A stretch of 46,487 nucleotides of DNA, from contig CAMSZT010000025.1 in the NCBI GenBank assembly GCA_947066815.1, positions 1-46,487 on the forward strand, given 5' to 3'. The translations under genes and the position numbers were made by a program. How positions within the stretch are numbered: position 1 is the first letter of the stretch; each line of letters opens with the position of its first letter. Source of the DNA: an uncultured Lachnotalea sp. GTDB lineage: Bacteria; Bacillota; Clostridia; Lachnospirales; Lachnospiraceae. Of the stretch, positions 1 through 46,487 are shown one piece after another. Under the pieces are notes generated by a model. That model made no database searches. It was not told where the DNA came from and worked only from the letters and a program-made list of their open reading frames with translations.

Positions 1-190
1 TGCTTCGTTCTCCGGGGGAAAGCAGAGGCCATTCACGGGAAATATGGACTTCCCGCTCTTCTTTGCGCAAATGCATTCCAGAGTGTTTCACTATAACGTC
101 TCTGTGCAATATTTCCTGAATATATGGAGACAGTTCCTCTAAAATTTTTTTCGCCCGACTCTGAAGGTGCCTGATTCCAGCTCTCATCAT
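1..190 (-). CDS. Unidentified partial ORF running off the left edge
   Basis: An open frame on the minus strand begins at ATG 190-188, or at TTG 211-209 just after an in-frame TAG, and stays open to base 1. It gives about 63 visible residues, a charged helical-looking stretch that includes the segment KKILEELSPYIQEIL. No good Shine-Dalgarno precedes either start, so it may be a gene remnant rather than a complete 5' end. I do not recognise the family. It lies tail-out beside a broken Rpn-type nuclease, which fits a worn mobile-DNA region. Confidence 0.3.
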   Translation of the reverse strand, partial: MMRAGIRHLQSRAKKILEELSPYIQEILHRDVIVKHSGMHLRKEEREVHISREWPLLSPGERS

Positions 191-267
191 CCCGGAGACA
201 TCATCAAACAACGGTAATATCTAAGCGTTTAAATATCTTAAAAAATCTTGAGAAATTTCATTTTTAG

Positions 268-690
268 TTTCTTCGTTACTACCATGTACATTTGATTGCT
301 CCGGCCCAGATGGCGGATGAGGAAATTATGAAGTTCCAGTCCAGTCTTCGGGAGGTCATATTGTTTATCAAGTATTCAAAGGACAGGGAAAACTTAAGCC
401 GGATATTGAAAACCAATGAAAAACGTTTTCGGGAAGTGGAGTGAAGGGCGGTAGACGTAATTGATGCGATCACACATACTGGTTTAAAATATGATGAAAG
501 AGAGGCGATAGTCGATATGTGCCAGGCGATACAAGAAATGCGGAAGGAAGAACGAAAAATTGGAGAATTAAATAAGGCAAAAGAAGATGCCATAAGTTTT
601 TACAAATTGGGTGTAGAGGTTGAAAAGATTGCTCAAGGGGTAGGATACGCTGTGGAAGCTGTAAAGGAGTGGCTGAGAATTGAATCATAA
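268..690 (+). pseudogene. Rpn-family (PD-(D/E)XK nuclease/putative transposase) C-terminal remnant
   Basis: Frame 1 reads HLIAPAQMADEEIMKFQSSL, then an LFIKYSKDRENL segment and a tail containing MCQAIQEM and KIAQGVGYAVEAVKEWL. This is the C-terminal architecture I know from the Lachnospiraceae Rpn recombination-promoting nuclease/putative transposase family. The frame is cut by TGA at 442-444, inside a normally continuous helix, and by TAG at 265-267 upstream. The catalytic N-terminal domain is missing. It is therefore a decayed fragment and not expected to be active. Base composition is lower in GC than the genes to the right. A hairpin with T-tracts follows at 776-820. Confidence 0.75.
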
Positions 691-775
691 AAGGGTATGT
701 TCCTGCTGCTTGCATTGTACAAATTCCAACGGATAGGGATGCTTATAAAGATAGGATAATCACAAGGGAGCAAAA

Positions 776-820
776 AATAACGATAGCCTTACTGAAAGAA
801 GGGCTATCGCTATTTTTTTG
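776..820. terminator. Bidirectional intrinsic terminator
   Basis: The arms CGATAGCC and GGGCTATCG form a stem that is followed by T-runs on both strands. It sits between the Rpn remnant (plus strand) and the dehydrogenase (minus strand) and could end both. Confidence 0.75.
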
Positions 821-859
821 CAATATGGAACGGCGAAAATTAAGACTTATGCCGTTTAG

Positions 860-886
860 GGAAACGCTGATTCAGTCAGTGTTTCC
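860..886 (-). terminator. Stem-loop abutting the dehydrogenase stop codon
   Basis: The arms GGAAACGCTGA and TCAGTGTTTCC enclose a 5-nt loop, with one wobble pair. The hairpin begins directly after the minus-strand stop codon at 887-889. It lacks a clear T-tract, so it may be a 3'-end stabiliser rather than a full terminator; the true terminator lies at 776-820. Confidence 0.45.
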
Positions 887-1921
887 TTAGAACACGATCA
901 CTTCTTTGATCTCATCCTGGGCGTTGTCCACGGCGTTGCGGAAGGCCTCGTCGGATTCGTCGAAGGAGAAGCGGTGGGTCACGATCTGCTTCACGTCGAT
1001 GGCGCCGCTTGCGATGGCGCCTATGGCGGCCGGGTACAGGTTCCGGTAGCGGAACACGGACTTGATGGTGGCTTCCTTCATCATGATCTGGTTGAAGTTG
1101 TAGTTGGCCATGCTCTCGGCGGCCATACCGACCAGGCAGATAGTGCCGCCGGGCTTCACGAAATAGGGAGTCTGCTGGATGGTGGGGATGGCGCCTGCGG
1201 TCTCAAAGACGATGTCTGCGCCCAAAGGCCCGAAGATGTCGGCCACCCGTTCCTGCACGTTTTCCTCTTTGGCGTTGATGACCTCCGACGCCCCCATCTT
1301 TTTCGCCATCTGGAGGCGCTTCTCAAACAGGTCCACCACGACGATCTTCGCTGCGCCCCTGGCCTTGGCGGAGAGCAGGGTGACCAGGCCGATACAGCCG
1401 CTTCCGAGGATCAGGACGCTGTTCCCCAGGGTCACGCCCGCCTGGGAGGCGGCGTGCATGCCGACGGCGAGGGGTTCCACCAGGGCGCCCTCCTCGGTGC
1501 TGACGTTGTCGGGAAGCTTGAAGCACATGTCTGCAGGATGCACCACGTATTCCTGCAGGGCGCCGGCCACCGGCGGGGCGGCAAAGAACTGGACGTCGGG
1601 ACAGAGATTGTATTTCCCGGTCTTACAGAATTCACATTTCCCGCAGGTGTAGCCGGGCTCCAGGGCGACCCGGTCCCCGGGAACCAGGGAAGTGACTTTC
1701 GCGCCGGTCTTGACGACGGTTCCGGCCACCTCGTGGCCGAGGATGAAGTCCTTGGGGGCGTCGGTGTCCCCCACCTTTCCCTCCCGGTAAAAATGCACGT
1801 CGGAGCCGCAGACTCCGCAGTATTCCATTTTCACCAGGACCTGGTCTTCGGCCGGTTCCGGCACGGGGCGGTCGTCACGGATGACGATGTTTCTTTTTTC
1901 TTTTAAGTATGCAGCTTTCAT
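887..1921 (-). CDS. Zinc-dependent polyol/sorbitol-type dehydrogenase (MDR family)
   Basis: This 344-aa medium-chain dehydrogenase should oxidise a polyol to a ketose with NAD(P), in the cytoplasm. The catalytic-zinc region reads CGVCGSDVHF (Cys38) with GHE at His63-Glu64. The structural-zinc cysteines are 93, 96, 99 and 107, in CGKCEFCKTGKYNLC. The Rossmann fold starts near LILGSGCIGL and is followed by VVVDLFEKR, whose Asp suggests NAD preference. The GSDVHF signature is typical of sorbitol/xylitol/L-iditol dehydrogenases; the exact substrate cannot be read. An AGGAGG-like site lies just upstream of ATG 1921. The gene is co-oriented with the ROK regulator and divergent from a sugar ABC importer, so it is probably the first catabolic step for the imported compound. 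Confidence 0.9.
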   Translation of the reverse strand: MKAAYLKEKRNIVIRDDRPVPEPAEDQVLVKMEYCGVCGSDVHFYREGKVGDTDAPKDFILGHEVAGTVVKTGAKVTSLVPGDRVALEPGYTCGKCEFCKTGKYNLCPDVQFFAAPPVAGALQEYVVHPADMCFKLPDNVSTEEGALVEPLAVGMHAASQAGVTLGNSVLILGSGCIGLVTLLSAKARGAAKIVVVDLFEKRLQMAKKMGASEVINAKEENVQERVADIFGPLGADIVFETAGAIPTIQQTPYFVKPGGTICLVGMAAESMANYNFNQIMMKEATIKSVFRYRNLYPAAIGAIASGAIDVKQIVTHRFSFDESDEAFRNAVDNAQDEIKEVIVF

Positions 1922-1938
1922 GTGGTTTCCTCCTTCTA

Positions 1939-1989
1939 TTTATAAAATTATTTTGTAAATATATTTTATCTAATATGTTTCTATATTAG
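1939..1989. promoter_or_regulatory. Two palindromes in the dehydrogenase promoter region
   Basis: TTTATAAAA-3-TTTTGTAAA (1939-1959) is an inverted repeat with one mismatch. CTAATAT-6-ATATTAG (1970-1989) is a perfect 7-bp inverted repeat. Both lie upstream of the dehydrogenase start in AT-rich DNA. The TTTTRTAAA half-site recurs at 3427-3449 beside the ROK gene. I infer operators, most likely for the ROK protein. The promoter itself is not clear. Confidence 0.5.
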
Positions 1990-2103
1990 GCCAAGAGGGA
2001 GGAAAAGTCAATTATTTTTCACAAATTTTTTTGGTTTTAGGATGTTTTATGGGGAAAATCTCGGGAAGGGCTTGCAAGAAAAGCATAAAGGGTCGTGATC
2101 CTG

Positions 2104-2151
2104 AGGCATAAAAAAACGGGAGTGAAGAGGTTCTTTCGCTCCTGTTTTTTC
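2104..2151. terminator. Intrinsic terminator after the ROK regulator gene
   Basis: A 16-nt arm with an A-run (2111-2126) pairs with a second arm ending in T6 (2135-2150), using two G-U pairs. The minus-strand T-run follows the ROK stop at 2158. Confidence 0.8.
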
Positions 2152-2157
2152 TATGAT

Positions 2158-3282
2158 CTAGATGTTCTTGATAAATTCCTCAATATAAGAAATGGCGGCT
2201 CCCAGAGCCGCGGCCTCAAATTCACAGGCGCAGGGCTGCACGTAAAGGCCGTCGGTGACGAAGGTGCAGCGCTCCCGGACCAGCTCCCGGATCCGACCGA
2301 GGTAGCGCTTTAAATAAGCGCCCATGTACCCACCCAGCACCACCGGGCAGTCCAGGCTCAGGTTCACGTTGTTGATCAAAATCGCGAGATCTTCGAGATA
2401 CCGGTCCACCAGGGCTTCGAACTCCCGGTTTCCGCTGTCCAGTTCCCGGAAGAAGGTCTCCAGGTTGTTGTCCGTGTGGCCGGAGAGGACCAGGGCCGAG
2501 CAGTAGGCTTCCGCACAGCCGTCTTTTCCGCAGGAGCAGTGCCTGCCGTCCGGCACGATGGTCATGTGGCCGAATTCCCCGCTCCGGTTGGTCATGCCCG
2601 CATAGGGGGCGCCGTTTATGAGGATCGCTCCGCCCACGGTGTTGCTTAGGAGCAGGTAGACGATGGTCTGGTTCTCGTAATCGTTCCGCCAGAATTCCGC
2701 CACGCCCGCACAGCTTGCGTCGTTTAAGATCCGGCAGGGGAAGGAAAAGAATTCCTGCATGATCTGGCAGAAATGGTTGGGCACGGGGAGGGTGTCCGCC
2801 TCCACGATGGTCTTGTGGTCAAAGGCGATGATGCCGGGAATGGAGATCCCCATGCCGAGGATTTGTTCCGGCCGGATCCGGTTTTTGCGGATAAAGGTCT
2901 CGATGTCGTCCCGCAGGGCCAGGTAGCTGGCTTCGTCGGAGGAAATGGTGAAGCCTTTGCGCAGGTGGTCGATGATGTCGCCGTTCAAGTCGGCCAGGAC
3001 CAGGGAGATGTGGTGGGGCGTGATGTCAAGTCCCACGGCCACCCGGAAGCCCGGCACGATGGAGATGGCCCTGGCCTTCCTGCCCACCTGGGATTCAAAG
3101 GTGCCGTTTTCCGTGATCAGCCCTTCCTCCTTCAAAGCGTTTAGATTCTGGGTCGTGGTCGGCAGACTGAGTCCCAGTTCGGCGGCGATCTCCTGTTTGG
3201 AGACCCGTTTCCTGGCGGCGATAAACCGGAAGACCCGGTTTTTGTTGTATTGTTTTACGGATTGTCTGCGTTCCTGCACCAT
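2158..3282 (-). CDS. ROK-family transcriptional repressor with intact zinc motif
   Basis: This is a 374-aa regulator. An N-terminal winged helix-turn-helix (about residues 10-60, with SKQEIAAELGLSLPTTTQNL) is followed by a ROK sugar-binding domain with LDITPHH, ILNDASCAGVAEF and NTVGGAI. The ROK zinc site is complete: GEFGHM (His239) and CSCGKDGC (Cys249, Cys251, Cys256). I chose ATG 3282 because GGAG lies 9 nt upstream and the protein then begins like other ROK regulators. A longer reading from 3498 adds a segment translated from the promoter and is unlikely. XylR/NagC-type members release DNA when they bind sugar. Position argues that it controls the dehydrogenase and the divergent importer. 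Confidence 0.9.
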   Translation of the reverse strand: MVQERRQSVKQYNKNRVFRFIAARKRVSKQEIAAELGLSLPTTTQNLNALKEEGLITENGTFESQVGRKARAISIVPGFRVAVGLDITPHHISLVLADLNGDIIDHLRKGFTISSDEASYLALRDDIETFIRKNRIRPEQILGMGISIPGIIAFDHKTIVEADTLPVPNHFCQIMQEFFSFPCRILNDASCAGVAEFWRNDYENQTIVYLLLSNTVGGAILINGAPYAGMTNRSGEFGHMTIVPDGRHCSCGKDGCAEAYCSALVLSGHTDNNLETFFRELDSGNREFEALVDRYLEDLAILINNVNLSLDCPVVLGGYMGAYLKRYLGRIRELVRERCTFVTDGLYVQPCACEFEAAALGAAISYIEEFIKNI

Positions 3283-3426
3283 AGCTTCTTTCTCCAGCAT
3301 TTCTAAATAGTTCTTTCGTTTATCATATAACAGATTTTCACATTGCGCAATTCTTTTGTTAATTCCGTCACAGATCGGGAAGGCCCTGCCCTCTTTAGAA
3401 CACTTTCTTATAAATGGAAAGATATT

Positions 3427-3506
3427 TTGTAAAATAAATTTATAAAAAATATTGACATTATTCAAAAATACGATATAATAAAAAACAACCATTGTCAAAA
3501 CGACAA
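3427..3506 (+). promoter_or_regulatory. Consensus promoter of the importer operon with flanking inverted repeats
   Basis: TTGACA (3452-3457), a 16-nt spacer and TATAAT (3474-3479) form an exact-consensus sigma-A promoter reading toward the importer. Upstream, TTTTGTAAA and TTTATAAAA form an inverted pair with 5-nt spacing, the same half-sites seen before the dehydrogenase. Downstream, near +15 to +29, TTGTC-5-GACAA (3492-3506) is a perfect palindrome well placed to block transcription. A weaker minus-strand TATGAT at 3322-3327 may serve the ROK gene. Confidence 0.75.
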
Positions 3507-3574
3507 AACGAGAAAGAAAAAAGAAGGATAATCATCTATTTTGCACAAAACAAAAAGGGAAGGGAGGAACTATC

Positions 3575-5068
3575 TTGGAAAATACGGTAAGGATGGAGCT
3601 CAGGCACGTGTCCAAATCATTTCCGGGAGTGAAAGCCTTGGATGACGTGAGCTTTCAGCTCAAGAAGGGGAGCGTCCATGTTCTGTGCGGGGAGAACGGC
3701 GCAGGGAAATCGACCCTGATGAAGGTCCTGTACGGCCTGTATCATCCGGACGAGGGGGAGATCATCATCGACGGCGAGAAGGTGCAGATCCATTCGCCCA
3801 TGGACGCCAGGAAGCATAAGATCTCCATGGTGTTTCAGGAATTGTCCTTCGTGCCGGACATGACCCTAGAGGAGAATCTGTTCTTGGGACGCTGGCACAA
3901 GAAGAACCCGGTGAAGATGGACTGGAAGCGGATCCGGAAGGAGACGGAGGAGCTTCTTGCGAGGGAGGGGCTGGATTACAAGCCGGACACGCTGCTGCGG
4001 GACATGAGCGTCTCCAACATCCAGATGCTGGAAATCCTCAAGGCGGTGTCCTTCAATGCGGAGATCCTGATCATGGACGAACCGACCTCGTCCATTTCCA
4101 ACCAGGAGGTGGAATTTTTGATCAAGAAGATCAACGAGCTCAGGGACAGGGGGATGAGCATCATCTACATATCCCACAAGATGGACGAGATCTTCCGGAT
4201 CGCCGACGAGATCACCGTGCTCAGGGACGGTAAGACCATCAGGACCCTGGCGAAGGACGAGACCAACATGGAGGAGATCATTGAGCTGATGGTGGGCCGG
4301 AAGCTGGAGAACCAGTACCCGAAGCAGGAGATCCCCATCGGGGAGGAGCTCCTCCGGGTGGAGCATCTGACCCGGAATAAGCTGTTCGAGGACGTGAGCT
4401 TCCACGTGAGGGCGGGCGAGATCGTCGGCTTCGCCGGGCTGGTGGGAGCCGGCCGGACCGAGGTCATGAGCGCATTGTTTGGCATGGAGCGCTACGATTC
4501 CGGGGAGATTTTCCTGGACGGAAAGCCCATACAGGTGAAGAACATCCGCAGGGCCATCGACCAGGGGATCACCATGGTGACGGAGGACCGGAGGAAGTTC
4601 GGGATCGTTCCGGTGAGGAGCGTCCTGGAGAATGCGTCCCTTGCCACTCTGAAAAAGTTCTTTTACAAGTTCCGCAGCCACAGGAAGATGGAGCATGACC
4701 AGGTGAGCGAGGTGTTCGCAAAGGTGAGGGTGAAGACGCCTTCCCTGGAGACGCCGATCATGAACCTGTCCGGCGGCAACCAGCAGAAGGTGATCCTGGC
4801 CAAATGGATGCTGTGCGATTCCGGTCGGGTGATCATCATGGACGAGCCGACCAGGGGCATCGACGTGGGGGCGAAAAAGGAGATCTATGAGCTGATGAAC
4901 GTGCTTGCGGAGAGCGGAAAGGGGATCGTCATGGTGTCCTCGGAGCTTCCGGAGCTGATCGGCATGTGTGACCGGATCTATGTGATGAAGGAAGGAAAGA
5001 TTTCCGGCTGTCTCACGGAACGGGAACTTTTCACCCAGAGAGAGATCATGAGCTATGCGGTTTCATAA
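3575..5068 (+). CDS. Sugar ABC importer ATPase, RbsA/MglA/XylG type
   Basis: A 497-aa tandem-domain ATPase energises sugar uptake on the cytoplasmic face. The first domain has GENGAGKSTLMKVL and MDEPTSSISN with a degenerate signature (SVSNIQMLEILKA), normal for this family. The second has a modified P-loop (LVGAGRTEV), the signature LSGGNQQKVILAKW and MDEPTRGIDVG. The start is TTG 3575, preceded by AGGGAGG at good spacing; ATG 3593 is a less likely alternative. It is the first gene of ATPase-permease-binding protein, an order with the binding protein last. The family transports pentoses, hexoses and polyols; the neighbouring polyol dehydrogenase points to a polyol or related sugar. Confidence 0.92.
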   Translation: MENTVRMELRHVSKSFPGVKALDDVSFQLKKGSVHVLCGENGAGKSTLMKVLYGLYHPDEGEIIIDGEKVQIHSPMDARKHKISMVFQELSFVPDMTLEENLFLGRWHKKNPVKMDWKRIRKETEELLAREGLDYKPDTLLRDMSVSNIQMLEILKAVSFNAEILIMDEPTSSISNQEVEFLIKKINELRDRGMSIIYISHKMDEIFRIADEITVLRDGKTIRTLAKDETNMEEIIELMVGRKLENQYPKQEIPIGEELLRVEHLTRNKLFEDVSFHVRAGEIVGFAGLVGAGRTEVMSALFGMERYDSGEIFLDGKPIQVKNIRRAIDQGITMVTEDRRKFGIVPVRSVLENASLATLKKFFYKFRSHRKMEHDQVSEVFAKVRVKTPSLETPIMNLSGGNQQKVILAKWMLCDSGRVIIMDEPTRGIDVGAKKEIYELMNVLAESGKGIVMVSSELPELIGMCDRIYVMKEGKISGCLTERELFTQREIMSYAVS

Positions 5069-5085
5069 AAAGGGAGGGATTTGTC

Positions 5086-6045
5086 GTGGAAAAGAAAAAT
5101 TCGTTTAATCTTTCAAAAATCATATCCAAGTACAGTCTTGTGATCATTCTGGTGGTCATGATCGTGGTCTGCAGCTTTGCCAACGAGAATTTCCTCCAGT
5201 TCAAGAACCTGATGAACGTGGCCAAGCAGCAGTCGGTCAACATCCTGCTGGCCCTGGGCGCCATGCTGCTCATCTCGGCGGGCGGCCTGGACCTGGCGGC
5301 CGGTTCCAACCTGGCCCTCGCCAGCGTGGTGGCCCTCTATGCCTACAAGGCGGTGCCCAGCGTGTTTCTCACCTTCCTGGTGGCCATCGCCGTTGCGGTG
5401 GTCTGCAACCTGATCAGCGGCTTCATGGTGACGAAGTTCCGCACGCCGCCCTTTATCGCCACCCTGGCCATGCAGCTCATGGCGAGGGGCGTGGCCCTCT
5501 ATATCACCCAGGGGCAGAACCAGTCGGGCCTCGGGGAAAACCTGCAGGTGATCGGCCAGGGGAGCACCCTGGGGATCCCCAACAGCATCTACATCATGGT
5601 CGTGATCGTCCTGGCAGTCATTTACCTGACCAAGGAGACGAAGCTGGGGCGTTCCGTGTTCGCCGTGGGCGGCAACGAGGAGGCGGCCAACGCTTCCGGC
5701 ATCAATGTCAATGCGGTGAAGATGAAGGTGTACGCCATCAACGGCCTTCTGACCGGCATTGCGGCCACCATCTGGCTGTCCAGGGTCAACAGTGCCATGC
5801 CCAACGGCGGCGTCAGCTATGAGTTTGATGCCATGATCGCCACCATCGTGGGCGGCACCAGCTTCTCCGGCGGCGTCGGCTCGGCGGTGGGCACGGTGAT
5901 CGGCGCCTTCATCGTGGGCTTTTTGAACAACATCATGAACCTGATGGGCATCGATTCCTATCTGCAGCAGGTGGTCCGGGGCGTCATCATCGGCGGCGCC
6001 GTGATCTGGGATATTTATTTCAAAAACAGAAAAAGCTCCAGATAA
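5086..6045 (+). CDS. Sugar ABC importer permease, RbsC type
   Basis: A 319-aa multi-spanning inner-membrane permease of the BPD_transp_2 family. Hydrophobic segments run through the length, with the family hallmarks LLISAGGLDLAAGS near residue 65, TKFRTPPFIATL in the middle, GRSVFAVGGNEEAANASGI, and a terminal GGAVIWDIYFK. The start is GTG 5086 behind AGGGAGG, 17 nt after the ATPase stop, so the two are co-transcribed. A single permease gene suggests a homodimer channel. Substrate specificity cannot be read from the permease. Confidence 0.92.
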   Translation: MEKKNSFNLSKIISKYSLVIILVVMIVVCSFANENFLQFKNLMNVAKQQSVNILLALGAMLLISAGGLDLAAGSNLALASVVALYAYKAVPSVFLTFLVAIAVAVVCNLISGFMVTKFRTPPFIATLAMQLMARGVALYITQGQNQSGLGENLQVIGQGSTLGIPNSIYIMVVIVLAVIYLTKETKLGRSVFAVGGNEEAANASGINVNAVKMKVYAINGLLTGIAATIWLSRVNSAMPNGGVSYEFDAMIATIVGGTSFSGGVGSAVGTVIGAFIVGFLNNIMNLMGIDSYLQQVVRGVIIGGAVIWDIYFKNRKSSR

Positions 6046-6120
6046 CGAAACAGGAAAGGAGGACGGCAGGAGCATCTGGAGACCATCATAAAAGCAACCA
6101 TAACAATCAAGGAGGATACT

Positions 6121-7224
6121 ATGAAAAAAAGTGTAAGAACCATCATCAGCGCAGTATTATGTTCCACGTTGATCCTTTCTCTGGCGGCATGCGGCGGAGA
6201 GAAGAAGGAGGAGACGAAGGGTGCGGACGCCGGTGCGGAGACCACGGCGGCGGCAGAGAGTAAGGCGGAAGAGGGGACCGAGGCGGCGGCCGGGACGGAA
6301 GCGGCCAGCGGCGAGAAATTCAAGGTTCTCTATGTGAGCCGGAACCAGGCAGACACCTTTGCGGCACGCCTGTCCGGAGATTTTGTGAAATACTGGGAAG
6401 CGAATTACCAGGATCAGTTTGAGTTCGACGTTCAGGACGCACAGGCTGACCCGGACAAGGAAAACCAGCTCATCGAGCAGGGGATCACGGCAGGCTACGA
6501 CGGAATTATCGTTCAGCCCAACGACAGCGATGCCCAGACTCCTTACGTGAAGCAGGCGGCGGACGCCGGCGTGAAGGTCATCACCACCAATGCGGGCATC
6601 CGTGACATCGAGGGCGCTTCCTGGATTGATGCCGATCCCTATGAGCAGGGCAGGGTTATTGCGGAGCTGGCCGTCAAGCAGGCGCCGGAGAACGCAAAGG
6701 TTGCGATCATGTCCTGTAATCCCGGCAACCTCCACACCGAGAGCAGACTGCAGGCTTACAAAGACATTTTCGTGGCTCAGAGGACCGACTGTGAGATCGT
6801 GGCGGAGAAGATCTGCACCCAGAGCGACCAGGCGACCTTCATGCAGACCATGGAGGACTGGGTACAGGCTTACGGCAAGATCGACGTGGTCCTGACCATC
6901 GGCGACGATTTGGCAAAGGCCTGCTACGAGGTAGTCAAGGACGATCCTACCTTTGCAGACACCCAGTACTATGCGGTGGACGCCAATCCCGATGCCCTCC
7001 TTCGGATCAAGGCCGGGAACCAGGATGCGACCGTCATGCAGGACACCCAGGAGCTGGCTCAGAAGAATCTGGACGCCATGTATGACCTGATGACCGGAAA
7101 GCAGGAGAAGGTGGAGGAGACCATCGAGACCATCCTGATCACTCCGGAGAACGTGGACGAGTATATCGAGAAATACATCGAGATCGGGATCATCACCCAG
7201 GAAGAGTATGACGCCGTGAAATAA
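6121..7224 (+). CDS. Sugar-binding lipoprotein of the ABC importer (RbsB-like)
   Basis: A 367-aa periplasmic-binding-protein-like lipoprotein. The signal peptide ends in the lipobox LAAC with lipidated Cys24, followed by a low-complexity Glu/Ala/Thr linker to about residue 60 that tethers the domain outside the cell. The mature part is a type-I sugar-binding fold (FKVLYVSRNQADTFAARL, QLIEQGITAGYDGIIVQPND, GVKVITTNAGI). AAGGAGG stands 6 nt before ATG. It is the last gene of the importer operon; binding proteins are usually needed in excess, and the separate strong ribosome site fits that. The ligand is unknown. Confidence 0.92.
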   Translation: MKKSVRTIISAVLCSTLILSLAACGGEKKEETKGADAGAETTAAAESKAEEGTEAAAGTEAASGEKFKVLYVSRNQADTFAARLSGDFVKYWEANYQDQFEFDVQDAQADPDKENQLIEQGITAGYDGIIVQPNDSDAQTPYVKQAADAGVKVITTNAGIRDIEGASWIDADPYEQGRVIAELAVKQAPENAKVAIMSCNPGNLHTESRLQAYKDIFVAQRTDCEIVAEKICTQSDQATFMQTMEDWVQAYGKIDVVLTIGDDLAKACYEVVKDDPTFADTQYYAVDANPDALLRIKAGNQDATVMQDTQELAQKNLDAMYDLMTGKQEKVEETIETILITPENVDEYIEKYIEIGIITQEEYDAVK

Positions 7225-7263
7225 GCGATAGGCGAAGAAACAAAATAAAGAGACAAAAGTACT

Positions 7264-7290
7264 GGCTCCCGGACGGAATGTCCGGGGGCT
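7264..7290 (+). terminator. GC-rich hairpin after the binding-protein gene
   Basis: GCTCCCGGAC and GTCCGGGGGC (7265-7289) pair over a GGAAT loop with one wobble. No T-run follows, so it may protect the mRNA end or be a weak terminator. Confidence 0.5.
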
Positions 7291-7297
7291 GATGCGA

Positions 7298-7402
7298 ATG
7301 TTGAAGATTGAAGGATTGATTTCGGTGCTTGGCTGATGCGTGACCTGTTTTGGCCTTGGATATGCCATCGGCAGCAAAGATAATGATAAGACACAGAAAT
7401 AG
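7298..7402 (+). pseudogene. Small toxin-like membrane peptide gene interrupted by TGA
   Basis: From ATG 7298 a single frame reads MLKIEGLISVLG, then TGA (7334-7336), then CVTCFGLGYAIG and SKDNDKTQK before TAG 7400. Without the TGA it would be a 34-residue peptide with one membrane helix and a polar lysine-containing tail, resembling the small holin-like/type-I-toxin peptides of Lachnospiraceae. The downstream hairpins (ATAGCCGC...GCGGCTAT at 7399-7431, then a CTAACCGTCTATCGGTAG loop) resemble the structured tail I associate with those loci. Family recognition is from memory and moderate. The TGA makes a decayed copy the simplest reading. No convincing Shine-Dalgarno is visible. Confidence 0.45.
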
Positions 7403-7478
7403 CCGCCCTCCCGGCCAAAGGATGCGGCTATCGCTGTAACTGACTGATCGGGCTAACCGTCTATCGGTAGCTCCTGTT

Positions 7479-7510
7479 GGGCATCTGTTAGCGCAGATGT
7501 CCTTCTTTTT
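7479..7510 (+). terminator. Intrinsic terminator of the small-peptide locus
   Basis: GGGCATCTG and CAGATGTCC form a 9-bp stem with a 6-nt loop, followed by TTCTTTTT. It isolates the two-component operon from upstream transcription. Confidence 0.8.
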
Positions 7511-7586
7511 GTTCAAGATACCACAACATCCAGAGTGCCGCAAGTGTTCTTTAGTGATCACCCGATCTGTTCTCCTTTTTTGCGTT

Positions 7587-7620
7587 ATGACACAACTTTG
7601 TTACATCTGAACGGTATAAT
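7587..7620 (+). promoter_or_regulatory. Two-component operon promoter with response-regulator boxes
   Basis: TATAAT at 7615-7620 has no good -35. In its place are two 11-bp units, TGACACAACTT and TGTTACATCTG (7588-7609). The 10-mer ATGACACAAC also occurs at 10514-10523 before the ABC operon. This predicts autoregulation by the encoded OmpR-type regulator. Confidence 0.6.
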
Positions 7621-7667
7621 AGTAAGGATGGAGGGCAAGCCGGGCGCAGAACAGCCCGCTTAAAAAT

Positions 7668-8327
7668 ATGAAAAAAATATTGATCGTCGAGGACGAGGAA
7701 GCCATTGCAAATTTAATAAAGATCAATTTGGGGGCGGAGGGATATCGGTGTGTCTGCGCATATGACGGGAGGGCGGGGGCGGACCGGATCGAGAGAGAAG
7801 AGTTTGACCTGATCCTTCTGGACATCATGCTTCCGGAGATTGACGGATACGAGCTGTTGGAGTACGTCAGGCCCCTGGAGACTCCGGTGATCTTCCTGAC
7901 GGCAAAGGGGGAGCTTGAGGATCGGATCTATGGACTGAAACGGGGGGCGGACGACTATATCGTAAAGCCGTTTCAGATCGGGGAGCTGCTTGCCCGCGTG
8001 GAGGCGCTGCTCAGGCGGTATGGGAAGATCAACAAGAAGCTGTCCTTTGGAGATGTCGAAATTGACCTGGTATCCCGGATCGTCACCAAGTCGGGGATTC
8101 CGGTGGAGCTGACCTTTAAGGAATTCGCCCTGTTGGTGGAGCTGATCCAGAACAAGGGAGTCGCCCTGTACCGTGAGCGGCTGTATGAGAAGATATGGGG
8201 GGAGCCCTTCATGGGGGATACCCGCACCCTGGATTCCCACATCCAAAGACTGCGGAGAAAGCTAAACTGGGAGAGTCAGATCAAGACCATATTCCGTGTG
8301 GGCTACCGTCTGGAGGATCGTCCATGA
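7668..8327 (+). CDS. OmpR-family response regulator
   Basis: A 219-aa cytoplasmic DNA-binding response regulator. The receiver domain (1-115) shows the acidic pair at Glu8-Asp9, phospho-acceptor Asp52 (LLDIMLPEIDGYE), Thr78 and Lys100 (KPF). A winged-helix effector domain occupies about 125-219 (ELTFKEFALLVELI, TLDSHIQRLRRKL, IKTIFRVGYRLE). The ATG is preceded by GCTTAAAAAT without a recognisable Shine-Dalgarno, unusual beside the neighbours. The last bases overlap the kinase start (ATGA), giving a cognate, translationally coupled pair. It probably binds the 11-bp TGACRCAA repeats here and upstream of 10687. Confidence 0.93.
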   Translation: MKKILIVEDEEAIANLIKINLGAEGYRCVCAYDGRAGADRIEREEFDLILLDIMLPEIDGYELLEYVRPLETPVIFLTAKGELEDRIYGLKRGADDYIVKPFQIGELLARVEALLRRYGKINKKLSFGDVEIDLVSRIVTKSGIPVELTFKEFALLVELIQNKGVALYRERLYEKIWGEPFMGDTRTLDSHIQRLRRKLNWESQIKTIFRVGYRLEDRP

Positions 8328-9706
8328 AATTATTCCACAAAATATTTTTTTGTTTTGTGCTGCTCTTCGGGATCGCGTTTCAGGCCGCCGGTTGTCTGCT
8401 GATCGATCATGCCTATGGGAATGCCGTGGAGCAGGAAAAAAAATATGCGTTTCAGGAATTCCAGCAAAACAAGTATCTCTTGCAGTCGATCCTGTATCTG
8501 GAGCCGGCTCTGTTGGCGGGGGAGGATTTCCGCAACCTGGCGGGAAGCTTTACGGTTCCGGCCGCCCTGTACCTTGCGGACGGAACGCTTATTTTTTCCA
8601 ATATGGACACGGAGCCGGAACTGCCCGGATCTGGCGGGGGGAACGAAGACGGGGCGTATTTCCGGATCTCGCAGGAGAATGAAAAATGCGGGATTTTCGT
8701 ATATGGACGTGTCAGACAGGGGGATACGGACGTCTGGCTGGCCACCGAGACGGATATCAGCGCCGCAGTGGATGCCCAGAAGAGAATGATCGTCTATTTC
8801 CAGAAGATCTATCTTGCCATTCTGTGTGTCAGTTTTCCGATGATCTTTCTGCTGACGAAGATCCTGACCGGCTCCATTCAAAAGGTGGGAAGAGCGGCCA
8901 GGAGGATAGCGGCGGGAAATTACTCGGAGAGGATCCGCACGGCGGGGAAGGACGAGATCGGCGAGCTGGCGGCTGATTTTAACCGGATGGCGGGGCAGGT
9001 GGAAGAAAAGATTGCGGCCTTATCTGACGTGGCAAGGCAGAAGGAAGACTTCGCCGCCAATTTTGCCCATGAGCTGAAGACTCCCCTGACCTCCGTGATC
9101 GGCTATGCGGACATGCTGTGCCGGAGGGAGCTTCCGCAGGATGAGGTGAGGAGCGCCGCCGGGTATATTTTGAGGGAGGGTATGAGGCTGGAGACGCTCT
9201 CTCTCAAACTGATGGATCTGTTCGTGCTGGACCGGCAGGATTTTGTCCTGGAAAGAATGTCCGTGAAGGAGATGTTTGAAGACCTGGAGCAGGGGATCGG
9301 GCCGGTCTGTAAAAAACACGGCGCCGGACTGCACATGGATATCGGGGAGGGGAGCATAGCGGCAGAGTATGACCTGTTCAAGACGATGATCCTGAACCTG
9401 GCGGACAATGCGGTGAAAGCGGACAGCAGGGATCTCTGGATCAGCGGGAAAAAAGAGGGGGACTCCTATCGGATACGGATCGTGGACAATGGAAAGGGGA
9501 TCCCGCCGGAAGAGCTTGGACGGATCACGGAGGCTTTCTACATGGTTGACAAGTCAAGGGCGAGAAAGCAGCATGGGGCCGGCCTGGGGCTGACGCTGGT
9601 GTCAAAGATCGTCGAGATCCATGGAGCCGGGATGAAGATAGACAGTGACGGAGAAACGGGAACCAGGATCTGCCTGGACTTCGGACTGGAGGGAGAGACG
9701 GAATGA
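8324..9706 (+). CDS. Membrane sensor histidine kinase
   Basis: A 460-aa kinase. TM1 spans about residues 6-28. An extracellular sensor region runs from about 30 to 160. TM2 is about 162-183. HAMP follows (RIAAGNYSERI, DEIGELAADFNRM), then the H-box NFAHELKTPLTSVIGY with His249. The ATP-binding domain has NLADNAVKA (N box), DNGKGIPPEEL (G1) and GAGLGLTLV (G2). The start is ATG 8324 in the ATGA overlap with the regulator; a longer reading from 8195 lies inside the regulator gene in another frame and is rejected. The roughly 130-residue extracellular loop is larger than in short-loop BceS-type sensors, so it may sense a ligand directly. Confidence 0.92.
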   Translation: MKLFHKIFFCFVLLFGIAFQAAGCLLIDHAYGNAVEQEKKYAFQEFQQNKYLLQSILYLEPALLAGEDFRNLAGSFTVPAALYLADGTLIFSNMDTEPELPGSGGGNEDGAYFRISQENEKCGIFVYGRVRQGDTDVWLATETDISAAVDAQKRMIVYFQKIYLAILCVSFPMIFLLTKILTGSIQKVGRAARRIAAGNYSERIRTAGKDEIGELAADFNRMAGQVEEKIAALSDVARQKEDFAANFAHELKTPLTSVIGYADMLCRRELPQDEVRSAAGYILREGMRLETLSLKLMDLFVLDRQDFVLERMSVKEMFEDLEQGIGPVCKKHGAGLHMDIGEGSIAAEYDLFKTMILNLADNAVKADSRDLWISGKKEGDSYRIRIVDNGKGIPPEELGRITEAFYMVDKSRARKQHGAGLGLTLVSKIVEIHGAGMKIDSDGETGTRICLDFGLEGETE

Positions 9707-10491
9707 TAAGAAAATACAAATATACGGTTCTCTCCCTGATCTTCGCGGCCGGATTCATTTTGGGAAGTATGGAGGTTATGAACCAGATCCTGAGGATCCG
9801 GGAGGCACGGCTTTTGACGGAGAGCGGCAGGGTGGAGGTGGAAGAGCCGGTCCTGGGCTGGGAAGACTGGGGAAAGGATCGCGGGCAGGACGTGGATGGA
9901 GACGCGGACGGCGGGAGGCCTGTCCTCACTGCCGAGCAAATGGAAAAGGCGGCGGAGAGCTGGGAGAACCGCACCGGGGTCATCCTGCATGATCCGGTGG
10001 CAGGGCAGATTTCCATGGAGGAGGCGATCAAAACCGGAGAGAGATGGCTGGATGAGATGGAAACGGGCAAGGAGGCGGAGGAGGCGTCTTTTTCCATCAG
10101 TGCGGAGCTGGGCGTGGGCAGGCAGAGGGAAACGGGCAGCGGGCGGCTGGGGGCGTGTTTCAGTTTCTGGACGGTGACCTACTCCGGCCGGTCCATGAAT
10201 GCGGTCTTATATTTAAACGCAGTCACGGGAAAGGTGTGGGGCGCGCAGATCGTACGGTATGAAGGGCAGCCGGAAAATGACCATGAGGACGGACTGCGGC
10301 TTTTTGTAAAACTGGCCGGATTACAGGCGGCGGACGAGGATCCTGTCGTGACGGATGCGAGAGGGACCCGGACGGAGCTGGCCATAAAGGGAAGCCGGTT
10401 ATATGCGCAGGAGCATTCCTACAGCATGTCGGACGGATTTGAAAACAGCTATGCTTATACTGCCTATCAGTTATTCGTCAGGCAGGAATAA
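9703..10491 (+). CDS. Membrane-anchored exported protein of unknown function
   Basis: A 262-aa protein with an N-terminal signal anchor (about residues 8-25, YTVLSLIFAAGFILGSM), then an acidic linker and an extracytoplasmic domain. The segment SMNAVLYLNAVTGKVWGAQI vaguely resembles PepSY-like folds; I do not assign a family. Its ATG overlaps the kinase stop (ATGA), so it is made with the kinase. That coupling suggests an accessory of the sensor, for example ligand presentation or inhibition of the kinase. It ends just before the promoter that drives the ABC genes. Confidence 0.75.
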   Translation: MIRKYKYTVLSLIFAAGFILGSMEVMNQILRIREARLLTESGRVEVEEPVLGWEDWGKDRGQDVDGDADGGRPVLTAEQMEKAAESWENRTGVILHDPVAGQISMEEAIKTGERWLDEMETGKEAEEASFSISAELGVGRQRETGSGRLGACFSFWTVTYSGRSMNAVLYLNAVTGKVWGAQIVRYEGQPENDHEDGLRLFVKLAGLQAADEDPVVTDARGTRTELAIKGSRLYAQEHSYSMSDGFENSYAYTAYQLFVRQE

Positions 10492-10503
10492 AAATTACAA
10501 CAA

Positions 10504-10569
10504 TGACGCAATGATGACACAACAATGACACAATGATATCGAAAGAAAGTCGCAGCACTCAGATAGAAT
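10504..10569 (+). promoter_or_regulatory. ABC-exporter promoter with three tandem 11-bp boxes
   Basis: Three head-to-tail 11-mers occupy 10504-10536: TGACGCAATGA, TGACACAACAA and TGACACAATGA. A degenerate fourth copy lies at 10493-10503. An 11-bp period matches OmpR/PhoB-type sites. A candidate -10 (TAGAAT, 10564-10569) follows with no recognisable -35, consistent with an activator-dependent promoter. The operon leader to ATG 10687 is about 110 nt. Confidence 0.65.
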
Positions 10570-10686
10570 GAAACCATCCTGTCTGGGTGTTTTTATCGTA
10601 TGGGAAACTTCGTTTCCTGTACGACAAGACCCTTCAGGGGCCGTGCGCATAAACTCGGCAGGAAAATATCATGTGGAGGGAATGAA

Positions 10687-11580
10687 ATGGATTCAGGGAT
10701 GGAATTGCAGGTGGAGCATGTGTGCAAGTCCTACCGGAAAAAGGAGGCGCTGAGGGATGTGAGCTTTAGGCTGGAGCGGGGGGTGTACGGGCTGCTGGGC
10801 GAAAACGGCGCGGGAAAAAGCACGCTCATGCGGATTCTCACCACGGTGGATCTTCCCACCGGCGGCAGTGTCCTTTACGGTGGGAAAAACATCATTCAGA
10901 TGGATGAGGATTATCGTGACCGGATCGGATATATGCCGCAGGATTACAGCGTGTATCCCGGCTTTACGGCAAGGGATTTTCTGGATTACATGGGTGTGCT
11001 GAAGGGAATCCCCAGGGATGAATTGAAGGTCAGGATACCGGAAGCGCTGGAATTTGTCAGCCTGTCCGACGTGGCAGACAAGAAGGTCAGGACCTTTTCC
11101 GGGGGAATGAAAAGGCGGATCGGCATTGCGCAGGCGATCCTCAACGATCCCGAGATCCTGATCCTGGACGAGCCGACGGCAGGGCTGGATCCAAAAGAGC
11201 GGATCCGGTTTTCCAATCTTCTGGGCAGCATGGCGAAGGAGAAGATCGTCCTGTTTTCCACACACATCGTGTCGGACATCGAGGCCATTGCGGATCGGCT
11301 GATCTTCATCCGGAACGGGGAGATCGCCGAGACCGGCAGGATTGACGATCTGCTGGGGAAAGTGGCGGGGAAAGTGTGGGAGGCGGCCGTCACGCAGGAT
11401 GGGGTGGATGCCGTAAGCGCAGAGCGGGCGGTCATTCACGTCAAACAGACGGGAAAGGATGTCCAGATCCGTTTCGTGGGGGAGCCGATCCCGGACATTG
11501 ACTGTAGGCCCGTCACGCCTGCGCTGGAGGACTACTATATCTATGTCAACGAAAACACAAAAAGGAGTGGAAGGATATGA
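10687..11580 (+). CDS. ABC exporter ATPase
   Basis: A 297-aa single-domain ATPase of the drug/peptide export type. Walker A is GENGAGKSTLMRIL, the Q-loop region is GYMPQDYSVYPGF, the signature is FSGGMKRRIGIAQAIL, Walker B is LILDEPTAGLDP, and the H-loop region is FSTHIVSDIEAI. A C-terminal extension of about 80 residues follows. The start is ATG 10687, six bases after GGAGGG; an upstream in-frame start at 10600 lies in the leader and lacks a site. Its stop overlaps the lipoprotein start (ATGA). With two membrane proteins downstream it forms a complete exporter, resembling bacitracin/lantibiotic-protection transporters in layout. The substrate is unknown. Confidence 0.9.
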   Translation: MDSGMELQVEHVCKSYRKKEALRDVSFRLERGVYGLLGENGAGKSTLMRILTTVDLPTGGSVLYGGKNIIQMDEDYRDRIGYMPQDYSVYPGFTARDFLDYMGVLKGIPRDELKVRIPEALEFVSLSDVADKKVRTFSGGMKRRIGIAQAILNDPEILILDEPTAGLDPKERIRFSNLLGSMAKEKIVLFSTHIVSDIEAIADRLIFIRNGEIAETGRIDDLLGKVAGKVWEAAVTQDGVDAVSAERAVIHVKQTGKDVQIRFVGEPIPDIDCRPVTPALEDYYIYVNENTKRSGRI

Positions 11581-12233
11581 GAAGGAATCGGTTAACTCTC
11601 ATGGCGGCAGGAATGCTCGTCCTGGCATTTCCGGCAGGATGCGGTTCAAAGGGCAGTGCGGCAGATCAAGGGACAGGCGGGGCGGTTTCTGAAATTGCAG
11701 ACGACGGCGGACGGGATGCCGTCAGCGGGTATGATGCGGAAGAGCCGGAAGGCCGGAATGATACAGGACTGGAGCAGCCGGGGGAGAACAAAGAGGGCCG
11801 GCCGCAGACTGCGGATGATCTCGAGGAGGAACTGGCCGCATACCGGGAGGAGAGGAAAAACGGGGAGACGGCCCGCGGAGATTATGTCTATGTTCAGCTT
11901 CCAAATGAAGAAAACTATCAGTACGGAGTCGGTGCCGACAAGAGGGGCACAAGACTTGACGCCAGGGAACTCAATGAGGCATACAAAGCGGCGATCGATT
12001 ATGTCGAGGGGACGCTCGGCCTGGATAGCGACGTATGGGAATGTGCGGACCCAAGGATGAATGCCGTTTATGAGGATGAGGATAAAGGAGTTGCAGACGG
12101 ATATGATGCGGACGATCTATTCCTCTGTGAATATGAGGAGGACGGAATCTGGCGGTATCTGATCCTTGTCAGGGAGAAAAAGGGCGCCGACTGGAGGGTG
12201 CTGTATCACGGCGACACCTATAAGACGGATTAA
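11577..12233 (+). CDS. Lipoprotein encoded between the ABC ATPase and permeases
   Basis: A 218-aa secreted lipoprotein with a short basic start, hydrophobic core and lipobox FPAGC (Cys22). It is very acidic, with many Asp/Glu/Gly. The C-terminal half has EENYQYGVGADKRGTRLD and a segment GIWRYLILVREKKGADWRVL that looks like a small beta-rich domain. No family recognised. The ATGA overlap with the ATPase stop means it is translationally coupled to the exporter. An extra surface lipoprotein here suggests substrate interception, as LanI-type immunity lipoproteins do beside LanFEG; that role is inference only. Confidence 0.75.
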   Translation: MRRNRLTLMAAGMLVLAFPAGCGSKGSAADQGTGGAVSEIADDGGRDAVSGYDAEEPEGRNDTGLEQPGENKEGRPQTADDLEEELAAYREERKNGETARGDYVYVQLPNEENYQYGVGADKRGTRLDARELNEAYKAAIDYVEGTLGLDSDVWECADPRMNAVYEDEDKGVADGYDADDLFLCEYEEDGIWRYLILVREKKGADWRVLYHGDTYKTD

Positions 12234-12251
12234 GGCGATGGAGGCGGCAGA

Positions 12252-13463
12252 ATGAAAAGACAGATATGGATGGAATACCGGAAGCTGTGGAACAGGATTT
12301 CCGCCGTGGCGGTCGTTTTCATGTGCGTCACGGCAGTGCTCCACGTTCTCGTGTATCTGAACCTGCAGTACCGGTCGATAGACAAAAATGGGGAGATCGT
12401 ATCGGGCCTTGCGTCTTACCGGGCGCTGAGGGAGGCGTCAAAGGATCTGGGAGGCGTTATGGACGGGGAGTATCTCCGGAAGCTGAAAGTCAGTTACGAC
12501 AACAGCTTTGAAAAGGAATACCTGGCCGAGCACAGGGGCTTTCTGGGGACGGCCGGCATGACGAAGTATGATGTCCCCAATTACTGTGTCAATTACGCTT
12601 ATTTTGGGCCATATATGACAAACGGAAATGACAAAGTGGGACTGGACTATGAGTTCCTGGAATCGGAGGAGAGCTTCTATCGGGCCTATAAAGAAGCGGT
12701 CAAGGAGAGTCTGGCGGAGGAGGGCCTGTATTCGGAGGGACAGCTCTTGGTCCTGAATGAAAAGGCGGACAACATGAGAACGCCTTTTACCACCGGATAT
12801 GCCCAGGGGCTTTTTAATCTCATGACGTGGTTCAGATGGGATTACAGCCTGGTGTTTTTCGTGCTGGTATTTGCCTTGGCGGGCCTGTTTTCAAAAGACG
12901 GCGCCGGAGGTGTCACGGAGCTTACGCTCTCCTCCAAATATGGAAGGAGGAGGAATCTGAACGCACGGTGGATCGCGGGGAATCTGTTTTCGGCTGGCGT
13001 GTATCTGATCTACCTTGCCGTCCAGATTCTGGTAAACGGAGCCATCGGCACCTTGGCCGGATGGAATCTGTCGGCGCAGATGCTATGGTGTGACTGCCTG
13101 TACGATATGACGCTGGGAGGGGGGCTTTCCATCCTGTTCTTTGGCGGCCTTCTGGGTGTGCTTGTCATCGGGAATCTCGTCATGCTGTTTTCGATCAAAC
13201 TCAAAAATGCAAAGGCTGCCGCCGCCCTTTCCGTCATAGCGGTGTTATTGATCAGGCGGACGGGAAGCATGGAGGGACTGTATGGCACCATAGAACTGCT
13301 CAGCCCGATGCATTTCGGGCAAAGCGGCCTGATCCGGATGTATCGGTTTGTCGGGAACGTGGCGGTGCCTTATTTTGCAGCGGTTTTTGTGGTGGCCACA
13401 CTGTATGTGGCGGTCCTTTATGCCGGCGTGAGGCGGTCCTACAAAAAATATCATGTCAATTGA
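12252..13463 (+). CDS. ABC exporter membrane protein 1
   Basis: A 403-aa membrane protein. TM1 is about residues 17-37 (AVAVVFMCVTAVLHVLVYL), followed by a soluble region of roughly 140 residues, then a cluster of membrane segments (YSLVFFVLVFALAGLF, ILFFGGLLGVLVIGNLVMLF, a C-terminal FAAVFVVATLYVAVLYA). This is the ABC-2-like arrangement of one helix, a large external domain, then a helix bundle. It begins 18 nt after the lipoprotein. Segments such as ELTLSSKYGRRRN are typical of lantibiotic-type ABC-2 permeases. Overlap with the next gene suggests a heterodimeric pore. Confidence 0.8.
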   Translation: MKRQIWMEYRKLWNRISAVAVVFMCVTAVLHVLVYLNLQYRSIDKNGEIVSGLASYRALREASKDLGGVMDGEYLRKLKVSYDNSFEKEYLAEHRGFLGTAGMTKYDVPNYCVNYAYFGPYMTNGNDKVGLDYEFLESEESFYRAYKEAVKESLAEEGLYSEGQLLVLNEKADNMRTPFTTGYAQGLFNLMTWFRWDYSLVFFVLVFALAGLFSKDGAGGVTELTLSSKYGRRRNLNARWIAGNLFSAGVYLIYLAVQILVNGAIGTLAGWNLSAQMLWCDCLYDMTLGGGLSILFFGGLLGVLVIGNLVMLFSIKLKNAKAAAALSVIAVLLIRRTGSMEGLYGTIELLSPMHFGQSGLIRMYRFVGNVAVPYFAAVFVVATLYVAVLYAGVRRSYKKYHVN

Positions 13464-13476
13464 TGGAGATGATGGA

Positions 13477-14613
13477 ATGAGGATCACATTGTTGGAGTGT
13501 AAGCGGATGACGGGCAGGACGGTCCTTTTGGGATTCCTGGCATTTGTCCTCGCCGCATCCTTTTATGACTGCCACAGAAATCTGACCAGGTATTCTGTGG
13601 AACTGGGGATGAGATGGAAGGAACATCTGTCGGAGGCACGAAAAGCCTCCCGGGGACTTTACCTTGACGGGAAGTGCCTGAAAGATCTGCGGGAGGATGC
13701 GGGCCGGTACGGCTGTCTGAACCGGGAAAACATCATGGAACTGGTGAGGGGCAACTGCGAAGGAAAAACCCTGGAGGAATTGTCGGATGGGGAGCTGGAG
13801 CGGTTTTTCCGGATCCGGGCGCAAACCATCCGTGAGGATCTTTCGCAGGATGCGGGGAAGGGCTACACGGATGAGGAGATAGCGGATTTCATGGATCGGG
13901 CGGAATCGTTGTCCGCCCTGTCCATGGGATATGCGGAAGGGTGGAAGGCGCTTGGGGAGACCATGGGGCGATTTGTCTTTCTGCTTGCCATCGTCATAGC
14001 GGCCCTGGTGTTGCCGCTGTTCGGGCGTGACCCGGTGGTGCGCATGGAGGAGCTGGTGCGCTCCGTAAGATACGGAAAGCGGCGGCTGGATCTGGCGAGG
14101 GTCCGGGCGGCTTATCTGACGGCGACCGTTCTCTATGTGTGCGGCATGGCAGTCTATGTCGTGATTGTCATGGGGCCCTTTGGCTTTGAGGGGGCGGATC
14201 AGCCGATCCAGAGTAATATAAGGACATTTTTCTCCCTCTGCGACATGACTTATCTGCAGCAGTTTTTGCGGAATCTGTTCATGGGCTACGTGGCACTGGC
14301 ATTCCTGGTCAGTCTGGCGCTGTTTGTCACCATCCTTTTAAAAGACATTTTGGCCGGAGGGGCGGTCATAGCAATGTTTATGGTCATGCTCGTGATCTGT
14401 AACCAGATAGACCTTTATCCGGTCAGCCACTGGTTCACGAATTTCATGCCGGTGAGAATGACGGATTTTCGTCATTTTTATACCGGGAACGAACTCTACC
14501 GGATCGGCGGCCGCAGCATTTCCTGCATGGACTGGAGTATCCTTGTGTCCCTGCCTTTGTCCGCGGGGCTTCTGGCGGCAGGGATGGCTTTGCTGAGGTT
14601 TGACAGAAAATAG
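13477..14613 (+). CDS. ABC exporter membrane protein 2
   Basis: A 378-aa partner of the preceding membrane protein with the same plan: TM1 near residues 12-30 (VLLGFLAFVLAASFY), an external alpha-helical region, then several membrane segments (FVFLLAIVIAALVLPLF, VLYVCGMAVYVVIVMGPFGF, LVSLALFVTILLKDIL, a hydrophobic C-terminus). ELVRSVRYGKRRLDLAR parallels a cytoplasmic segment in its neighbour, so the two are probably ancient duplicates. GGAG lies 8 nt before ATG 13477. An in-frame ATG at 13453 overlaps the previous gene by 11 bp and is the alternative start. It is the last gene of the unit, followed by a strong terminator. Confidence 0.8.
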   Translation: MRITLLECKRMTGRTVLLGFLAFVLAASFYDCHRNLTRYSVELGMRWKEHLSEARKASRGLYLDGKCLKDLREDAGRYGCLNRENIMELVRGNCEGKTLEELSDGELERFFRIRAQTIREDLSQDAGKGYTDEEIADFMDRAESLSALSMGYAEGWKALGETMGRFVFLLAIVIAALVLPLFGRDPVVRMEELVRSVRYGKRRLDLARVRAAYLTATVLYVCGMAVYVVIVMGPFGFEGADQPIQSNIRTFFSLCDMTYLQQFLRNLFMGYVALAFLVSLALFVTILLKDILAGGAVIAMFMVMLVICNQIDLYPVSHWFTNFMPVRMTDFRHFYTGNELYRIGGRSISCMDWSILVSLPLSAGLLAAGMALLRFDRK

Positions 14614-14616
14614 GAC

Positions 14617-14660
14617 GGGAATCCCCCGGACACCGTCCGGGGGATTCCCTATATATGATA
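14617..14660. terminator. Strong hairpin between exporter operon and htpG
   Basis: Perfect 15-bp arms (14617-14631 and 14635-14649) enclose an ACC loop. The plus side continues TATATATG, the minus side CGTCCTATTTT. The U-tracts are imperfect but the stem is very stable; it probably serves both converging units. Confidence 0.75.
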
Positions 14661-14685
14661 AAACATGAAAAGAAAGGAGCCCGTT

Positions 14686-16686
14686 TTATTTCGCGAGCTT
14701 CATCATCAGCTCGTTGGAGCGGGTCACGAACTTGCTCATGCGCTCCGGCGACAGGGTGCCGTGGGCCAGGAGGGCCAGGTCGTAGAGCTGTTCGCAGAAG
14801 GCGGGTGTGTCCTCGCCGTCGGCGTGGTCCAGCACGTAGGTCACCAGCGGATGGTTGGCGTTTAACACCAGGGTCTCGGAGCCGCCAAAGAGGCCTGCGC
14901 CGTCCCCTCCCATGCTGTACATCTTCATCATCTCCTGCATGCGGCGGCTGTCCTCGGAGAGGGTGGCCACGGAGGCGATGGCGGGATTCTTGAGCTTCTC
15001 CACCTTGACCTCCAGCTTGTCGTTGTCCAGGGCCTTGCGGAAGGTCTCCGTCAGCTTGTCCGTCATCTCGGTCATGGACTCCGCATCCTCCTCCGGAGTC
15101 TCTTCCTTGAAGGCCTTGTCCAGGTCGGAGTCGATGCCCAGGAAGCGGACGCCCTCGTTCTTCTGCTCCACGTGGCTGATGAAGGGGGAGTCGATGTTGT
15201 GGGTCAGGATGACCGCATCGATGCCGGCTTCCTTGAACATGTTGATATACTGGCTCTGGGCCGTCTCGTCGCTGACGTAGAATACGGTGTTCTCGTGGCT
15301 TTCCTTGTTTTCCTCCAGGCACTCCGCCAGGGTCAGGTACTTGCCCTCCAGGTTCTTGAAGAGGATGCAGTCCTTGATCTTCTCCTCGAATTTTTCGTCC
15401 CGGATGTAGCCGAACTTGATGAAGGGACTTAAGTCATCCCAGTATTTCTCGTAGTTTTCTTTCTCCACCTTGTACATGCCGGTCAGCTTGTCCGCCACCT
15501 TCTTGGTGATGTAGTCGGAGATCTTCTTCACGAAGCCGTCGTTCTGCAGGGCGCTCCTGGAGACATTTAAGGGCAGGTCGGGGCAGTCGATGACGCCCTT
15601 TAAGAGCATCAAAAACTCCGGGATCACTTCCTTGATGTTGTCCGCCACGAACACCTGGTTGTTGTAGAGCTTGATGGTGCCTTCGATGCTCTCGTACTGG
15701 GAGGCGATCTTCGGGAAATACAGGATGCCTTTTAAATTGAAGGGATAGTCCATGTTCAGATGGATCCAGAACAGGGGCTCCTTGTAGTCGTTGAACACGG
15801 TGCGGTAAAACTTCTTATACTCCTCGTCGGTGCACTCGTTGGGATGCTTGGTCCAGAGGGGATGGATGTCGTTTAAGGGGACGGGGCGCTTGTTGATCTT
15901 GGCCCGCTCCTTTCTGGGAGAAACCTCGACAACTTCCTTCTCGCCGTTCTCGTTCTCTCGTTCCTCCGTCTTGGCTTCCTCCACGATGCGCTCCACCACC
16001 ACGTCCTTGTCGGTCACCTCGTCCAGGTCGACGGTTTCAAACTCCTGGGGAGCGTTCGCTTTCTCCAGATAAATGTTCACCGGCATGAAGGAGCAGTATT
16101 TGTTCAGAACTTCCCTGGCCTTGTACTCGTTGGAGAATTCCACGCTGTCCTCGTTGAGATACAGGGTGATGGTGGTGCCGAAGCCCCCCTTGTCGCCCTC
16201 CGCCATGGAAAACTCCTGGCCGCCCTCCGACTCCCAGTGGACGGCGGGAGCGTCCGCCTTGTAGGACTTGGTGTCGATGGTCACCCGGTCGGCCACCATG
16301 AACGCCGAGTAGAAGCCCAGCCCGAAATGGCCGATGATCTGATCCTCGTTGGTCTTGTCTTTGTATTTCTCCAGGAAATCCTTTGCGCCGGAGAACGCAA
16401 TCTGGTTGATGTATTCGTCCAGTTCCTCAAAGGTCATGCCCAGGCCGTTGTCCGTGAAGGAGATGGTTTTCTCCTCCGGGTCGACCGTCACGGTGATCTT
16501 GAACTCGGTGTCCTCGGGGGTCTCGAATTCTCCCATCATGTCCAGCTTTTTTAATTTGGTGATGGCGTCGCAGCCGTTGGAGATGAGCTCCCGGTAAAAA
16601 ATGTCGTGGTCGCTGTACAGCCACTTTTTGATGATCGGAAATATGTTTTCACTGTTGATGGATAAATTGCCCTGTTTCTCTGCCAT
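14686..16686 (-). CDS. htpG: Hsp90-family chaperone HtpG
   Basis: A 666-aa cytosolic ATP-dependent chaperone. The N-terminal GHKL ATPase shows ELISNGCDAITKL, FTDNGLGMTFEE and GHFGLGFYSAFMVADRV. The middle domain has LPLNVSRSALQ, and a C-terminal dimerisation domain ends near TRSNELMMKLAK. It is slightly longer than E. coli HtpG, partly through an acidic charged segment (EERENENGEKEVVEVSPRKE). I chose ATG 16686, with AAGG about 10 nt upstream; GTG 16695 in frame is possible but crowds that site. A promoter and a CIRCE element stand upstream, predicting HrcA repression and heat induction. Confidence 0.95.
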   Translation of the reverse strand: MAEKQGNLSINSENIFPIIKKWLYSDHDIFYRELISNGCDAITKLKKLDMMGEFETPEDTEFKITVTVDPEEKTISFTDNGLGMTFEELDEYINQIAFSGAKDFLEKYKDKTNEDQIIGHFGLGFYSAFMVADRVTIDTKSYKADAPAVHWESEGGQEFSMAEGDKGGFGTTITLYLNEDSVEFSNEYKAREVLNKYCSFMPVNIYLEKANAPQEFETVDLDEVTDKDVVVERIVEEAKTEERENENGEKEVVEVSPRKERAKINKRPVPLNDIHPLWTKHPNECTDEEYKKFYRTVFNDYKEPLFWIHLNMDYPFNLKGILYFPKIASQYESIEGTIKLYNNQVFVADNIKEVIPEFLMLLKGVIDCPDLPLNVSRSALQNDGFVKKISDYITKKVADKLTGMYKVEKENYEKYWDDLSPFIKFGYIRDEKFEEKIKDCILFKNLEGKYLTLAECLEENKESHENTVFYVSDETAQSQYINMFKEAGIDAVILTHNIDSPFISHVEQKNEGVRFLGIDSDLDKAFKEETPEEDAESMTEMTDKLTETFRKALDNDKLEVKVEKLKNPAIASVATLSEDSRRMQEMMKMYSMGGDGAGLFGGSETLVLNANHPLVTYVLDHADGEDTPAFCEQLYDLALLAHGTLSPERMSKFVTRSNELMMKLAK

Positions 16687-16779
16687 ATCAGTCACGCCTT
16701 TCTTTGTTCTCTGTTCTTTTTTATTCTGTGTCCGGAAAAGGGGGGGCTTCCGCCCGACTTCGGACGTTTCATAGACTAC

Positions 16780-16808
16780 ATTGTAATACCTGGATTTGTA
16801 AAAGTCAA
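16780..16808 (-). promoter_or_regulatory. htpG promoter
   Basis: On the minus strand TTGACT (16803-16808), a 17-nt spacer and TACAAT (16780-16785) form a near-consensus sigma-A promoter reading toward htpG, leaving a leader of about 85 nt. Confidence 0.8.
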
Positions 16809-16815
16809 GAGAAAA

Positions 16816-16842
16816 TTAGCACTCAATCGAAATGAGTGCTAA
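16816..16842. promoter_or_regulatory. CIRCE element (HrcA operator)
   Basis: TTAGCACTC, nine bases, GAGTGCTAA: a perfect match to the CIRCE consensus. It lies 7 bp upstream of the htpG -35 box. HrcA binding here would repress htpG. The nearest gene on the other side, the DUF5721 gene, ends toward it, so htpG is the only plausible target. Confidence 0.95.
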
Positions 16843-16875
16843 CAATGTGCGGGCGTGAAAGAAAAGCGAAGGATT

Positions 16876-17373
16876 TTACGTCTCTTCCCAGATGATTTCC
16901 CGGGATTTGAAGAAGCGCTTCACCATGTCGTCCCAGGCCCGCTCCAGGGTTTTGTCCATGACGAAGGAGGTGAAGGAAACTCCGGTGGTACAGGTGAGCG
17001 CACCCTGGTCGTAGCGGACGTTTAAGAAGAGGCCGCCCACCTGCTCGGCGGAGAAGGAAAGCCCTCCGTCCGCAAGCAGTTTTTCCGTGTTGGCCCTGGA
17101 GAGGACGAAGACGATCTTAAACTGCTCCGGCAGCCGGCTGCCCTTAATGATCTGAAAGCAGAGAGGTTTTAAGAGGGACCAGCGGGCCAGGTCGTGCTGT
17201 TCCATGGATTCCCATTCGGCGTCGGTGAAATAGTCCTTGTGGAGGTTTCCGTCGATGGAGACGGAGGTGCCGGTGGTGAAGGATGCCCGGACCACGAGGA
17301 ACGGATCGAAGGTATTCTGTAAAAAGAGCTTGGACGTGAAATCCTTCCGCTCGGGAATGTTTAATGCGATCAT
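16876..17373 (-). CDS. DUF5721-family protein
   Basis: A 165-aa cytoplasmic protein that I recognise as the Lachnospiraceae DUF5721 family, from the opening MIALNIPERKDFTSKLFLQ and the later GGLFLNVRYDQGALTCTTG and AWDDMVKRFFK. No biochemical role is known to me, and no catalytic motif, signal or membrane segment is visible. The start is ATG 17373, with AGGGAGG at ideal spacing; an earlier in-frame ATG at 17397 lacks a site. A minus-strand TATACT (17409-17414) with a poor -35 is the likely promoter. It is monocistronic, between the htpG control region and a divergent gene. Confidence 0.85.
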   Translation of the reverse strand: MIALNIPERKDFTSKLFLQNTFDPFLVVRASFTTGTSVSIDGNLHKDYFTDAEWESMEQHDLARWSLLKPLCFQIIKGSRLPEQFKIVFVLSRANTEKLLADGGLSFSAEQVGGLFLNVRYDQGALTCTTGVSFTSFVMDKTLERAWDDMVKRFFKSREIIWEET

Positions 17374-17478
17374 GGGAACCTCCCTGGTTACGTTCATAGG
17401 TTATAGTTAGTATAGAAGAAAAAGAACAAAAAGAAAAGAGAATCTTTTCTTAAACTTTTCCTATTTTTGTCTGGTCGG

Positions 17479-17507
17479 TTGACAACGGCTCCGGCCAATC
17501 TTATAAT
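17479..17507 (+). promoter_or_regulatory. Exact-consensus promoter for the acidic cadherin-like protein
   Basis: TTGACA (17479-17484), 17 nt, TATAAT (17502-17507): both hexamers and the spacing are consensus, implying strong constitutive transcription. The leader to ATG 17612 is about 97 nt. Confidence 0.85.
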
Positions 17508-17611
17508 AAACAGGACAACTGCCGCACGGCGGGTCATGGAATGCGGAAACGATACGTACGGGGGCAGCCCCGAAGGGACAGGGACCGGGTCGGCGGTCCA
17601 GGGAGATAGAT

Positions 17612-20053
17612 ATGAAAAGATACATGATGAAAAAAAGGGTCGTGAACTTTCTTTCTGTTCTTATAATAAGTGCAATGGCAATGGCGGGGCTTGGCATGGA
17701 TGTGCAGGCCACGGGAGGGACCGGGGACGCTACCCTCGCCTCCCTGGAGGTGTCGCCGGGTACCCTGTCGCCGGAGTTTTCCTCCGGCTGCCATGAGTAC
17801 CGCGTGGAGGTGGGGGAGGACTGTGACAAGCTTCTGGTGAACGCACAAACCACCGACAGCGGCGCAAAGGCCGTGATCGCGGGGAATTCCGGCCTGAAGG
17901 CAGGCGCCAACTCGGTGATCGTCAATGTGACGGCGGCAGACGGAGTGACGACGGCCCGATATACGATCCAGGTGATGCGGGGGACCGCCCAGGAGGGAGT
18001 GGATGCCGGGACGCAGGCCGGCCAGGACCCCGCGTCCGAAAACCGGCCCGAAGACGGGATCGCAAGCACGCCGTTTATCATGGGGAATCTGCCCAGGTCT
18101 ACAGAGGGGCAGACGGAAAGCGCCGACGGGGAGACGGCCGGAGACGGGAACGGAGAGACTGAGAGCAGAGAAGATCTGGAGGATGGCCAGGTGCCCGGGA
18201 GCGGAGAACTTCCGGAGGAAGCCGGGGACTTTGGGGAAGCCCCGGACGGGGCAGGACAGCCGCAGGGAGGTACGGTCACTTCGGCAGGGAGGATCTATAC
18301 CTTATCGGTACCGGACGAAGCGGTCATTCCGACCGGTTTTACGGCTGTGGAGCTCACGGTCGGCGGCCAGCCGGTCCCGGCGTGGCAGTTCCCTTCCAAT
18401 TATGAGGTTACGGGACTGTATCTTATCTATGGGACGAACCAGGAGGGAAAGACCTCTTTTTATCTATATGACGAGACAGAAGGGACTGTGGTCACTGCTG
18501 CCGAGGGACTGCTGGTGATCGGGCAGGAAGGAGACATCTCCAGAAATCAGCTCCGGAGTGCGCAGGAGACTTATCAGAAATCCCTGAAGAGCAGGATGAT
18601 GATCATCATCTGCCTTTCCGTGGCATGCGTGTTCCTGCTGATCGCCCTGACGGCGTCCCTGACGAGAAGGAAACGCGGCGATGGGGGGGATCCCTCCTAC
18701 AGAAGAAGCCTCGGGGAAAATGAGGACCGCGGGGAAGCGGGGGCTTACGACGGCTTCCCGGGGGACGACGACGATCATGACGGCTTTTTCGAGGACGATG
18801 AAGATTACGGAGATCATGGCGATCTTTTCGAGGACGATGACGACGATCAAGGCGGTTTTTTCGAGGATGATGACGAAGACTATGACGGCCTTTTCGGGGA
18901 TGATGATTATGACGACTTGGCCGGAGCGGACGAGGAGCTGACCGGCAGGGAGGGAGACGGCGGCAGCCTTTCCGGGGACGGGGAGGAAAGCCATAAGAAG
19001 CCTGGCGGGAAGGAGGATCCCGTGTTCCCGGCGGCAGCGGACATGTCTGTCGAAGAGAAAGAGGAACCCGGGAGGTCAGGAGCAGAGCCGGTAAAGCCGG
19101 ATCCGAAGAGGGAAGAGGCAGGGCCGGCGGGGCCGGAGGCTGTCAGAGAAGAAGTACAGAAAAAAAAACTCCTGACAGAGGCTGAGGAGGAAGAGCCGGA
19201 ATGGGATACGGCCCCGCTGCCGGCCCTGGAGGACACCGGCAGACTGGAACCCCTTCCGGTGCAGGAGGCCCACGAAGAGGTTCCAGAGGCGGAAGATGAG
19301 GAGAGTCTGGATTTCGGTTTTGAGGACATTGACCTGGGGACGGCCGGCCTTTTCAGTGACGGGGGCGGCGGGCAGGAGAAGGATGTCCGGGAGCCGGAGG
19401 CGGTCCGACCGGGAAATCCGGACGCGGAGAGTCTGGAGCCGCGGAGACCGGAGATGAAAGAAAGGGCGGCAGAGATGACGGCTCCGGCAGAACCCGAACC
19501 GGCGATGCCGGAAGCCGGAGGGATGGAGCAGGAAAGACCGGCCGTGGAAGGGCCGGCGGAGTCCGGACCGGAGATATCGGGAGCAGGAGCTCCGGCTGAG
19601 GAAGCCGGGCCGAAGGAAACGGATCTCTGGGGGGACGAGCCTGAGGAAGCCGGTTTTGAGGAGATTATGCTGGAGGATGTGGGACCGGAGGAGATCCGTC
19701 CGATCACATCCTGGGAGGAGGACGCGCCGGAGGAGCTCCCTCCGGGAGAGGCCGGACCGGCCCCCGCGAAGACTGAGAGGGAAGAGGACGAGGAGGATCT
19801 GTTCCCGCTGCCTGAGGAGGACGAGGCGGACCTGTTCCCCTTGCCTGAGGAGGACGATGAGGATCTGGATGCGGAATTTGACCTTCTGGATGCCCTGCTT
19901 TCCGATTCGGTCCGGAGCGGCAGGCCGGACGGCGCAAACAGCATCGTAAACCGGGCGGCGGAGAAGGCCGGCCGGGAGGCGCCGGGGAAACGGCAGGAGA
20001 AGCGGCCGGTCAATCCGGTGCGCGATATGCCGGCGAAGCCCAGGAAAAAGTAA
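17612..20053 (+). CDS. Cadherin-like beta-sandwich membrane protein with giant acidic cytoplasmic tail
   Basis: 813 aa, type-I membrane topology. A signal peptide (about 1-33, ending DVQA) leads to a cadherin-like beta-sandwich domain (about 40-125; TLASLEVSPGTLSPEF, YTIQVMRG) of the kind Clostridia attach to surface proteins. A Glu/Gly-rich linker and a second beta-rich segment (about 225-310) follow. The single TM is 329-350 (MMIIICLSVACVFLLIAL), with RRKR as stop-transfer. The remaining roughly 460 residues are predicted cytoplasmic and extremely acidic: Asp-rich repeats with Phe/Tyr-Gly (GFFEDDED, YDGLFGDDD) near 385-440, then Glu/Pro/Gly-rich sequence ending DLFPLPEEDEADLFPLPEED. AGGGAGA precedes the ATG. 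Function unknown. Confidence 0.8.
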   Translation: MKRYMMKKRVVNFLSVLIISAMAMAGLGMDVQATGGTGDATLASLEVSPGTLSPEFSSGCHEYRVEVGEDCDKLLVNAQTTDSGAKAVIAGNSGLKAGANSVIVNVTAADGVTTARYTIQVMRGTAQEGVDAGTQAGQDPASENRPEDGIASTPFIMGNLPRSTEGQTESADGETAGDGNGETESREDLEDGQVPGSGELPEEAGDFGEAPDGAGQPQGGTVTSAGRIYTLSVPDEAVIPTGFTAVELTVGGQPVPAWQFPSNYEVTGLYLIYGTNQEGKTSFYLYDETEGTVVTAAEGLLVIGQEGDISRNQLRSAQETYQKSLKSRMMIIICLSVACVFLLIALTASLTRRKRGDGGDPSYRRSLGENEDRGEAGAYDGFPGDDDDHDGFFEDDEDYGDHGDLFEDDDDDQGGFFEDDDEDYDGLFGDDDYDDLAGADEELTGREGDGGSLSGDGEESHKKPGGKEDPVFPAAADMSVEEKEEPGRSGAEPVKPDPKREEAGPAGPEAVREEVQKKKLLTEAEEEEPEWDTAPLPALEDTGRLEPLPVQEAHEEVPEAEDEESLDFGFEDIDLGTAGLFSDGGGGQEKDVREPEAVRPGNPDAESLEPRRPEMKERAAEMTAPAEPEPAMPEAGGMEQERPAVEGPAESGPEISGAGAPAEEAGPKETDLWGDEPEEAGFEEIMLEDVGPEEIRPITSWEEDAPEELPPGEAGPAPAKTEREEDEEDLFPLPEEDEADLFPLPEEDDEDLDAEFDLLDALLSDSVRSGRPDGANSIVNRAAEKAGREAPGKRQEKRPVNPVRDMPAKPRKK

Positions 20054-20071
20054 GCGCTTTGAACAAAGCAT

Positions 20072-20100
20072 TTGACAAACGGACCATTGCAGGGTATACT
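20072..20100 (+). promoter_or_regulatory. Promoter of the SRP RNA gene
   Basis: TTGACA (20072-20077), 17 nt, TATACT (20095-20100). Strong, and positioned to start RNA at about 20107. Confidence 0.85.
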
Positions 20101-20106
20101 GTTTAA

Positions 20107-20372
20107 GTATGACTTTGTTATAGAGTTTCCGCACAGCCGGGGAGTTAGCGGTGTCCTGAACCTGCAATCCGCTATAGCAGGGGTGATATCCTGCCGAGGA
20201 TCACAAGCTGCGAAGCTGCCCTCTGTAAGCGGCGTTGAAGTCTGGGTCTTACGCAACAGGGCCCTGTGAACCGTGTCAGGCCAGGAATGGAGCAGCACTA
20301 AGCAGGATACCTTGTGTGCCGTGAGGCTGCCTGGGCCGAGCCGGCTGCAGAGGTAACGTTTGCGGCGCGTTT
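20107..20372 (+). ncRNA. ffs: Signal recognition particle RNA, large bacterial type
   Basis: The domain-IV core is present at about 20268-20310: GTCAGG, CC, AGGAAT, GG, AGCAGC, the asymmetric loop and GGAA-type tetraloop bound by Ffh. The length (about 265 nt) and the 5' Alu-like region match the large SRP RNA of Bacillus/Clostridia. CAGCCGG near 20135 can pair with CCGGCTG near 20339, closing the molecule. Mature ends are estimated from the promoter and pairing, not exactly known. The RNA directs signal-peptide-bearing and membrane proteins to the translocon. Confidence 0.85.
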
Positions 20373-20400
20373 TTCGACGCAGGATGTGCGGATTTATAAG

Positions 20401-20517
20401 TATGAAAGCAAGCTTTCATATCTATCTTTATGGCAGGTGCAAGACCCGCCATGCAGAGGAAATAATGAAAAGTAGAAAAGCCTATAGATACAGGAGTTAT
20501 GTGTATTTATAGGCTTT
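20401..20517 (+). terminator. Three consecutive hairpins after SRP RNA
   Basis: TATGAAAGC-AA-GCTTTCATA (20401-20420) is a perfect palindrome. ATGGCAGGT/ACCCGCCAT (near 20430-20452) follows. AAAGCCTATA...TATAGGCTTT (20477-20517) has arms extended by ATACA/TGTGTAT. None has a long T-run. They fill the space before the zinc-ribbon gene and probably end or process the SRP transcript. Confidence 0.5.
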
Positions 20518-20561
20518 CATATCATGAAAAAGAGGAAACGCGCGGCGGAAAGGAGTCCGGT

Positions 20562-22472
20562 ATGTATTGCTGTAATTGCGGGAAAAAGCTGGAGGACGAG
20601 GATCGGTTCTGCGACCAGTGCGGAACACCGGTGTATGAAGAGGGGAACGGAGAAGGGGGACACCGGGAGGAGGCTCCGGAACCGCCGGAAGCCGCTGCCG
20701 GTCGGGAGGGGGCTGCCGGAACCGGAGATCCCGGCACTTCAGGGCCGGAGGCCGCCGGGGAAGAGAAGGCAGGGGAAATAACGGTCCCGGAGAGGGAGCC
20801 CGATCCGGAGCCGGAAGAAGAGGAAAAGACGGTCGTGCTGGAGAAGGTACAGGACTCCGCGTCGGCCGACGGGGCGGAAGGGGAGCCTCCCTGTCCGGAA
20901 CCGGGCGCGGCCCTCTCCGACCTGGAAAAAAAGATCATGAAAAACATGGAGGATGAGCTGATCCTCACCATGCCGGAGACGGTGGGGCCGGACCGGCCGT
21001 CCTACGGGACCGGACAGTGGCCGTCTGCCGGACCGGCCTATGGGAATGTACAGGACGGACCACAGGGCAAACGGCCGTACGGCCCCTATCCGGCGCCGGG
21101 GGGGCAGGAGGCGGGTTCCGGGGAACAGCCGGTCCGGAGACAGGGAGAGGGCGGGAAGCCGCCGCAGAAAAAGAAGAAGACGTTGATCATTGCCCTGTCC
21201 TGTGTGGTGGCGGTGCTTGCTGTGACAGTCGGTATCCTGGTGTTCCTCCTGCTCAGTCCGGAAAATAAGCTGAAGCAGTGCGTGGAGGACAGAGACTGGT
21301 CTGCCGCTGCCGGCCTTTATGAGGACCGTTTCCGGGGGGAGGAAAAGAAGGAAGAAAAGGCCGGTGAGATCCTTCGGGAGGCCGTGGATGCCCTGAGGGA
21401 AGAATTCGCTGCCGGGACCATGGATTATCCCACGGTGAAGCGCCACCTGAAGGGGATCGAGGATTTCTGGGACGACTCTTACGTGGAGGATGCACTGGAC
21501 TTTGTCCGGGAGCTTAATGATTCCAGGGAAGCCTTCGAGGAGGCGGAACAGTGTATGGGGCGGGAGGAGTATGAGGACGCCATCCGGCTGTACGGGGAAG
21601 TCGCGGATTTTGATCCGGCCTATGGGTCTGCCCGGGAAAAGATGGAGACTGCGAAGGACAGATACAAGGAAAAACTTCTTGGGGAGGCGCAGGCTTATAC
21701 GGAGATCGGAGATTATGATTCCGCCATCGGCCTGGTGGAAGAAGGCCTGGAGGTCCTGGCAGGCGATGCAGAGCTGAAAAGCCGTCTGGATGAGCTGCAG
21801 GGAGAGCAGGTGCAGTACAGGGTCGATGCGGTCCTGAAAGAGGCGGCCGGCTATGCCGGCCAGGGCAGTTATTACGACGCACTGGAGGAAGTACGGGAAG
21901 GGCTTCTGGAAAATGCCGGAAACGGGAAGCTGGAGGCCGCCTTAAAGGAGTACAGCGAAAAGTATAAACAGGATATCCTGAAAAAGGCAGAGGAGGCCGC
22001 CGGGACCGACGAGAATTACGAGGCGGCGATCCTGGTTTTTGACAGCGCGTTAAATACCCTGGACGGTGATTACGCCCAGATCGAGCAGGCGATCCGGGAA
22101 AAGCGGGAGGAATACGTACAGCTCCAGCTGGAGAAGAGCCAGAGGGAGAACGAGGAATCCGCCATCGTGGGCACCTGGCACGGCGTGTCGGTGGCCGGCG
22201 GGGATCTGGAGATCCCCATGGATCAGTTCCTGAGTGTCAGCGGGATGCCGGGCGCGGCGGTGCTGATCGACTGCCAGCCCTCGGGCAGCTTCCATATCGA
22301 TATGTTCGGACAGGTGGGAGACGGGACCTGGCAGCGGGACGGGGCCGGGAACGGTGTCTACCATCTGGATATCGAGGGGAGCGTCCAGGCGGTCCAGATC
22401 GATACCTCCGGCAGGCTCCACATGGATTTTGACGGTGTAGCGGTCATATTTGAAAAGACAGGAGAGGCCTGA
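20562..22472 (+). CDS. Zinc-ribbon, single-TM, TPR-like repeat protein
   Basis: 636 aa. An N-terminal zinc ribbon (CNCGKKL, then CDQCGTPV, within residues 1-26) is followed by an acidic Pro/Gly/Glu linker to about 200. A TM helix lies at 207-231 ([20 protein letters not shown]), preceded by four lysines. The extracellular part has TPR-like helical repeats ([60 protein letters not shown]) at about 320-520, then a small beta domain beginning [10 protein letters not shown]. Positive-inside charge puts the ribbon in the cytoplasm. AAAGGAG lies 6 nt before ATG 20562. Role unknown; envelope sensing or scaffolding is a guess from the layout. Confidence 0.8.
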
Positions 22473-22494
22473 GAGAGGGCCGGAAGGAGAGATT

Positions 22495-23934
22495 ATGGCA
22501 AAGGAAAAGAAACTGGTGGAATCCATCACCTCCATGAATGAGGATTTTGCCCAGTGGTATACGGATGTAGTAAAAAAGGCGGAGCTGGTGGAATATTCCA
22601 ACGTTAAGGGCTGTATGATCATCCGGCCCGACGGCTACGCGATCTGGGAGAATATCCAGAAGGAGCTGGACCGGCGCTTTAAGGAGACCGGTGTGGAGAA
22701 CGTATATATGCCCATGTTCATTCCCGAGAGCCTGCTCCAGAAGGAGAAGGATCACGTGGAGGGCTTTGCGCCGGAGGTGGCCTGGGTGACTCAGGGCGGC
22801 CTGGAGACCCTTCAGGAGAGGCTCTGCGTGCGGCCCACCTCCGAGACCCTGTTCTGTGATTTTTATGCCAGGATCATCCAGTCCCACAGGGATCTTCCTA
22901 AGCTCTATAACCAGTGGTGCTCTGTGGTGCGCTGGGAGAAGACCACCCGTCCCTTCCTCCGCTCTGCCGAATTTCTGTGGCAGGAGGGCCATACGGCCCA
23001 TGCCACCGCCGAGGAGGCCGAGGAGCGGACCATCCAGATGCTGAACATCTATGCGGATTTCTGCGAGGAGATCCTGGCCATTCCCGTGGTGAAGGGAAAG
23101 AAGACGGACAAAGAGAAATTTGCGGGGGCCCACTCCACTTACACCATCGAGGCGCTGATGCATGACGGGAAGGCGCTCCAGTCCGGCACCAGCCACAATT
23201 TCGGCGACGGCTTCGCCAGGGCCTTCGACATCCAGTACTCCGACAAGGAGAATCAGCTGCAGTATGTCCACCAGACCTCCTGGGGACTGTCCACCAGGAT
23301 CATCGGCGCCCTGATCATGGTGCACGGTGACGACAGCGGCCTGAAGCTCCCGCCCAGGATCGCGCCGGTCCAGGCCATGGTCATCCCCATCTCCCAGCGG
23401 AAGGAGGGAGTCATGGAGAAGGCCGCGGAGCTCTGCGAGACGCTGAAGGCGGCGGGGATCCGTGCAAAGCTGGACGGCTCCGACAAGAGCCCCGGCTGGA
23501 AATTCAGCGAGCAGGAGATGCGGGGGATCCCGATCCGCGTGGAGATCGGCCCCAAGGACATGGAGCAGGGTCAGGCCGTGATCGTGCGCCGGGATACCAG
23601 GGAAAAGGTGGTCGTCTCCTTAGATGAGCTGGGGGAGAAGGCCCTCGAGATCCTGGAGGCCATCCAGAATGATATGCTTGCCAGGGCGAAGGAGCATCTG
23701 GAGACCCACACCTACGAGGCAGGGACCTACGACGAATTCAAGGAGATCGTGGCCGAGAAGCCCGGCTTCGTGAAGATGATGTGGTGCGGCGACGAGGCCT
23801 GCGAGCTTAAGATCAAGGAGGACACCACGGCCACCTCCCGCTGCATGCCTTTCCGGCAGGAATCCCTGGGCGACGTCTGTCCCGTCTGCGGGAAGCCGGC
23901 CAAGAAGCTGGTCTACTGGGGTAAGGCCTATTAA
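22495..23934 (+). CDS. proS: Prolyl-tRNA synthetase, archaeal/eukaryote-like short type
   Basis: 479 aa, class-II synthetase charging tRNA-Pro. Motif 2 region: [20 protein letters not shown]. Motif 3 region: [18 protein letters not shown]. The C-terminal zinc-binding extension ([20 protein letters not shown]) and the YWGKAY terminus mark the ProS type-3 family, which lacks the editing insertion of the E. coli type. Length equals the usual figure of about 480. ATG 22495 has AAGGAGAG at good spacing; the start lies 22 nt after the zinc-ribbon gene, so co-transcription is likely. Confidence 0.95.
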
Positions 23935-23950
23935 AATTTTCAGTTTGCGA

Positions 23951-23979
23951 TTGACAAACGCCCCCTGAGGCGTTATGAT
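23951..23979 (+). promoter_or_regulatory. Promoter of the riboswitch-controlled fhs unit
   Basis: TTGACA (23951-23956), 17 nt, TATGAT (23974-23979). The spacer contains ACGCC-6-GGCGT, a small palindrome. Confidence 0.85.
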
Positions 23980-23993
23980 AAATCCATCAACGA

Positions 23994-24070
23994 GAAGTTC
24001 CGGGGACTGACGGATAATTGTGGAGTACCACAGTGGAACCGGAACCATAAAAAGCCGACCGTCTGGGCAG
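23994..24070 (+). promoter_or_regulatory. ZTP (pfl motif) riboswitch upstream of fhs
   Basis: The conserved pieces are present in order: GGGGACTGACGG, a hairpin TGTGG-AGT-ACCACA, GGAACCGGAACCATAAAAAG, then CCGACCGTCTGGGCAG. GACGG pairs with CCGTC, and CTGGGCA is the invariant 3' segment of the pfl motif. ZTP/ZMP (AICAR phosphates) signals 10-formyl-THF shortage, and these aptamers commonly precede formate-THF ligase. Its 3' end overlaps the terminator stem at 24065, so ligand binding should favour read-through. Confidence 0.9.
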
Positions 24071-24100
24071 TATTTCATTTTGTGGATACTGCCCTTTTTT
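24065..24100 (+). terminator. Riboswitch expression-platform terminator
   Basis: GGGCAGTAT pairs with ATACTGCCC and is followed by T6. The left arm shares GGGCA with the ZTP aptamer, making aptamer and terminator mutually exclusive. Confidence 0.88.
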
Positions 24101-24164
24101 ATTTGTGCGAAAGACTTGTGCAGAGGAAAAGGGCAGCCAATATATCTTTAAGGAGGGTAACATT

Positions 24165-25850
24165 ATGGGATTCAAGACAGACATCGAGATCGCGCAGGAG
24201 TGCACCATGTCCCCGATCACGGAGATCGCCGCGAAAGCCGGCATCGACGAGAAGTATCTGGAGCAGTATGGAAAGTACAAGGCGAAGATCGACTACAACC
24301 TGTTGAAGGAGTCTGACAGGGAGAACGGCAAGCTGATACTGGTGACGGCCATCAATCCGACCCCTGCGGGCGAGGGCAAGACCACGACCACGGTGGGACT
24401 GGCCGATGGCCTCCAGAAGCTGGGCAAGAACGTGATGGTCGCGCTCCGTGAGCCTTCCCTCGGCCCGGTCTTCGGCGTGAAGGGCGGAGCTGCCGGCGGC
24501 GGCTATGCCCAGGTGGTCCCCATGGAGGACATCAATCTCCACTTCACCGGCGACTTCCATGCGATCGGAGCAGCCAACAACCTGCTGGCGGCCATGATCG
24601 ACAACCACATCTTCCAGGGCAACGCCCTGAACATCGACCCCAGGAAGATCACCTGGAGACGGTGCGTGGACATGAATGACAGGCAGCTGAGAAACGTGGT
24701 GGACGGCCTCGGCGGAAAGACCAATGGCACGCCCAGGGAGGACGGCTACGACATCACGGTTGCCTCCGAGATCATGGCAGTGCTGTGTCTGGCCAGCGAC
24801 ATCAATGACTTAAAGGCAAGGCTCGGCCGCATCATCGTCGGCTACACCTACGGCAAGGCTGCCGAGCAGAAGCCCGTGACGGCCCATGACCTCCACGCGG
24901 AAGGCGCCATGGCCGCGCTTCTTAAGGACGCCCTGAAGCCCAACCTGGTACAGACCTTAGAGCACGTGCCCGCCATCGTGCACGGCGGCCCCTTCGCCAA
25001 CATCGCCCACGGCTGCAACTCCGTGACGGCCACCAAGATGGCCATGAAGCTGGCGGATTACGCCATCACCGAGGCAGGCTTCGGCGCGGACCTTGGCGCG
25101 GAGAAATTCCTGGATATCAAGTGCCGGATGGCAGGGCTTACCCCCAATGCGGTGGTCGTTGTGGCGACCGTGAGGGCCTTAAAGCATCACGGCGGCGTTG
25201 CCAAGGCGGATCTCAACAACGAGAACCTGGAAGCTTTGGAGAAGGGCCTGCCCAACCTGTTAAAGCACGTGGACAACATCAAGAACGTCTACAAGCTGCC
25301 CTGCGTGGTCGCCATCAATGCATTCCCGACAGACACCAAGGCAGAGCTTGACCTGGTGGAGGCGAAGTGCAGGGAGCTGGGCGTCAACGTGGCTCTGTCC
25401 GAGGTATGGGCAAAGGGCGGCGAAGGCGGCGTGAAGCTGGCTGAGGAGGTTGTCCGCCTGGTGGAAGAGCCGGGCGAATTCCGGTTCTCCTACGAGCTGG
25501 ACGGTTCCATCGAGGATAAGTTAAACCAGATCGTGCAGAAGATCTACGGCGGCAGGAGAGTGGTGCTGACGGCCAATGCCCAGAAGCAGGCGAAGCAGCT
25601 GGAGGACATGGGCTACGGCAACTGCCCGATCTGCATGGCGAAGACCCAGTACAGCCTGAGCGACGACCAGACCAAGCTCGGCGCCCCGAAAGACTTCGAG
25701 GTGACGGTGCGGAACCTGAAGATCTCCGCAGGCGCAGGCTTCATCGTGGCCCTGACCGGGGAGATCATGACCATGCCCGGACTTCCCAAGGTGCCCGCGG
25801 CCGAGAAGATCGACGTGGACGAGAGCGGAAAGATCACCGGACTGTTCTAA
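24165..25850 (+). CDS. fhs: Formate--tetrahydrofolate ligase
   Basis: 561 aa. It makes 10-formyl-THF from formate, THF and ATP, feeding purine synthesis and one-carbon flow. P-loop: [16 protein letters not shown]. Other family segments are [59 protein letters not shown] and the C-terminal [16 protein letters not shown]. Full family length. ATG 24165 follows AAGGAGGGTAACATT; an upstream in-frame start at 24105 lies within the leader. Control by the ZTP riboswitch is well supported. Whether it serves a complete Wood-Ljungdahl pathway cannot be judged from this window. Confidence 0.95.
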
Positions 25851-25891
25851 AAGCCGGGGATCTCCTGATCCCTGCGAAAAAGTTTTCGTCT

Positions 25892-26572
25892 GTGCGGTTG
25901 AAAGTTTCGGTATTTGATGTGGTGCCGAGGGATTTAAACCCGGTGATCGCCTACCAGGGGGAACCGGCCGGCTGCGCAATCTACGCGGGCCTGCAGTCCG
26001 GCGTGGAGCTTGGGGATACGGTCGCGGTGGTGGGCGTTGGCTTTGCCGGCCAGATCATCGCGCAGGCGGTAAAGAAGATGGGCGCCTGGAAGGTGATCGT
26101 CGCCGATATCGTGGACTGCAAGCTGGAGCTGGCAAAGAGCCTGGGGGCCGATGTGGCGGTCAATCCGAGGAAAGAGGATTTTGTGGAGCGGATCCTGCAG
26201 GAGACAAACGGCGTGGGCGTGGATGTGGCCATTGAGGTGGGCGGCACCACAGAGACGGTCCAGATGTGCACCGATATACTGAAGCATGGCGGGATCCTCG
26301 GCATGTACAGCTGGATCATGGATCCTCTGGAGCATCTGTACATCGACCGCTGGCATGACGACGGGTTTGATATCCGGACCCTGGCGCTCATGCACCGGAT
26401 CCGTCATGACCGCATCTGGTATATCAAACAGGCGTCTTCCCTGATGGAGCGGGGGATCATCCAGGTGGAACCGCTGATCACCCATTACTTCCCTCTGGAG
26501 GAAGCGCAGAAGGCCTTTGAAGTGGCCGGAGACGACGATACGGTGTGTAAAGTGGCGTTTAAATTTGACTGA
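25892..26572 (+). pseudogene. N-terminally truncated zinc-type dehydrogenase (MDR)
   Basis: 226 aa remain of a family usually near 340. The Rossmann half is intact: GDTVAVVGVGFAGQIIAQ, VIVADIVDCKLELAKSLGA, VAIEVGGTTETVQ, and a normal C-terminus. The GroES-like half with the catalytic zinc Cys and GHE is absent, and only 41 nt separate this frame from fhs, so the N-terminus is deleted. A GTG at 25892 can open the frame but has no ribosome site. Its family is that of the dehydrogenase at 887-1921, though the sequences differ. A deletion fused its 3' part to the end of fhs; a stable NAD-binding fragment cannot be excluded. Confidence 0.75.
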
Positions 26573-26582
26573 TGTACAGGAG

Positions 26583-26617
26583 GGAGCCGGTGACCGACCA
26601 GTGTCACCGGCTCCTTT
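26583..26617 (+). terminator. Intrinsic terminator after the dehydrogenase remnant
   Basis: GGAGCCGGTGAC and GTCACCGGCTCC form a perfect 12-bp stem, followed by TTTAACCTTT. Confidence 0.85.
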
Positions 26618-26700
26618 AACCTTTACAGCGAAAACATCATTGGAAAAATAAAAGAAAACGTGCCAACGATTACCCGGCACACACAGTTCAAAAATTTTTA

Positions 26701-26728
26701 TTGCTCTTTTTTAGAAATCCGATATAAT
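26701..26728 (+). promoter_or_regulatory. Promoter of the lipoprotein gene
   Basis: TTGCTC (26701-26706), 16 nt, TATAAT (26723-26728). Leader of about 105 nt to ATG 26839. Confidence 0.6.
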
Positions 26729-26838
26729 GAAAGTGGTATGTTTGGGATTGTTCTCGGTAGCCTGCGCTTCAATGCCGGAGGCATCAAGAGCATAGATTGT
26801 AAAGCCAACGGGAAATCCTGCTGACAGAGGACAAATTC

Positions 26839-27633
26839 ATGAGGAAATTATACAGATTCCCCAAAATAATTTTATGTTTTATTACTGTCCTGTCGGTAGT
26901 TTTCTGCGCCTGCACAAACAGAAACAGTGAGGATGGAAAAGCTGTTTGCTCAGAACACGACAGCGCTGCGTCTGCCTCATCTGAAGAACGTATCGAGGAG
27001 AAAGCGGAAAATGTGCAGGCACAGTGGGACGATCCGGATGAGCGGTATGAATCAATATGTTCAGAAGAAACGGAGTCCGTGTTTCCAGAGACAATGAAAG
27101 ATCTTACAGACTGGTATGGTGACTATCAATTTGTCGGATATGTCCGACCGCATCGGAATTATACGCCGTGTCCTGATCACGGGCAGTTAGAATATCGGAT
27201 CAGTTTGCAAAAAGAAGAAATCGTCTCGCTGACGCCTGGATTGGTATATCGATATTCAGGTGTTGACCGGAAGTATCAGTCGGAAATCTTTGCGGATTAC
27301 CAATATGAGCACCTGATCCAGGATTCGCGGCCTGTATTGACTGCATCGGTTCTGAACGAGGAGATCCTGGAGGAAATGAACAGGAGATGGGGGAAGGAAT
27401 CTGACGAGGATGGGGATTTTGTGAATTTTGCGGATTGGTCTATGGGAGATGAGAAGTATTTTGCAGATATAGATTTTAAACTTTCGGATCATATAGGCTG
27501 CCCTCTTTTAACTTTTCGTTATCCGGAACATCCGTCGACTGTTAAAGATCAGGAGTTTTGGGTTTATGCAGGGAATGGCATTATCTATTCCTTAACAGAC
27601 GTAATGGTTTCTGAATGGCGGAGGCTTCGGTAA
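26839..27633 (+). CDS. Lipoprotein of unknown function
   Basis: 264 aa. The signal peptide ends in VVFCAC, a lipobox with Cys25. A polar Ser/Glu linker to about residue 75 leads into an extracellular domain containing DLTDWYGDYQFVGYVRP, and later FRYPEHPSTVKDQEFWVYAG with IIYSLTDV. No family recognised; the shape recalls small lipoproteins with a lipocalin-like barrel that Clostridia carry singly. It has its own promoter and a terminator on each side, so it is a one-gene unit. Base composition is visibly richer in A/T than its neighbours, suggesting a recent arrival. Confidence 0.75.
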   Translation: MRKLYRFPKIILCFITVLSVVFCACTNRNSEDGKAVCSEHDSAASASSEERIEEKAENVQAQWDDPDERYESICSEETESVFPETMKDLTDWYGDYQFVGYVRPHRNYTPCPDHGQLEYRISLQKEEIVSLTPGLVYRYSGVDRKYQSEIFADYQYEHLIQDSRPVLTASVLNEEILEEMNRRWGKESDEDGDFVNFADWSMGDEKYFADIDFKLSDHIGCPLLTFRYPEHPSTVKDQEFWVYAGNGIIYSLTDVMVSEWRRLR

Positions 27634-27661
27634 GGGGGGCCAGGGAAAAAATAATGAGATT

Positions 27662-27702
27662 TCCGGCGTGCGAAGACACAAGCTGTAGCGCCGGATGTTT
27701 TT
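27662..27702 (+). terminator. Probable terminator between lipoprotein and cca
   Basis: TCCGGCG (27662-27668) pairs with CGCCGGA (27689-27695) over a 20-nt loop, then TGTTTTT. Confidence 0.55.
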
Positions 27703-27759
27703 GTGAAGATCATAACGGGAGACTGATTGGAAAGGAATCCTGTAAAAGGAGGCCCTTTT

Positions 27760-29097
27760 ATGCGAATGGAGATACCGGCCCACGTGGCCTTTATCATCGA
27801 TACACTGGAGAAAGCAGGATTTGAGGCATACGCCGTGGGGGGCTGTGTGCGGGATACCATACTGGGGAGAGAGCCGGGGGACTGGGACGTCACCACGTCG
27901 GCCAGGCCGGGGCAGGTGAAGCGGCTGTTCCGGCGGACGGCGGACACGGGGATCAAACACGGGACGGTCACGGTGCTCCTTGGCGGGGACGGTTACGAGG
28001 TGACCACCTACCGGATAGACGGGGAGTATGAGGATGCCAGGCATCCGAAGGAGGTGGCCTTCACGGCCAGCCTGACGGAGGATCTCAAGCGGAGGGATTT
28101 TACCATCAACGCCATGGCCTACAGCCCGAAAGCGGGCATCATCGATGAATTTGAGGGCATGGAGGATCTGAAAAGGGGTATCATCCGCGCGGTGGGAAAT
28201 GCGAAGGAGCGGTTCACGGAGGATGCCCTGCGGATGCTCCGCGCGGTCCGTTTTTCCGCCCAGCTGGGCTTTGCGGTCGAGGGGGAGACGGCTGCCGCCG
28301 TCCGGGAAATGGCGGGGAGGCTCTCCCTGATCAGCAAGGAACGGATCCAGGCGGAGCTCGACAAGCTCCTCCTCTCCGGTCATCCGGAATACATCAGACG
28401 GGCGTATGAGCTGGGGATCACGGCAGTCATCCTGCCGGAGTTTGACCGAATCATGGAGGCGCCCCAGCGGAACCGCTACCATGATCTGTCCGTGGGGGAG
28501 CACACCCTTAAGACTCTGCAGCATGTGAGGGCGGATCATCTGCTCCGGTGGACCATGCTGCTCCATGATTTCGGGAAGCCGAAGGCCAGCCTCACGGATC
28601 CGGACGGGACCATCCATTTTCACGGCCACGCCAAGATCAGCGCAGAGCTCGCGAAAGGGATTCTCAAGGGGCTTAAATTTGACAACGCCACCCTGGAGGC
28701 GGTGACAAAGCTGGTGTATTACCATGATTTTCCCTTTCCTGTCTCGAAGGCGGGGGTGAGGAAGGCCTTAAACTGTCTGGGTGAGGAGCTGTTTCCCCTG
28801 CTCCTTGAGGTCTGCGAGGCGGACAGCCGGGGGAAAAACCGGTATGCCCAGGAGACCTATCTGCCGAAGCTCCTCGCGATCCGGGAGCATTACCGGGAGG
28901 TCAGAGAGGCGGGAGACTGCGTTTCCCTGAAAGACCTGGCCATAAACGGCCGGGACCTGATCGCGGCCGGGATGAAGCCGGGAAAGGAGCTGGGGGATGC
29001 CCTGGAGCGCTGCCTGGAGGAGGTTTTGGGGGATCCGGAGAAAAATACGAGGGAATATCTGCTGGAGTCTGCCCTCCGGCAGATTGAGGGTTCCTGA
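27760..29097 (+). CDS. cca: CCA tRNA nucleotidyltransferase
   Basis: 445 aa. It adds or repairs the 3' CCA of tRNAs. The class-II nucleotidyltransferase head has AVGGCVRDTILGREPGDWDV (the DWD metal pair), the RRDFTINAMAY motif and ERFTEDALRMLRAVRFSAQL. A C-terminal HD domain (LLHDFGKP, HFHGHAKIS) makes it the longer tRNA-CCA family version with possible phosphohydrolase activity. AGGAGG lies 7 nt before ATG 27760. No promoter of its own is obvious; read-through from the lipoprotein transcript or a weak local promoter must serve. Confidence 0.93.
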   Translation: MRMEIPAHVAFIIDTLEKAGFEAYAVGGCVRDTILGREPGDWDVTTSARPGQVKRLFRRTADTGIKHGTVTVLLGGDGYEVTTYRIDGEYEDARHPKEVAFTASLTEDLKRRDFTINAMAYSPKAGIIDEFEGMEDLKRGIIRAVGNAKERFTEDALRMLRAVRFSAQLGFAVEGETAAAVREMAGRLSLISKERIQAELDKLLLSGHPEYIRRAYELGITAVILPEFDRIMEAPQRNRYHDLSVGEHTLKTLQHVRADHLLRWTMLLHDFGKPKASLTDPDGTIHFHGHAKISAELAKGILKGLKFDNATLEAVTKLVYYHDFPFPVSKAGVRKALNCLGEELFPLLLEVCEADSRGKNRYAQETYLPKLLAIREHYREVREAGDCVSLKDLAINGRDLIAAGMKPGKELGDALERCLEEVLGDPEKNTREYLLESALRQIEGS

Positions 29098-29165
29098 TAT
29101 CCGGCGGGGGCCGTTGACAAAGGATTTCCGGCAGCCGCCTGCGGCAAAATAGAACGACAGGATAT

Positions 29166-29208
29166 AAAAAGTACAGTTGATTATTTTTATAACCGGCTGT
29201 ACTTTTTT
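29166..29208 (+). terminator. Intrinsic terminator after cca
   Basis: AAAAAGTACAG pairs with CTGTACTTTTTT over an AT-rich loop; the T6 run completes it. Confidence 0.85.
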
Positions 29209-29301
29209 GCGTTCACGAAGAGGAAACTCTCTTTTTTATGAAAGTTTCACAAAAATAATAAATATAGTTTGTTTAAAAGACAAAAAGAAAAAATCTTAAA
29301 A

Positions 29302-29383
29302 TGTGTTCAATTCACACAATAAAACCCCGAAATTAAAAATATAAAAAAGCATATTGACAAATAATGCGCCTTTGGTATATAAT
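29302..29383 (+). promoter_or_regulatory. Promoter and palindrome driving the ten-gene catabolic cluster
   Basis: TTGACA (29354-29359), 18 nt, TATAAT (29378-29383) is a strong promoter. TGTGT-7-ACACA (29302-29318) is a perfect palindrome 35 bp upstream of the -35, a position that suits an activator or an upstream operator. The region 29210-29435 is otherwise extremely A/T-rich and holds no gene. The regulator is probably the ROK protein encoded at 39195. Confidence 0.75.
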
Positions 29384-29435
29384 AACGGAAAATAATAAAA
29401 AACCTTTATTTATAAATTGGAGAGGAGAAGGGTAA

Positions 29436-30476
29436 ATGGAAGAACGCTTATTTAATACTATTTATGGCAGAAACCTGGTGGGCGAATTAAAAAACATTGT
29501 TCAGAGACCTTACCTGGTGGTGACCATGGAGGATCTCTGGGAGAAATTCCGGGGGGAATTCGATGAGGACGCCCACGTGCACTTCGTGAAGACCCTGGAG
29601 TACGACGAGATCATGAGGGAGCTTGAGGAGCTGGGAGAGTTCGAAGCAGTCATCGGCCTCGGCGGGGGACAGGCTGTGGATTACGCGAAAATGGCGGCCT
29701 GGAAGACCCACCGTCCTCTGTACCAGGTACCGACCTCCATCGCGACCAACGCGGTATTCGGCCACCGGGCCGGGATCCGCTTCGACAGCTCGGTGCGGTA
29801 TGTGGGATATGTGGAGCCGGTGGCTGTCTACATCGATTTTGACGTGATCCAGAAGGGGCCGAAGGCCCTGAACCGGAGCGGGGTGTGCGATGTGCTCTGC
29901 TACCATAACGCAGTCTATGACTGGAAATATGCCTGGGACCGGGGAAAGTGCGAGAGTCAGTGGCCCTATGACGAGAGTCTGGCGGCGAGATCCATGGAGG
30001 TGTATGACCGGATTGTGGAGGCCATGGACGATATCTATGAGCTCAACGAGAAGGGCATTCGGGTACTGACGGAGGGACTCCGCTGGGGCGGGGGCGCCTT
30101 CCACAACGCCGGGTGGAACCCCAGGCACATCGAGGGGACGGACCATTTCCTTTTCTACACACTGGAATATATGACAAAGAAAAAATTCATCCACGGCCAG
30201 CCGGTCTGCCTGGGGATCTTTACCGGCTCCCTGATGCAGGACAATGACGCGGAGGGGATGCTGAGGCTGATCCACCGGGCCGGCGTGGATATCCGGCCGG
30301 AGGCCATGGGGATCACCTGGGAGGATGTCTTTGCGGCATTAAAATACGAAAAGGAGTTCCTGGAGAAGGACGGAAAATGGTTCACGGTCGCCAATGATTT
30401 TGTGGTGACGGATGAGTTCTGCGAGAGAGTAAAGGCCATGATCCTGGAGGTGTACGGGGAATGGCCCGAAAAATAA
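29436..30476 (+). CDS. Glycerol-1-phosphate dehydrogenase/AraM-like metal-dependent dehydrogenase
   Basis: 346 aa of the DHQ-synthase-like/iron-ADH superfamily, NAD(P)-dependent. The nucleotide loop is GLGGGQAVDYAK (about 74-85), followed by YQVPTSIATNAV. Metal ligands by alignment to the family are Asp152 (GVCDVLCYHNAVYDWK), His237 (EGTDHFLF) and His253 (FIHGQPVCLG). The DVLCYHNAVYDW motif resembles GDLLAKYTALADW of G1P dehydrogenases, not butanol-type enzymes. AGAGGAGAAGG precedes the ATG. As first gene of the cluster it probably acts on the imported compound or a phosphorylated intermediate; the substrate is undetermined. Confidence 0.8.
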   Translation: MEERLFNTIYGRNLVGELKNIVQRPYLVVTMEDLWEKFRGEFDEDAHVHFVKTLEYDEIMRELEELGEFEAVIGLGGGQAVDYAKMAAWKTHRPLYQVPTSIATNAVFGHRAGIRFDSSVRYVGYVEPVAVYIDFDVIQKGPKALNRSGVCDVLCYHNAVYDWKYAWDRGKCESQWPYDESLAARSMEVYDRIVEAMDDIYELNEKGIRVLTEGLRWGGGAFHNAGWNPRHIEGTDHFLFYTLEYMTKKKFIHGQPVCLGIFTGSLMQDNDAEGMLRLIHRAGVDIRPEAMGITWEDVFAALKYEKEFLEKDGKWFTVANDFVVTDEFCERVKAMILEVYGEWPEK

Positions 30477-30494
30477 AAAAAGGAGGAACGATCA

Positions 30495-31538
30495 ATGAAG
30501 AAGGGATTGGCATGGATCCTGGCGGCGGTGATGCTCTTTAGTCTGGCGGCCTGCGGCGGAAAGAAGGAAGAGGATGAGAAGGCGGCGGGTACGGAGGCGC
30601 AGGCGGGAGAGGAAACCGCGGAAACGAAGACTGCGGAAAAGAAAGAAGAAGGTTCAGGGGCGAAGGAGGGGAAGATCCGGGTCGGGTTTTCCCAGATGGA
30701 CAACAACGGGGCCTGGCGGGTGGTTGAGACAGAGGATATGAAGGCGGTGGCCGGGGAACGGGGCTATGAGCTGGTGTACACCGACGCCCAGAGCCAGACC
30801 TCCAAGCAGCTTTCCGACATCGAGGACCTGATCGCCCAGGAGGTGGATTATCTGGTCATCGCGCCGAAGGAGACGACAGGGCTGGAGCGTGGGCTGGAGG
30901 AGGCGAAGGAGGCCGGGATCCCGGTGATTCTGATCGACCGCTGCCACGACGGGAAAGCCGGGGAGGATTATGTGACCTATATTGCCTCCGACTTTGTCTA
31001 CCAGGGCTATGAATGCGGACAGGCGCTGGCGAAGGCCCTGGACGGAAACGGGAAGGTTGTGGTGATCGAGGGACAGCCCGGCGGCTCCGACGCCATCGAG
31101 CGCCAGGAGGGCTTTGACAAGGCCATGGAGGAGTATCCGGATATCGAGGTGATCGCTTCCCAGCCGGGAGAATATTCCAGGAGCAAGGCCCAGAGTGTCA
31201 TGGAAAGCTTTCTGCAGACCTATGGCGACGAGATCGACGCGGTGTTTTCCCATGACGATGAGATGGCCCAGGGAGCCATCACAGCCATCGAGGCCAATAA
31301 CCTGAAGGCAGGAGAGGACATCAAGATCGCAGGGATCGACGGCCAGAAATCGGCCATCCAGGCGATCATCGACGGGAAGATGACGGCGGTGGTGACCTGC
31401 TCGCCCCGGTTCGGGACCATCGTATTTGATACGATCGAGCGGCTCATCGCCGGGGAGACGCTGGAGACCTACATCCAGCTGGAGGATTATGTGATCGACA
31501 GCTCCAACGCGGAGGCAGAGCTGGAGAACGGATTCTGA
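30495..31538 (+). CDS. Sugar-binding lipoprotein of the second ABC importer
   Basis: 347 aa, RbsB/Peripla_BP_4 type. Lipobox LAAC with Cys20, an acidic/lysine linker to about 55, then the binding fold: IRVGFSQMDNNGAWRVVETE, QLSDIEDLIAQEVDYLVIAP, GIPVILIDRC, VVVIEGQPGGSDAIERQEGF and SHDDEMAQGAITAIEAN. AAAAGGAGG precedes the ATG. Unlike the first importer, the binding protein is encoded before the ATPase. The sequence is clearly different from the 6121-7224 protein, so a different ligand is expected. Confidence 0.92.
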   Translation: MKKGLAWILAAVMLFSLAACGGKKEEDEKAAGTEAQAGEETAETKTAEKKEEGSGAKEGKIRVGFSQMDNNGAWRVVETEDMKAVAGERGYELVYTDAQSQTSKQLSDIEDLIAQEVDYLVIAPKETTGLERGLEEAKEAGIPVILIDRCHDGKAGEDYVTYIASDFVYQGYECGQALAKALDGNGKVVVIEGQPGGSDAIERQEGFDKAMEEYPDIEVIASQPGEYSRSKAQSVMESFLQTYGDEIDAVFSHDDEMAQGAITAIEANNLKAGEDIKIAGIDGQKSAIQAIIDGKMTAVVTCSPRFGTIVFDTIERLIAGETLETYIQLEDYVIDSSNAEAELENGF

Positions 31539-31612
31539 GGAGCCAGAGAAACGGGAAGGCGCTCCTGGTGCCAGGGGCGTCTTCCTTTTTGGAGAGAAGG
31601 GGAGGGTCGGTA

Positions 31613-33136
31613 TTGACCGGACAACGTTTATTGGAGATCCGGGGACTGAGCAAGCGGTTTCCGGGGGTACTGGCTTTGGACCAGGTGGACTTCACGGTGG
31701 AAAAGGGGGAGGTCCACGCATTGATGGGAGAGAACGGCGCGGGAAAATCAACGCTGATCAAGATCCTCACAGGAATTTACGAAAAAGATGAGGGCACGAT
31801 GGTCTTTGACGGGAGAGAAGTGGATTTTCGAAACACCGCACAGGCCCAGGAGGCCGGGATCAGCACCATTTACCAGGAGCTGAACCTGATCCCGGAGCTC
31901 AGCGTCGCGGAGAATCTCTTCCTGGGGCGCCAGCCGGTGACAAGGGGCCGGATCGCCTGGAAAAAGATCTATGAACAGGCGGAGGAGTTCCTCTCGGGTC
32001 TTGGGATCCAGGTGGATGTAAAAAAACGTCTCGGGGGCTGCAGCACGGCCGTCCAGCAGATGGTGGCGGTCGCCAGGGCGGTGTCTCTGGAGGCCAGGCT
32101 CCTCATCATGGACGAGCCTACATCCTCCCTAGGCGATAAAGAAGTGAAGATCCTGTTCGGCCTGATGGATAAGATCCGGGCCCAGGGGATCGGGATGATC
32201 TTCGTGTCCCACCGCCTGGACGAGATCTTTGAGATCTGTGACCGGGTGACCATCCTGCGGGACGGCAGGCTGGTAGAAACCCTTCCGGCGGCGGATCTGA
32301 CCAAATACGACCTGATCACAAAGATGATCGGGAGAGACGCGGGCGAGGTGATGAACCGGAAGGCGGCCCGCAGAGAGATCTCCGGGGAAGCCCTGTTTGA
32401 GGCAAGGGAAGTGACCAGGGGAGTCCGGGTCCGCGGAATCGACCTGAGCGTCCGGAAGGGCGAGGTGGTCGGGCTGGCCGGGCTTTTGGGGGCCGGCCGT
32501 ACGGAGTTCGTCCGTACTGTCTTTGCCGCGGATAAAATGGAGGCCGGCCGGATCTATATGGAAGGGAAGCAGGTCTCCTTCCGCTCTCCCAGAGCGGCGG
32601 TGAAGAGGGGGCTCGGCTTTCTGTCGGAGGACCGGAAGGCGGAGGGGATCATCCCCCATTTATCCGTCCGGGAAAATATGTCCCTGGCCATCCTTCCCCA
32701 GGTTTCCAGGGCAGCCTGGATCAGGAAGCGGATGGAGCGGGAGAAGGTGGAGTTTTATTCCGGCAAGCTGCGGGTGAAAACGCCGGACCAGGAGCAGAGT
32801 ATCTGCAACCTGTCGGGAGGGAATCAGCAGAAGGTCATCCTGGCCAGATGGATGGCGACAAAGCCGAAGCTTTTGATCCTGGACGAGCCGACGAGAGGGA
32901 TCGACGTGGGGGCCAAGGCGGAGATCGAGGTTCTGATCCGGGAGATGGCAGAGGAGGGGATCGGTGTCCTGCTCATCTCCTCCGAGCTGGAGGAGCTGGT
33001 CAGGAACTGCGACCGCATCGCTGTGATCCGAGACGGCCGGAAGATCGTGGAGCTTGAGGGGGAGGAGATCTCCGAGGAGGCAGTCCTCCATTCCCTGTCG
33101 GCCGCGTCGGAGAACGGGAAGGAGGTGGACCGGTGA
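31613..33136 (+). CDS. Sugar ABC importer ATPase (second system)
   Basis: 507 aa, tandem ABC domains of the RbsA type. Domain 1: GENGAGKSTLIKIL, TIYQELNLIPELSV, MDEPTSSLGDKE. Domain 2: LLGAGRTEFV, LSGGNQQKVILARW, LDEPTRGIDVG, ISSELEELVRNCD. The start is TTG 31613 behind GGGGAGGGT; the frame also opens at 31568 but that stretch lacks a ribosome site. Its TGA overlaps the GTG/ATG of the next permease, so translation is coupled. Confidence 0.92.
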   Translation: MTGQRLLEIRGLSKRFPGVLALDQVDFTVEKGEVHALMGENGAGKSTLIKILTGIYEKDEGTMVFDGREVDFRNTAQAQEAGISTIYQELNLIPELSVAENLFLGRQPVTRGRIAWKKIYEQAEEFLSGLGIQVDVKKRLGGCSTAVQQMVAVARAVSLEARLLIMDEPTSSLGDKEVKILFGLMDKIRAQGIGMIFVSHRLDEIFEICDRVTILRDGRLVETLPAADLTKYDLITKMIGRDAGEVMNRKAARREISGEALFEAREVTRGVRVRGIDLSVRKGEVVGLAGLLGAGRTEFVRTVFAADKMEAGRIYMEGKQVSFRSPRAAVKRGLGFLSEDRKAEGIIPHLSVRENMSLAILPQVSRAAWIRKRMEREKVEFYSGKLRVKTPDQEQSICNLSGGNQQKVILARWMATKPKLLILDEPTRGIDVGAKAEIEVLIREMAEEGIGVLLISSELEELVRNCDRIAVIRDGRKIVELEGEEISEEAVLHSLSAASENGKEVDR

Positions 33137-34080
33137 TGAAAGAAAAGCGGACCGTCCTGCAGTTTGTGAGCCGGTACGGCGCAGCCTGTTTCCTCGGGGC
33201 GCTGCTCCTTGGAAACGCGGTCTTTACAAAAAATTTTATCAGCATAAACATTGTGTGGAATCTGGTGACCCAGGGCTTTGTCACCCTTGTGGCCGCACTT
33301 GGGATGATGCTCGCGATCTCCAGCGGGGGAATCGACCTCTCCGTGGGATCCGTGATGCCGGTGGCGGCGATGATCACCGCGGGGAATCTGGAAAAGGGGA
33401 TCGGATATGCGGTCCTCGCCGGGCTTTTGGCGGCCCTTCTGCTGGGCTGCTTCAACGGTGTGATCATCGGGGTCTTTAAGGTCCAGCCCTTTATCGTCAC
33501 CCTGTCCATGTATATGATGGCGAGGGGGCTGGCGCAGCTTACCAACAACTCCATGGTGCTCAATTTTACCAACGAGGCATTTACCCGCCTGAGCCGTTAC
33601 CGGATCGGGAACCAGGTGCCTGTCCAGCTTCTGATCATCCCGGTCTTCATCGGGCTCCTGTTTGTGATCGTAAAGAAGAGCACCGTCGGACGGTATATCC
33701 AGGCAGCCGGGGACAACAGAGAGGGCGCCCGCCTGTCCGGGGTCCCGATCATCGGGACGACCATTTTTGTCTATGGGATGTGCTCCCTGTTGGCCGGCGC
33801 GGCCGGGATCTTTGAGATCGCCCGGGTGGGGGCCTCCGATCCCAATACCCTGGGACTCCATGTGGAGCTGGACGCCATCGCGGCGGTGGTGCTGGGAGGA
33901 ACGCCGATGTCGGGCGGAAAGATCAATCTTTCCGGGACCGTCTTCGCGGCCTTTGTCATGCAGCTGATCGTGATGACAGCCAACATGAACAATATCTCTG
34001 CCCAGTACGCGTATATCGTAAAAGCCGCCTTGATCCTGGCGGCCGTGATCGCGCAGCGCCGGGAAAGTCTGAGACGATAG
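33133..34080 (+). CDS. Sugar ABC importer permease A (second system)
   Basis: 315 aa, RbsC-type multi-spanning permease with MMLAISSGGIDLSVGSVMPV, KVQPFIVTLSMYMMARGLAQ, GRYIQAAGDNREGARLSGV and GGTPMSGGKINLSGT. GTG 33133 has AAGGAGG at 7-nt spacing; the adjacent ATG 33136 is an alternative. It overlaps the ATPase stop. It pairs with the permease encoded next, giving a heterodimeric channel. Confidence 0.9.
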   Translation: MMKEKRTVLQFVSRYGAACFLGALLLGNAVFTKNFISINIVWNLVTQGFVTLVAALGMMLAISSGGIDLSVGSVMPVAAMITAGNLEKGIGYAVLAGLLAALLLGCFNGVIIGVFKVQPFIVTLSMYMMARGLAQLTNNSMVLNFTNEAFTRLSRYRIGNQVPVQLLIIPVFIGLLFVIVKKSTVGRYIQAAGDNREGARLSGVPIIGTTIFVYGMCSLLAGAAGIFEIARVGASDPNTLGLHVELDAIAAVVLGGTPMSGGKINLSGTVFAAFVMQLIVMTANMNNISAQYAYIVKAALILAAVIAQRRESLRR

Positions 34081-34092
34081 GAGGAGGCTGTC

Positions 34093-35079
34093 ATGAAAAA
34101 AGAAAACAATCTGCCGAAGCAGGTGATCGACCTTCTTTGCAGGAACAGTGCGGCGGTGGTCCTTGTGGTCCTGCTCCTGTTCGGGATCCTCCGCTTTGAT
34201 ACCTTCCTGACGGCGGGGAATATCCGGAATATCCTGCGCCAGTCCAGCATGCTGGGGACCATGGCGGTCGGTATGACCTTTGTGATCCTGACGGGAGGGA
34301 CGGATCTGTCTGTGGGCTCCGTGTTTGCGCTGTCCGGGGCGGCGGCCGCCATGCTGAGCTCCAAAAATATTTATCTGGGGGTCCTGCTTGCCCTCCTCCT
34401 CTCGGCGCTCGCGGGGGCCGTCAACGGGATCTTTATCGCCAAATGCAACGTCCCGCCCTTTGTCGCGACCCTCTGTATGATGATGGCCCTCCGGGGGGCC
34501 GTACACATCATGACCAACGAGCGGCCCCTGCAGCTAGACCGGGAGTCGGCGGGGTGGTTTTACGATATGTCGGGGGCGGAGGTGTCTGGGATCCCGGTCC
34601 TGGTGCTGATCTTTGCGGCGGTGGTCGTGCTGGCCTGCCTGCTCCTCAAGTATTCCAGGCTGGGGAGGAACATCTACGCGGTCGGAGGAAATGCGGAGGC
34701 AGCGAGGATGATGGGCTTAAACGCGGCGGGGACCCAGATCCTCACCTATACCATGAGCGGCTTCTTATCCGGGCTTTCCGGGCTCATGATGTGCTCCAGG
34801 ACCGGGGCAGCCTATCCCTTGGCCGGAAACGGATGGGAGATGAACGCCATCGCGGCGGTGGTGCTGGGCGGGACGGCCATGTCGGGGGGCGTCGGGACTG
34901 CGGCCGGCACGGTGGTCGGCACCCTGATCATGGGCTGCATCGGGAACATGATCAACCTGGAGGGGACCCTCGGTTCCTCCTGGCAGTATGTGATCAACGG
35001 CCTTGCGCTCCTCCTTGCAGTGCTTTTGATGCAGTTCCAGGCACTGCGCCAGAACTATGGGACGGCGGCCGCGGAGTGA
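34093..35079 (+). CDS. Sugar ABC importer permease B (second system)
   Basis: 328 aa, a second RbsC-type permease: TFVILTGGTDLSVGSVFAL, KCNVPPFVATLCMMMALRGA, GRNIYAVGGNAEAARMMGLN, GGTAMSGGVGTAAGTVVGT. It starts 13 nt after its partner with GGAGG upstream. A two-permease arrangement beside one double ATPase matches AraH/XylH-like importers with heterodimeric membrane parts. The stop at 35079 is followed by the palindromic region that separates transport from enzyme genes. Confidence 0.9.
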   Translation: MKKENNLPKQVIDLLCRNSAAVVLVVLLLFGILRFDTFLTAGNIRNILRQSSMLGTMAVGMTFVILTGGTDLSVGSVFALSGAAAAMLSSKNIYLGVLLALLLSALAGAVNGIFIAKCNVPPFVATLCMMMALRGAVHIMTNERPLQLDRESAGWFYDMSGAEVSGIPVLVLIFAAVVVLACLLLKYSRLGRNIYAVGGNAEAARMMGLNAAGTQILTYTMSGFLSGLSGLMMCSRTGAAYPLAGNGWEMNAIAAVVLGGTAMSGGVGTAAGTVVGTLIMGCIGNMINLEGTLGSSWQYVINGLALLLAVLLMQFQALRQNYGTAAAE

Positions 35080-35111
35080 GGCGGCTTCAGGGGGATAAAA
35101 AAGAGAAATGG

Positions 35112-35317
35112 AATTGCGAGATCATAAAATATGGGAAAGATTCTGACGACTGCTTCCAGGAAAAGCCCTCTGCGCCATGGAGATGAGACCATGGAAAACC
35201 GGAGGGCCCATGCCCTCCGGTTTTCTGCGCTTATGGGCTCATTGGAATGTTTGGCGCTGCAGGCTTTGGATGGACGCAGTCGTCAGAATCTGCTCTGCAA
35301 TTTCATGTCTCGCAATT
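35112..35317. repeat. 206-nt nested imperfect palindrome inside the catabolic operon
   Basis: Three nested inverted pairs share one centre: AATTGCGAGA (35112) with TCTCGCAATT (35308), a 15-bp pair GATTCTGACGACTGC (35139) with its complement at 35276, and a 13-bp pair at 35195/35212. The gap between the outer and middle pairs is 17 nt on each side. The inner gaps still match in patches (AAAGCC, GCGCCA, ATGAG). It looks like a folded-back MITE-type element or a long structured RNA. No gene is supported in it. Confidence 0.75.
35195..35225 (+). terminator. Terminator-like core hairpin inside the operon
   Basis: AAAACCGGAGGGC, loop CCAT, GCCCTCCGGTTTT: a perfect 13-bp stem ending in T4. It could attenuate transcription between the importer and the enzyme genes. 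No strong promoter is visible between it and 35355. Confidence 0.7.
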
Positions 35318-35354
35318 ACCTGAGAGAGATACAAAATAGAAAGGAGAATGATCC

Positions 35355-36131
35355 ATGATAAGATATGACGAGGTATTTTCATTGAAGGAACACATTGTGC
35401 TGATCACGGGTTCCACGAGGGGGATCGGCAGAGGACTGGCGGATTCCATCGCGGCGGCCGGGGCGGATGTGGCTGTCGTGGGGACCAGGGAAGAGACGGC
35501 GAAAGCCGTGGCAGAGGAGATCCGGGAGCAGTTCGGCGTGAGGACGGCGGGAATCGGCTGCGACGTGAGGGATTCTTCTCAGGTAAGGGCCATGTTTGAC
35601 CGGTGCGAGGAGCTTCTGGGGACGCCGGACCGGCTGCTCAACGACGCCGGGATCACGCTGTTAAAGCCGGCCCTGGAGGTGGAGGATGAGGAGTTCAAAA
35701 ATGTGATCGATGTGAACTTGAACGGGGCCTTTTACTGCTGCCGGGAATTTGCGAAAAGACTGATCCGGCAGGGGAAGAAGGGCGCCATCGTCAACCTGGT
35801 CTCCAATTCCCACCTGATCGTGACGAGGCCCCAGAAGGAGGCGGCCTATAACGCGTCCAAGGCCGGGCTCCTGATGTTGACCAAGACCCTGGCGATCGAG
35901 TGGATGGAGTACGGGATCCGGGTCAATTCCGTGAGCCCCGGCTATATCTTCACGGATATGGTGAACAAGGAGGATCCGGAGTGGATCCGGCAGTGGGTGG
36001 AGAGCATCCCTCTGGGAAGGATGGGGACGCCGGACGAGCTGGCGGGGGCATTCCTGTATCTGTTCAGTGATTCCTCCGGCTTTACCACAGGCTGCGACAT
36101 GGTGATCGACGGCGGTTATACCTGTGTATAG
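35355..36131 (+). CDS. Short-chain dehydrogenase/reductase
   Basis: 258 aa classical SDR. The nucleotide motif TGSTRGIGRGL (Gly19, Gly23, Gly25) is intact. The usual NNAG appears as NDAG (residues 96-99). The catalytic set is Ser150/152, Tyr165, Lys169 (YNASKAG). The tail GCDMVIDGGYTCV is typical of GolD/gluconate-5-dehydrogenase-like sugar-alcohol and ketose reductases. AAGGAG lies 8 nt before the ATG. It probably interconverts a hydroxyl and keto group on the imported sugar, making the keto form needed by the aminotransferase that follows. Confidence 0.88.
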   Translation: MIRYDEVFSLKEHIVLITGSTRGIGRGLADSIAAAGADVAVVGTREETAKAVAEEIREQFGVRTAGIGCDVRDSSQVRAMFDRCEELLGTPDRLLNDAGITLLKPALEVEDEEFKNVIDVNLNGAFYCCREFAKRLIRQGKKGAIVNLVSNSHLIVTRPQKEAAYNASKAGLLMLTKTLAIEWMEYGIRVNSVSPGYIFTDMVNKEDPEWIRQWVESIPLGRMGTPDELAGAFLYLFSDSSGFTTGCDMVIDGGYTCV

Positions 36132-36151
36132 AGGGGGGAGGGAGGAGAGAC

Positions 36152-37468
36152 ATGAACGGAAAAGAGATCGTGGAGAAAAGCCGGAAGCGGATGCTTCCGA
36201 TCTACGGGCCCTCCCCCCTGGCATTTGCGCGGGGGAAGGGGATGTACCTGTATGACACGGACGGAAAGGGATACCTGGATTTTTCAGCCCAGTTTTCCTC
36301 CTGCAGCCTGGGCCACTGCAATGAGGAGCTGAACGAGGCGGTCTCGGCCCAGCTGCGGAAGCTGGTCTCTGTCACGACCATGTTCCTGACGGAGGAGCAG
36401 ACGAGGCTGGCGGACCGGCTCCTTCGGGCAGCACCAAAGGGGCTTTCGCGGGCGATCTTTGGCTGTACCGGCTCAGACGCCAATGAGCTGGCCCTCAAGC
36501 TGGCGAAATACGGGAAGGGCGGCGGGCGGATCATATCCTTCCGGAGAGGGTTCCACGGTTCCACGGCAGCCTCCGCGGCCGCCACGGGAAAGGCAGAGAC
36601 CATCCAGGAGGATTCCGGCATCTCCGAGCTGCTGCCCAGGGGCTTTGTGCACAGCTCGCCGCCCTACTGCTACCGGTGCGATTTCGGGGGCAGCGAGGGA
36701 GCCTGCGGGAACTGGTGCCTGCGCTACCTGGAGCAGACCATCCTCCATGAGGGCGGAGACAAGGTGGCGGCCGTCATCCTGGAACCGATCTTCGCGGCAG
36801 GAGGAGTGATCGTGCCGCCGAAGGGATTTTTAAAGGGCGTGAGAGAACTCTGTGACAAATACGGCGCATTCCTGATCCTGGACGAGGTGGTGACCGGGAT
36901 CGGGCAGACCGGGACCATGTTTGCCTGTGAAGAGGAGGGCGTGACGCCGGATATCCTGGTCACGGGGAAGGCACTGACGGGAGGGTATATCCCCGGCTCG
37001 GCAGTGCTCGTGACGGAGGAGATCGGGAGGGCTGCGGAGGGGCTTTTGCTCCACGGGCATACCCATTCCTGCTATCCCCTCATGTGCGCGGCTGCGGAGG
37101 CAAACCTTGCCATCATCGAGCGGGACGGCCTGGTAAAAAACGCCAAAGATACGGGGGCTTATCTCCATCGGAAGCTGGAAGGGCTCAGGGACCGGTACGC
37201 GTGTGTCGGCGACGTGCGGGGCAGAGGGCTCCTGCAGGGAATCGAGCTTGTCCGGGACCGGGAGACCAAAGAGGCGGACCATGACCTGGGAGAGCGGCTG
37301 TTTCAGCAGATGCTGAAAAACGGGCTGATCACGGAGCTTGAGAGCAGGAGGAATCTGGAGAACGCGGTGATCGTCCTGCACCCGCCGCTCATCACAGGGA
37401 GGGAGGATGTGGACAGGGCAGTTTCTATCATGGAGATATCCCTGGAGAAATGCCTTCGGGGAGAGTGA
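36152..37468 (+). CDS. Class-III PLP aminotransferase, dialkylglycine-decarboxylase-like
   Basis: 438 aa, fold-type I PLP enzyme. Cofactor residues: GCTGSDANE (phosphate cup), FHG at 134-136, Asp244 in ILDEVVTGIGQTG, and Schiff-base Lys273 in TGKALTGG. The segments GVTPDILV, CVGDVRGRGLLQGIELV and LGHC closely follow 2,2-dialkylglycine decarboxylase. Gln47 (SAQFSS) falls where that enzyme has its decarboxylation-linked Gln; this is a by-eye alignment. A Cys-rich insert (YCYRCDFGG, ACGNWC, residues 172-189) is unusual. The gene starts 20 nt after the SDR gene. I infer amino transfer, perhaps with decarboxylation, in a sugar-derived pathway; GABA/ornithine-type activity is the alternative. Confidence 0.85.
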   Translation: MNGKEIVEKSRKRMLPIYGPSPLAFARGKGMYLYDTDGKGYLDFSAQFSSCSLGHCNEELNEAVSAQLRKLVSVTTMFLTEEQTRLADRLLRAAPKGLSRAIFGCTGSDANELALKLAKYGKGGGRIISFRRGFHGSTAASAAATGKAETIQEDSGISELLPRGFVHSSPPYCYRCDFGGSEGACGNWCLRYLEQTILHEGGDKVAAVILEPIFAAGGVIVPPKGFLKGVRELCDKYGAFLILDEVVTGIGQTGTMFACEEEGVTPDILVTGKALTGGYIPGSAVLVTEEIGRAAEGLLLHGHTHSCYPLMCAAAEANLAIIERDGLVKNAKDTGAYLHRKLEGLRDRYACVGDVRGRGLLQGIELVRDRETKEADHDLGERLFQQMLKNGLITELESRRNLENAVIVLHPPLITGREDVDRAVSIMEISLEKCLRGE

Positions 37469-37504
37469 GATATCACGGCCGATACGGCAGAGACGAGGAA
37501 CAAA

Positions 37505-38401
37505 ATGGAAAAGAGAGAATGCCTTGGAATCGATATAGGAGGAACGAGCGCGAAATACGCGCTCATCGGAGAAGACGGACGGATGAGGGACCAGGGCCAT
37601 TTCCCCACGGGCCGGCACATGGCAAAGGAAGCCTTTCTGGAGGAGCTGTTCCGGGTGACCGACAGGGCGGTGGACGAGCGGATCCGGGGCTTCGGCATCT
37701 GCAGCCTCGGCATTCTGGACAGGGACAGCGGCTGCATCGTCGGGGCCACGGAAAACCTTCCCTTCCTCACGGGGATGAACCTGGGAGAGCTCTTAAGACA
37801 GCGCTACGGGGAGATACCGGTCTACATCAACAATGATGTGAAGGCGGCCGCTCTCGGGGAGTGGTGGCTGGGGGCGGCGAAGGGCTGCCGGAATTTCTGC
37901 TGCATTACCTTCGGCACCGGACTGGGGGGCGCCTTTGTCCTGGATTCCAAACTGGTGGAGGGAGTCCATTTCCGGGCAGGGGAGATCGGGTACCTGGATT
38001 ACCGGGGGAAGGACGATTATCTGGAAAAAAAGGTCTCCACGGGGCATCTGATGAAGAACGCGGCGGGGAGGCTCGGCATCCCGCGGATCGACGGCGTGGA
38101 TTTTTTCCGGCGGGTAAGAGCCGGGGATGCCGTATGTGAGGCAGTACTGGAGGACTGGACAGAGCAGTCCGCCCGGTTCATCGCCAATATCTTTCTGATG
38201 ATGGACCTGGAAAAGGTCATCATCGGAGGAGGGATCTCCAATGAGAAGGAGCTCCTGCTCCCGAAGCTTGAAAACAGGGTCAGGCAGATGGTGCCGGAAC
38301 AGTTTGCGGATGAGGTGTCGATCGTCATGGCAGAGCGGTGCAATCACGCGGGCATGCTGGGGGCGGTCAGTGTATTTCTGGCAAAGGAGAGGATATGGTA
38401 G
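37505..38401 (+). CDS. ROK-family sugar kinase lacking the zinc motif
   Basis: 298 aa. The ATP site LGIDIGGTSAKYAL, catalytic Asp111 (YINNDVKAAALGEW) and FGTGLGGAFV identify a ROK kinase. The zinc cluster (CxCGxxGC) is absent, and the His of GEIGH is Tyr (GEIGYL), so it belongs to the zinc-free branch. It has no DNA-binding domain and is thus an enzyme, not a regulator. It would phosphorylate a hexose or amino-hexose, likely at O6. Its last codons overlap the start of the NagB-type gene (ATGGTAG), which couples the two and suggests the kinase product is the deaminase substrate. Confidence 0.88.
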   Translation: MEKRECLGIDIGGTSAKYALIGEDGRMRDQGHFPTGRHMAKEAFLEELFRVTDRAVDERIRGFGICSLGILDRDSGCIVGATENLPFLTGMNLGELLRQRYGEIPVYINNDVKAAALGEWWLGAAKGCRNFCCITFGTGLGGAFVLDSKLVEGVHFRAGEIGYLDYRGKDDYLEKKVSTGHLMKNAAGRLGIPRIDGVDFFRRVRAGDAVCEAVLEDWTEQSARFIANIFLMMDLEKVIIGGGISNEKELLLPKLENRVRQMVPEQFADEVSIVMAERCNHAGMLGAVSVFLAKERIW

Positions 38402-39114
38402 AGATCATTCGGGCGGAAAACTATGAGGAGCTTGGACGAATCGCCGGAGAGCAGATCCTCCGGCAGGTGGAAGAAAAAAGGGACAGTGTCCTGGGACTGG
38501 CGACGGGGGGCACCCCCAGGGGAATCTACCGGTACCTGGCAGAAAAAAAGCCGGATCTCTCCCGGGTCCGGACCGTCAATCTGGATGAATATCTGGGGCT
38601 TTCCGGGGGAGACCCCCGGTCCTATCATTATTATATGAAGGAATACGTCTGGGAGCCTCTGGAGATCGGCAGGGAGAACCGGCTGATCCCGGACGGGCTG
38701 TGTCCGGACGCGGAGGAGGAGTGCAGGAGATACGAGGAGCAGATCCGGGTCCTGGGCGGCATCGACCTGCAGCTTCTCGGGCTCGGGGAGAACGGGCACA
38801 TCGGGTTCAATGAGCCGGGGCCGGCATTTGTGTGTGATACCCATAAGGTCTGTCTGTCCCCGGAGACGAGGGCGGCCAACAGCCGCTTTTTCGGCTCGCC
38901 GGAGGAGGTACCCCGCTATGCTCTGACCATGGGGATCCGGACGATCATGCGGGCAAGACGGATCCTCCTGGTGGTGAGCGGCGGGAAAAAGGCGAAAGCG
39001 CTGCAGGCCCTCATGGGAGGGGGGGTCACGCCGCAGATCCCGGTTACCATCCTCCTCCTCCATCCGCGGGTGACGGTGGCGGCGGACGCGGCGGCATTGG
39101 GCGGGAAGTTCTGA
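38395..39114 (+). CDS. Glucosamine-6-phosphate deaminase-like (NagB family)
   Basis: 239 aa, matching the short Bacillus-type NagB. LATGGTPRGIY (phosphate loop), NLDEYLGL with catalytic Asp64, LGLGENGHIGFNEPG with His135 and Glu140, and the lid THKVCLSPETRAANSRFF are conserved, so activity on an amino-sugar-6-phosphate is likely (to ketose-6-phosphate and ammonia). AAAGGAG precedes ATG 38395, which overlaps the kinase stop. No NagA deacetylase is nearby, so the substrate probably arrives unacetylated or is made by the kinase. The gene symbol is withheld because the substrate may differ from GlcN6P. Confidence 0.9.
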   Translation: MVEIIRAENYEELGRIAGEQILRQVEEKRDSVLGLATGGTPRGIYRYLAEKKPDLSRVRTVNLDEYLGLSGGDPRSYHYYMKEYVWEPLEIGRENRLIPDGLCPDAEEECRRYEEQIRVLGGIDLQLLGLGENGHIGFNEPGPAFVCDTHKVCLSPETRAANSRFFGSPEEVPRYALTMGIRTIMRARRILLVVSGGKKAKALQALMGGGVTPQIPVTILLLHPRVTVAADAAALGGKF

Positions 39115-39119
39115 TTTCA

Positions 39120-39148
39120 TTGAATCCTTTGGAAAATTTTGCTATACT
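39120..39148 (+). promoter_or_regulatory. Promoter of the second ROK regulator gene
   Basis: TTGAAT (39120-39125), 17 nt, TATACT (39143-39148), starting just after the deaminase stop. The regulator can therefore be made independently of the operon. Confidence 0.75.
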
Positions 39149-39194
39149 GAGGGATGAAGCTGGTCATAAAAAAGAAAACGGATCGTGGTGAGGA

Positions 39195-40355
39195 ATGGTG
39201 AATGAGGGTCTGACTCTGCGGAATGTCAGAGAGGCAAACAGAAAAAATATCATATGTTCTATCCTGGACCGCGGGTATGACATGCGCCGGGACGAGCTCG
39301 CTTCGGAAAACGGCATCAGCATTATGACGGTGAAAAAGATCGTTTCCGAATTTTTGGCCTTCGGGATCGTGGAGGAACAGGAGGTGCCCTCCGGGGTCGG
39401 CCGCCGGCCGAAGGTCCTGCGGATGGCGGAGCAGTACGGGACGATTGCCTGTGTGAGCCTGACCTCCCGGGAATATTTTTCTTACCAGATCATGGATTTT
39501 AAGAGGAATATCCTGGAAAAAAGACAGCTGATCCTGAAAGAGCAGTACAGCTATCACGAAAATCTGCTGCAGCTGCAGGAGAGCCTCCGGCAGGACCTGG
39601 AAAGGACCGGGCTTACCTGCGTGGGGATCTGCCTTTCCGTGCCCAGCGCCTACTATGAGGAGCAGGATCTGGTCAATTACGACCTGATCCCGGAATTTAA
39701 GGACCTTCATCTGAAGCAGCTGTTCCGGGAAGCCTTCGGCCTGGAGAATGTATCGGTGGTCCACGACGTGTTTGCGGCGGCCCAGGCAGAGTATAACCGG
39801 CTGGAGGGGTTCAAAGGGAGCCTGTTTTATTTCTATGTGGGATACGGCGTCGGTGGGGCCTGCGTCAACGGCGGGAACTGGCAGAGCGGCCATGACCTGG
39901 TGGCGGGGGAGATCGGGCAGATGATCGTGGAGGCCGGCGGGGAGGAGAGGACCCTGGAATCAGTCATCTCCATCCCGGCCATCCTGGACGATATTTACGA
40001 CCAGTGCGGGGAACGGATCAGCTTCTATGAGGCGCTCCTACGGTATAAGGACGGAGATGCCTGCGTGACAGAGCGGATCGGCCGGGCGACCGGGCAGATC
40101 GCAAAAGCCCTGTATGCGGTGTCATGGATCATCAATCCGGCATACATTGTCATCGGGGGAGTGTATCCGGAATTTGTAAAGATCCTGGTGGAGGCCTGCC
40201 GCCGCTACAATACAAGGATGACCAGACTGTCCATCCGCAATTCCGTACAGATCCGGGCAGCCGTGTCCTCCGACGGGGAGATGGACGGCTGTTACGATAT
40301 CGTGATGGAGAGATGGATCGACTGGGTGGTACACAGCATTCCGGAGACAGAATAG
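39195..40355 (+). CDS. ROK-family transcriptional regulator, zinc motif absent
   Basis: 386 aa. N-terminal winged HTH (about 10-65; NRKNIICSILDRGYDMRRDE, ISIMTVKKIVSEFLAFGIVE), then a ROK domain with VHDVFAAAQAEYN, YVGYGVGGACVNGG and INPAYIVIGGVY. The His of GEIGH is Gln (GEIGQM) and there is no CxCGxxGC cluster, in contrast to the ROK protein at 2158-3282. The start is ATG 39195 with GAGGA very close, or GTG 39198 with better spacing. It is probably the sensor for the cluster's substrate or phosphorylated intermediate, acting on the promoter near 29302-29383. Confidence 0.88.
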   Translation: MVNEGLTLRNVREANRKNIICSILDRGYDMRRDELASENGISIMTVKKIVSEFLAFGIVEEQEVPSGVGRRPKVLRMAEQYGTIACVSLTSREYFSYQIMDFKRNILEKRQLILKEQYSYHENLLQLQESLRQDLERTGLTCVGICLSVPSAYYEEQDLVNYDLIPEFKDLHLKQLFREAFGLENVSVVHDVFAAAQAEYNRLEGFKGSLFYFYVGYGVGGACVNGGNWQSGHDLVAGEIGQMIVEAGGEERTLESVISIPAILDDIYDQCGERISFYEALLRYKDGDACVTERIGRATGQIAKALYAVSWIINPAYIVIGGVYPEFVKILVEACRRYNTRMTRLSIRNSVQIRAAVSSDGEMDGCYDIVMERWIDWVVHSIPETE

Positions 40356-40456
40356 GGGGGTTCGGTCATATCGGCATTTTGCACATGAAGGCCCGTTTAC
40401 ATCTGTGGAGGGGAGGGGCGTCTTTTGGTAATATGCACGAAAATGCATAAACCGCC

Positions 40457-40485
40457 TTGACAATTCCAGGAAGGGATGATATAAC
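40457..40485 (+). promoter_or_regulatory. Promoter of the HPr-like gene
   Basis: TTGACA (40457-40462), 17 nt, TATAAC (40480-40485). Confidence 0.75.
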
Positions 40486-40547
40486 ATTTTCCAACATCAG
40501 GTGACAGTTTAAAGACAGTTTTATTTTATTCTGAAGGGGTGTTGAAA

Positions 40548-40775
40548 ATGAAAAAGAGACAGATCAAAGTATCAAGAGTTGAAGATGCAAAGACACTGGT
40601 ATCCACAGCGAGCAGATGTAGCTTTGACGTTGATGTGTACTATAACAGGATGGTGGTAGACGCCAAATCCATCCTGGGCGTCATGAGCTTAGACTTAAGC
40701 CAGCCCTGGACCGTGCAGTACAGTGGGGTGGATACGACGCTGGAGGATGTGCTGGATCGGTTTGCAAGCTGCTGA
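40548..40775 (+). CDS. HPr-like small protein without the phospho-histidine
   Basis: 75 aa. VVDAKSILGVMSLDLSQ (residues 36-52) matches the HPr segment around regulatory Ser46 (KSIMGVMSL), with Ser41 in that place. The N-terminal loop that carries His15 in HPr reads KVSRVEDAKTLVSTA and has no His at all. It can therefore not pass phosphate in the PTS but could bind catabolite partners or be Ser-phosphorylated. ATG 40548 has AAGGGG about 9 nt upstream; a TTG at 40539 is too close to that site. It is a single-gene unit with its own promoter and terminator. Confidence 0.8.
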   Translation: MKKRQIKVSRVEDAKTLVSTASRCSFDVDVYYNRMVVDAKSILGVMSLDLSQPWTVQYSGVDTTLEDVLDRFASC

Positions 40776-40812
40776 CCCGGACGGACTCAAAAGACGAAAC
40801 AAAACGAGATTG

Positions 40813-40851
40813 AAAACAGGCTGCTGCCAAGACAGGCGGCAGCCTGTTTTT
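40813..40851 (+). terminator. Intrinsic terminator after the HPr-like gene
   Basis: AACAGGCTGCTGCC pairs with GGCGGCAGCCTGTT (one wobble) over AAGACA; T5 follows. Confidence 0.88.
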
Positions 40852-40897
40852 CCGTGGTCCGTCCGGCGGGAGGACGGGACAGAAAAGGGGAGACATC

Positions 40898-43381
40898 GTG
40901 GCAAAGCTTACAGAAAACAGGATCCGGATTTCCGTGAGGAATCTGGTGGAATTTCTCCTTCGGAGCGGCGATATCGACAGCCGCAGAAAGGGGAAGAAGG
41001 AGACGGAGGCCATGGCGGCCGGGGCCAGGATCCACCGGAAGATCCAGGGACGCATGGGGGCAGGGTATGAAGCGGAGGTTTCTCTGAAAGCCGACTACGA
41101 GGCGGAGGAGCTGGTGATCTCCCTGGAGGGCCGGGCCGACGGGATCTTTGTCCGGGATGGGGTCCCGACGGTGGACGAGATCAAGGGAGTCTACTGGGAC
41201 ATCGAAGCCCTCCCGGAGCCCCTTCCCGTCCACCGGGCCCAGGCTATGTGCTACGCTTGCATGGCGCTGGATACCGGGCGCTGGGATCCGGGATCGGGAG
41301 AGGGGGCGGAGCAGGAGCCTGGAGAAGAGGCGGAGACAGATAGAAAAACGGAAAGATCAGGGGCGGCTTCCGGGAAGCGGGGAGATCCTCCCCTCGTGGG
41401 GATCCAGCTCACCTACTGCCATCTGGAGAGCGAAGAGATCCGCCGCTTTGAGGAACGGCTCGCCCCGGAGGAGATCCGCTGCTTCGTGTCCCGCCTGCTG
41501 GAAGAATATGCGGCCTGGGGGATGTTTCTCTATCATCACAGGATGCGGAGGAATGCCTCCATCCGGGAACTCTCCTTCCCCTTCCCTTACCGGCCGGGGC
41601 AGAGGGGCCTTGCGGTGGCGGCCTACCGGGCCATGGAACAGAAGAAGACCCTGTTCATCCAGGCGCCCACCGGCATCGGGAAGACCATGTCCGTTCTGTT
41701 TCCCGCGGTCAAAGCCGTGGGGGAGGGCCTCGGGGACAAGATCTTTTACCTGACGGCGAAGACCATCACCAGGACGGCGGCCGAGGAGGCGCTGGAGATC
41801 CTGCGGGGAAAGGGCCTGTATGCGTCCTCCGTCACCCTGACGGCGAAGGAAAAGCTCTGTCCCATGGCGGAGGAGGGGAAGCGGCCGGAATGCAATCCGG
41901 AGGCCTGTCCCTATGCCAAAGGCCATTTTGACCGGGTCAATGAGGCGGTGTTCGATTATATCCACCGGGAGGAGGCGGCCGGCCGGGAGAGCATTCTCGC
42001 CTGGTGTGAGCGGTACCGGGTCTGTCCCCACGAGTTTTCTTTGGATCTGAGCGACTGGCTGGATGTGGTCATCTGCGATTACAATTATGTGTTCGATCCC
42101 AATGTGCAGCTGAAACGGTATTTTGCGGAGGGAAATGAGGGAGAGTATCTGTTTCTTGTGGACGAAGCCCACAATCTGGTGGAGCGGGCCAGGGAAATGT
42201 ACAGCGCATCGCTCTATAAGGAGGACTTCCTGAGGGCCAGAGCCCTGGTGAAGCCCTACAGCCCGAAGCTTGCCAGGCGGCTTTCCTCCTGCAACAAGAT
42301 GCTTCTGGAAATGAAGCGGGAGAGCGACGGGGCGCTGGTGCGGGATTCGGTGGATGCCTTTGCCCTGGCCCTCACAGGCGCTTACGGAGAGATGGAGAAA
42401 TTCCTGGAGGAGTTTCGGGTGCTGGACCAGAACGAAGATTTCGGAAGCTTTTATCTGGCGGTCCGCCATTTCCTGAACATGTATGAGCGGCTGAGCAGTT
42501 CCTACTGTATTTACACGGAGCCGGTGAGCGGGCAGTCCTTTCTTCTGAGGCTCTACTGTGTGAGTCCGGCGGAGAATCTTTCCGCCTGTCTGAGCAAGGG
42601 AAACAGTACCGTGTTCTTCTCGGCCACCTTCCTTCCCATCCGTTATTATAAGGAGATTTTGTGCGGGAATGCGGAGGAAGACGCGGTCTGCGCGCCGTCG
42701 CCCTTTGACCCGGCAAAACGGCTCCTGGCCGCGGCGAAGGACGTGAGCAGCCGCTATAAACGGAGGAACAGCCGGGAATATGAGCGGGTCGTGGACTATA
42801 TCCTGACGGCGGTCTCCGGAAAAAAGGGCAATTATCTGATCTACTTTCCTTCCTATTCTTATATGGAAGAGATCCGTCAGGCAGCCCTCGCGAGAGGGCT
42901 TTTGGACGGCCCGGAGATCCTCGTCCAGTCTGTCCGGATGACGGAGGCGGACCGGGAGGGGTTTCTGGCGGAATTTGAGAAGGAGCGGGAAAACTCCCTG
43001 GCGGCCTTCTGTGTCATGGGCGGTATTTTCTCCGAGGGGATCGATCTTGCGGGGGAACGGCTCATCGGCGTCCTGGTGGTGGGGACGGGCCTTCCGGGGA
43101 TCTGCACAGAGCGGGAGATCTTAAAGGGGTGGTATGAAAAGCAGGGAAAAGACGGCTTTGCCTATGCTTACCGCTACCCCGGGATGAACAAGGTTTTGCA
43201 GGCGGCGGGCCGAGTGATCCGCACGGACACGGATGAGGGAGTCATTCTTTTGCTGGACGACCGGTTTCTTTCTGGTGAATATCGACGATTGTTTCCCAGG
43301 GAATGGGCGGACTTTCATGTGATAAATTACGAAAAACTCCCGCTCCTTTTGGAGGACTTCTGGTCGAATGGTAGAAAATAG
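40898..43381 (+). CDS. DinG/XPD-like iron-sulfur helicase fused to a RecB/Cas4-type nuclease domain
   Basis: 827 aa. The N-terminal 130 residues carry a PD-(D/E)XK pattern: His46, Asp81 (GRADG), Asp93-Glu94-Ile-Lys96 (VDEIK), Gln115 and Tyr119. A superfamily-2 helicase follows: Walker A QAPTGIGKT (Lys262), DEAH at 422-425, and C-terminal motifs VMGGIFSEGIDL and QAAGRVIRTDTDEG. Cysteines 321, 332, 337 and 370/376 fit the XPD/DinG 4Fe-4S cluster. The start is GTG 40898 after GGGGAG. The protein probably unwinds 5'-3' and cuts DNA during repair. An unusual Glu-rich insert (EGAEQEPGEEAETDRKTE) separates the two domains. Confidence 0.88.
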   Translation: MAKLTENRIRISVRNLVEFLLRSGDIDSRRKGKKETEAMAAGARIHRKIQGRMGAGYEAEVSLKADYEAEELVISLEGRADGIFVRDGVPTVDEIKGVYWDIEALPEPLPVHRAQAMCYACMALDTGRWDPGSGEGAEQEPGEEAETDRKTERSGAASGKRGDPPLVGIQLTYCHLESEEIRRFEERLAPEEIRCFVSRLLEEYAAWGMFLYHHRMRRNASIRELSFPFPYRPGQRGLAVAAYRAMEQKKTLFIQAPTGIGKTMSVLFPAVKAVGEGLGDKIFYLTAKTITRTAAEEALEILRGKGLYASSVTLTAKEKLCPMAEEGKRPECNPEACPYAKGHFDRVNEAVFDYIHREEAAGRESILAWCERYRVCPHEFSLDLSDWLDVVICDYNYVFDPNVQLKRYFAEGNEGEYLFLVDEAHNLVERAREMYSASLYKEDFLRARALVKPYSPKLARRLSSCNKMLLEMKRESDGALVRDSVDAFALALTGAYGEMEKFLEEFRVLDQNEDFGSFYLAVRHFLNMYERLSSSYCIYTEPVSGQSFLLRLYCVSPAENLSACLSKGNSTVFFSATFLPIRYYKEILCGNAEEDAVCAPSPFDPAKRLLAAAKDVSSRYKRRNSREYERVVDYILTAVSGKKGNYLIYFPSYSYMEEIRQAALARGLLDGPEILVQSVRMTEADREGFLAEFEKERENSLAAFCVMGGIFSEGIDLAGERLIGVLVVGTGLPGICTEREILKGWYEKQGKDGFAYAYRYPGMNKVLQAAGRVIRTDTDEGVILLLDDRFLSGEYRRLFPREWADFHVINYEKLPLLLEDFWSNGRK

Positions 43382-43390
43382 AAAGACCTA

Positions 43391-43444
43391 TTTACAAACG
43401 GAAAAAGGAGTGTTATGATGTAGCCAACATAAGGAAGTTATGTT
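43391..43444 (+). promoter_or_regulatory. Promoter and start-site palindrome of the 79-aa gene
   Basis: TTTACA (43391-43396), 17 nt, TATGAT (43414-43419). AACATAA-5-TTATGTT (43426-43444) is a perfect palindrome across the expected transcription start, placed like a repressor operator; it could also be a 5'-end hairpin. Confidence 0.65.
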
Positions 43445-43468
43445 AAAAACAGAAAGGAGATTTCAGTT

Positions 43469-43708
43469 ATGAAAGTCAAGAATGTCAAAGATGTTGATAA
43501 GCTTTTCAAGGTGATCGACGAGTGCAGGGGCAGAGTTGAGCTGGTAACTGCCGAAGGCGACAGGCTGAACCTGAAATCCAAGCTGACGCAGTACGTTGCT
43601 CTGGCCAATGTATTTGCCGACAAGACCATCGGGGAGATGGAACTGATCGCCCATGAGCCGGAGGATGTACAGAAGCTTGTGATGTTCATGTACGACGGCG
43701 AAGCGTAA
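43469..43708 (+). CDS. Conserved small protein, possible HPr-fold relative
   Basis: 79 aa, soluble, no signal. It opens MKVKNVKDVDKLFKVIDECR and continues GRVELVTAEGDRLNLKSKLTQYVALANVF. I recall near-identical small proteins in many Lachnospiraceae, often with an unhelpful polya-polymerase label. Its layout follows the HPr-like protein at 40548: an N-terminal VKDV/VEDA helix, a central NLKSKL/DAKSIL segment, a C-terminal acidic helix. A shared fold is therefore possible but unproven. AAAGGAG lies 9 nt before the ATG. It is a single-gene unit with promoter and terminator. Confidence 0.75.
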   Translation: MKVKNVKDVDKLFKVIDECRGRVELVTAEGDRLNLKSKLTQYVALANVFADKTIGEMELIAHEPEDVQKLVMFMYDGEA

Positions 43709-43802
43709 GAGCAGCAGCGGGAGCTGTGCCAATATCCCGCATTTAAAAAGTACCAGACGCCGCTTTCCGCAAGGAAGGGCGATGATCATATAGAGAAGAA
43801 AT

Positions 43803-43839
43803 AAAAAGGCGCTCGAACGGAAGCTTGAGCGCCTTTTTT
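43803..43839 (+). terminator. Intrinsic terminator after the 79-aa gene
   Basis: AAAAAGGCGCTC pairs with GAGCGCCTTTTTT: a clean bidirectional stem with T6 on the plus strand. Confidence 0.9.
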
Positions 43840-43981
43840 GGCAATTACGAAATATCCGGAAAATGCGTCGGCAACTGCCGGATCGTGAAAGAACCCGGAA
43901 AAACATGCCGTATCAAAGAACGGCCCCGAGTGGGCATAGGCGGCCTGACCGCTCGTCTGTGCAGATTGTTCAAAAAAAGAA

Positions 43982-44024
43982 AACTCCTCCAAAAACGAGG
44001 AGTTCCCGGGGCAAAAACCCCGGG
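43982..44024 (-). terminator. Two adjacent hairpins, a terminator on the minus strand
   Basis: AACTCCTC-7-GAGGAGTT (43982-44004) and CCCGGGG-6-CCCCGGG (44005-44024). On the minus strand the first is followed by TTCTTTTTTT, a textbook terminator; on the plus strand no T-run follows. A minus-strand transcript ending here would start between 44025 and 44185. The remaining gene-free sequence 43840-43981 shows nothing I can name. Confidence 0.6.
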
Positions 44025-44108
44025 ATAATTATGAAAAATCTATATGCATTTTGACGAAAAACCGATTTAAAATGTAACTTTTTTGTATAAATAGGATAAC
44101 AATCATTT

Positions 44109-44164
44109 ATGAATAAAATATGAACAAATCATGAATAAATTGTAAATATTGCAGACGCTATAAA
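44109..44164 (+). promoter_or_regulatory. Three phased 11-bp repeats upstream of the pyrophosphatase gene
   Basis: ATGAATAAA (44109), ATGAACAAA (44120) and ATGAATAAA (44131) recur every 11 bp. A possible -10 (TATAAA, 44159-44164) lies about 19 bp after the last unit, where the array would replace the -35. Read on the minus strand the core is TTCAT, reminiscent of PhoP-type boxes. The leader would be very short but contains GGAGGAGG. Confidence 0.5.
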
Positions 44165-44184
44165 TCGGAGGAGGAAGGTAACGC

Positions 44185-45834
44185 ATGGAAGAGGCAAGAG
44201 GGGCAGTCATTGTGGTGGGGCACAGAAATCCGGATACGGATTCGATCTGCTCGGCCATCGCCTACGCAAGGCTTAGGCAGGCATTATCCGGAAGGGAGCA
44301 CAGGCCCTGCCGGGCGGGGGCGGTCAACCCGGAGACCCAGTATATATTGGATAAGTTCCATATTCCGGCGCCGGATCTAATTAAAGACGTCAGGACCCAG
44401 GTGAAGGATATTGAGATCCGGAAGACGAAGGGGGTCCGCTCCAATATCTCCCTGAAAAAAGCCTGGTCGCTCATGAAGGAACTGGGGGTGGTGACTCTCC
44501 CTATTACGAAGGACAGCCGGCTGGAGGGGCTGATCACCATCGGCGACATCGCCAATTCCTACATGAATGTCTACGACAGCGCTGTTTTGTCGGCGGCCTG
44601 CACCCAGTTTGTCAATATCAAGGAGACCCTGGAGGGAGTCGTGGCGGTCGGCGACGAACAGGATTATTTCGACCGGGGGAAGGTGCTGGTGGCGGCAGCC
44701 AACCCGGACCTGATGGAGTCCTACATCGAGGAGCACGACCTGGTGATTCTGGGGAACCGCTACGAGTCCCAGCTCTGCGCCATCGAGATGAACGCGGGCT
44801 GCATCGTGGTCTGCGACGGCGCTCCCGTGTCCGTGACCATCAAGAAGCTGGCGGAGGACCACGGCTGTACGGTGATCTCCACGCCCTTTGACACCTTCAC
44901 GGCCTCCAGGCTGATCAACCAGAGCATGCCCATCGGGTATTTCATGACGACGAAGCAGATCATCAGCTTCGATCTGGAGGATTACACGGACGACATCAAG
45001 GACATCATGGCCAGCAAGAGACACCGGGATTTCCCGATCCTGGACCGGGACGGCCGCTATCAGGGGATGATCTCCAGGCGGAACCTGCTGGGCATGAAGC
45101 GCAAGGAGGTGATCCTGGTGGACCACAATGAGAGATCCCAGGCAGTGTCCGGCATCGAGAGCGCCGAGATCCTGGAGATCATCGATCACCACCGGCTGGG
45201 GAGCCTGGAGACTGTCGGGCCCGTGTTCTTCCGCAATCAGCCCCTCGGCTGCACGGGGACCATCGTATACCAGATGTACGGCGAGGCCGGCGTGGAGATC
45301 GGGCCGGAGGTAGCCGGGCTTCTCTGCAGCGCCATCGTTTCGGACACCCTCCTTTACCGTTCGCCCACCTGTACCGAGGCGGACCGGGCGGCGGCGGAAG
45401 CTTTGGCGAAGCTGGCCGGTATCGACACGAAGCAGTTTGCCAGGGAGATGTTCGCCGCCGGGAGCAATCTGAAGAAAAAGTCGGAGAAAGAGATCTTCTA
45501 CCAGGATTACAAGGTCTTCGACATTGACGGCGTTACGGTGGGGATCTCCCAGCTGAGCTCCATGGACGTGACGGAGTTTGTGGAGTTAAAAGGGCGGATG
45601 CTGCCTTACATCGAGAAGATGAAGAGTAAGCACAAGGTGGATATGCTGTTTTTTATGCTGACAAGCATCCTGGACGAGTCCACGGAGGTGCTCTGCGACG
45701 GGACGGGCGGGGTGCAGCTTCTGGAGCAGGCGTTCCCGGGATGCGCCGTTTCCGAGTTTTCGGTGGCGCTGCCCGGCGTGGTGTCCAGGAAGAAGCAGTT
45801 TGTGCCGGCGCTGGTGATGGTGATGCAGGGGTGA
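44185..45834 (+). CDS. CBS/DRTGG-domain manganese-dependent inorganic pyrophosphatase
   Basis: 549 aa, DHH-family class-II pyrophosphatase that hydrolyses PPi from biosynthesis. The first DHH motif is VVGHRNPDTDSICSAIAYARL (His13, Asp17, Asp19 region). The regulatory insert has two CBS halves (GVVTLPITKDSRLEGLITIG and DFPILDRDGRYQGMISRRNL) split by a DRTGG domain (CTVISTPFDTFTASRLI). The catalytic part resumes at EIIDHHRLGS and ends with the DHHA2 segment VVSRKKQFVPAL. This matches nucleotide-regulated (AMP/ADP/ApnA) CBS-PPases of Clostridium in length and order. GGAGGAGG precedes the ATG. It is monocistronic; palindromic repeats follow the stop. Confidence 0.93.
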   Translation: MEEARGAVIVVGHRNPDTDSICSAIAYARLRQALSGREHRPCRAGAVNPETQYILDKFHIPAPDLIKDVRTQVKDIEIRKTKGVRSNISLKKAWSLMKELGVVTLPITKDSRLEGLITIGDIANSYMNVYDSAVLSAACTQFVNIKETLEGVVAVGDEQDYFDRGKVLVAAANPDLMESYIEEHDLVILGNRYESQLCAIEMNAGCIVVCDGAPVSVTIKKLAEDHGCTVISTPFDTFTASRLINQSMPIGYFMTTKQIISFDLEDYTDDIKDIMASKRHRDFPILDRDGRYQGMISRRNLLGMKRKEVILVDHNERSQAVSGIESAEILEIIDHHRLGSLETVGPVFFRNQPLGCTGTIVYQMYGEAGVEIGPEVAGLLCSAIVSDTLLYRSPTCTEADRAAAEALAKLAGIDTKQFAREMFAAGSNLKKKSEKEIFYQDYKVFDIDGVTVGISQLSSMDVTEFVELKGRMLPYIEKMKSKHKVDMLFFMLTSILDESTEVLCDGTGGVQLLEQAFPGCAVSEFSVALPGVVSRKKQFVPALVMVMQG

Positions 45835-45851
45835 GTGAGTGGTGGAGTGAC

Positions 45852-46100
45852 GGAGCCTCCGGCCGTTCTTTTCCGCAGGTTGTGGGGCCGGAAAACGGCC
45901 ATGCATGCCTCCGCAGACACGTTCGGTTTGACTGATTTTGCTCCGCCGCTTATGGCAGGCAATTTCACCTCCATCAACCCGGGTCGGCTGAAATTGCCTG
46001 CGCTATGCTCGCAAAATCCGCCAAACCTCCTATCGTCTGCCTGAGGCATGCATGGCCGTTTCCCGCAACAGAGACTGTGAAAAGAACGGCCGGAGGCTCC
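45852..46100. repeat. 249-nt nested palindromic element
   Basis: Nested arms share a centre: a perfect 22-bp pair (45852-45873 with 46079-46100), a perfect 16-bp pair CGGCCATGCATGCCTC (45896-45911) with its complement (46043-46058), and a 13-bp pair GCAGGCAATTTCA (45955-45967) with TGAAATTGCCTGC (45989-46001). The element starts 18 bp after the pyrophosphatase stop. Part of it (46014-46040) recurs inverted at 46461-46487. It looks like an interspersed non-coding repeat; its transcript would fold into one long rod. Confidence 0.8.
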
Positions 46101-46135
46101 TGTGAGCAGATGGAAGGGCGGGGTCGCCGCGTACT

Positions 46136-46154
46136 CGGCGGGCCGTGCCCGCCG
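46136..46154. repeat. GC-rich hairpin in the repeat region
   Basis: CGGCGGGC, loop CGT, GCCCGCCG: perfect 8-bp arms, in a stretch (46101-46290) with no supported gene. Confidence 0.6.
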
Positions 46155-46290
46155 GATGACACCGATGCCCGGCGCTCTGGGCGGGGCTGAGCCGCGTCGA
46201 GGAGGCCGCCCTCGGAGGAGGAGCAGAGAACATCTGAAAGCGAACGAGTGCATGATGGGGCTGCGGCTGTGGTTGTGGGAACATACTTAT

Positions 46291-46433
46291 AGCAGACGAC
46301 ATAAATCTTTTCTTTATGGCGTCTGCTGCGCCGATTTTTGCTGCGCATAAGCGCAGAATCTACCTTACAAAAATCGTGCGCCTCCTCCGGAGGGTCTATA
46401 GTAAACGGCAAATATTTTTGTCGTTTACTATAG
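46291..46433. repeat. Array of three long hairpins
   Basis: Hairpin A (46291-46327) has 15-bp arms AGCAGACGACATAAA/TTTATGGCGTCTGCT with one mismatch. Hairpin B (46332-46376) has CGATTTTTG/CAAAAATCG enclosing CTGCGC-ATAA-GCGCAG. Hairpin C (46396-46433) has CTATAGTAAACG/CGTTTACTATAG, extended by CAAA/TTTG. Spacing is tight and nothing coding is supported, so this reads as a structured or mobile repeat unit. Confidence 0.7.
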
Positions 46434-46460
46434 AAGGGAGTGAGCGGAACATCTCCAAAA

Positions 46461-46487
46461 GCAGACGATAGGAGGTTTGGTGGATTT
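46461..46487 (-). repeat. Start of a second, inverted copy of the palindromic repeat
   Basis: These 27 bases match the reverse complement of 46014-46040 at 26 positions and run off the right edge. The sequence between the two copies (46041-46460) is therefore flanked by inverted repeats. Confidence 0.8.

Follow-up and report, generated by a model that had tools for sequence, protein, structure and literature searches.

A ten-gene string downstream of a full-consensus promoter

The window, meaning here the whole 46,487-nucleotide stretch of DNA that was analysed, carries ten co-directional genes (29436-40355) downstream of a full-consensus promoter. Gene order and coordinates agreed with those of the first-pass annotation, and each gene matched its expected Pfam family. 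The features are as follows:

29354..29383, + strand: promoter, full sigma-70 consensus TTGACA-18-TATAAT (12/12 match)
29407..29418, + strand: candidate ROK-regulator operator TATTTATAAATT (motif match)
29436..30476, + strand: DH, Fe-ADH_2 / G1PDH-like dehydrogenase, 346 aa
30495..31538, + strand: YtfQ/RbsB-type sugar-binding lipoprotein (lipoprotein signal judged by eye)
31613..33136, + strand: double ATPase, CUT2 (Rbs/Ytf) ABC importer (likely TTG start at 31613)
33133..34080, + strand: permease 1 (BPD_transp_2)
34093..35079, + strand: permease 2 (BPD_transp_2)
35112..35317, no strand: MITE-like palindromic repeat, downstream of permease 2 and upstream of SDR
35355..36131, + strand: SDR oxidoreductase, 258 aa
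36152..37468, + strand: AT3, class-III PLP enzyme, 438 aa
37505..38401, + strand: ROK sugar kinase without zinc motif
38395..39114, + strand: NagB, glucosamine-6-phosphate deaminase family (TIGR00502)
39195..40355, + strand: ROK-family regulator

A Pfam search of the ten genes found no NagA-like gene among them, as had been claimed, and no phosphatase.

The window contains three exact TTGACA/TATAAT matches at 16-18 spacing, where shuffled sequence would give 0.01. The claim that one strong promoter precedes the string held for the 12/12 consensus upstream of DH, but a weak promoter-like site (9/12, at 39120) also precedes the ROK regulator. The palindromic repeat of about 206 bp has 66-nt arms that are 73% complementary, and the predicted RNA fold of 35100-35330 is very stable, at -116.9 kcal/mol (z -11). 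Its family had 47 matches in its own genome; among those counted are the element, its match to itself in reverse and a large number of partial copies. The element may affect read-through from permease 2 to SDR, and since a weak promoter-like site also lies before the regulator, a single continuous transcript is only putative.

A conserved enzyme core with variable surroundings

A genome scan identified DH relatives at 14 other loci, with 58-77% identity (L020, left out of the alignment that gave this range, has a DH that is 76% identical by separate comparison). Among these 14, a full AT3 was present in 9 (63-67% identity), NagB in 8, a ROK regulator in 10 and a ROK kinase in 10. Shared gene order had been proposed as a check on the operon, and the core was indeed found together in other genomes: judged from these sequences, DH, AT3, regulator and kinase, usually with NagB, are kept together. 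The enzyme core is nevertheless rare and patchy in distribution, recurring in a few other bacteria, Blautia parvula NBRC 113351 and Faecalicatena orotica among them. DH is its best conserved part; the kinase and the deaminase vary, and NagB, found in 8 of the 10 long non-Chloroflexi loci, is absent in L014 and L023.

The importers also varied. Beside DH in nine tested loci we found SBP_bac_1 proteins in four and GPH/MFS_2 symporters in five, and the window has RbsABC; these three importer types suggest a monosaccharide-sized substrate. The non-Chloroflexi relatives showed no window-type importer within the string, no counterpart of the SDR, no zinc-free kinase and no kinase/NagB overlap; an Rbs-type importer in L017 (26-33% identical) lies outside the string, about 5 kb upstream of DH. 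In L026, a Chloroflexi MAG, a DH of 58% identity sits beside an FrlB-like SIS protein (152.9 bits, below the cut-off of 430), a PfkB kinase, a GSAM-like class-III enzyme, an SBP_bac_1 protein and an SDR. The class-III enzyme passed PRK00062 (GSAM) with 418.9 bits against a cut-off of 398 and is 26% identical to AT3. The company of DH with such unrelated or remote stand-ins argues for a module of reactions.

DH belongs to the Fe-ADH_2 family

DH passed PF13685 (Fe-ADH_2) with 52.4 bits against a gathering score of 28. It had been described as G1PDH-like; the family assignment stood, but the resemblance is remote, as DH failed the glycerol-1-phosphate dehydrogenase equivalog PRK00843 (111.5 bits against a cut-off of 413). 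D152, H237 and H253, presumably the metal ligands as in the family, were invariant in 18 sequences. Twelve pattern matches in viral contigs included no DH relative. In plasmids, the window DH gave nine records, all remote matches (best 28.6%), and the L026 DH gave 71, of which the 20 listed were all at 26.0%.

AT3 is a class-III PLP enzyme with one link to azasugar clusters

AT3 passed PF00202 with 319 bits against a gathering score of 30.5, and K273, presumably the catalytic PLP lysine, was invariant in 10 sequences. It fell below the cut-off of every NCBIfam family among the 25 listed of 72 matched, the top five giving 307-325 bits against cut-offs of 472-575. In addition, AT3 has V408 where dialkylglycine decarboxylase has the arginine R406 in the alignment. 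The missing arginine and the scores below the family cut-offs raise the prospect that AT3 is no transaminase but a lyase, a mutase or an epimerase. We dropped the arginine argument as decisive, however, because the azasugar GabT1 enzymes also lack the arginine at this position and R399 is conserved in both GabT1 and AT3.

One relative of AT3 (62% identity) lies in L050, in a cluster whose aminotransferase, phosphatase and dehydrogenase together are the signature of azasugar biosynthesis; the link was found in this one genome (1 of 22 in its family). AT3 shares 35% identity with GabT1, no more than it does with various plasmid-borne class-III enzymes (35-38%). The plasmid matches reached E values down to 2e-68, although a stricter search, with an E limit of 1e-60, listed none and is disregarded here. 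The GabT1 motif SGNXFRXXXFPNXXXXXXXLXVPXPYCXRC matched the window AT3 at 5 of 16 fixed positions in an ungapped comparison. We rejected the idea that AT3 is itself a GabT1: in a tree of 23 chosen sequences, whose deeper branches had support of 22-32, AT3 and the L050 copy formed their own clade (support 100) and GabT1 fell in another (97).

Kinase, deaminase and regulator

The nearest solved structure to the window ROK kinase is an N-acetylmannosamine kinase. The description of the window kinase as zinc-free proved correct, since the CXCGXXGC motif is absent; the motif is present in the operon kinases of 10/10 relatives. Those kinases belong to a different ROK group and follow the regulator in 9 of 10 loci. 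All ten passed the allose kinase model PRK09698 (260-293 bits), which the window kinase failed with 81 bits against an equivalog cut-off of 253. The 7-base overlap of kinase and NagB genes (38395-38401) exists as described, but the idea that it ties their two steps together fared less well, given the other ROK group of the relatives' kinases and their usual position after the regulator. L020 has a different kind of ROK kinase immediately ahead of NagB, and the two genes do not overlap.

The window NagB passed TIGR00502 (249.1 bits against a cut-off of 236.9), as did the L016 protein (283.9 bits), these two being the NagB proteins scored. It was below the cut-off of the subfamily model PRK00443.1-4 (250 against 326 bits). 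A second NagB-family gene lies elsewhere in the genome, which, with the missing NagB in L014 and L023, weakens the first-pass reading. Relatives of the ROK regulator at 33-40% identity follow AT3, or an AT3 fragment, in 10 loci.

Thirteen of the 15 regions upstream of DH contained a TATTTATAAATA-like site, scored as a match of 10/12 or better, and 7 of the 15 had copies at a 13-bp period. In the window, TATTTATAAATT is the only + strand site with at least 11/12 in 46 kb. Shuffled upstream regions gave a mean of 2.2 and a maximum of 7 in 500 rounds against the 13/15 observed, a comparison that overstates the strength of the site because the motif was chosen post hoc from the same upstream regions later scored. 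For three of the 13 hits (L018, L024 and L025), 12-18% of shuffles did as well, and the motif was missed in L015 (9/12) and L026 (6/12). One loose pattern for catabolite-repression-like sites found none.

A putative pathway through a 2-amino-2-deoxyhexose

The earlier view of the string as a catabolic amino-sugar or amino-polyol operon agrees with the conserved core and with a NagB above a curated cut-off; the functional class (catabolic, for an aminated hexose or hexitol) is well supported by these sequence comparisons. The literature searched yielded no described pathway with this gene set, as had been suspected, and nothing usable for it under glucamine/meglumine, kanosamine, aminopolyol or azasugar catabolism. 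Since the string lacks NagA, the substrate may be unacetylated or N-modified.

The reading we prefer, although we put it at somewhat less than an even chance, is that the string serves, as an inducible catabolic operon, to degrade an aminated sugar or amino-polyol of monosaccharide size via a 2-amino-2-deoxyhexose and NagB. The substrate would carry two nitrogens and be of the diamino-sugar or amino-azasugar type. AT3 would remove an amino group other than the C2 amine and leave a carbonyl, which DH would reduce to an alcohol to give the 2-amino-2-deoxyhexose; the ROK kinase would then add a phosphate at C6, and NagB would free ammonia to yield fructose-6-phosphate for glycolysis. Until released by the sugar or one of its derivatives, a ROK repressor would occupy the TATTTATAAATA-like site between promoter and start codon. 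Substrate, direction of DH and order of steps are all our inference. We favour this scheme because a textbook reaction type suffices for each enzyme, and because of the conserved core, the NagB and kinase scores, the three importer types, the stand-ins beside DH in L026, the operator-like sites and the AT3 relative in an azasugar-type cluster. Against it stand the absence of NagB from the string in L014 and L023, the doubt whether AT3 is a transaminase, the allose-kinase type of the relatives' kinases, which may hint at chemistry at C3 and no diamine, the post hoc choice of the operator motif, and an azasugar link seen in a single genome, with AT3 no nearer to GabT1 than to the plasmid enzymes.

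The same azasugar-type cluster would also suit the catabolism of a single-nitrogen amino-hexitol or azasugar, which we consider unlikely but the strongest competitor. Here DH would oxidise the amino-polyol, or open or reduce the azasugar, and AT3 would shift or invert the amine within the molecule to give glucosamine for the kinase and NagB, in aminomutase or epimerase chemistry like that of glutamate-1-semialdehyde aminomutase or class-III racemases. The lack of the aligned carboxylate-binding arginine in AT3 fits, as do two proteins that accompany the corresponding DH in L026, a GSAM-family enzyme and an FrlB-like member of the deglycase family; yet AT3 itself is not GSAM-like, the azasugar link comes from one genome, and we know of no sugar example of the reaction demanded of AT3. 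L026, with its FrlB-like SIS (below cut-off) and PfkB, also speaks for a sugar-amine conjugate of the Heyns or Amadori type, from which the kinase and NagB (FrlB-like in L026) would act as deglycase to release sugar phosphate and an amine that AT3 and DH turn into aldehyde and alcohol. The well conserved DH beside a variable kinase and deaminase is in its favour, but the presence of AT3 in an azasugar cluster is left unexplained and no NagB enzyme is known to accept N-substituted substrates; we regard this as improbable.

Still less probable is a kanosamine-like 3-amino sugar, converted by AT3 to a 3-keto sugar and by DH to glucose or allose for the ROK kinase, with NagB in a side reaction. 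The 10/10 relatives' kinases above the allose-kinase cut-off and the two loci missing NagB speak for it, but NagB has no role although it is present in most long loci, the window kinase is outside the allose-kinase group, and the Pfam search found no allose-6-P isomerase or epimerase among the ten window genes. Known 3-keto-sugar aminotransferases also belong to another PLP family. Least credible, and very doubtful, is an ordinary glucosamine/N-acetylglucosamine-type salvage operon with DH, AT3 and SDR as unrelated passengers: NagB and the two ROK proteins belong to the standard equipment for amino sugars, but no other members are as well conserved as DH and AT3, which occur together in nine other loci.

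Should the substrate prove to be an azasugar, an amino-polyol or a diamino sugar, the string would supply the breakdown route so far missing for a group of bioactive glycosidase inhibitors or for bacterial diamino sugars, and would offer four named enzymes (DH, AT3, ROK kinase and NagB) for joint assay. A function would also follow for a class-III PLP subfamily and an Fe-ADH_2 subfamily, neither of which reaches a specific cut-off among the families listed. It is a speculative proposal, with perhaps a minority chance of being correct, that the string is a first route for breaking down azasugars, amino-hexitols or diamino sugars. Gut bacteria would use it to eat glycosidase-inhibiting or doubly aminated sugars from other microbes and plants, by means of a novel sugar-active class-III PLP enzyme, which producers would have recruited as well.

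Comparison with known systems

The window DH shares the Fe-ADH_2 family and D/H/H residues with glycerol-1-phosphate dehydrogenase (EgsA/AraM), but differs in its score against that equivalog and in a family-specific motif around H223-R230. With nagB-type glucosamine/N-acetylglucosamine catabolism the string has in common a NagB above the curated cut-off, a ROK kinase, a ROK regulator and a sugar importer; unlike the nag catabolic operon, it lacks nagA and adds DH, a class-III PLP enzyme and an SDR. The fructoselysine/glucoselysine (frl/gfr) deglycation operons import their substrate, phosphorylate it with a sugar kinase and then use a deaminase/deglycase. The window string would likewise import, phosphorylate and deaminate, and L026 even has an FrlB-like SIS and PfkB, but the window uses NagB and ROK proteins and has DH and AT3. 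Azasugar biosynthesis is encoded by gabT1-yktC1-gutB1, a cluster of three genes (Beal and Horenstein 2021, PMC8382821). Compared with the cluster as set out there, the window has an importer, a kinase and a deaminase, has no phosphatase or MFS gene, and carries an AT3 of a separate clade; what the two appear to share is a class-III PLP enzyme and an alcohol dehydrogenase around amino-polyols.

Gene content of the string

The ten genes at 29436-40355 all run in one direction, with a tRNA-nucleotidyltransferase-like gene on the 5' side and a small gene and then a helicase-like gene on the 3' side (all three names by eye).

Features of the string at 29436-40355 (genes assigned by Pfam and NCBIfam scans)
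DH: Fe-ADH_2 family dehydrogenase; G1PDH nearest, with 111.5 bits where the cut-off is 413
Binding protein: YtfQ/RbsB-type
Double ATPase
Permeases 1 and 2: BPD_transp_2
35112-35317: MITE-like palindromic repeat element, about 206 bp, between permease 2 and the SDR
SDR
AT3: class-III PLP enzyme
ROK kinase
NagB: 249.1 bits, above the cut-off of 236.9
ROK regulator

The first-pass annotation had placed a strong promoter before the string, and indeed 29354-29383 matches the consensus perfectly (3 exact matches in the window, 0.01 expected). Its claims that the kinase and NagB genes overlap (7 bases) and that the ROK kinase lacks the zinc motif were also borne out. Elsewhere the window genome carries one further NagB-family gene; it has ten ROK-family matches, the window kinase and regulator included, and no second AT3-like gene at a comparable level (next matches at most 136 bits, versus 816). 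Downstream, at about 40550-40780, a short gene that is HPr-like by eye has promoter-like TTGACA and TATAAC hexamers of its own.

The palindromic element has 66-nt arms and a predicted fold of -116.9 kcal/mol (z -11), and its family has 47 matches in the 3.4-Mb draft genome; among the 47 are the element itself, its match in reverse and many incomplete copies. A perfect 14-nt hairpin lies at its center. Because the element could stop or process the transcript, the proposal of a single operon under one promoter is likely, not proven.

Conservation and rarity

With DH as the query, 84,980 species genomes yielded at least 14 loci beyond the window, a lower bound because the scan first looks for short peptide patterns. 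Compared with the window, DH identity was 71-77% in 13 loci (for L020, outside the DH alignment, the 76% comes from a separate locus comparison) and 58% in L026, a Chloroflexi MAG. A full AT3 was present in 9 of the 14 loci (63-67% identity), NagB in 8 (47-51%), the ROK regulator in 10 (33-40%) and a ROK kinase in 10; three loci (L018, L024, L025) are short contigs ending ahead of these genes. NagB is absent from L023 and from L014, which also has no transporter in its string and only a 110-aa AT3 fragment, indicating either decay or an assembly fault. This N-terminal piece lies at L014:11065-11397, with DH, regulator and kinase still there. The commonest order was DH, transporter, NagB, AT3, regulator, kinase; the kinase precedes NagB in L020, the symporter precedes DH in L021, and L015, L016 and L017 carry two near-identical DH copies, one on each side of the GPH symporter gene.

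Conservation of the gene set as a unit thus held for DH, AT3, kinase, regulator and usually NagB, but the window's importer type, SDR and kinase type vary. The specific core is DH plus AT3, accompanied by the kinase, the regulator and usually NagB. At the sequence level it is established which genes are present, that they are conserved together, and that NagB and the relatives' kinases belong to curated families.

Outside the window genome, no DH orthologue was found in the family sample (200 genomes, E 1e-20), the order sample (392, E 1e-30), the class sample (391, E 1e-60) or the genus sample (11, E 1e-60). These samples overlap, and each includes the window genome; ten other genomes of the family sample match DH at 25-32% identity. 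The AT3 searches gave hits in 2 of the 392 order genomes at E 1e-90 and in 1 of the 381 class genomes at E 1e-120, the window genome being one of the hits in each sample. Overall the module is rare and its distribution patchy, which is what one would expect if it were a catabolic island that spreads by horizontal transfer.

Variable components and candidate operator

In the window the importer adjoining DH is RbsABC. Of the 9 loci covered by Pfam, 4 have an SBP_bac_1 protein next to DH and 5 a GPH/MFS_2 symporter; for the relatives' permeases, Pfam covered L019 only. An additional importer of the Rbs type in L017 shows only 26-33% identity and is located some 5 kb upstream of DH, not in the string itself. 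All ten kinases of the relatives scored above the allose-kinase cut-off and carried the zinc motif, whereas the window kinase fell below that cut-off, its closest solved relative being N-acetylmannosamine kinase. The window SDR had no counterpart among the 13 non-Chloroflexi loci.

The window region 887-7224 holds another operon for an Rbs-type importer (3575-7224); a ROK regulator gene (2158-3498) is divergent from it, and near it is a gene resembling a zinc polyol dehydrogenase by eye (887-1921). There is a full-consensus promoter at 3452, and the sequence is operator-like at 1937 and at 3437.

Sites resembling TATTTATAAATA, a 12-base candidate operator for the ROK regulator, occurred within 110 bases upstream of DH at 10/12 or better in 13 of 15 sequences (the window and 14 loci), against a mean of 2.2 and a maximum of 7 in 500 shuffles, figures that overstate the case because the motif was chosen from the same sequences. 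Copies spaced by 13 bp were found in 7 of the 15. The window has one strong site, at 29407-29418 in the promoter-to-start interval, the sole plus-strand site of at least 11/12 in 46 kb. The regulator would act as a repressor.

Proposed pathway

We favor the order AT3, DH, kinase, NagB, which asks an ordinary reaction of every enzyme: AT3 would take off a second amine, DH would reduce the resulting carbonyl, the kinase would act after DH, and NagB would come last, giving fructose-6-P. This end product is read from NagB, and substrate size would be read from the importer types. Rival readings have the amine shifted rather than a second one removed, or take a sugar-amine conjugate or a 3-amino sugar as the substrate.

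In L026 a single string encodes a LacI regulator, an FrlB-like SIS protein (152.9 bits, below the cut-off of 430), a partial PfkB match, a class-III enzyme, DH, an SBP_bac_1 binding protein and an SDR, with two ORFs in the place of the permeases. The class-III enzyme is GSAM-family (418.9 bits, above 398) and shares only 26% identity with AT3; between the L026 and window SDRs, identity is 33% over 261 residues. In this one locus from a metagenome bin, steps of the same kinds adjoin the same DH although the kinase and deaminase families are unrelated.

Comparison with described systems

We found no described pathway with this gene set in searches of an open-licence full-text library, outside which most subscription papers fall; its absence from print is not proven.

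The second genome with AT3 is G376, probably a member of the order sample in which DH matched the window genome alone. Its AT3 is 62% identical to that of the window and lies in the following cluster:

5708-14159 of L050, - strand: azasugar-type cluster

The association of AT3 with azasugar-type genes comes from this one genome; AT3 (E 1e-120) was absent from the other 21 genomes of its family. The gene order is class-III enzyme, inositol-monophosphatase-family phosphatase, zinc alcohol dehydrogenase, AT3, glyoxalase-like, Gfo/Idh/MocA, MFS and DUF1349. According to Beal and Horenstein (PMC8382821), azasugar synthesis in bacteria is marked by a class-III aminotransferase, a phosphatase and a dehydrogenase together, often accompanied by an MFS gene. 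DUF1349 genes lie near paired genes for a class-III aminotransferase and an alcohol dehydrogenase in L050 and in two comparison clusters (L051, L052), all from different organisms.

We considered AT3 as the azasugar aminotransferase GabT1 and rejected it: a tree of 23 chosen sequences groups the L050 copy with the AT3 clade (support 100), separate from the GabT1 clade (97). Against the azasugar reading of the cluster, its MFS protein had no match to the one from Paenibacillus polymyxa, and the DUF1349 proteins of the two are only 23-29% alike. Also against it, L050 retains just part of the GabT1 motif (7/16, ungapped comparison), although the P. polymyxa enzyme, too, fits the printed motif only after a one-residue shift, by eye. 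In favor of that reading, the first L050 enzyme is 46.5% identical to the P. polymyxa aminotransferase adjoining the annotated gutB1 (2-amino-2-deoxy-D-mannitol dehydrogenase); identity between the zinc dehydrogenase and GutB1 itself is 28%. For deoxynojirimycin, PMC8382821 describes the epimerase and reductase as not yet identified; the glyoxalase-like and Gfo/Idh/MocA genes of L050 could be candidates for these two enzymes.
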